Origin: Comamonadaceae bacterium
GTDB taxonomy: Bacteria > Pseudomonadota > Gammaproteobacteria > Burkholderiales > Burkholderiaceae_C
DNA length: 34,778 bases
Reading direction: 5' to 3'
Assembly: GCA_947449025.1 (NCBI GenBank)
Contig: CANFQF010000015.1
Coordinates: 1-34,778 of the forward strand
A program made the position numbers and the translations under genes. Each line of letters opens with the position of its first letter. The stretch's first letter is position 1. Below the pieces are notes generated by a model that saw only the letters and a program-made list of their open reading frames with translations, searched no databases and was not told the origin of the DNA. Below are positions 1 to 34,778 of this stretch, one piece after another.

Positions 1-564
1 GAGGGCAATGCCAACATCACCGAGATCCAGATGGTGGTTCACCATGGGACCCACGTCGATGCACCACGCCACTTCATGATCGACGGTCCCGCCTTTGACC
101 AGATTCCGCTGGAGCGCCTCTATGGCACGGCGGTGATCTGGCGCATCGACAAGGAGCCGTTTGCCCCCATCACCGCCGATGACCTGAAGACCGCCAGGCC
201 CAAGCTCAAACGCGGCGACATGGTCTTGCTCGACACCGGCTGGGCCCAGTACATCAACACAGAGAAGTACGAGGACCATCCCTTTTTGACCATCGATGCG
301 GCCGACTGGCTGGTGAGCCACCAGGTCAAGTTGCTGGGCGTGGACTTCAGTACGCCCGACCTGACCGCGCACAAGCGCCCTGCGGGTTTCACCTGGCCAG
401 TCCACCAGATCCTGCTGTCTCAGGGTGTGCTGGTTGCCGAGCACCTCACCAACCTTCGCTCGCTGGCCAACCAGCGCGTGGAAGCCATGTTTCTTGCGCT
501 GCCCATCGCCGGGTCCGACGGCGCACCGGCGCGCGTTCTGGCCAGACCGCTGGTCGCTGCATGA
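1..564 (+). CDS. Cyclase family protein (kynurenine formamidase-like metal-dependent hydrolase), 5' truncated by window start
   Basis: Frame 1 is open from base 1 (EGNANITEIQM...); HHGTHVDAPRHF matches the HxGTHxDxPxHF metal motif of the cyclase family. Confidence 0.88.
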   Translation, partial: EGNANITEIQMVVHHGTHVDAPRHFMIDGPAFDQIPLERLYGTAVIWRIDKEPFAPITADDLKTARPKLKRGDMVLLDTGWAQYINTEKYEDHPFLTIDAADWLVSHQVKLLGVDFSTPDLTAHKRPAGFTWPVHQILLSQGVLVAEHLTNLRSLANQRVEAMFLALPIAGSDGAPARVLARPLVAA

Positions 565-577
565 AAGAGAGCCTGTG

Positions 578-1555
578 ATGAAACTATTCAATTCGCGTCG
601 ACTCGCTGTGGTCACACTGGCCGCGACCCTCTTGGCAAGCGCTGGCGCCACCCTGGCCCAAGCCTGGCCCGATCGACCGCTGCGTCTGGTCGTGCCGCTT
701 GCCGCAGGCAGCGGAGCTGACCTCGTGGCGCGCTTGTACGCCGAGCAGCTATCGACCGCCCTCGGGCAGCCCGTGGTGGTCGACAACAAGGCCGGTGCAT
801 CGGGTGCGATTGGCTCTGAATTCGTCGCACGGGCGCCTGCCGACGGCTACACCCTGCTGCTGGCGAGCGTGTCGACCCATGGGTCTAACCCGGGCATGTT
901 CAAGAAGCTGCCCTACGACCCGGTGCGCAACTTCGAGGCCGTGAGCCTTCTGGGCAGCTTTCCGCTGATCATCGTGAGCCACCCTGCCCTAGGCGCTAAC
1001 AGCGTCCAAGATTTGGTGGCCTATGCACGGGCCAACCCGGGCAAGATGACCTTCGCCTACGGCACCGGGTCCGCTCAAGTACTCGCCGAGTTGTTTCGCA
1101 AGGTCGCCGGCACCGACGTCCTGCTGGTTCCCTACAAGAGCAACCCCCTGGCACTCAATGCCGTGGTCGCTGGCGAAAGCCACGCGATGGCCATCGACCC
1201 GGGGCCAGGCCTGCCCCTGATTGCCGCGGGCCGCGTGCGCGGTCATGCAGTGACCACGGCCGTCCGCTCCTCTGTCGTCCCGAACTTGCCCACGATGGTG
1301 GAGTCCGGATTCCCGGAGTACGAGCTGTATGCGTGGAATGCGCTGATGGCGCCGGCCGGCACGCCAGCGCCCATCGTCGAACGCTTGAGTCGCGAGATTC
1401 GCGCCATCGCCGCCAAACCAGATTTCCGCCAAAAACTGCGCACTGCCGGCATCGACGCCCAGGGCTCGACACCGGCCGAACTGCGCCGCTTCGTGGAGGC
1501 CGAATTGGCCAAGTGGACGGGGCATATCAAAGCAGCAGGCATGGTGCCCGAGTGA
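578..1555 (+). CDS. Bug/TctC-family tripartite tricarboxylate transporter substrate-binding protein
   Basis: MKLFNSRRLAVVTLAATLLASAGATLAQAWPDRPLRLVVPLAAGSGADLVAR: signal peptide plus Bug N-terminal motif; ATG at 578 preferred over the ORF-track start at 425. Confidence 0.92.
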   Translation: MKLFNSRRLAVVTLAATLLASAGATLAQAWPDRPLRLVVPLAAGSGADLVARLYAEQLSTALGQPVVVDNKAGASGAIGSEFVARAPADGYTLLLASVSTHGSNPGMFKKLPYDPVRNFEAVSLLGSFPLIIVSHPALGANSVQDLVAYARANPGKMTFAYGTGSAQVLAELFRKVAGTDVLLVPYKSNPLALNAVVAGESHAMAIDPGPGLPLIAAGRVRGHAVTTAVRSSVVPNLPTMVESGFPEYELYAWNALMAPAGTPAPIVERLSREIRAIAAKPDFRQKLRTAGIDAQGSTPAELRRFVEAELAKWTGHIKAAGMVPE

Positions 1556-1640
1556 GCTAAAGGACGCGGGTCGCTCGGCGCACAAGCGCGCCAGCCGCGG
1601 CGCCGGGCAGGCCTAGCCTGTAGCGTGGCAGCGATGCGCT

Positions 1641-3029
1641 TCAACGCATCAGCGAAATCAACCGCTGCACATTGGCCGCTTGGTCCAAATGCTTGCACTC
1701 GGTCGCGAGGTCTGCATAGCCCTTGGCGCCGATCGGCAGCTTGGGGCCCAGCGGCGCCAGCTTGCTGGCAAGCGCGTCGAACTCCAGCGCAAACTCTCGC
1801 CCGGTTCCCTCCAGGGTATGGAGCTTTCCATCGCGCGTGAAGATGGTGATGCGTGGCGCCAGCAAGGGGCGCGTATGCGAGGCGGTCACACGAACCCGCT
1901 GCATCATGTCGTGCAGGCCGGGCGGGTCTGGCTCGCCAACGCCTCGAACCACGTTTTTGTCCAGAGGAAAGCCGCGCTCGAGCACGCCATACGCGGCGTA
2001 GTAATGGGGCCGCTCGCGCTCCGGGCCGGCGTCGTTGCGGCGCGTCGGAAATGCGGGGCTGGGGTATTGGGTCTCCAGCCAATGGACTTCGCACTCGATG
2101 GAGACCACATCTTCGGGCTGGATGTTGTCGCGCCGGCAAAGCTGGGCCGTGACTTCGACGTGCGGGATGTTGTAGCCCGGCGTGGAGTAAATCCGGAACA
2201 GCGTCTCCAGAAATAGCCACTGACTGCCGAGGTCCGCCACGACATCCGACAGTTCGGCATGCAGGCTGTCGTTGAAGCTGTATCGCAGCGGGTGCCCGAG
2301 GGTGCCTGCGTAGGTGCGGTAGAACCCCGCCTCGCCTTCCAGTGACAGTTCGCCACCGGCGCCACCGTTGCGGGCGATGGCCGCGGCCAGCAGGCCATTG
2401 CGGGCCACTGCGCCTTCATGGAGCGCCTTCGGTCCGCCCTCCAGATTGCCAGCGGCCAGGTTCACGCATTGCCCAATGGCCACATGAATCTGGTCGGCCG
2501 TGAGATCCAGCGCCTTGGCGGCTGCAACTGCCGCACCGAAGATGCCAAACACCTGCCCGGCGTGAAAACCGCGCGCCATCATCGTCGGAACAAAGTCCTT
2601 GGCGAGCCGGTAGGCCACTTCATAGCCAGCGGCGACCGCGGTCAGGTACTGCCGACCGGAGCATTGGGTTTCCTCGGCGATGGCCAGGGCGGCCGGCAGC
2701 ACCAAGGAGCCGGGGTGCACCACAAGCCGAAAGGTGTCCCATTTGCCACCAGCCACCATCATCTCGGTGTTCACAAAGGCCGCAGCGGAGCGACCCAGTT
2801 TGACGTCATGCCCGAGCACGCTGGTGTTGCCCGGGCCTGCGCCATCGTCTTTCATGATCGCGAGCGCCTGCTGCGCGTCGGGGAACTGGCTTCCAAGAAG
2901 GGCCGAGGTCAGGCCCTGAAGGGTCGCGGCGCAGGCGCGGTCGACGACGGCAGGGGGCAGGTCTTCGAAGCGAAGCTGATGCACCCACTGGGCGAGTTGG
3001 CGGCTGAGGCTTTGAGTCATGGCAGGCAC
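1641..3029 (-). CDS. MmgE/PrpD family protein
   Basis: 462 aa ORF with MmgE/PrpD-like features (AAFVNTEMMVAGGKWDTF, AVAAGYEVAYRLA, GFHAGQVFGIFGAAVAAAKAL). Confidence 0.88.
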   Translation of the reverse strand: MPAMTQSLSRQLAQWVHQLRFEDLPPAVVDRACAATLQGLTSALLGSQFPDAQQALAIMKDDGAGPGNTSVLGHDVKLGRSAAAFVNTEMMVAGGKWDTFRLVVHPGSLVLPAALAIAEETQCSGRQYLTAVAAGYEVAYRLAKDFVPTMMARGFHAGQVFGIFGAAVAAAKALDLTADQIHVAIGQCVNLAAGNLEGGPKALHEGAVARNGLLAAAIARNGGAGGELSLEGEAGFYRTYAGTLGHPLRYSFNDSLHAELSDVVADLGSQWLFLETLFRIYSTPGYNIPHVEVTAQLCRRDNIQPEDVVSIECEVHWLETQYPSPAFPTRRNDAGPERERPHYYAAYGVLERGFPLDKNVVRGVGEPDPPGLHDMMQRVRVTASHTRPLLAPRITIFTRDGKLHTLEGTGREFALEFDALASKLAPLGPKLPIGAKGYADLATECKHLDQAANVQRLISLMR

Positions 3030-3802
3030 ATTGCGCCTCCGTCGACAGCAACGGTAGCGCCTGTGATGAAGCTGGCACGGGCGGAGGCGAGAAACACCGC
3101 AACTGCGGCGACTTCCTGCGGCTGCCCGTAGCGGCCCAAAGGAAGGCGCGCCGCCACTTCGGCCCGCAGCTCGTCTTCTGGACGCCCGGAGGTTTCGGAC
3201 TTGACCCGCAAGGCCGCCTTGGCCCGCTCGGTTTCGATGGGTCCCGGGTTAATGGCATTGATGCGGATGCCGCGCGGGCCCCAAGCTTTTGCGGCGGTGG
3301 CACTCACCAGCAGCAGCGCCGCATTGGCAGCGCCTCCACTGATATGCAGCGGGTTGGCGAGCTTGCCACCGGTTCCGGCGATGTTGATGATGGCACCGCG
3401 CCCGCGCTGCGCCATGCGCGGAATGACCGCATCGAGCGCAGTGACCGTGGGCATGTACTTATCGCGCATGCCGTCACTCCAGCGGCTGGTGTCTGTGCTG
3501 TCGACGGGGTGGTACTTGGCCGCGCCCGCAGAATTGACCAGAACATCGATGGGGCCCACGGCGGCCTCGATGCGCTCGATCGCCGCCTGCACCGCCTGCG
3601 CGTCGACCATCTCGACACACTCGGTATGCACGGCGAAGCCTGCGGTAGCCAGCTCTGTCGCCGCCTCCAGCAGGGCGGCTTGGGTTCGCGCCATGATGGC
3701 CACCTTGGCGCCCTCCACCGCGAAAGCGCGGGCACAGGCCAAACCAATTCCACGGCTGCCGCCCGTCACGACGACCACTTTGCCTGCAAGTTCAAGATCC
3801 AT
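3017..3802 (-). CDS. SDR family oxidoreductase
   Basis: TGGSRGIG cofactor motif, VNSAG, INAINPGPIETER, FITGATVAVDGG; overlaps the downstream MmgE/PrpD start by 13 bp. Confidence 0.92.
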   Translation of the reverse strand: MDLELAGKVVVVTGGSRGIGLACARAFAVEGAKVAIMARTQAALLEAATELATAGFAVHTECVEMVDAQAVQAAIERIEAAVGPIDVLVNSAGAAKYHPVDSTDTSRWSDGMRDKYMPTVTALDAVIPRMAQRGRGAIINIAGTGGKLANPLHISGGAANAALLLVSATAAKAWGPRGIRINAINPGPIETERAKAALRVKSETSGRPEDELRAEVAARLPLGRYGQPQEVAAVAVFLASARASFITGATVAVDGGAMCLP

Positions 3803-4283
3803 TGGCTTTCCTCAAATATGGCGCCAGGCCGCTTCAGCGCAAGGGTTACTTGCCAACCGACGCGGACCACCTCGTTGCGGGTCAATCAGAGTGACGAACG
3901 GGCTGCCAGACCGGAATGCTAGATCCGATTCGATGAATGTCGCCTCCATTCAAACCCGCGGATGAGTGTGTTTGATTTAAATCGCATCCGCAAATTGACT
4001 ACTAGGTGTAGACGGTGAGCTCACTCATGTACCCACCCATGCACGCATCGTTTGGGGCGGCTGCAGCAACGTGACCGCCCGCGACTTCCATCGCCGCTCT
4101 TAGGGCTCCAACAGGCTCTAAACTGCGCAGAGTTGCGAGCAGCGCACGCCCGCGCTTTAATGGCGGTCTCTGCATCGCCGCTTGCACAGTGCGCATCGGA
4201 ACATGGACGCCCGGGCACATGGGCGCAGGCTTTGCAAGGCCAACCTCGCAGTTGGGTACCCATTAAAAAGAAGGAGACATCGC

Positions 4284-5267
4284 ATGAAAAATTCCGTATC
4301 CCGCCGTTCGGTCCTCGTGGGCTCCGCAGCGGCGGCAGTGGGCCTGCCTTCGCTGGCCATCGCTCAGGAAGACTATCCAAACCGCCTCATCAGAATCGTG
4401 CTCCCGGTCGCGCCTGGCGCTGCCACCGACAACCTAGCCCGCCTGATCGCAGAGCAGATCCGGGTGAAGTCCGGCAAGCCGGTCATCGTCGAAAACCGCG
4501 CGGGGGGTGCATCGGGCAATGTGGGCGCGGAGCATGTATTCCGCTCTGCCCCCGATGGCTACACCTTTATGTTCTCGGCATCTGGCCCGATCGCGCTGAA
4601 CAAGCTGGTGATGGCCAAAATGCCCTATGAGCCGGCTGAATTTGCCCATGTCTCACTGGCCGCGCTGATTCCGAACGTGCTCCTGGTGCGCTCGGACTCG
4701 CCGTACAAAACGTTGCGCGATCTCATCGCCGCCGCCAAGGCCAATCCGGGCAAGCTCAATTACGGCAGCGGCGGCCCGGGGACGACCACGCACATCACTT
4801 CAGAGTTGCTCAAGACACTGAGCGGCACCGACATCGTTCACGTGCCTTACAAGGCCAGTGCCGCAGCCGTCACCGCACAAATTCAGGGGCAGACCGACTT
4901 CCAGTTCTCCGAATTGAGCAGCACCTACCAGCACGTCAAGAGCGGCGCGTTGCGGGCTCTGGCCGTGGGCAGCGAGACCCGCGCGCCCTTGCTTCCCGAT
5001 GTGCCCACCCTGTCTGAAACGTTGCCGGGCTTCGTCTCCACCGTCTGGTACGGTTTCGTCGCGCCTCCCAAGACCCCGCCAGCCATCGTCGCGAAGATGT
5101 CGGGCTGGGTGAACGAAATCATGAAGCAGCCCGAGATGGTGGCGAGGCTACAGGCGATCAACATCGTGCCCATTGGAAGCAGCCCTGCCGAGATGAGCCG
5201 CTTTGTTCAGGCCGAACTCGATCGCTGGGGTTCCGTGGTGCGCGCGGCGAAGATCGTGGCCGAGTAA
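4284..5267 (+). CDS. Bug/TctC-family substrate-binding protein with a possible twin-arginine signal
   Basis: AAGGAG at 4271-4276 precedes ATG 4284; MKNSVSRRSVLVGSAAAAVGLPSLAIAQEDYPNRLIRIVLPVAPGAATDNLAR. Confidence 0.92.
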   Translation: MKNSVSRRSVLVGSAAAAVGLPSLAIAQEDYPNRLIRIVLPVAPGAATDNLARLIAEQIRVKSGKPVIVENRAGGASGNVGAEHVFRSAPDGYTFMFSASGPIALNKLVMAKMPYEPAEFAHVSLAALIPNVLLVRSDSPYKTLRDLIAAAKANPGKLNYGSGGPGTTTHITSELLKTLSGTDIVHVPYKASAAAVTAQIQGQTDFQFSELSSTYQHVKSGALRALAVGSETRAPLLPDVPTLSETLPGFVSTVWYGFVAPPKTPPAIVAKMSGWVNEIMKQPEMVARLQAINIVPIGSSPAEMSRFVQAELDRWGSVVRAAKIVAE

Positions 5268-5299
5268 GGGCACCAAGCCCTCGGTCGAGCGCAGAAGGC

Positions 5300-5320
5300 G
5301 GCGCGGAGACTCCCCGCGCC
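5300..5320. terminator. Stem-loop between convergent genes, possible terminator (no T-tract)
   Basis: GGCGCGG-AGACTCC-CCGCGCC perfect 7-bp stem between the Bug gene end (5267) and the DUF2889-like gene end (5324). Confidence 0.3.
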
Positions 5321-5323
5321 GGC

Positions 5324-5884
5324 TCAAGGCGCCGGCTTGTGAAAGCTCGGCCAGCGCTGAAGCACCAACTCGCGCGAGGCCCCATACGCATAGCAAGTGT
5401 CGATCTTGCGTGGCGTGCCGTCCGGCCCCAGGGCGTCGAGGTCAGCCGGATTGCGCGCTGAGGTCAGGGCGATCGTGGCGGCGCTGGCCAGCGGGATCAG
5501 CAATTCGCGCAGGTGCGCGCAGGTGTCGCCGGTGGGCAGGCGCTTGCGCACCTCGCCGCTCCAGCCGGCGCCGATCTTGAGACCAATGAGGGCCTGAAGG
5601 GACTCGCCACCGCCGTTGCACTGCCGGTAAGGATAGGCGTCAAAGGTGGTGCGCACCTCCCGCACGACCATGTCGGCGCCAATCACCAGAGTCAGTCCTA
5701 GGTCGTGAATCGCGTCGCCCGCAGCCACCACATGCACGTCCGATGGGGGGCGGAAGTCATGCGGCTTGCGGTCGGTCAGGCTGGCCTCGATTTCGAACAG
5801 GCCGTCGCCACGGCGCCAGCCGCGAAACTGAATTTGACGCAGGTGCAACTCTTCGCGGGGGATGTCGTCGGTGTGCATTTTCAT
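5324..5884 (-). CDS. DUF2889-like domain protein
   Basis: Intact 186 aa ORF; LRQIQFRGWRRGDGLFEIEASLTDRKPHDF...CNGGGESLQALIGLKIGAGWSGEVRKRL...GDTCAHLRELL resembles DUF2889 as recalled. Confidence 0.75.
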   Translation of the reverse strand: MKMHTDDIPREELHLRQIQFRGWRRGDGLFEIEASLTDRKPHDFRPPSDVHVVAAGDAIHDLGLTLVIGADMVVREVRTTFDAYPYRQCNGGGESLQALIGLKIGAGWSGEVRKRLPTGDTCAHLRELLIPLASAATIALTSARNPADLDALGPDGTPRKIDTCYAYGASRELVLQRWPSFHKPAP

Positions 5885-6000
5885 AGTATGCCGTCAGGCC
5901 TGAACACTCGCGAATTTGCAAAGGAGGGCAGGTTGCGCCTGTCATGCAATTTCAATGCGGGCATCTGGGCCAGCCGCGTGACGCGCAGCCGCTTAGAAGC

Positions 6001-7161
6001 TCAGAAAGAGCGCGGTAGTTTGAGCACGTGCTCGGCGACGTGGCTCAAGATCATGTTGGTGGAGATGGGCGCCACCTGATACAGGCGGGTTTCGCGGAAT
6101 TTGCGCTCGACGTCGTACTCGCAGGCAAATCCGAAACCGCCATGGGTCTGCAGACAGGCATTGGCCGCCTCCCAACTGGCCTTGGCCGCCAGGTACTTGG
6201 CCATATTGGCCTCCACACCGGCGTTCTGGCGGGCATCAATTTTTTCGCAGGCGCGCCAGCGCATGAGGCTGGCAGCTTCAAGTTCGATGAAAGATTCGGC
6301 CAGGGGAAATTGAATGCCCTGGTTCTGGCCGATGGGGCGGCCAAAGACCTTGCGCTCGCTGGCGTAGTTGCGCGCGCGCTCGATGAACCAGTAGCCATCA
6401 CCGATGCATTCGGCGGCGATCAAGGTGCGTTCAGCGTTGAGGCCCTCGAAGATCACCTTCAGGCCCTTGCCCTCCTGTCCGAGCAGCGCGTCTTCCGGCA
6501 GCTCCAGGTTGTCGAAAAACAGCTCGTTGGTCTCGTGGTTCACCATGTTCAAAATGGGCCGCACCGTGAGGCCGTTTCCGATGGCCTTGTCCAGTTCGAT
6601 GATGAAGCAGCTGAGGCCATCGCTCTTGCGCTCAACCTCGGCAATCGGCGTGGTACGGGCCAGCAAAATCAGAAGGTCACTGTGCTGCACGCGCGAGATC
6701 CAGACCTTCTGGCCGTTGATCACCCAGCGGCCGTCTTTCTTCACCGCCGTGGTTTTGAGCTTGGTGGTGTCGCTACCGGTGGTGGGCTCGGTCACGCCCA
6801 TGGCCTGCACCCTCAGCTCGCCCGCGGCGATCTTGGGCAGGTAATGCTCTTTTTGCGCCTGAGAGCCGCTGAACACGATGGTGTTCATGACATACATCTG
6901 CCCGTGGCAGGCGCCAGAATTACCACCCGATCGGTTAATTTCTTCCATGATCACCGAAGCCTCGGCCATGGACAGGCCCGGGCCGCCGAACTCCGGCGGG
7001 ATCAGGGCGGCCAGCCAGCCCGCCTTGGTCAGCGCGGTGACGAATTCCTCGGGATAGCCGCGCTTTTCATCGATCTTGCGGAAGTACTCGTCGGGGTACT
7101 GGGCGCAGAGGGCGCGCACCGCGTCGCGCAGTTCCTGGTATTGGTCGGGAGCGTGGAGCAT
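6001..7161 (-). CDS. Acyl-CoA dehydrogenase family protein
   Basis: QAMGVTEPTTGSDTTKLKT, GQKVWISR, AERTLIAAECIGDGYWFIERARNYASERKVFGRPIGQNQGIQFPLA, THGGFGFACEYDVERKFRETRL. Confidence 0.95.
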   Translation of the reverse strand: MLHAPDQYQELRDAVRALCAQYPDEYFRKIDEKRGYPEEFVTALTKAGWLAALIPPEFGGPGLSMAEASVIMEEINRSGGNSGACHGQMYVMNTIVFSGSQAQKEHYLPKIAAGELRVQAMGVTEPTTGSDTTKLKTTAVKKDGRWVINGQKVWISRVQHSDLLILLARTTPIAEVERKSDGLSCFIIELDKAIGNGLTVRPILNMVNHETNELFFDNLELPEDALLGQEGKGLKVIFEGLNAERTLIAAECIGDGYWFIERARNYASERKVFGRPIGQNQGIQFPLAESFIELEAASLMRWRACEKIDARQNAGVEANMAKYLAAKASWEAANACLQTHGGFGFACEYDVERKFRETRLYQVAPISTNMILSHVAEHVLKLPRSF

Positions 7162-7240
7162 GGGGAAAATCCTGGAAAGGGCATGGCGGGCCGGTGTCTG
7201 CGGCGCTACCTAAAATCATATTCCGTGATTCAGCGCTGCT

Positions 7241-7253
7241 TAAATTACATTTA
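7241..7253. promoter_or_regulatory. Candidate LysR-type regulator box (T-N11-A dyad)
   Basis: TAAAT-TAC-ATTTA, a perfect 13-bp dyad in the divergent intergenic region between the acyl-CoA dehydrogenase (start 7161) and lysR-type gene (start 7387). Confidence 0.5.
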
Positions 7254-7386
7254 TTGATTCGCGGATCAGATTCATGCATGCCCGTCGAGGCACCAGCGCT
7301 ACGACATCGGCTCCTCGCAGGGTCGGGCAAAAGAACTGGTGTACGGACCTGCTGCCGTTGATGCGCCTTTAACAGCACCCCCCGCC

Positions 7387-8319
7387 ATGGACCTCAAGCA
7401 GCTTCGCGCCTTTGTCTCCGTCGCCGACACGGGCAGCGTGACCCGCACTGCGACGCGCCTGAATCTGGTGCAGCCGGCGGTCACCCGCCAGTTGCAGCTG
7501 CTCGAGGAAACACTGGGAACACCCCTGTTCGTCCGCGGCCGCGGTGGTATGGTCCTCACCGATGCGGGCCGAACCCTGCTGGCCTACGCGCGGCGCATCC
7601 TCGACGAAGTCGAGCGCGCCCGTATCGAGATCCAGCCCACCGCGGGGCCTGTGCAAGGCGTCGTGAATGTGGGCATTTTGGCCAGCGTGGCGCAACTCCT
7701 GACGCCAGATCTGGTGGGCGAGGTCGCCCGGCACTACCCAGGGATCCGGCTACGCCTCGCAGTGGGCTACGCCGGCCACCTGCTGAAGTGGCTCGAGAGC
7801 GGTGATATCGACCTGGCCCTCACCTACGCCGAGCGGCAAGCACAGGCGCTGCATGTGAAAACCCTGCTGTCCGAGCCCTTGTGGGCCGTGGCGCCGGCGG
7901 GGGCCGGCTTACGCCGGGACAAGGCGGTGGCGCTTTCGCGGGTGGCGCGCGAGTCCTTCGTCATGCCGGCGGCGTCCCAAGGGCTGCGCGCCATCATCGA
8001 ACAAGGCGCCGCGGCGCAAAAACTGGACTTGAAGATTTCGGTCGAGACCAACGATCTGGCGGTGCAAAAACAGTTGGTCAAGGCCGGCTGGGGCTGGACC
8101 ATCCTGCCGGCGGTGGGCGTGGCCGAGGAGGTGCAGCGCGGCGAGTTATGCGCTGCGCCGGTCTCTCGTCCGACACTGCAGCGACGCCTGGTGTTGGCCG
8201 TGCCGGCCCACCGTCAGCCCACCGACCCGGTGCGCTGCGTCACCGGCACACTGATCGCGTGCGTGAAGTCCGCCGTGCAAGGTGGGCGCTGGACTGGCGC
8301 GCAGTGGCTGGGGGACTGA
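7387..8319 (+). CDS. LysR family transcriptional regulator
   Basis: MDLKQLRAFVSVADTGSVTRTATRLNLVQPAVTRQLQLLEETLGTPLFVRGRGGMVLTDAGRTLL is a classic LysR HTH; ATG at 7387 preferred over 7339. Confidence 0.95.
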   Translation: MDLKQLRAFVSVADTGSVTRTATRLNLVQPAVTRQLQLLEETLGTPLFVRGRGGMVLTDAGRTLLAYARRILDEVERARIEIQPTAGPVQGVVNVGILASVAQLLTPDLVGEVARHYPGIRLRLAVGYAGHLLKWLESGDIDLALTYAERQAQALHVKTLLSEPLWAVAPAGAGLRRDKAVALSRVARESFVMPAASQGLRAIIEQGAAAQKLDLKISVETNDLAVQKQLVKAGWGWTILPAVGVAEEVQRGELCAAPVSRPTLQRRLVLAVPAHRQPTDPVRCVTGTLIACVKSAVQGGRWTGAQWLGD

Positions 8320-8383
8320 AGCGCTCCACCCAAGCGGCTACTCTGGTCCGCCGAGAGTCGCGACGAGCGCCCCGGCGATCGAC

Positions 8384-9712
8384 TTAAGCCTGCGGGCCAG
8401 CTTCCATTGGCTCGACACCACACCAGTCCAGGATCGTGGAGGCGACTACGGTGACGGCAGACAGGTAGTCCTCCACATCCACCCATTCATCTGTCTGGCC
8501 GTTTTGCGACAAGTCGCCACATAGCGGTCCGAGACCCACCGTCGGGATCCCCTTTTGGACCATCGGGTTGCGGATGTCGCTGGACGTATGCATGGGATTG
8601 ACCTGAGGCACATGGCCGGTGACCTGCTCGATGGCGCTGGCCAATGTCCGATAGAGCGGGTGCTCCGATGACACCTCTGCCCCGGTAACGCCCGACTCCC
8701 AATGCAGTTGCGGCGGATGCTCGCGGAACCAAGGATCGTCTTGACCCAAAGCGGCCAAGGCCTCCTCGACCTGCGCCATGACATGGGCCATCGGCTCAGG
8801 CGGCGCAAAAGAGATCGCGCCACCCAACCAGCAATCGCCGCGCACACGCGAGAGCGAGTCGGTCGGGTCGCAGTTCATGGTGGACACCATGAGGTTGGTT
8901 GATCGGCCCACCGCCTGATGAAGCAAGGGGTGCTGCTGCTCGGCGCCTCGCCGCTCGTCGAGGTGCATGAGTGCCTCAAACACCTTGAAAGCCTTGGCGA
9001 CCGGATTGACGGCCAAATGCGCAAAGGCGGTCTGCAGGGGCTCGGATGTCGGCGGCGGGGCACCCTGGACCCGAATCCGAAACTCCAGCTGTCCGGATGC
9101 GAAGGCCTTGATTTCCTTCATGCCCAGGCCTGATTCAGCAGGGTGCAAATAGATTGCAGCGTCGGCCGTAAGCCCTTGGTGCAACAGTGCGGAGACGCCT
9201 CGCGCATGCCGCTTGCTAGGCGTACTGACCAAAATGACATTCCCCTTGGGCTGCAAGCCACAGGCCTTGAGCAACGCAATCGCCTGGGTGTAGATGGCCA
9301 CGCCGGCCAGGTCGTCGGCAACGCCCCAGCCGTGGATTCGGCCGCCAGTGATCTCCCCTTTGAAGGGGTCATGTCGCCATTCATCCAGACGGGAAAGCGG
9401 TTCGTTGTCTGGATGCCCAAAAAACAGCAGGCTGCGGCCTGCGCCAGGGGTTCCGATGCGCGCCACCACGCATTCGCGCAGGCCAGGCGTCATGGCTTCC
9501 TCGGCGGCAAACTCTTCAACCATGGGAACCGCCTGCGGGTCGTATTGGACCCATTCAACACGGCAGCCCATATCTGCAGACGCTTTTGCAATCGCACGCA
9601 GGACTGCGGCCTCACCGTGTCGGGTCTCGGCGATCAAGTCCTGCAAAAATCCGATGATGCTCTCGCGCTGCCTGGCAAGCGTTTGCGCAATGAGGGGGGC
9701 AAGGTCATTCAT
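8384..9712 (-). CDS. M20 family (ArgE/DapE-type) metallopeptidase homologue with noncanonical active site
   Basis: FGHPDNEP, DPFKGEITGGRIHGWGVADDLAG, and C-terminal HTSSDIRNPMVQKGIPTVGLGP match the M20 fold; canonical EE dyad absent. Confidence 0.82.
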   Translation of the reverse strand: MNDLAPLIAQTLARQRESIIGFLQDLIAETRHGEAAVLRAIAKASADMGCRVEWVQYDPQAVPMVEEFAAEEAMTPGLRECVVARIGTPGAGRSLLFFGHPDNEPLSRLDEWRHDPFKGEITGGRIHGWGVADDLAGVAIYTQAIALLKACGLQPKGNVILVSTPSKRHARGVSALLHQGLTADAAIYLHPAESGLGMKEIKAFASGQLEFRIRVQGAPPPTSEPLQTAFAHLAVNPVAKAFKVFEALMHLDERRGAEQQHPLLHQAVGRSTNLMVSTMNCDPTDSLSRVRGDCWLGGAISFAPPEPMAHVMAQVEEALAALGQDDPWFREHPPQLHWESGVTGAEVSSEHPLYRTLASAIEQVTGHVPQVNPMHTSSDIRNPMVQKGIPTVGLGPLCGDLSQNGQTDEWVDVEDYLSAVTVVASTILDWCGVEPMEAGPQA

Positions 9713-9746
9713 TGCGCGGTCAACTTGTGCGTGGGTTCAGCGGAGG

Positions 9747-10178
9747 TCAGGCCAGTTCGATCAACAGGTCCTGCGCACCCTCCCACAGGACCTTCTTGCC
9801 CAGAGCCGGGAGCTGGTCGAGATTGGAGGTGAGCGTGATGAAGTGGTTGCCCGCGAGCTGGCCTAGCTTGCTGGCAAAGTGCACGCTGCCGTAGGCCAGC
9901 AGGATTTCACACTCGCTGATACCCCCAGGGTAAAGAATCATCTGCCCCGGGGCTGGGTAGCTGGTGTGGTTCTCCCATTTCAAATCAAAGTGCTTGTCTC
10001 CCAAGGGAATCCAGACGCCTTCGCCACTCCAACGCACGTGAATCAGCTTTTGGCGATACGGGAACAAGGAGAGCATGGCGGCGCAGGTCTGCGGCGCCAG
10101 CGTGGTCTCGAGCCGCGCGTCGAAGACAAAAGGACCGGCGGTAATTTTGAGTTGTGGGCAGTGGGGTTGTGAGCTCAT
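9747..10178 (-). CDS. DUF3830 family protein (cyclophilin-like fold)
   Basis: FDARLETTLAPQTCAAMLSLFPYRQKLIHVRWSGEGVWIPLG...HTSYPAPGQMILYPGGISECEILLAYG; start at internal ATG (MSSQPHCPQ). Confidence 0.78.
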   Translation of the reverse strand: MSSQPHCPQLKITAGPFVFDARLETTLAPQTCAAMLSLFPYRQKLIHVRWSGEGVWIPLGDKHFDLKWENHTSYPAPGQMILYPGGISECEILLAYGSVHFASKLGQLAGNHFITLTSNLDQLPALGKKVLWEGAQDLLIELA

Positions 10179-10242
10179 AGGGCGTGCGTGTGGCGGGTGA
10201 GGCGCCCGCAAGGGGCATTAGTGGAATGCAAGCGCCCAGGGC

Positions 10243-11664
10243 TCAGGCCACCCTGGGGCGGGCCATCTCCGGCTTGCCGCAGCGAAGAAATTCCCCCTGG
10301 CCGGAAGCTGCGACGAGCTCACCGTCGCCAATCACGACCTGGCCGCGGGAAAGGACTGTGACGGGCCATCCGTCCACCACCATGCCCTCATAGGGCGTGT
10401 AGTCGACGTTGTGGTGAAGCTTGTCGCTGCGAATGACGCGGCGCTGGTCGGGGTCAAACACCACCACATCGGCGTCGCTCCCGACGGCGATGGCCCCTTT
10501 TCGGGGATGCAGGCCGTACATCTTGGCCGGGTTGGTCGACACCAGTTCGACAAATCTATTCAGACTGATCCGGCCCTTCTTGACGCCCTCGGAGAAGAGG
10601 ATGGGAAGCCGTGTCTCGATGCCTGGAACGCCATTGGGGATCCAGTTGAACGGCGTGCTCTCGCCCTTGAGCATCTTGCCCTTCTCGGACTCGTAGCGAA
10701 ACGGGGCATGGTCCGAGGAAAAGATATGGAACAGGCCGCTGTCCAGGCCGTCCCAGATGACCGACTGGTTCGCCTTGTTGCGCGGTGGCGGGCTGCAGAT
10801 GCACTTGGCACCCTCGAAGCCGGGCTTGGCCAGATCGTCTTCGGTGAGCGTGATGTACTGGGGGCAGGTCTCGGCGTAGATGCGCATGCCACGGCCCTGG
10901 GCCCAATGAATCTGCTCCACCGCCTCACGCCCTGACACATGAACGATGAGGATGGGGACGTCTGCAAGTTCGGCGAAGGTAATGGCGCGGTGCGTGGCTT
11001 CACGTTCGACCAGCATCGGCCTGGCGGCCGCGTGGTAGCGCGGCTCGGTCTTGCCCTGCTCGAGCAAGGTCTCGGTGAGCCACGCGATCAAGTCTGAGTT
11101 TTCGGCGTGAATCATCGCCATGGCACCATGCTGGCGGGCCACCGAAAGAAGCTGCACGACCTGCTTGTCGTTCAACTTCATGTCGTCATAGGTCATGTAG
11201 ATCTTGAACGAGGTGTATCCCTCGCCGATCAAACGCGGGAGATCCACTTTCAAGAGCGTTTCCGTCGGGTCACTTACGATCAGGTGGAAGGCATAGTCGA
11301 TGACCGCCTTGCCTTGGGCGCGGCGATGGTAATCGTCAACCGCGGCCTGCATCGGCATGCCGCGGAACTGGCAGGCAAAGGGGATGACCGTCGTCGTTCC
11401 GCCGAATGCCGCTGCGACTGTGCCCGTGTAGAAATCATCCGCACACTGCGAGCCGTCGCCTGTCGGTTGGTCGAGGTGGCAGTGGCCGTCTACGCCACCG
11501 GGCAGGATCAGGCGCCCTTTGGCGTCGATGGTCTTTTCGCCATCGGGCAGGTTTCGGCCAATCGCCTGGATCTTGCCCTCGCTAATGCCGACATCGGCTT
11601 CAAAAGTATCGGAGGCGGTGACGACGGTGCCGCCGCGGATCACGGTTTCAAATCGAGTCATCAC
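10243..11664 (-). CDS. Dihydropyrimidinase/D-hydantoinase family amidohydrolase
   Basis: LPGGVDGHCHLDQP, AFGGTTTVIPF, YTSFKIYMTYDDM (conserved Lys), MIHAEN, IVHVSG, FSSDHAPF. Confidence 0.92.
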   Translation of the reverse strand: MMTRFETVIRGGTVVTASDTFEADVGISEGKIQAIGRNLPDGEKTIDAKGRLILPGGVDGHCHLDQPTGDGSQCADDFYTGTVAAAFGGTTTVIPFACQFRGMPMQAAVDDYHRRAQGKAVIDYAFHLIVSDPTETLLKVDLPRLIGEGYTSFKIYMTYDDMKLNDKQVVQLLSVARQHGAMAMIHAENSDLIAWLTETLLEQGKTEPRYHAAARPMLVEREATHRAITFAELADVPILIVHVSGREAVEQIHWAQGRGMRIYAETCPQYITLTEDDLAKPGFEGAKCICSPPPRNKANQSVIWDGLDSGLFHIFSSDHAPFRYESEKGKMLKGESTPFNWIPNGVPGIETRLPILFSEGVKKGRISLNRFVELVSTNPAKMYGLHPRKGAIAVGSDADVVVFDPDQRRVIRSDKLHHNVDYTPYEGMVVDGWPVTVLSRGQVVIGDGELVAASGQGEFLRCGKPEMARPRVA

Positions 11665-12395
11665 AGCTCCTGTTTGCGTGGTGCCAGGTAGGCTTGGCTT
11701 TCGATCTCTCGGCGGGCGTCGTTTTGCAGGTTCTGCAGATGACGGCGCATGGCGGCCTGGGCTGAATTGACGTTGCGCTGCATGACCGCGTCCATGATCT
11801 CAATGTGCTCCACATCGCTCTCGGACTGGCGGTGGAAAGGCGATGAGATACGAAACAGGCGGGCCACCACACGCTCGCGCTGAATAGCGCGCGCCAGAGC
11901 CTGGTTTCTGGCCATGGTGGCGAAGAAGGAGTGGAAGCGGTTGTCGAATTGCCAATGCGCCAAATCGTCCTGCGACGACGCAGGCAGTGCCTTCAACTCG
12001 TCGTGAAGGGATTTCAGTTCGGCATCCGGCGCAATGGCTATCGCTCGCTCGATGGCGTGGCACTCCAGCAGCTCTCGGACCTCCATGCACTCGAAGAATT
12101 CACGAATGGATACCGAGCGCACACGGAAGATTCCTTCGGCTGTCTTCTCCAGCAGACCCTCGCCCGCCAGCCGCACGAGGGCCTCGCGCATAGGTGTTCG
12201 GGACACGTTCAACTCTGTGGCGAGTCGGCCCTCGGAGAGGCCCGTTCCACCCAGAATATGCCGGCCGAGGATCAGCGAACGCAGGTGCGAATAGGCCTGC
12301 TCTGCGAGGTTAGGGCTGCCATCCGGGCGTTGCGGAAAATGGCCCGCCGGTCGGGGTTTGTGGTTCAGATCGATTGCGTGCAGCGCCAGTCCCAT
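11661..12395 (-). CDS. GntR family transcriptional regulator, FCD (FadR) subfamily
   Basis: LSEGRLATELNVSRTPMREALVRLAGEGLLE winged HTH; FCD metal ligands visible (DNRFH, EHIEIMDA, MRRHL); 4-bp overlap with hydantoinase start. Confidence 0.93.
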   Translation of the reverse strand: MGLALHAIDLNHKPRPAGHFPQRPDGSPNLAEQAYSHLRSLILGRHILGGTGLSEGRLATELNVSRTPMREALVRLAGEGLLEKTAEGIFRVRSVSIREFFECMEVRELLECHAIERAIAIAPDAELKSLHDELKALPASSQDDLAHWQFDNRFHSFFATMARNQALARAIQRERVVARLFRISSPFHRQSESDVEHIEIMDAVMQRNVNSAQAAMRRHLQNLQNDARREIESQAYLAPRKQEL

Positions 12396-12407
12396 GACTT
12401 GTGTCTT

Positions 12408-13100
12408 TCAGTGGGCTTCATTGATCGAAATTGATTTGTAGGCGCGGCCATAGCGCGCCTCGATCCGTCTTTGGATGATGTCCCACACAGAGGTAAGAAG
12501 CAGATAGTAGAGGGCCGCGACCGCAAACAGCTCGAGGACCAGAAACTTCTCCTGGATCAGGATCTGCGTCTTGCGAAGCAGTTCCTCCATGGAGATGACG
12601 GAGGTGATCGACGTCGTTTTGAGAAGCCCGTTGATGCTGTTGCCAAGCGCCGGAATGATGATCCGAATGGCCTGCGGCAAGACCACGTACATCATGGTCT
12701 GCGCAGAATTGAGGCCGAGTGCGCGCGCGGCACTGCTCTGGCCCGGCGACACACCCAGTATGCCTCCACGGATGATCTCCGACAGGTAGGCCGCTTCGTT
12801 GAGGACCAGGCCCAGAAGTGCCGACTCCAACACCGAGAATTTGATGCCCAGCTGAGGCAAGCCGGTGTAGATGATGATCAACTGAACCAGCAGTGGCGTG
12901 CCGCGGAAGATCCAGATGTAGCCCTTGGCGATGGTCACCAGCCACTTGTAGCTCGAGAGGCGAAGTAGCGAAAGCAGGCACCCCACCACCAGTCCGCCGG
13001 CAATGGCGGCCACCGTCAACCCCAGGGTGACAAATGCTCCCTCCAACAGATAGGGGTTCACCAGGTACTCAAAGAACCCGCCCCAATCCCAGCCTTTCAT
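12408..13100 (-). CDS. Amino acid ABC transporter permease
   Basis: Multiple TM segments, IFRGTPLLVQLIIIYTGLPQ and EAAYLSEIIRGGILGVSPGQSSAARALGLNSAQTMMYVVLPQAIRIIIPALGN. Confidence 0.95.
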   Translation of the reverse strand: MKGWDWGGFFEYLVNPYLLEGAFVTLGLTVAAIAGGLVVGCLLSLLRLSSYKWLVTIAKGYIWIFRGTPLLVQLIIIYTGLPQLGIKFSVLESALLGLVLNEAAYLSEIIRGGILGVSPGQSSAARALGLNSAQTMMYVVLPQAIRIIIPALGNSINGLLKTTSITSVISMEELLRKTQILIQEKFLVLELFAVAALYYLLLTSVWDIIQRRIEARYGRAYKSISINEAH

Positions 13101-13170
13101 TCCGACTCCCTGGCGCTGCTGCGCTTGCGGCTGCAGGCGATCGATCGATCGCCCGCAGACCAGTTCGCTG

Positions 13171-14016
13171 TTACTTGCTCGGGCCGTTGATCTTGATCGG
13201 ATCCTTGTTGGCCAGCAGGCCGTACTCGGTCAGCAGCTTGGCATAAGTACCGTCTTTTTGCATGTCGTTGAACACGCCCACCATGGCGTTGGCAAGCACG
13301 GCGCTCTTGAGAGCCAGGGCCACCGGCGTCGGGAACAGGCCGCTGATGGCGCGGTCGAATTCTCCGCGCTTGGCGTATTCGGCTGCGGTCGAATCGATGG
13401 ACACACTGGCCTCCGTCTGGCCAGCCCGCAGCGCCTGGTAGGCCGTGGCGAAGTTGTCGAAGGTGCGGACGTTGATGCCCTTGAGGCCCTTGGCCTTGAG
13501 CATGTCATCAAGGTCCTTGAGCTTGCGCTCTTCAAAGCCACCGAGCTCGACACCCACGGTGCGGCCGGAAAGGTCTTCAGGCTTGGCGATCTTGAGCGGA
13601 TTGCCCTTGGCCACCGAAATGCTCACCGCTTGGGCTTCATACTGAATCATCTGCATCAGCTTGGCGCGCTCTTCGGTCCAGAAGATGCCGGTGTTGATCA
13701 CGTCCCAGCGGCCGGACTGCAGGCCTGGAACCATCGCGGAGAACTCGACCTTGATGTATTCGGGCTTCAGGCACAGCCGCTTGGCGATTTCGTCACCCAG
13801 GGTAATGCGCATGCCCTTGAGGACGCCCGCGCTGTCGACGAACTGCATGGGCGGCAGGGTCGGGTTGGTGGACATCACCAGAGTGCCTGGCTTGACCAGT
13901 TCAGAGGCTGGCACCTTGGGTGCGCAGGTTTGCGCAGCGGCCAGGCCGGTCAGCGCCAAGGATCCAGCCAGGACCAGGCATGCACGAAGGTTGAATCGAA
14001 AAACGCTCTTTTTCAT
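13171..14016 (-). CDS. Amino acid ABC transporter substrate-binding protein (family 3)
   Basis: Signal peptide then LVMSTNPTLPPMQFVDSAGVLKGMRITLGDEIAKRLCL...FSAMVPGLQSGRWDVINTGIFWTEERA; AAGGAG-type RBS. Confidence 0.93.
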   Translation of the reverse strand: MKKSVFRFNLRACLVLAGSLALTGLAAAQTCAPKVPASELVKPGTLVMSTNPTLPPMQFVDSAGVLKGMRITLGDEIAKRLCLKPEYIKVEFSAMVPGLQSGRWDVINTGIFWTEERAKLMQMIQYEAQAVSISVAKGNPLKIAKPEDLSGRTVGVELGGFEERKLKDLDDMLKAKGLKGINVRTFDNFATAYQALRAGQTEASVSIDSTAAEYAKRGEFDRAISGLFPTPVALALKSAVLANAMVGVFNDMQKDGTYAKLLTEYGLLANKDPIKINGPSK

Positions 14017-14051
14017 CGCAGGGCTCCTTTAGGTAATACAGAAAATGACCA

Positions 14052-14972
14052 TCACTGACCGGGAATCGATTCTTTGAGTTGAAGCCGATCGAGCATCGCC
14101 TTCAGCTCGACGCTATCGGCGACTGGCAAGGGCAAGCGCGGAGGACGGGGCTTGCCAACCGGCAGGCCCATGTAATCCAGGGCCACCTTGCTGGCTGCCA
14201 CATAGCGATGGCCCCCGACCATCTTGACCAAGGGCAGGATCTGTTTGTAGAGGGCGAGCGCAGCCGGCTGGTCCTTGTGGTCGGCGACCAGCTCGAACAA
14301 GCGCGCGGAGTCGCGGGGCAGGAAGTTGGAGCACACCGCTACCCAACCCTGCGCACCGAGCCAAAACGATTCATATCCCAGGATGCCGGCGAAGACCGTC
14401 ATCTTGTCGCCGCACAGCTCGATGATGTCCCGTACCCGGGTCACTTCGAGAGTGGACTCCTTGATGTAGCGCACGTTGTCGATCTGCGCGAGCCGAGCCA
14501 CCACATCCGGCGTGAGGTCCACATTGGCCGTCGCGGGATTGTTGTAGACCATGATCGGCATGGACACGGCCTCACCGATCCTTCGGTAGTGCGCGAACAG
14601 CTCGTCGGCCGTGGGTGTGCTGTAGTAAGGCGGGATGACCATGACGCCGTCGGCTCCCATGCTTTCGGCCAAGCGGGCCTTCATCACGGCCTCGTCAGTC
14701 CACTCGGCGCCTGTACCGATCAATACGGGCACCCGCCCCGCCGCCTGGCGAACACACACCTCGATCACTTCCTCTTGCTCCTGCAGCGTCATGGAGAGGA
14801 ATTCGCCCGTGCTGCCCAGGGGAATCAGGCCATGGATGCCTTGCTCAATCTGCCAATCGACCAAGCGCCGCAGCGCAGGAATGTCTACCGACTTGCCGTC
14901 TTCGGTGAATGGGGTCACCAGCACGGTGAAGGTGCCGCGCCAGCTCTTGCCTGTGTTTTTTGTCGGACTCAT
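14052..14972 (-). CDS. Dihydrodipicolinate synthase family lyase/aldolase
   Basis: PLGSTGEFLSMTLQEQEEVI, VMVIPPYYSTPTADELFAHY, MVYNNPATA, YIKEST (Schiff-base Lys); ATG at 14972 (MSPTKNTG) preferred over the 404-aa ORF-track extension. Confidence 0.92.
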   Translation of the reverse strand: MSPTKNTGKSWRGTFTVLVTPFTEDGKSVDIPALRRLVDWQIEQGIHGLIPLGSTGEFLSMTLQEQEEVIEVCVRQAAGRVPVLIGTGAEWTDEAVMKARLAESMGADGVMVIPPYYSTPTADELFAHYRRIGEAVSMPIMVYNNPATANVDLTPDVVARLAQIDNVRYIKESTLEVTRVRDIIELCGDKMTVFAGILGYESFWLGAQGWVAVCSNFLPRDSARLFELVADHKDQPAALALYKQILPLVKMVGGHRYVAASKVALDYMGLPVGKPRPPRLPLPVADSVELKAMLDRLQLKESIPGQ

Positions 14973-15026
14973 GGAAGGACTCGCAGAGGAGGTCTTTGAA
15001 GAAGGTTTCGCTTGGCCCAGAGGCAA

Positions 15027-15044
15027 TATACAGGCAGTATACTG
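15027..15044. promoter_or_regulatory. Candidate GntR/FCD operator in divergent promoter
   Basis: TATAC-AGGCA-GTATA dyad (15027-15041) overlapping a perfect 10-bp palindrome CAGTATACTG (15035-15044), between the divergent 14972(-) and 15117(+) genes. Confidence 0.5.
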
Positions 15045-15116
15045 ATCGTGCAACGGCCGTATTCTTAGACGTTTTCTGGTTTTCTCAAATCCCAGGCCCT
15101 CTCGCAGCCCCTGCCC

Positions 15117-18053
15117 ATGCGAATCCAACACGCCAGCGCCAGACCCGCCGACGTCCCCGTTGAAATCACCTTTGACGGCAGGCGCTTGTCCGCGCTGGCG
15201 GGGGAGACGATCGCCGCCACACTCCAAGCGCACGGAATCCAGGCGTTGCGCAGCACGCGAAAGCAAGAACCGCGCGGGCTTTATTGCGGAATGGGCGCTT
15301 GCTTCGATTGCGTCGTGACCGTCGACGGCCGGGCGGGCGTTCGCGCCTGCCTGGAGAAGGTGCAGGATGGCCAGACCGTGCGGTCACAGATGCCCGCAGG
15401 AACCGCGCAGGATCCGCTTGCGCCCCTGTGCGCCGAACCCACCAGCGCAGAGCCGCGGGCAGAGACGGTGGACGTGCTGGTGGTCGGCGCAGGCCCAGCG
15501 GGCCTGGCTGCTGCGGTGAGTGCAGCGCGTGCGGGCGCCAGCGTGACGGTACTCGACGAGCGACCGCAAAGCGGCGGGCAATACTTCAAGCCACTGGCAC
15601 CCTCCCACACAGCCACCCGGCCCGCCGACCGGCAGTTCGCCGAGGGCCTGGCGCTGACCCAAACCGCACTGAATCTGGGCGTGCGCATTCTTCAGGATGT
15701 CACCGTATGGGGCGCCGACACGCCCCAGGAAGTGATTGCCATGGTGGACGGCGCGGAGACGGTCTTTCGCCCTGGCCAGCTGATATTGGCCACCGGCGCC
15801 TACGAGCGCCCGGTTCCGTTCGACAAATGGACCCTCCCCGGGGTGATGACGACCGGAGCAGCCCAGACCCTGGTGCGGGCGTACAAAGTCTCGCCGGGCA
15901 AGAAGGTGGTGATTGCCGGCAACGGCCCGTTGAACCTGCAACTCGCAGTGGAGATGGTGCGCGCAGGGGTGCAGGTCGCTGCGGTGCTGGAGTCAGCGCC
16001 TGCCCCAACCCCCGGGATGTGGCGCACGCTGCTCAAGGCTTGGCGCTTCGCGCCTGATTTGATGGCGCAGGGCCTGGGCTACATCGCCGAGCTGCGCGCG
16101 CACGGTGTGTCCGTGCGGTGGGGCTATGGCGTGGTTCAGGCGCAAGGCGACGGCCGCCTGCAGGGCGTGGTGTACGCGCCGCTGAACGGCTCTGGAGAGC
16201 CCGATCTGTCGCGCGCAACGAGGACGGAGGCAGACACCCTCTGCCTGGGCTACGGCTTCATTCCCTCCACAGAGCTGGCTCGAGCCCTTGGATGTGCCCA
16301 CCGGTTTGTCGACCGGCACATGGGCTACCTGGAGACCGAGACCACACGCGAGGGTCGTACGAGCCTGCCCCACGTCTTTGCCATAGGCGACGGCAGCTCC
16401 CTGGGTGGTGCGCGGGTGGCGCTGGCGCGGGGCATGCTGGCAGGGGCGGTCGCCGCCGACGCACTAGGCAAACGCGTCGATGCGGCAAATGTGCGCGACG
16501 CGGCCTCGGCACTCGACCGGGCGCTGGCGTTCCAGGAGGCACTGTGGGCGCTTTTTCAGGCGCCTCCTGTCCGTCTGCAATCCCTCCCCGATTCGACTGT
16601 GGCGTGCCGCTGCGAAGAGGTGAGCCTGGGCCAGTTGCGCGAGGCAATTTCCGAGGGCTTCGACAGCCTGGGCCCGCTCAAGCGCATGACCCGCCTGGGC
16701 ATGGGTCGCTGCCAGGGGCGCTACTGCGCCTGCACCGCTGCCAAGCTGCTGCACGAGATCCATGGCAAGCCCCGGGAGCCAGAGCAGTTGTTTGCACCTC
16801 GCCTGCCCGCCAAGCCGGTGCCCGCGGGCTGCATGGCATTTGAAAAACCAGAATGGGGTGGCCACAAACGATCGATCACACCGAACATCGCACGCCCCAC
16901 CGAGACGCAGCCGCTGCCACCGCAGCAGGCCGAGGTGCTGGTGATCGGTGGCGGCGTCATGGGGTCCTGCCTGGCCTACTACCTGGCCCGCGAGGGACGC
17001 GACGTGCTGGTGGTCGAGCGCGACGAAGCCAATATGCAGGCCTCGGGCGCCAACGCTGGCAGCCTGCACGTGCAGCTGCTCTCGTTCGATTTCGGTGCCA
17101 AGGCCGAAGCAGGTGGCGGACCTGCTGCGCAGACCCTGCCCCTCGGCCCTGTCTCGGTCCAACTGTGGCGACAACTGGAAGCGGAAACCGGCAGCGACTT
17201 TGAGATCTCGACCACGGGCGGACTGATGGTGGCCGACACGCCCGCAGGCATGAAGTTTCTTCAGGCCAAGGCCGCACTGGAGCGCCAATTCGGGATTGAA
17301 AACGAAATCATCGACGCGGCCACGCTACGAACGCTGGCCCCTGCAATTTCCCACGAAATGCTAGGCGCAGAGTACGCCCCGCAAGAGGGAAAGATCAACC
17401 CGCTCAAAGCGACATACGGCGTCCTGAAAGCGGCGCAGGCCGCAGGCGCTCGATTCATTCGCGGTGCCAGCGTGGAGCATTTGGAGAGGACCGGAACGCG
17501 CTGGCGCGTCAAGACCTCTCGGTGCGTGGTCGATGCCGGCACGGTCATCAACGCCGCGGGCCCCTGGAGCCGCGAAGTCGCAGCAATGGTCGGGGTGGAT
17601 CTGCCGGTTCACAGCGCACCCTTGCAGATGATCGTCACCGAAACAGCGCCCGCGATGGTCAAGCAGCTGGTGGCGCACGCAGACCGTCACCTGAGCCTCA
17701 AGCAGGCCGCCACGGGCGGGCTGATCGTGGGCGGCGGCTGGACTGCCGCTTACGACGATCGACGGCGGTTCAACACCACCCTGCGCCAAAGCGTGGAGGG
17801 CAATCTCTGGGCGGCCCGGCGCGTGGTTCCACAGCTGCAGGGGCTGCGCGTGCTGCGAACCTGGGCTGCGATGAATATCAACATCGACGGCGCGCCCATC
17901 CTGGGCGAGGCACCGGGCGTGACGGGCTTCTACAACGCCGTCACATCAAATGGGTACACGCTCTCGCCCGTGGTCGCCCGCATGACGGTCGACCTGCTGG
18001 TCGGACGCTCCACGCCATTTGACCCCCAACCCTACTCGCTAGCGCGCTTCTGA
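15117..18053 (+). CDS. Three-part fused flavoprotein dehydrogenase: HcnA-like 2Fe-2S + HcnB-like FAD/NAD(P) with BFD-like 2Fe-2S + HcnC/DadA-like FAD-dependent amino-acid dehydrogenase
   Basis: One 978-aa [70 protein letters not shown]...[17 protein letters not shown]; second [30 protein letters not shown] and [11 protein letters not shown]. Confidence 0.93.
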
Positions 18054-18070
18054 GAATCAAGGATCCGCTC

Positions 18071-18799
18071 ATGATTGAAATCGTCAACGTCAACAAATAC
18101 TTCGGCGGCTTCCATGCGCTGAAGAACGTGTCGGCCAGCATTGCCCGCGGCGAAGTGGTGGTGGTCTGCGGGCCCTCGGGGTCGGGCAAGTCAACGCTCA
18201 TCAAGTGCGTCAACGGTCTTGAAAAAATCAATAGCGGCTCGATCAGCATCAACGGCAAGACGTTGGGGGCCAAGGACACAGACATGTCACTGCTGCGAGC
18301 CCAGGTGGGCATGGTGTTTCAGAACTTCGAGTTGTTCCCCCACCTGACGATTCTTCAGAACCTCACATTGGCCCAGCGCAAAGTGCTCAAACGCTCGGAG
18401 GACGAGGCTGTGGCCAAAGGCGAGAAGCTGTTGGATCGGGTCGGCCTGCAAGCCCACACGCACAAGTACCCTGCGCAGCTCTCGGGTGGGCAGCAGCAGC
18501 GCGTCGCGATTGCCCGGGCCCTGGCGATGGACCCGATCGCGATGCTGTTTGACGAGCCAACCTCCGCGCTCGACCCCGAGATGATTCAAGAGGTGCTGGA
18601 AGTCATGGTCACCCTCGCGCGGGAGGGTATGACCATGGTGTGCGTCACCCACGAAATGGGTTTTGCCAGGCAGGTCGCCGATCGGGTGATCTTCATGGAC
18701 GAGGGAGAGATCGTTGAAGACTGCACGAAGGACGACTTCTTCTCCACCACCCGGTCGCAACGCTCACAGCAGTTTCTCTCGAAGATCCTCAAGCACTGA
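18071..18799 (+). CDS. Amino acid ABC transporter ATP-binding protein
   Basis: GPSGSGKST Walker [47 protein letters not shown]. Confidence 0.97.
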
Positions 18800-18826
18800 G
18801 TGGCTTGCCAGATTGAACCCAACGCA

Positions 18827-18843
18827 GGGGCGGCCAGCGCCCC
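18827..18843. terminator. Stem-loop between convergent genes, possible terminator (no T-tract)
   Basis: GGGGCG-GCCAG-CGCCCC perfect stem between ABC ATPase end (18799) and Bug gene end (18851). Confidence 0.35.
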
Positions 18844-18850
18844 CAGTCGA

Positions 18851-19822
18851 TCACTGCTTTTGAATTCCCGCCCGCTGGATCACCTCACCCCAGTGCCGGG
18901 TCTCGCTCGCCAGCCAGTCCTGGCCTTGCGCAGGAGTGCCAGGGCTCGGCTCGATGTTCATTTCAATCAACTTCTGCCGGGTCGGCGCGTGATTGAGGGC
19001 GGCCACGACCTCGCGGTTGAGGCGCTCCACCACCTCGCGCGGGGTACGAGCCGGCACACCCAGCGCGTTCCAGGACGAGGCCAAGAGGTTCGCCACGCCG
19101 GCTTCGCGGGCCGTGGGCACCTGGGGCAGGGCCGGGCTACGGCGGGTGCCGGTAATCGCCAGCGCCTTGATCACGCCGCCCTTGATCTGCGGCAGCACGG
19201 GGCTGAGCACCTCGGCGGCCACGTCGATCTGGCCGCCGCGCAGAGCGGTGACCACCGCCGGCGTGCCGTTGAACGGCACCACTTGGGCGTCAAGACCGGC
19301 CGCACTCTTGAACAATTCAGCCGCCAGGTGCTGCGTGCTGCCAATGTTGATGCTGCCGATATTGAGCTTGCCGGGGTTGGCGCGGGCCCAGGCCAACATC
19401 TCGGGCAGGCCGCTGAAGCGGGACTCACCGCTGGTCACCAAGACCAGGTCAAAGGTCCCCAGCAAGGACACCACGCTGAAGTCGCGGGCCGGATCAAAAG
19501 GCAGCTGCTTGAACAGACCGGCGCTCACCGCGTTGGCGTTAGACATCAGCAGCAGGGTGTGGCCGTCTGGGTCGGCCTTGGCCACCAGGTCGGCAGCAAC
19601 GATACCGCCGGCGCCGGGCCGGTTATCGATCACGACCGCCTGGCCCAGGGTCTCAGCCATACGCTGTGCCACGGTGCGGGCCGTGAGGTCGGCCACGCCA
19701 CCAGCGGCGAAGGGCACGACGATCTTGAGGGCTTTGCTCGGGAAGGCCTGGGCCCGGGCGGCTATGGGCAATGCACAGGCCATTGAGGCGGCTGCAAGGG
19801 CAAGGGCGTGGCGGCGTTTCAT
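18851..19822 (-). CDS. Bug/TctC-family substrate-binding protein
   Basis: MKRRHALALAAASMACALPIAARAQAFPSKALKIVVPFAAGGVADLTARTVAQRMAETLGQAVVIDNRPGAGG; ATG 19822 chosen to give a clean signal peptide. Confidence 0.93.
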   Translation of the reverse strand: MKRRHALALAAASMACALPIAARAQAFPSKALKIVVPFAAGGVADLTARTVAQRMAETLGQAVVIDNRPGAGGIVAADLVAKADPDGHTLLLMSNANAVSAGLFKQLPFDPARDFSVVSLLGTFDLVLVTSGESRFSGLPEMLAWARANPGKLNIGSINIGSTQHLAAELFKSAAGLDAQVVPFNGTPAVVTALRGGQIDVAAEVLSPVLPQIKGGVIKALAITGTRRSPALPQVPTAREAGVANLLASSWNALGVPARTPREVVERLNREVVAALNHAPTRQKLIEMNIEPSPGTPAQGQDWLASETRHWGEVIQRAGIQKQ

Positions 19823-20022
19823 GCTTTGAGTCTCCTGATTTGAAGAGGGACGGCAAAGGCCTGCCGAGGCAGGCGCGTTCGCCGAGGCCGCACGATTGTG
19901 GCATTGGTCCATGGCGATGCCACAATGAGGTCGTTTGACCGAATCGAGCCAAGGAGGGGCCGGCCAGACCTCAGGGGCCAGCGGACCTCATTCCAAAGCC
20001 AGACCGTCGTAAGGGGAAGCGG

Positions 20023-21243
20023 GTGGACAAGCGGCAATTCATTCAGGCGGGTCTCGGCCTCGCCGGGGTGGCGGGCATCCAAGGACTCACATTGCTCCCC
20101 TCGCAGGCCTGTGCACAGGCCGCCGACAAGTGGGGCGCCAGTCGCGGCTACCCCATCGGCCTGGCGGGCGGCCTGAACAGGGAACCTGTCTATCGAGTGG
20201 GCAATTACTCGGGCGGTTTCGAGCAGGCTTTTCCGCACCGGCAGGTTGCCCCTTCGGCGACGCCCTCACCCTGGCGGGAGTCGCCCGTTGACGACGTACG
20301 CTATCGCTGGGGTTTCTCCCAGAAGTCGCCTGATGACTATCTCGCGTCCTGGCCAGTTACAGGTTTGCTGGTGGCCCGAGACGGGCAGATCCTGCTGGAG
20401 CGCTACCGCTTCGAGCGCACTGCGTCGATGCGCCTGACCAGTTGGTCCATGGCCAAAAGCGTAACCTCCTTGCTCCTCGGAATTTGCCTCGACCGGGACC
20501 TGATCGCCTCCTATGACGACGAGGCCCAGATGTACCTGCCCGAACTACGTGGCACGCTGCATGGCGGGGTGACGCTGCGCAACCTGAGCAACATGTCCAG
20601 CGGCGCAGCGGTCTTGCATGACCGGGACAACAACTTCATCTACCCGGGCGCCTTCATGGGGCCCGCCTCGGAGATCGGGCGCGTGGTGGCAAACTGGAAC
20701 CAGCGCGCCGAGGAGCAGGGTCGCCGCTACAACTACAACGAGCTGTGCCCACTGACGCTAGGCATGGTGATCCGGCGGGTCACCGGGCGCTCAATGTCGG
20801 AGTTCGCGCAGGAGGCCCTCTGGCAACCGCTCGGCGCCCAGGACATGGCGACCTGGACCACCGATTCCAAACGCAATGAATTCAACTGCGTCGGTTTCGC
20901 AGCCACGCTGCGGGACTGGGGCCGCCTGGGTACGCTGGTGGCCAACCGCGGCCGTGCGGGCACCACACAGGTCGTGAGCGAGAAGTGGGTGCGCGAGTTC
21001 ACGACTTGGGGTCCGCTGGATACGCAAGTCAGGCATGGCGTCCCCGCACCTCATTTTGGCTACAAGGCCCACATGTGGCACAACCGGCCCGACGGCTCAC
21101 GCCTCTACTTCAATGGACACCACGGGCAACGCGTCGTGGTCGACATGCCCACGCGTACGGTGCTGGTACAGACTGCAGTCGAACATGAAGGCAATTGGCA
21201 AGGGGAGATGTTCGCGATGTTCGAGGCCTTCACGAAGGCTTAG
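20023..21243 (+). CDS. Beta-lactamase-fold serine hydrolase (class C/NylB-like), exported
   Basis: GTG start; SxxK motif in TSWSMAKSVTSLLLG, YNYNE (YxN), FNGHHGQRVVVD; signal-like N-terminus KRQFIQAGLGLAGVAGIQG. Confidence 0.88.
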   Translation: MDKRQFIQAGLGLAGVAGIQGLTLLPSQACAQAADKWGASRGYPIGLAGGLNREPVYRVGNYSGGFEQAFPHRQVAPSATPSPWRESPVDDVRYRWGFSQKSPDDYLASWPVTGLLVARDGQILLERYRFERTASMRLTSWSMAKSVTSLLLGICLDRDLIASYDDEAQMYLPELRGTLHGGVTLRNLSNMSSGAAVLHDRDNNFIYPGAFMGPASEIGRVVANWNQRAEEQGRRYNYNELCPLTLGMVIRRVTGRSMSEFAQEALWQPLGAQDMATWTTDSKRNEFNCVGFAATLRDWGRLGTLVANRGRAGTTQVVSEKWVREFTTWGPLDTQVRHGVPAPHFGYKAHMWHNRPDGSRLYFNGHHGQRVVVDMPTRTVLVQTAVEHEGNWQGEMFAMFEAFTKA

Positions 21244-21247
21244 GCGC

Positions 21248-22219
21248 TCAGGGCTCCATTTTCAGCCTGCCATCCTTGATCATTTTGCCCACGCGCGCAT
21301 GCTCGGCCCGAATGTGGCGGGCAAACTCCTCTGGCGTGCCGCCGACCACTTCAGCGCCCTCGCTAGAGAGCGACTCGCGCACATTGCCGCCGCGAAGCGC
21401 CTTAACGGACTCAGCGTTGAGGCGGCGAACAATCTCCGCCGGCGTGCCCGCCGGCACCAGCAACCCGTACCAGGAGCCCGCCTCGTAGCCTGTCAGCCCC
21501 AACTCGGCCAGCGTCGGCACGTCCGGCAACAGGGCCGATCGCTTGGTGCTGGTGATAGCCAGCGCCCGCAGTTTGCCGGCCTTGATCTGCGGGGTGATGG
21601 CCACCACGCTGGAGAACATGATGTCGACCTGACCGGCCAGCAGGTCCGACATCGCCGGTGCGAGGCCCTTGTAGGGGACATGGGTCAGGTCCACGCCGGC
21701 CATCGTTTCGTAGAGCGCGGTCGCGATATGGGCGGAGCTGCCGTTGCCGTTGGATGCAAAGTTGATGCGGCCGGGGTTGGCCTTGGCGAAGGCCGTCATT
21801 TCCGGCAGGCTCTTGTAGGGCGTCTTCAGGTTGACGGCCACCACTGACGGGGCGGAGGCCAGAAGCACCACGGGCGCGAAGTCCTTGAGCGCGTCGTAGC
21901 TGATCTTGGGAACGATGTGCGGATTGACCGCCAGGCTGCCCACGCCACCGAGAAAGAGGGTGTAGCCATCGGGCGCAGCCTTGGCGGCCATGTCTGCGCC
22001 GATCACGCCACCGGCGCCCGCGCGGTTGTCGACCACCACTGGTTGCCCGAGGGCGCTCGAGAGCTGGGTTGCGACCGCGCGGGCCACCGTGTCATTGCCG
22101 CCCCCGGGGGCAAAGGGGACGATGAGGCGAAGCGGCCGGCTCGGATAGTCCTGCGCTTGGGCCACAAGGGGTTGGACGATCAGAGTCAGGGCAGACAGCA
22201 GGAGGGAGGCGAGCTTCAT
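21248..22219 (-). CDS. Bug/TctC-family substrate-binding protein
   Basis: MKLASLLLSALTLIVQPLVAQAQDYPSRPLRLIVPFAPGGGNDTVARAVATQLSSALGQPVVVDNRAGAGG. Confidence 0.93.
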   Translation of the reverse strand: MKLASLLLSALTLIVQPLVAQAQDYPSRPLRLIVPFAPGGGNDTVARAVATQLSSALGQPVVVDNRAGAGGVIGADMAAKAAPDGYTLFLGGVGSLAVNPHIVPKISYDALKDFAPVVLLASAPSVVAVNLKTPYKSLPEMTAFAKANPGRINFASNGNGSSAHIATALYETMAGVDLTHVPYKGLAPAMSDLLAGQVDIMFSSVVAITPQIKAGKLRALAITSTKRSALLPDVPTLAELGLTGYEAGSWYGLLVPAGTPAEIVRRLNAESVKALRGGNVRESLSSEGAEVVGGTPEEFARHIRAEHARVGKMIKDGRLKMEP

Positions 22220-22390
22220 GGGCGTTCCTTGGCGATCGCCCGCCACAAACAACGGGCAATTCGGCGATGGTATACCAAGGGATCCCAGTGGCTGAGGAAC
22301 GACCCAGCTTCCCGTCAAGGCTCTTTCGAGAGGGGCGCGAGGAGACCGGGTGATGGGTGCGCGCGGGGTCGCTGGCGCGGGCCCGACCGC

Positions 22391-23419
22391 TTACTGATTC
22401 AAGACAGTGATGCTCACGCGTCGGTTGCGCGGGTCGGCCGGGTTGCCCTGGATGAAGGGCGCGGTATCGGCAACGCCTTCGATGCGCTGGAAACGGTCGT
22501 ACGGAACCCCACCGCCTTGCAGCACCTTGCGAGTCGCGTCAGCGCGCTCGGTGGACAAAGACCAGTTGTTGCGGCCGCTGTCGGGAGCGAAGCCCAGACT
22601 GTCTGTGTGGCCACGCACAGCGACCTTGTTGGGCAAGCCCTTGACCGACTTGGCCACCTCATTGAGCAGCGCGATGGCCTTGTCGTCGAGTTCAGCGGTG
22701 CCCGAACGGAACATGGAGAACTTGGCCTTGTCGATCACCTCGATGCGAAGGCCGTCCTTGTCGCGGGTAATGGACATCTGGTCCTGCATCTGCGAGAGCT
22801 GCTTGTTCTCGGCGATCTTCTGCTTGAGATCTTTTTCGATCTTGTCGAAGTTGTCCTTGTCCTGCTGCTGCTTTTGCGAGCCCTTGGCGCCGTCGGGATT
22901 GGAGGATTCCTCCTGCGGACCTTCCTTGTTGTTCTCCTGCGGGGAGGAGCCGTTGTCGGTATTGGATCCCCCCTTGGCCTGGGGCGTGAGGCGCTCCATC
23001 ACCGAGCTTTGCTTGGCGGTGAAGGGGAAGCCGTCGGGGTCGATGATGGAGCGGCCGCCGAGCAGGCCATCGGAGCCGGCAAGCTCGCCGAACTTGATCT
23101 GGCTGTGGGAAGCAGGACGGAAGTAGTCGGCCACCGACTTACGCTGGTCCTCCTTGGTGGCGCCGAGCAGCCACATCAGCAGGAAGAAGGCCATCATGGC
23201 CGTCATCATGTCGGCCAGCGCGATTTTCCAGGCACCGCCGTGCGCGCCGCCGTGCCCCTCTTCGACAATGATCTTCTTGATGATCGGCCGCACCGGCTCG
23301 CCACCGGCATCGGCCGCAGGTGCAGCCTGGGCAGCAGCCGGTGGCTGGGCCTCGGCGCCCGCAGGCGCGGCCTGGACGGCGGGCTTTTCCTCTTCGGCGA
23401 CAGCGGCTTCGGCCATCAC
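22391..23419 (-). CDS. motB: Flagellar motor stator protein MotB
   Basis: IIKKIIVEEGHGGAHGGAWKIALADMMTAMMAFFLLMWLLGAT (plug/TM with conserved Asp) and OmpA-like VRGHTDSLGF...NWSLSTERADATRKVL; 4-bp overlap with motA. Confidence 0.96.
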   Translation of the reverse strand: MMAEAAVAEEEKPAVQAAPAGAEAQPPAAAQAAPAADAGGEPVRPIIKKIIVEEGHGGAHGGAWKIALADMMTAMMAFFLLMWLLGATKEDQRKSVADYFRPASHSQIKFGELAGSDGLLGGRSIIDPDGFPFTAKQSSVMERLTPQAKGGSNTDNGSSPQENNKEGPQEESSNPDGAKGSQKQQQDKDNFDKIEKDLKQKIAENKQLSQMQDQMSITRDKDGLRIEVIDKAKFSMFRSGTAELDDKAIALLNEVAKSVKGLPNKVAVRGHTDSLGFAPDSGRNNWSLSTERADATRKVLQGGGVPYDRFQRIEGVADTAPFIQGNPADPRNRRVSITVLNQ

Positions 23420-24279
23420 GACCCTCGCAAGGCGTCGAACACTTCAGAGAAGCTCGGCTGGTTATGGTGGCTGATGCAGGCGCGCGCGGTCTCGATCATC
23501 ACCGGCTGCGGATGGCCGCGCAGGTTCGAGACGATCATCTGCTGGATCACGTTGTAGATCTGGCCGTCCTCGTCGATCACCTGGGCCAGGCGGCCGGCGA
23601 AGGGCTCGAACATGGCGTAGGACATGAACACACCCAGCATGGTGCCCACCAGCGCACCGCCAATCAGCGCGCCCAGCACGGGCGGGGGCTGGTCGATGGC
23701 GCCCATGGTCTTGATCACGCCCAGCACGCAGGCCACGATGCCCAGCGCAGGCAGGGAGCCCGAAATGGTGCCCAAGGCCGCTGGCGCGCGCATCGCGTCG
23801 TGGTGGTGCGCCTTGATCGCGGTCTTCATGATGTCCTCGACGGTGTCGGCCTCGAGGTTGCCCTGCGAGATGACGGCCAGCCTTAGCGGGTCGCAGATCA
23901 TCTGCACGATGAAGTGGTCATGGGCGAGTTTGGGGAACTCACCAAAGATGGGGCTGGAGTCGGGGTTCTCGACGTGGGCTTCCAGCGCCACCACGCCTTC
24001 TTTCTTCATCACGCCCAGAAGTTTGCCCACCAGCACCATCACGGCCAGGTAGTCGGCCTGCTTCCACTTGGGGCCGGAAATGCACTTGCCGATGCCGCCC
24101 ATGGCCGCCTTGAAGATGGCCATGCTGTTGCCCACCAGCGCGGCGCCGACCGCGGCGCCGCCGATGATGATGATCTCGAAGGGGGCCGCTTTGATGATGG
24201 GCGCCATCTTGCCGCCGGCGGCGATGTAGCCACCGAACACTGCGCCGAAGATCACAGCAAAACCAACGAAGAAAAACAT
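23416..24279 (-). CDS. motA: Flagellar motor stator protein MotA
   Basis: FAVIFGAVFGGYIAAGG, TISGSLPALGIVACVLGVIKTMGAID, GALIGGALVGTMLGVFMSYAMFEPFA. Confidence 0.96.
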   Translation of the reverse strand: MFFFVGFAVIFGAVFGGYIAAGGKMAPIIKAAPFEIIIIGGAAVGAALVGNSMAIFKAAMGGIGKCISGPKWKQADYLAVMVLVGKLLGVMKKEGVVALEAHVENPDSSPIFGEFPKLAHDHFIVQMICDPLRLAVISQGNLEADTVEDIMKTAIKAHHHDAMRAPAALGTISGSLPALGIVACVLGVIKTMGAIDQPPPVLGALIGGALVGTMLGVFMSYAMFEPFAGRLAQVIDEDGQIYNVIQQMIVSNLRGHPQPVMIETARACISHHNQPSFSEVFDALRGS

Positions 24280-24288
24280 GACCTACCT

Positions 24289-24477
24289 TTAATTCAGGAT
24301 GCACCAAAAACCGATGCACCAGCCAAACCACCACTGGAACAAAAAATCCAGCAGATTGCCCAGAATCGCCACGGGCAAGCCCAGGTAAAGCAGCAGGAGC
24401 AGGACGCCGGAGGCAGTCAGCCTGGCCCCCGGAATGTCCAGGGACGCGGTTTTCCTGGCGCCACCTGCGCCACTCAT
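24289..24477 (-). CDS. Putative 62-aa hydrophobic membrane protein immediately upstream of motA
   Basis: MSGAGGARKTASLDIPGARLTASGVLLLLLYLGLPVAILGNLLDFLFQWWFGWCIGFWCILN; AAGGA about 4-8 nt upstream of ATG; stop lies 9 bp before motA ATG. Confidence 0.55.
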   Translation of the reverse strand: MSGAGGARKTASLDIPGARLTASGVLLLLLYLGLPVAILGNLLDFLFQWWFGWCIGFWCILN

Positions 24478-24635
24478 GCCGTCCTTGCGGCCTTTGCTGC
24501 CAATCCCGCCGTTCCCGCCTTTGGGGGTAGCCAAGTACCTGCCTCCCGGAGATGAATCGGCGCGATGCGAGGGAACTTGACCCTCGACCCACCCTGCCGA
24601 TCGTTCGCTTGTTGACCTTTGGCTATTATGAGGCG

Positions 24636-25574
24636 ATGAATGTCGACTGGGACTCGCTGGATCGCAGCACATGGGACGAGCTCCATCGTGAGTACGGAAG
24701 TTCTCTCCAGCAATCCTGGTCTTACGGGCAAGCCCTCCAATCGCTGGGGGTTCGCATCCACCGCGCGGCCATTCGGGGCGATGGTCCGCAGGAGGGGCAG
24801 GTCGCGGGCCTGGCCCAGTTTATGGTGCGGCGCATTGCTGGCTACGTGAGCCTTGCATCGTGCACACGGGGTCCGGCGTGGCATAGCGCCTTGGACCCGA
24901 CCCAGCGCGCGTGTGCGATCGGTTTGTTGAAGCGATCCCTGCCCGTGCCTCGCCTGCGGGTAGCCCTGATTTCACCCGATGCTCCCGCCTCGCCCGAGGT
25001 CGATGCCGAGACCCACGGCCTGTGGCGGGTGATGACCGGCTACTCCACCGTCATGCTAGACCTCACCGAGCCGCTCGAGACCTTGCGCGCAAGGCTCGAT
25101 GGCAAGTGGCGCAATCGCCTGGCCAAAGCCGAGGCCGACGCCGCGTTCAGCGCGCGGGTCGAGCCCAGCCTGCCCGAAGCGCGTCGCCTTCTCGAGCGCG
25201 AATCACAGCAACGTGCCGAGCGGCGTTTTCACGGCCTGCCCACCGATTTCGTGCGGGCCTATATCGACGCCTGCAATTCACGCGAGCAGGCCTTTGCGGT
25301 GAGCTATGCCCAATCCCGCAAGGAGACCCAGGCGGCACTGCTGTTCCTGATCCACGGCCATACCGCCACGTACCACATCGGATGGTCCAGTGACGCGGGT
25401 CGCAAAGCCAACGCGCACAACCTGCTGATGTGGCGCGGCATCGAGTATCTGCGCCGGATCGGCGTCAAGCGTCTGGATCTGGGCGGGGTGAATACCCGCG
25501 CACTCCCGGGCATTACCCGGTTCAAGCTCGGAACCGGCGGCCAGTTGCTGACCCTGGCCGGCAGCTACTATTGA
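24636..25574 (+). CDS. GNAT/FemAB-like acyl- or aminoacyl-transferase
   Basis: LQQSWSYGQALQSLGV...VMLDLTEPLETLRARLDGKWRNRLAKAEADA...THLLFLIHGHTATYHIGWSSDAGRKANAHNLLMWRGIEYLRRIGVKRLDLGGV-type FemAB/GNAT pattern; start assigned to MNVDWDSLD. Confidence 0.75.
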   Translation: MNVDWDSLDRSTWDELHREYGSSLQQSWSYGQALQSLGVRIHRAAIRGDGPQEGQVAGLAQFMVRRIAGYVSLASCTRGPAWHSALDPTQRACAIGLLKRSLPVPRLRVALISPDAPASPEVDAETHGLWRVMTGYSTVMLDLTEPLETLRARLDGKWRNRLAKAEADAAFSARVEPSLPEARRLLERESQQRAERRFHGLPTDFVRAYIDACNSREQAFAVSYAQSRKETQAALLFLIHGHTATYHIGWSSDAGRKANAHNLLMWRGIEYLRRIGVKRLDLGGVNTRALPGITRFKLGTGGQLLTLAGSYY

Positions 25575-25585
25575 AACAAAGGTCC

Positions 25586-26143
25586 ATGGCACTCCCTCCA
25601 CGCAGCGCGCCGAACAGCGCATTTACCCCCCGCCTCAAGAAGCTCGCGGCTCTGGCGGCCGTGGCAGTGGGCGCGGGTTACATGTCCTTCGCCTTTTTTG
25701 AAACGCGGGGGCCCGAAGCGCAGCCCCTGCCTGCCTTGGGCGTGGCCATCGCCCCGGGCGAATCGCCCTGGATCACGCTGGGCGAAACGCCGGCCATGAC
25801 GCTGTACTGGGACCGCAGCTCCAGGGTGCGCGAGGACTACGTGATGAAGGTCTGGGAGATCCAGGACATGCGGGCGCCGGACCCAGACGGCGTCCAGTCG
25901 CGCCGTTACCGAAATGAATACGACTGCAAGCACAGCATGCACCGCATCACCTCGATGACGAGTTACGCGGGGCCCATGCTCACTGGTGCCAAGCTGTTCG
26001 ACGTCGACGAAGACGGCTTGTGGCGACAGATGCCCAGAACCAGTGTGTTCGCGCAAGGCCTGGCCCTGCACTGCGGCAAGCTGCCGCCCTTGCCCTCGGA
26101 AGAAGAAAAGGCGCCCTGGTGGGCGCCCTTCTGGCCGTTTTGA
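25586..26143 (+). CDS. Hypothetical exported/membrane-anchored protein (possible surface-adhesin E-like)
   Basis: ATG 25586; hydrophobic N-terminus LAALAAVAVGAGYMSFAFF; C-terminal domain with YRNEYDCKHSMHRITSMTSYAG. Confidence 0.6.
   Translation: MALPPRSAPNSAFTPRLKKLAALAAVAVGAGYMSFAFFETRGPEAQPLPALGVAIAPGESPWITLGETPAMTLYWDRSSRVREDYVMKVWEIQDMRAPDPDGVQSRRYRNEYDCKHSMHRITSMTSYAGPMLTGAKLFDVDEDGLWRQMPRTSVFAQGLALHCGKLPPLPSEEEKAPWWAPFWPF
26110..26127 (-). terminator. Rho-independent-like terminator (better T-tract on minus strand, for the carbonic anhydrase transcript)
   Basis: GGCGCCC-TGGT-GGGCGCC perfect 7-bp stem; on the minus strand it is followed by TTTTCTTCTT. Confidence 0.6.
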
Positions 26144-26213
26144 CCGCCAGAGCGGCCGCCGCAACGCAGTGCTAACCGGGTGAGCGAGGCCAAGTGGGCC
26201 CTGGCCGCCTGCC

Positions 26214-27092
26214 TCAGGAGGCGCTGATCTTGCGGCCGTTGAGCGGCTGCACCGGGCGGGCGTTGAGCTTGAACGGGAAGCTGTCGATCATCTCGCGCTG
26301 GATGCCGATCGGCGACTTCATGATGAAAAACTTCACGCCTTCGGTGCAGGGCGGGGTGGTGAGCGAACCCTCGTAGGCGTAGTGGGCCAGCGACTCGGGC
26401 AGCAGGGTGGCCGGGTTGATGGACACCGAGGCAACCTCCACTTCCGGGCCCTCTTTGGCCGGCATGTTTTTCCAGATCGACCACAGGGTGCGGTTCTGGA
26501 CGGCCGATTCCCGCATCAGCACGCCGACCACCGCCAGCTTGCCGTCGGCGCTCTTGTGAACCATGTGCGTCACCATGGCCATGGGCTTGCCATCGATCTG
26601 CTCCTCGCTGGGCCGGTGGAAGTGGAACTGCACCAGCTCATAGGATTCGTTGCCCACCTTCAGCGTGCTGCCCGGCGGCACGTTCACCTGGATGGTGTGG
26701 CCGTTATTGAGGACTTTGAGCACGCCCGGCTTGTAGTCGGCCTTGAGCGTGGTGGTCGACTTTTCAAAGGGTCCGACGATGTTCAGCGGCGACTGCGACT
26801 TGCCAGCAGCGCAGGTGGGGAACTGCTTACCCCAGTTTTCCGGGCCCATTTCGCCCTCATACTCCCAGTGCGGCGCACCACTGCTGTGGCTGCTGCCCTT
26901 TCCCTTCTCGGCGATGGCGTGGACCACCTCTTCGAGCTTTTGCAGGGTCTCTTCCTGCTCCTTGATCTGCTTGGTGGCCTTGGCCAACCTGGTGTCCAGG
27001 TCCTTGGTCTTGCCAGTGTTGACGATTGACAAGGTGATCACCATCGCGAACAGGCTGGCGACGATGCCCCCCAGAAGGATTCGAATGAACAT
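26214..27092 (-). CDS. Membrane-anchored alpha-class carbonic anhydrase
   Basis: HWEYEGEMGPENWG, QSPLNI, LVQFHFHRPSEEQIDGKPMAMVTHMVH, YEGSLTTPPCTEGVKFF; N-terminal TM MFIRILLGGIVASLFAMVITLSIV. Confidence 0.93.
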   Translation of the reverse strand: MFIRILLGGIVASLFAMVITLSIVNTGKTKDLDTRLAKATKQIKEQEETLQKLEEVVHAIAEKGKGSSHSSGAPHWEYEGEMGPENWGKQFPTCAAGKSQSPLNIVGPFEKSTTTLKADYKPGVLKVLNNGHTIQVNVPPGSTLKVGNESYELVQFHFHRPSEEQIDGKPMAMVTHMVHKSADGKLAVVGVLMRESAVQNRTLWSIWKNMPAKEGPEVEVASVSINPATLLPESLAHYAYEGSLTTPPCTEGVKFFIMKSPIGIQREMIDSFPFKLNARPVQPLNGRKISAS

Positions 27093-27238
27093 GCTGACCT
27101 CAAGAATTCTCAAATGGCGCCGAGTCCAAAGACAACGGCGAGGGATTGTCTCCTGCGCCACCACCCGGTTGAACGGAGGCGCGACAACAGACGCTGCCAA
27201 AGTATGATCGGTTCATCCCGGAACGGCTTGAGTGCAAC

Positions 27239-27748
27239 ATGAAGAACTTGTTCATCGGCATCTTGATCGGCATTCTGGCCATGGCCGGAATATACGGAAT
27301 AAGTCTTCTTTTCTCGAGCGAGGCTGCTCCGCAGGCATCTGCCGGGCCCGGCGGACCGGCGGGCGCGGGTGTGACCCGGGCCGGCACTGTGGTAGACATG
27401 ATCTGCGAGCTTCACCTCGATCTTGACGGCCAAAAGACCCTGGGCATCCAAGGCAATGAGCCCCCGCGCATCACCCTGGCCCAAATCGACCTGGAACAGA
27501 AATCCGGCTGGTACCAGGGCAAGATTTCCATCTCGGAGAGCCGGGGCGGCTCGCTGACCCTGCAGGGCAACAAGTTCGTGGTGACGCGCCCGGCCATGTT
27601 CCAGCGCTTTGGTACCTCCATCAGCCAGGAGGCCTTCACCATCGACCGCAGCTCCGGTGAGTTCGAGCAGTCCCTCACCGTCGAGGGCGGCAAGGTCGTC
27701 CCGCTCATTCGCGGAACCTGCGCCCGGGTCATCAAGCCGCCGTTCTGA
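27239..27748 (+). CDS. Hypothetical membrane-anchored protein
   Basis: MKNLFIGILIGILAMAGIYGISLLF N-terminal TM/signal anchor, then a beta-rich soluble region; divergent from the carbonic anhydrase. Confidence 0.65.
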   Translation: MKNLFIGILIGILAMAGIYGISLLFSSEAAPQASAGPGGPAGAGVTRAGTVVDMICELHLDLDGQKTLGIQGNEPPRITLAQIDLEQKSGWYQGKISISESRGGSLTLQGNKFVVTRPAMFQRFGTSISQEAFTIDRSSGEFEQSLTVEGGKVVPLIRGTCARVIKPPF

Positions 27749-27763
27749 GGACGGCGTCTCGCC

Positions 27764-28459
27764 GTGGCCCTGCTGGACCTGCGCTGGCATCTGCGCGGCT
27801 GGCGCTCACAGTCACGCTGGGCCGGCACGCGCGCCGCCATCGCTGACTGGCTGGCCCAGGCCCCGGAAGGCCACAACGACTTGCTCCTGTTCGGCGCCAG
27901 TGCCGGCTGGATGATGGACGATGCCTTTCTCGCACGCTTTCGCCGCATCGACGCAATCGACTTCGAGTCGGCGTCCGCTCCCCTGTTCAAGTTCAATCAC
28001 CGACGCGTCATCGCCCGCCACCGTATCGAGGTGCGCTTCCACGATGCGGAGGCGCTGTCTCGCCTGGAAGAATTTCTCTCCATGCGGCCCCAGGCGCTGG
28101 TGCTGTTCGACAACCTCCTGGGCCAGTACACCCTCACCTGCCCGAATGTGGCGCAGGCCGAGGCCACGCTCTCGGGTCTGCCAGCGCGCCTGGCGGGACG
28201 CCCCTGGGGCAGCGTGCATGACGCCATCTCTGGCCCGGGACGGGCGCTAGCCCTGGCGCAGGAGCCCGCCGCGATGGCGCTCCACGCAGGTCAGCCCTGG
28301 CCGGAGGAAAGCCTGCTCGACGCGGTAGGCGCCAGCGGCCAGTGGCGTGACCACCTGACCCGCACGGTGCTGCCGGTCAGCGCACAAAGCCGCCTGCTGC
28401 CCTGGCAGCTGGCGCCGGGCTACTGGCACTGGCTGCAGGCGGGCTGGGTGCGCGGCTGA
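27764..28459 (+). CDS. Hypothetical protein, possible Rossmann/SAM-methyltransferase-like fold
   Basis: GTG start 16 bp after the preceding stop; LLLFGASAGWMMDD...IDAIDFES...ALVLFDNLLGQ resembles a nucleotide-binding Rossmann arrangement. Confidence 0.6.
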   Translation: MALLDLRWHLRGWRSQSRWAGTRAAIADWLAQAPEGHNDLLLFGASAGWMMDDAFLARFRRIDAIDFESASAPLFKFNHRRVIARHRIEVRFHDAEALSRLEEFLSMRPQALVLFDNLLGQYTLTCPNVAQAEATLSGLPARLAGRPWGSVHDAISGPGRALALAQEPAAMALHAGQPWPEESLLDAVGASGQWRDHLTRTVLPVSAQSRLLPWQLAPGYWHWLQAGWVRG

Positions 28460-28505
28460 AGCCCGGTCTAGCGGGCCCCGAAGCCCGCCTGTCAGAAAAA
28501 ATAGT

Positions 28506-28534
28506 TTGCAAATTCAGCTCATCCAGCCTAAAAA
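28506..28534 (+). promoter_or_regulatory. Putative sigma70-type promoter for the type I secretion operon
   Basis: TTGCAA-17 nt-TAAAAA (4/6 each) in an AT-rich gap upstream of the T1SS ATPase gene. Confidence 0.3.
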
Positions 28535-28634
28535 CGCATCTCTTATTCTTACAAATTCCTGAGCCTTGATGCGCATCCCGCGGGGTGCACAGAGGGCACC
28601 AGGAACCGGCCTGCGGGCCAGGGAGCGTCGGGCA

Positions 28635-30458
28635 ATGAGAGCTTTGTACGAGCTGTTGAGAGCGCCACTGCGCCATGTCGCGGTGTTTTCGCTCTGCATG
28701 AACCTGCTGTTGCTGGCACCCACGCTCTTCATGCTGCAGGTCTTTGACCGGGTTCTCGTCAGCCAGAGTACGGACACATTGTTGGCCTTGTTGGTAGGCA
28801 CTGGCATTGCCCTGCTGATGTACTTCGGCCTCGACCTGCTACGCCAGAGGCTGCAGGCGGTCATAGGCCAGGCTGCCGGCGATGCGCTCACCCCTCTGGC
28901 GGTGCAGGCCCTGGTAGCCGAGGGCAGCCAGGGGCGGCCGCCGTCCGAGGGCCTGCGCGATGTGGCGGCACTGCGGGCCGCCATGGCCTCGCCCGCGGTG
29001 GTGGCCCTATTTGATGCGCCCTGGCTGCTGTTTTACCTGGCGCTCATTACCGCGGTGCACCCTTTGCTGGGACTCAGCGCCTGCCTGGCCGCCCTGTGTA
29101 TGGCTGGCCTCACCCTCGCCAGCCACCTGGCTACCCGCAAGCAGATGCCGGCGGTGCAGGAGGCCTCGGCCGCTGCGGCGCGCTTCCTCGATCGGTGCCT
29201 GGCGAATGCCGAGGCGGCACAGGCCCTGGGCATGGTGCCGGCGTTGCTTACCCGCTGGCGCACGCGGCTCGATCAGCTGCTCGCGCTGCAGGCGCCGCTG
29301 AACCGACGCACCAGCCTGGCAGCCGCCGCCGGTCGCAGCCTGCGCCAGGCGGTGCAAGTGGTGATGCTGGCAGTGGGCGTCTGGCTGATTCTGGGCGGGC
29401 ATGTCTCACCCGGCGCCACGCTGGCCTGCACGATCTTGCTGGGGAGAGCACTCGCGCCAGTGGAGTTGCTCATTGCGCAGTGGAAGGTACTGGCCGACGC
29501 GCGCGCCGCAGCCACCCGCCTGGCCCGGCTGATGCAAACGCAGGCCCCCGAGGCGGCGATGGCCTTGCCAACCCCGCGCGGTGAGCTCCAAGTGCAGCAA
29601 CTGACCTGGCGCATTCCCGGCACCGAGCGCCTGGGCCTGGCGGGCGTTTCGCTCGCCCTGAGCGCCGGCGAGGTGTTGGCGGTGGTGGGGCCCAGCGGCG
29701 CGGGAAAGAGCACGCTGATGCGGGTGCTGTCGGGTCTGTGGAAGCCCACTGCGGGCCATGTACGGCTCGATGCCAGCGACCTGGCCCAGTGGCCGCGTGA
29801 GCAACTAGGTCCCTGGCTGGGGTATCTGCCGCAGGAGGTGGCGCTGTTTCCGGGCACCGTGGCTGAAAACATCGCGCGCTTGGGAGAGGTCGATAGCGAG
29901 GCGGTGGTGGCGGCGGCGCGGCGTGCCGGTGCACACGAGATGATCCTGGCCCTGCCCCAGGGCTATGAAACCCCGCTGGCCCCGGGCTCGCCACTGCCCT
30001 CGCCCGGGCAGCGCCAGCGCATCGGGCTGGCCCGGGCGCTGTATGGCGACCCGAAGCTGGTGTTGCTCGACGAGCCCAACGCCAACCTCGACGGCGAGGG
30101 CGAACAGGCGCTGGCCGAGGCGCTCAAGTCGCTGCGCGGGCAGGTGACCACCGTGGTCGTTACCCACCGCAGCCAACTGCTGCAGCAGGTGGACAAGCTA
30201 CTGGTGCTCGAAGGCGGGCGGGCCGCGCAATTCGGACCGGTCGCCGAGGTGCTACGCGCCATGCAACAACGCAGTGCCGGAACGCCCAATGTGGTGGCCA
30301 TGCCGGTGGCCGGCGGCCCGGCATCGCCACCGCCTTCACCGGCCACCTCACAGGCCAATTCGCATCCCACTTCCTCTGCTTCAGAGCCGGGCTCGGGTGG
30401 CGCGGTTGTGCCCTCGGCCGCGCAGGTGGCCGACCGGATCGGCAAGGGGGGCCTATGA
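28635..30458 (+). CDS. Type I secretion system permease/ATPase (PrtD-like)
   Basis: [49 protein letters not shown]; Walker [21 protein letters not shown]; start could also be ATG 28569. Confidence 0.92.
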
Positions 30459-31798
30459 ACAGCGCAGCGATGAATCACCGAATGATGGGTCACCCTTCTG
30501 TTCAGGGCCAACTCGCGCAGGCGGCGCGCCTGGGCCGTATCGGGCGCTGGATCCTGTTGCTGGGCCTGCTGCCCCTCTTGGCCTGGCTCACTCTGGCGAC
30601 CCTGGCTTCGGCGGTGGTGGCCACTGCCCACGTGAAGGTGGACCTGGACCGCCGCCCAGTGCAGCACATGGAGGGCGGGACAGTGCGCGAAGTGATGGTG
30701 CGCGACGGCCAGCAGGTCGAAGCGGGCCAGCCACTGCTGGCGCTGGGTGACGTCGCGGTGGATGCAGACGCACAGCGGCTGGAGTTTCGCGCGCTGTCAG
30801 AGCGGGCAGGCGCCGCCCGACTGGAGGCCGAGGTCGCTGGATTGAGCTCGCTGCGCTTTGCGCCGGAACTGGTAGGCGCTGGCGAGGCGAATGCGGACTT
30901 CGCCGCCCAGCTGGCCAAGGAACGGACATTGTTCGAGACGCGTCGCCGCACGGTGCAAAACCAGGTCCAGCTGCTGCGTGCGCAGGGCGAGCGCATCGAG
31001 CAGGAAATGACGCACCTGCGTGCCCAGATCGCGGAAGGGGAGCAGTCGCTGCGGCACCAGGTCGAGGAGCTCGACCGCAACCGCGCGCTGGTGCAGGAGG
31101 GCTTCATCGCCAGCACCCGAATTTCGCAGCTGGAATCGGGCGTCGCCGACTACCGGGCGAAGCTGCAGGAGCGCCATTCGGAGATGGCACGGGCCGGCCA
31201 GCGCCTGATCGACACCCGCCTACGCGCCCAGGCCCTGGAGGGCGAATACGGCCAACAAGCCAGCGACCTGCTCAAGGCCGCCACCGGGCGCATCACCGAA
31301 ATCGACCAGGAGTTGCGCAAGGTACGCGACGCCGCCCGGCGTCAGGTGGTCACCGCGCCGGCTGCAGGCACGGTGATCAACCTGCGCTTCAACGGCGCGG
31401 GCGGCGTGATCCAGCCGCGCGAACCCATCGCCGACATCGTGCCGCGCAACCCGCGCTTGATCGTGGAGGCGCAGATCCGCCCGGAGGACGTGGCGCGGGT
31501 GCATGCCGGGCAGCGCGCGCGCGTGCGCCTGACCGCCTTCAACACGCTCACCACGCCGATGGTGGAGGGCCAGGTGATCTATGTCTCGGCCGACCGCTTG
31601 GCCGACCGCAATACGCAGCAATCGTTTTACGTGGTGCAGATCGAGGCCGACCCGGCCTCGCTGCGCCAGGCCGGCGACCTGACGCTTCAGGCCGGCATGC
31701 CGGCCGAGGTGTTCATCGAAGGCGAGGCGCGCACACCGCTGCAGTACCTCGTCGAACCCGTGCTGCAAGTGATGCGGCACGCCGGGCGAGAGCGATAG
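30455..31798 (+). CDS. HlyD-family type I secretion periplasmic adaptor (PrtE-like)
   Basis: 4-bp overlap with T1SS ATPase; VQHMEGGTVREVMVRDGQQVEAGQPLLALGD, long coiled coil, VTAPAAGTVINLRFNGAGGVIQPREPIADIVP. Confidence 0.94.
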   Translation: MNSAAMNHRMMGHPSVQGQLAQAARLGRIGRWILLLGLLPLLAWLTLATLASAVVATAHVKVDLDRRPVQHMEGGTVREVMVRDGQQVEAGQPLLALGDVAVDADAQRLEFRALSERAGAARLEAEVAGLSSLRFAPELVGAGEANADFAAQLAKERTLFETRRRTVQNQVQLLRAQGERIEQEMTHLRAQIAEGEQSLRHQVEELDRNRALVQEGFIASTRISQLESGVADYRAKLQERHSEMARAGQRLIDTRLRAQALEGEYGQQASDLLKAATGRITEIDQELRKVRDAARRQVVTAPAAGTVINLRFNGAGGVIQPREPIADIVPRNPRLIVEAQIRPEDVARVHAGQRARVRLTAFNTLTTPMVEGQVIYVSADRLADRNTQQSFYVVQIEADPASLRQAGDLTLQAGMPAEVFIEGEARTPLQYLVEPVLQVMRHAGRER

Positions 31799-31804
31799 AA
31801 AGCC

Positions 31805-31825
31805 GCGGCGCCGTCAAGGCGCCGC
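31805..31825. other. Strong stem-loop downstream of the adaptor gene (possible terminator/attenuator)
   Basis: GCGGCGCC-GTCAA-GGCGCCGC perfect 8-bp stem starting 7 bp after the adaptor stop; no T-tract. Confidence 0.5.
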
Positions 31826-31888
31826 CCCGAGAGGCCGCCTGCGCCACAGGCACCAGGCAGGCCACAGCAGTCCAGTCGTTGCAGTTTC

Positions 31889-31921
31889 GCAGTACCTCGA
31901 AGTCACAGCAGTACGCAGTAC
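31889..31921 (+). repeat. Short direct repeats GCAGTAC x3
   Basis: GCAGTAC at 31889-31895, 31908-31914 and 31915-31921 (last two tandem); additional GCAGT at 31867 and 31881. Confidence 0.5.
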
Positions 31922-31928
31922 AGGCCGG

Positions 31929-31950
31929 GCCGCTGGCGGGCGCCAGCGGC
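31929..31950. other. Strong stem-loop in leader of the giant exoprotein gene
   Basis: GCCGCTGGCG-GG-CGCCAGCGGC, fully complementary 10-bp arms (about 9 bp stem with 4-nt loop). Confidence 0.5.
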
Positions 31951-32004
31951 GGCCTTTGGACACATGGGGACTCAGCCCCCCTTTCAGTCAGGAGTGAGCA
32001 CATC

Positions 32005-34778
32005 ATGGAAAGCAATTGCAATTCGAAAAACCTCTTTTCAGTCACGGCGGACAACTACAGCTTCACCGAGTCGGCCTTCCTGGCCTCGAGCAACCTGGTG
32101 GCGCCGACCATCATTCAGCTCAACGTCACCGCCAACGACAGAGTGGAACGGGACGCGCAGATCTGGTCGGTGGACGATGGCATCAATTCGGCCGTTGACC
32201 TGCTCAAGTCGGACCTGAGCAGGAACGGCAATACGTCCTCCTGGACCCAGGACCTGCTGACCGCCAAAGGAAACGAGCTGCGCATCGTCAACGGCAAGGT
32301 GCAACTCGACATTGCCCACTCTTTGGCGGCGCTCGGATACACCTCGGTAAAACAATTGACCCAGGGGCAGGTGATCACCGATAGCTTCACCTACGCAGTG
32401 AAGGATGACGACACCGGCCGGCTCGCCTGGACCACCGTCACCTTCAGCCTCAGCGGGGAGGGCATGGCGGCCAATACCGTGGCAGCCATTTCTGGCACCG
32501 TCTCTGTCAGCGTATCCGAGGACGGTTTTTCAACCAACGGAGGCACGGTCAGCGTCATCGACCCCGATCCGGGACAGGCGGCATTTCGCGCTGTGGCTAC
32601 CGCCAGCCTGCAGGGAAAGTACGGCGCCTTCCAATTCAATGCCAGCACGGGCGTCTGGCGCTACACGGTCGACAGCACGCGGCCCGAGGTCCAGGCCCTG
32701 TGGGGAGCGTGGTCCGACGGTTCAACCTCCTATGGCGGAAACACCCTCAATGAATCATTGACGGTCACCTCTCTCGACGGCACCGCGAGCCAGGTGCTGA
32801 AGGTCACCGTCGAAGGTGCCAACGACAACGCCCTGATCAATGGCGCGGGAAGTGGCAGCGACGGATTCACCCTCATTGACAACAGCGACAGCACCTCCGC
32901 CTCCGGCAAGCTGCAAATCGCCGACGCGGACAGCGGCCAGTCGAGCCTGCGCCTGCCCGCCGGCGCCGTTTTGCTGCCCAGCTTAGAGTTTCAAGGCGCC
33001 AGCGTGGCCCGGTATGGTCTCCAAATGGCCCATGGCAGCCTGATCCTGACACCCTCAACCGGCGAATGGACCTACAACGCCGACCAGGCGAAGGTGACGG
33101 CCTTGCTGGGTGTGGAAACGCTGGTCGATTCAATCACGCTGGAGTCCCTGGACGGAACCGCATCGCGCAAGCTGGTGTTCACCCTGCAGGGCGTGGACAA
33201 CGCTGCCCAACTGAGCGGGTCCTTCACCGGGAGCTACACCGAGGGCTCCGGTCGCCCGGCCTTTCCAGGCGGAAAAATCACCGTCACGGACGGTGACCAC
33301 GACCAGGCGGCGTTGCGACTGCCCGATGGCGCTATCCAACTCGCCAGTGACGCGGGTACCAGCACCGCCAAAGCGAGTGCCATCTTGAACTCAGACGTGG
33401 GCACAGGTACGAGTCCAGGGCCAAGTAAACCCACCGACCTGTACAGCATCGACCTGCCGCATGGCCGGCTCATCATCTCGCCCAGCACCGGCCAGTGGCA
33501 GTACATCCCGGACGAGGCCAAGCTCGACCCCATGCATGCTGGCGAGTCCACCCAGGACAGCCTGGTGCTCACCTCCCTGGACGGCAGCGCCCAGCAGACC
33601 CTCGTCATCTCGCTGGCGGGCAGTGACGACGCGGCGAGCATCTCGGGGAAAACCACCGGCACCTTGGCCGAGGATGGCGATACGAGCGTGGAAACTGGCA
33701 CTCTGTTCGTGAAGGATCCCGACCACGACCAGAGCAGCTTCCAAGACCCGGCCGGTGGAGAGGCTGTAGGCAACGGGAGCTTCATTGTCGCGACCCCGTA
33801 TGGCGCGTTCTATTTCAACCCGACAACCGGTGACTGGCGCTTCGAGATGGACAGCGGCGCGAAGGCGGTGCAGGAACTGGCCGCCGACACGAACGCGCAA
33901 GCCGAGCTCACCGTGACATCGCTTGACGGCTCGGCGCAGGAGACGCTGGCGGTCACCATCACCGGCGTCAATGACGTGGCGCAAATCAAAGGTGAGACCT
34001 CTGGCAAGGTGGTGGAGGATATCCAGTACCAAGCTAAGGGCCACCTGGACATCTTCGACCCCGACACCGGCGAGAGTCGCTTTGGTGGGCATAGCCCGCT
34101 GCAAGGCCAGTGGGGCACCTTCACCTTCGACACCGAAACCGGCGACTGGACCTACACACTCCAGGAGAGCGAGGCGCTGGATGCCTTGCGCGAGGGTGAT
34201 AAGCGCGTGGACGCGCTGAAGGTTGAATCGCTCGACGCCAGCGCTGGCAGACAGATCACGATCGCGATCTACGGCAGCAACGATGTGGCCTCCATCGACA
34301 GCGCCGTGACGGACCTCACCGTCTACGAAGACGGCAATTCCGTCGCCTCCGGCAAGCTCACCCTCACCGACCCGGATGCAGGCGAAGACGTCTTCCGTGC
34401 GCAGCCCCAGAGCGAGGCCTGGAGCCCCGCGGGCGACGGCACGAAGAGCTTCATCACACAAAGTGAATTGGGCAGCTTCACCTTCAACCCGGATACGGGC
34501 GAATGGCATTTCAACTTGGACAACACCAGTCGCTACGTCCAGGAGCTGGGGAAAGGTGAACGCACGACCGCCAGCCTTACTGCCGTCTCAAAAGACGGCA
34601 CCGCCACGGGCTCCATCACCGTCACCGTCGAAGGCGTGAACGACACGGCCCAATTCAGCGGCGAAACGACGATCACCGTGGCGGCGGACGACAGCAAGCC
34701 CCAAGGCGGGACGGTCATGGTGAGCGACCCCGACCAGAACGAGTCGTTTTTTCAGGCGCCTTCGGCCGCTTCCCTCCA
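32005..34778 (+). CDS. Giant VCBS-repeat exoprotein/adhesin, likely T1SS substrate; 3' end beyond window
   Basis: ATG 32005 (MESNCNSKNLFSVTADNYSFTES...) opens a frame with no stop to 34778 (about 924 aa); repeated ...SLDGTA..LxVTVxGxND.A.ISG...DPDxG...GxFxFxxxTGxWxY units. Confidence 0.92.
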   Translation, partial: MESNCNSKNLFSVTADNYSFTESAFLASSNLVAPTIIQLNVTANDRVERDAQIWSVDDGINSAVDLLKSDLSRNGNTSSWTQDLLTAKGNELRIVNGKVQLDIAHSLAALGYTSVKQLTQGQVITDSFTYAVKDDDTGRLAWTTVTFSLSGEGMAANTVAAISGTVSVSVSEDGFSTNGGTVSVIDPDPGQAAFRAVATASLQGKYGAFQFNASTGVWRYTVDSTRPEVQALWGAWSDGSTSYGGNTLNESLTVTSLDGTASQVLKVTVEGANDNALINGAGSGSDGFTLIDNSDSTSASGKLQIADADSGQSSLRLPAGAVLLPSLEFQGASVARYGLQMAHGSLILTPSTGEWTYNADQAKVTALLGVETLVDSITLESLDGTASRKLVFTLQGVDNAAQLSGSFTGSYTEGSGRPAFPGGKITVTDGDHDQAALRLPDGAIQLASDAGTSTAKASAILNSDVGTGTSPGPSKPTDLYSIDLPHGRLIISPSTGQWQYIPDEAKLDPMHAGESTQDSLVLTSLDGSAQQTLVISLAGSDDAASISGKTTGTLAEDGDTSVETGTLFVKDPDHDQSSFQDPAGGEAVGNGSFIVATPYGAFYFNPTTGDWRFEMDSGAKAVQELAADTNAQAELTVTSLDGSAQETLAVTITGVNDVAQIKGETSGKVVEDIQYQAKGHLDIFDPDTGESRFGGHSPLQGQWGTFTFDTETGDWTYTLQESEALDALREGDKRVDALKVESLDASAGRQITIAIYGSNDVASIDSAVTDLTVYEDGNSVASGKLTLTDPDAGEDVFRAQPQSEAWSPAGDGTKSFITQSELGSFTFNPDTGEWHFNLDNTSRYVQELGKGERTTASLTAVSKDGTATGSITVTVEGVNDTAQFSGETTITVAADDSKPQGGTVMVSDPDQNESFFQAPSAASL
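32479..34778 (+). repeat. Tandem VCBS-type protein repeats (six complete, seventh truncated)
   Basis: Unit boundaries by NDxA-xISG motif: 32479-32829, 32830-33201, 33202-33630, 33631-33975, 33976-34284, 34285-34644, 34645-window end; all in frame. Confidence 0.85.

Follow-up and report, generated by a model that had tools for sequence, protein, structure and literature searches.

Which compound would be degraded by a gene cluster that combines an amino-acid importer, an HcnABC-type dehydrogenase, a DHDPS-family lyase and several hydrolase-type proteins? We analyzed this question in a Ramlibacter soil bacterium with a 93%-complete genome; the window referred to here is one whole contig of 34,778 bp. 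Positions 8384-18799 held nine intact genes in two arms off one divergent promoter, and the domain and curated-model scans thereby confirmed the gene set and two-armed layout that an earlier note on this DNA had described. As discussed below, the cluster probably imports and degrades an unusual amino acid plus its ring-closed or capped forms. The features are as follows.

8384..9712, minus strand: noncanonical M20 protein (ArgE/DapE-like), 442 aa (PF01546, E=1.4e-20; alignments A5 and A7; structure model)
9747..10211, minus strand: DUF3830 protein, cyclophilin-like fold (PF12903, E=2.7e-29; alignments A2 and A6; structure model)
10243..11664, minus strand: D-hydantoinase/dihydropyrimidinase-family cyclic amidohydrolase (TIGR02033, NF009941; metal-ligand motifs)
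11661..12395, minus strand: GntR-family regulator, FCD subfamily (PF00392, PF07729)
12408..13100, minus strand: polar amino-acid (PAAT) ABC permease (PF00528; TIGR01726 above cut-off)
13171..14016, minus strand: family 3 solute-binding protein, SBP_bac_3 (PF00497; alignment to AncQR 4ZV1 and relatives)
14052..14972, minus strand: DHDPS-family Schiff-base lyase (PF00701, E=3e-65; alignments)
15026..15042, no strand: tandem operator-like site ATATACAGGCAGTATAC (RTATAC-N5-RTATAC) in the divergent promoter
15117..18053, plus strand: single-chain HcnA-HcnB-HcnC-type amino-acid dehydrogenase with flavin and iron-sulfur centres, 978 aa (Fer2_4, Pyr_redox_2, Fer2_BFD, SO_alpha_A3, DAO)
18071..18799, plus strand: polar amino-acid (PAAT) ABC ATPase (PF00005; best NCBIfam match GlnQ, 306 bits, under cut-off)

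The intergenic gaps in the locus ranged from −4 to 70 bp, with a 4 bp overlap between the hydantoinase start and the GntR stop, and the divergent gap was 144 bp. Four of the nine genes encode the GntR regulator and the polar-amino-acid ABC importer, which is complete and has a single permease. The families are known and their combination is new, its unusual parts being the single-chain HcnABC-type dehydrogenase, the noncanonical M20 protein and DUF3830; searches of open-licence papers found no description of this combination. Elsewhere on the contig, we observed four TctC-type tripartite tricarboxylate receptor genes (425-1555, 4182-5267, 18851-19912 and 21248-22318), a eukaryotic-type (alpha) carbonic anhydrase domain (26214-27200, minus strand) and, at 28566-34776 on the plus strand, ABC and HlyD genes of a type I secretion-like kind, with a large, nearly Pfam-less frame downstream of them, possibly a secreted protein.

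Next, we analyzed the conservation of the locus. A lack of synteny in relatives had been set beforehand as the finding that would refute the reading; the core was, however, widely syntenic, and the whole block was syntenic in two Ramlibacter MAGs of the same genus, with 91-97% protein identity. This core, consisting of the amino-acid ABC importer, the DHDPS-family lyase and the single-chain HcnABC-type dehydrogenase, was found in dozens of genomes of alpha-, beta- and gammaproteobacteria. The fused dehydrogenase was present in 3 of the 37 genomes searched of the genus and was widespread elsewhere. Loci were gathered via the dehydrogenase (the best 80 genome loci), so its own count is true by construction. 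They belonged to Comamonadaceae (Ramlibacter, Rhodoferax, Variovorax, Polaromonas and Pseudacidovorax), Azospirillum and other Rhodospirillales, Rhizobiaceae, Aureimonas, roseobacters and Granulosicoccus. Unannotated plasmid loci were read by their longest ORFs, and the L035 row of alignment A4, a shadow frame, was left out.

Gene company was counted in those 62 loci whose flanks extended for 6 kb or more on each side. The dehydrogenase was accompanied by the lyase in 55, the permease in 51, the binding protein in 48 and the ATPase in 36 of them. The hydrolase-type partners were the hydantoinase (43 loci), any M20 protein (34), DUF3830 (27) and a phosphotriesterase-family protein (11), which combined in many ways; an aspartate-dehydrogenase-like protein occurred in 5, and several loci contained the core without any hydrolase. 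Since the hydantoinase, M20 and DUF3830 were each absent from some loci whose core was intact, the ring-opening step appears to be an optional input. The earlier note's ring-opening hydantoinase is, thus, retained as a family member (see below), although not as an obligatory component. The phosphotriesterase-family hydrolase was a recurrent member of the cluster, located at L126:8082-9107 and in 13 further loci, including those of roseobacters, Devosia and Granulosicoccus. Gene order and strand varied by group while the set was constant, which speaks for a common function and against the recent descent of all loci from a single block. The Ramlibacter and Variovorax groups were separate in the dehydrogenase tree and Azospirillum fell within the same larger clade, in line with exchange between classes. 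The outer genes (TctC-type receptors and a beta-lactamase-family protein) were not kept alongside outside Ramlibacter, so the conserved unit corresponds to 8384-18799. Judged from these comparisons, the locus is one co-inherited, divergently transcribed catabolic unit, far beyond chance adjacency.

The divergent promoter was then analyzed. ATATAC-N5-GTATAC at 15026-15042 was the sole such site in the window and appeared in 0 of 100 shuffles. Across 36 divergent promoters, GTATAC was observed 64 times against 1.15 expected from mononucleotide shuffles. The tandem RTATAC site was present in 24 of the 27 loci with a window-type GntR gene compared to 1 of the 48 without it (Fisher p ~3e-15, inflated by related loci). 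This co-occurrence supports a predicted operator through which one GntR regulator presumably governs both arms. A FadR-type operator, TNGTNNNACNA, was also considered and was absent, the shared motif actually being RTATAC.

In family 3 binding proteins (LAO/GlnBP), an Arg residue holds the alpha-carboxylate and an Asp residue holds the alpha-amine of the ligand. The best alignment of the binding protein was to the ancestral Gln/Arg-binding protein AncQR (4ZV1), in which R117 and the Asp of the SID motif aligned with AncQR residues. The Arg motif was found in 60 of 60 relatives and the Asp motif, under a strict pattern, in 53 of 60. As both residues are kept, the imported molecule likely carries a free alpha-amino acid head, and import of a free hydantoin or N-carbamoyl compound is not favoured. 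The substrate suggested earlier, a cyclic amide/imide or an N-carbamoyl-type D-amino or imino acid, is thus only partly retained: the locus is a co-inherited catabolic unit, but these residues disfavour the free hydantoin or N-carbamoyl form as the imported compound.

The 978-aa dehydrogenase is a single chain that fuses parts resembling HcnA, HcnB and HcnC (gamma, alpha and beta). The fusion frame was uninterrupted in two relatives with 91-92% identity, indicating that it is not an assembly artefact. The protein contained CX4CX2CX12C at 57, CXCX32CX4C at 497, GXGXXG at 124 and 611, and an R-X-W FMN motif (RTW at 914-916). The Fe-S and nucleotide motifs were found in 85 of 85 relatives and the R-X-W-A-x-M/L-N pattern in 75 of 85. 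Such motifs were described by Watanabe et al. for D-HypDH, opine dehydrogenase and L-ProDH (PMC4575208), with a spacing of X15-20 for the second 2Fe-2S cluster, which is shorter than X32 here. D-HypDH, OdhABC, HcnABC and archaeal L-ProDH resemble the window protein in both 2Fe-2S, two ADP-binding and R-X-W motifs; however, they are heterotrimeric, with separate subunits (alpha4 beta4 gamma4), whereas the window protein is one chain. The single-chain enzymes form their own subfamily, approximately 25-40% identical to the split forms. By analogy with the latter, electrons should pass to the respiratory chain without peroxide formation.

The lyase kept the Schiff-base Lys171 and Tyr143, with Thr148 at the position of DapA Arg138. 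It scored 204.7 bits against the curated DapA model, just below the cut-off of 206.15. Other lyase homologues were present in the genome, the best being 34% identical.

The hydantoinase scored 574.3 bits with TIGR02033 (cut-off 393.25) and 802 bits with NF009941 (cut-off 647), and its metal ligands were complete (motifs DGHCH, FKIYMTY, HAEN, HVSG and SSDH); on these matches it is a true member of the family. It is the only close hydantoinase of the genome, the next match being 25% identical. No canonical carbamoylase or hydantoin racemase was found in the window, and the cluster contained no recognised carbamoylase. A single gene of the genome scored above the TIGR01879 cut-off (carbamoylase/allantoate amidohydrolase type); it was on another contig (G000:C52, L191:5540-10632), near a polysaccharide-deacetylase-family (PuuE-type) gene and a further GntR regulator of the FCD subfamily. 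Clusters for hydantoin utilisation (hyu) and for ergothioneine/ureides share hydantoinase-family ring opening with this locus, in which, by contrast, oxidation of an amino acid and a lyase step (C-C or C-N) are added.

The M20 model (pLDDT 90) matched the fold of 3PFO and ArgE/DapE. As in these deacylases, most metal-site residues were kept (H100, D102, D134, E193 and H375, of which H100, D134, E193 and H375 were invariant). However, the catalytic Glu and the adjacent metal Glu were replaced by P165-S166-K167-R168, thereby giving a conserved Ser-Lys(-Arg). P165-S166-K167 was invariant in 15 of 15 relatives, mostly with Arg or Lys next, while DEE or EEE occupied this site in 3PFO (EEE) and in two other M20 types of sister loci (L055 and L088). 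Conservation indicates that the protein is functional, and loss of the general base indicates that it is not an ordinary deacylase; with the usual catalytic base missing, it may not be a hydrolase. The M20 gene had been suspected to be an accidental neighbour because it is missing from plasmid loci of Azospirillum, Agrobacterium and Rhizobium; its presence in 25 of the 80 loci ruled this out. We also observed a NadX-like aspartate dehydrogenase homologue adjoining the M20 variant at L077:1725-2474, L093:13408-14331, L102 and L115.

DUF3830 scored 102.4 bits against a PF12903 cut-off of 26, and comparison with relatives suggests that translation begins at Met 10178. The conserved residues included H58, R60-W61-S62-G63, E80, T83, E102 and N122-H123. 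One model reached pLDDT 84.8 (the other four were poor) and best matched 3KOP, followed by the Pictet-Spenglerases KslB and McbB, a likeness suggesting iminium or ring chemistry. Beyond this cluster, DUF3830 was next to a dihydroorotase-like gene in Azospirillum, whereas in R. johnstonii its neighbours were amidohydrolases together with a gene of the Asp/Glu racemase family. Skermanella had AllB, acetamidase and a ring-opening amidohydrolase beside it, Paraburkholderia had HydA with Asp/Glu-racemase-family genes on its flanks, Paracoccus had AllE and a Zn-dependent hydrolase, and haloarchaea had hydrolases of the Zn-dependent or M20 type. A phylum-wide sample yielded six genomes (L174:4145-6576, L172, L173, L176, L187 and L188) in which it was directly beside a PuuE-like (polysaccharide-deacetylase family) gene and a UraD-HIUase fusion, in a urate-to-ureide operon. 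Within 6 kb, a ureide/amide hydrolase or the dehydrogenase cluster was present in approximately 12 of the 16 loci detected in this sample and none in 4, a frequency that carries no background rate; a constant association with cyclic amidohydrolases was therefore too strong a statement. A full-text search of open-licence papers gave zero matches for DUF3830. These features permit a joint reading, possible although on the unlikely side, of an undescribed pathway where DUF3830 represents a novel family of cyclic ureide/amide enzymes, for example a hydantoin/allantoin racemase, an isomerase or an imine-forming enzyme on a Pictet-Spenglerase-like cyclophilin fold, and the M20 protein is re-tooled for a non-deacylation reaction.

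The reading that we tentatively prefer, at a little short of an even chance, is a single catabolic module under joint regulation that acts on an alpha-amino acid which proteins do not normally contain and that comprises import, oxidation, lyase cleavage and hydrolase inputs. The ABC importer would take up the free amino acid, and the fused dehydrogenase would oxidise its alpha-carbon-nitrogen bond to a 2-oxo acid or imine, with FAD, FMN and 2Fe-2S centres passing the electrons to the respiratory chain. The lyase would form a Schiff base with this product, followed by C-C or C-N cleavage. The simplest such step would be a retro-aldol conversion of a 4-hydroxy-2-oxo acid to pyruvate and an aldehyde or oxo acid. 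A 4-hydroxy-2-oxo acid is a typical aldolase substrate in the DHDPS superfamily; nevertheless, retro-aldol cleavage is just one among the reactions of these lyases, which counts against this step. On chemical grounds, a 4-hydroxy-amino acid substrate would account for the lactam- and lactone-type hydrolases and make an aldehyde dehydrogenase unneeded. The hydantoinase, DUF3830 and the M20 variant would supply the open form of this amino acid from its cyclic forms (amide, ureide, imide or lactone) or its N-substituted forms, the phosphotriesterase-family hydrolase would play the same role in other genomes, and the GntR protein would switch both arms through the tandem RTATAC site. Supporting this module are the co-inherited core with its modular hydrolases, the Arg and Asp of the binding protein, the full dehydrogenase motifs, the operator co-occurrence, the lyase with Lys171 and Tyr143 and without the DapA Arg138, the sole complete-ligand hydantoinase, and DUF3830 beside cyclic-ureide enzymes elsewhere. 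Counting against it are the carbamoylase-free cluster, the hydrolase-free core loci and the M20 protein without its usual base. Variovorax grows on AHLs, and some loci contain a lactonase-like phosphotriesterase; homoserine/AHL degradation was therefore considered, gained no direct support, and survives solely as an example of a 4-hydroxy-amino acid substrate.

Alternatively, the dehydrogenase may produce a cyclic imine, which the lyase would open and deaminate in the manner of pyrroline-4-hydroxy-2-carboxylate deaminase acting on another ring. In favour of such catabolism of a cyclic imino acid, both enzyme superfamilies match the D-hydroxyproline pair and the dehydrogenase has the R-X-W FMN motif common to D-HypDH and L-ProDH (PMC4575208). 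The cofactor motifs, however, also occur in opine and L-proline dehydrogenases, and the D-hydroxyproline analogy of the earlier note weakened further at the lyase. Compared to HypD from the S. meliloti pSymB hyp cluster, which was identified by gene order and a racemase-like protein because the record lacks annotation, the lyase was 29% identical over 232 residues (E=1e-15). Its active-site motifs (GSTGEF, YNNPATA and IKESTLE) differed from those of HypD (GSMGDW, YNSPYYG and FKEFGG), and it was nearer to DapA-type sequences. In addition, aldehyde dehydrogenase was absent from the annotated recurrent flanking families, and we consider a cyclic imino acid unlikely.

An opine-like secondary amine appears more unlikely still. 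The dehydrogenase would then split an N-(carboxyalkyl) amino acid, with the hydantoinase and M20 protein taking lactam or acyl forms. This enzyme type includes OoxAB/NoxAB and the opine dehydrogenases of P. putida (PMC4575208), and the clusters are commonly carried on rhizobial, agrobacterial and azospirillum plasmids. However, we observed neither ornithine cyclodeaminase nor arginase among the recurrent families, nor any other gene that would follow up opine cleavage. Furthermore, to our knowledge, a DHDPS-family lyase plays no part in the known opine pathways.

It is distinctly improbable that the locus joins two unrelated functions, amino-acid oxidation and ureide nitrogen salvage by the hydantoinase, DUF3830 and M20. 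Core loci without hydrolases do exist, as does DUF3830 with allantoinase-type genes in the absence of the core; nevertheless, there is a single divergent promoter with a single conserved operator, and the hydantoinase accompanied the core in 43 of 62 loci despite the shifting gene order.

Pyrimidine degradation, with the hydantoinase as a housekeeping dihydropyrimidinase, would suit the dihydropyrimidinase family names and the sole such gene of the genome, but it is scarcely credible, given that the domain and curated-model scans of the cluster showed no dihydropyrimidine dehydrogenase or beta-ureidopropionase and that the hydantoinase keeps to the company of the lyase and dehydrogenase. A standard hydroxyproline cluster carrying additional genes is equally hard to credit. 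The S. meliloti hyp and P. aeruginosa lhp clusters resemble the locus in enzyme classes, having a DAO-type dehydrogenase and DHDPS-family lyase, an ABC importer and GntR-type regulation. In contrast, the locus has no epimerase or semialdehyde dehydrogenase, adds the hydantoinase, DUF3830 and M20, and has a one-chain dehydrogenase. The epimerase had been reported missing from the window, and this absence extends to the 93%-complete genome, where the proline-racemase family (PF05544; 4-hydroxyproline epimerase) gave no match. Likewise, no alpha-ketoglutarate semialdehyde or aldehyde dehydrogenase was found among the window genes scanned, as also reported, and the annotated recurrent flanking families included neither proline racemases nor aldehyde dehydrogenases. 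Together with the distant, HypD-unlike lyase, these results ruled out a known hydroxyproline cluster, in agreement with the earlier note.

The cluster suggests that soil and the rhizosphere offer a widespread nutrient so far overlooked by bacterial annotation. DUF3830 gains a concrete biochemical setting among ring-closed ureides and amides, and the M20 variant represents a conserved subfamily that lacks the textbook catalytic residue and that annotation pipelines would wrongly call a deacylase.
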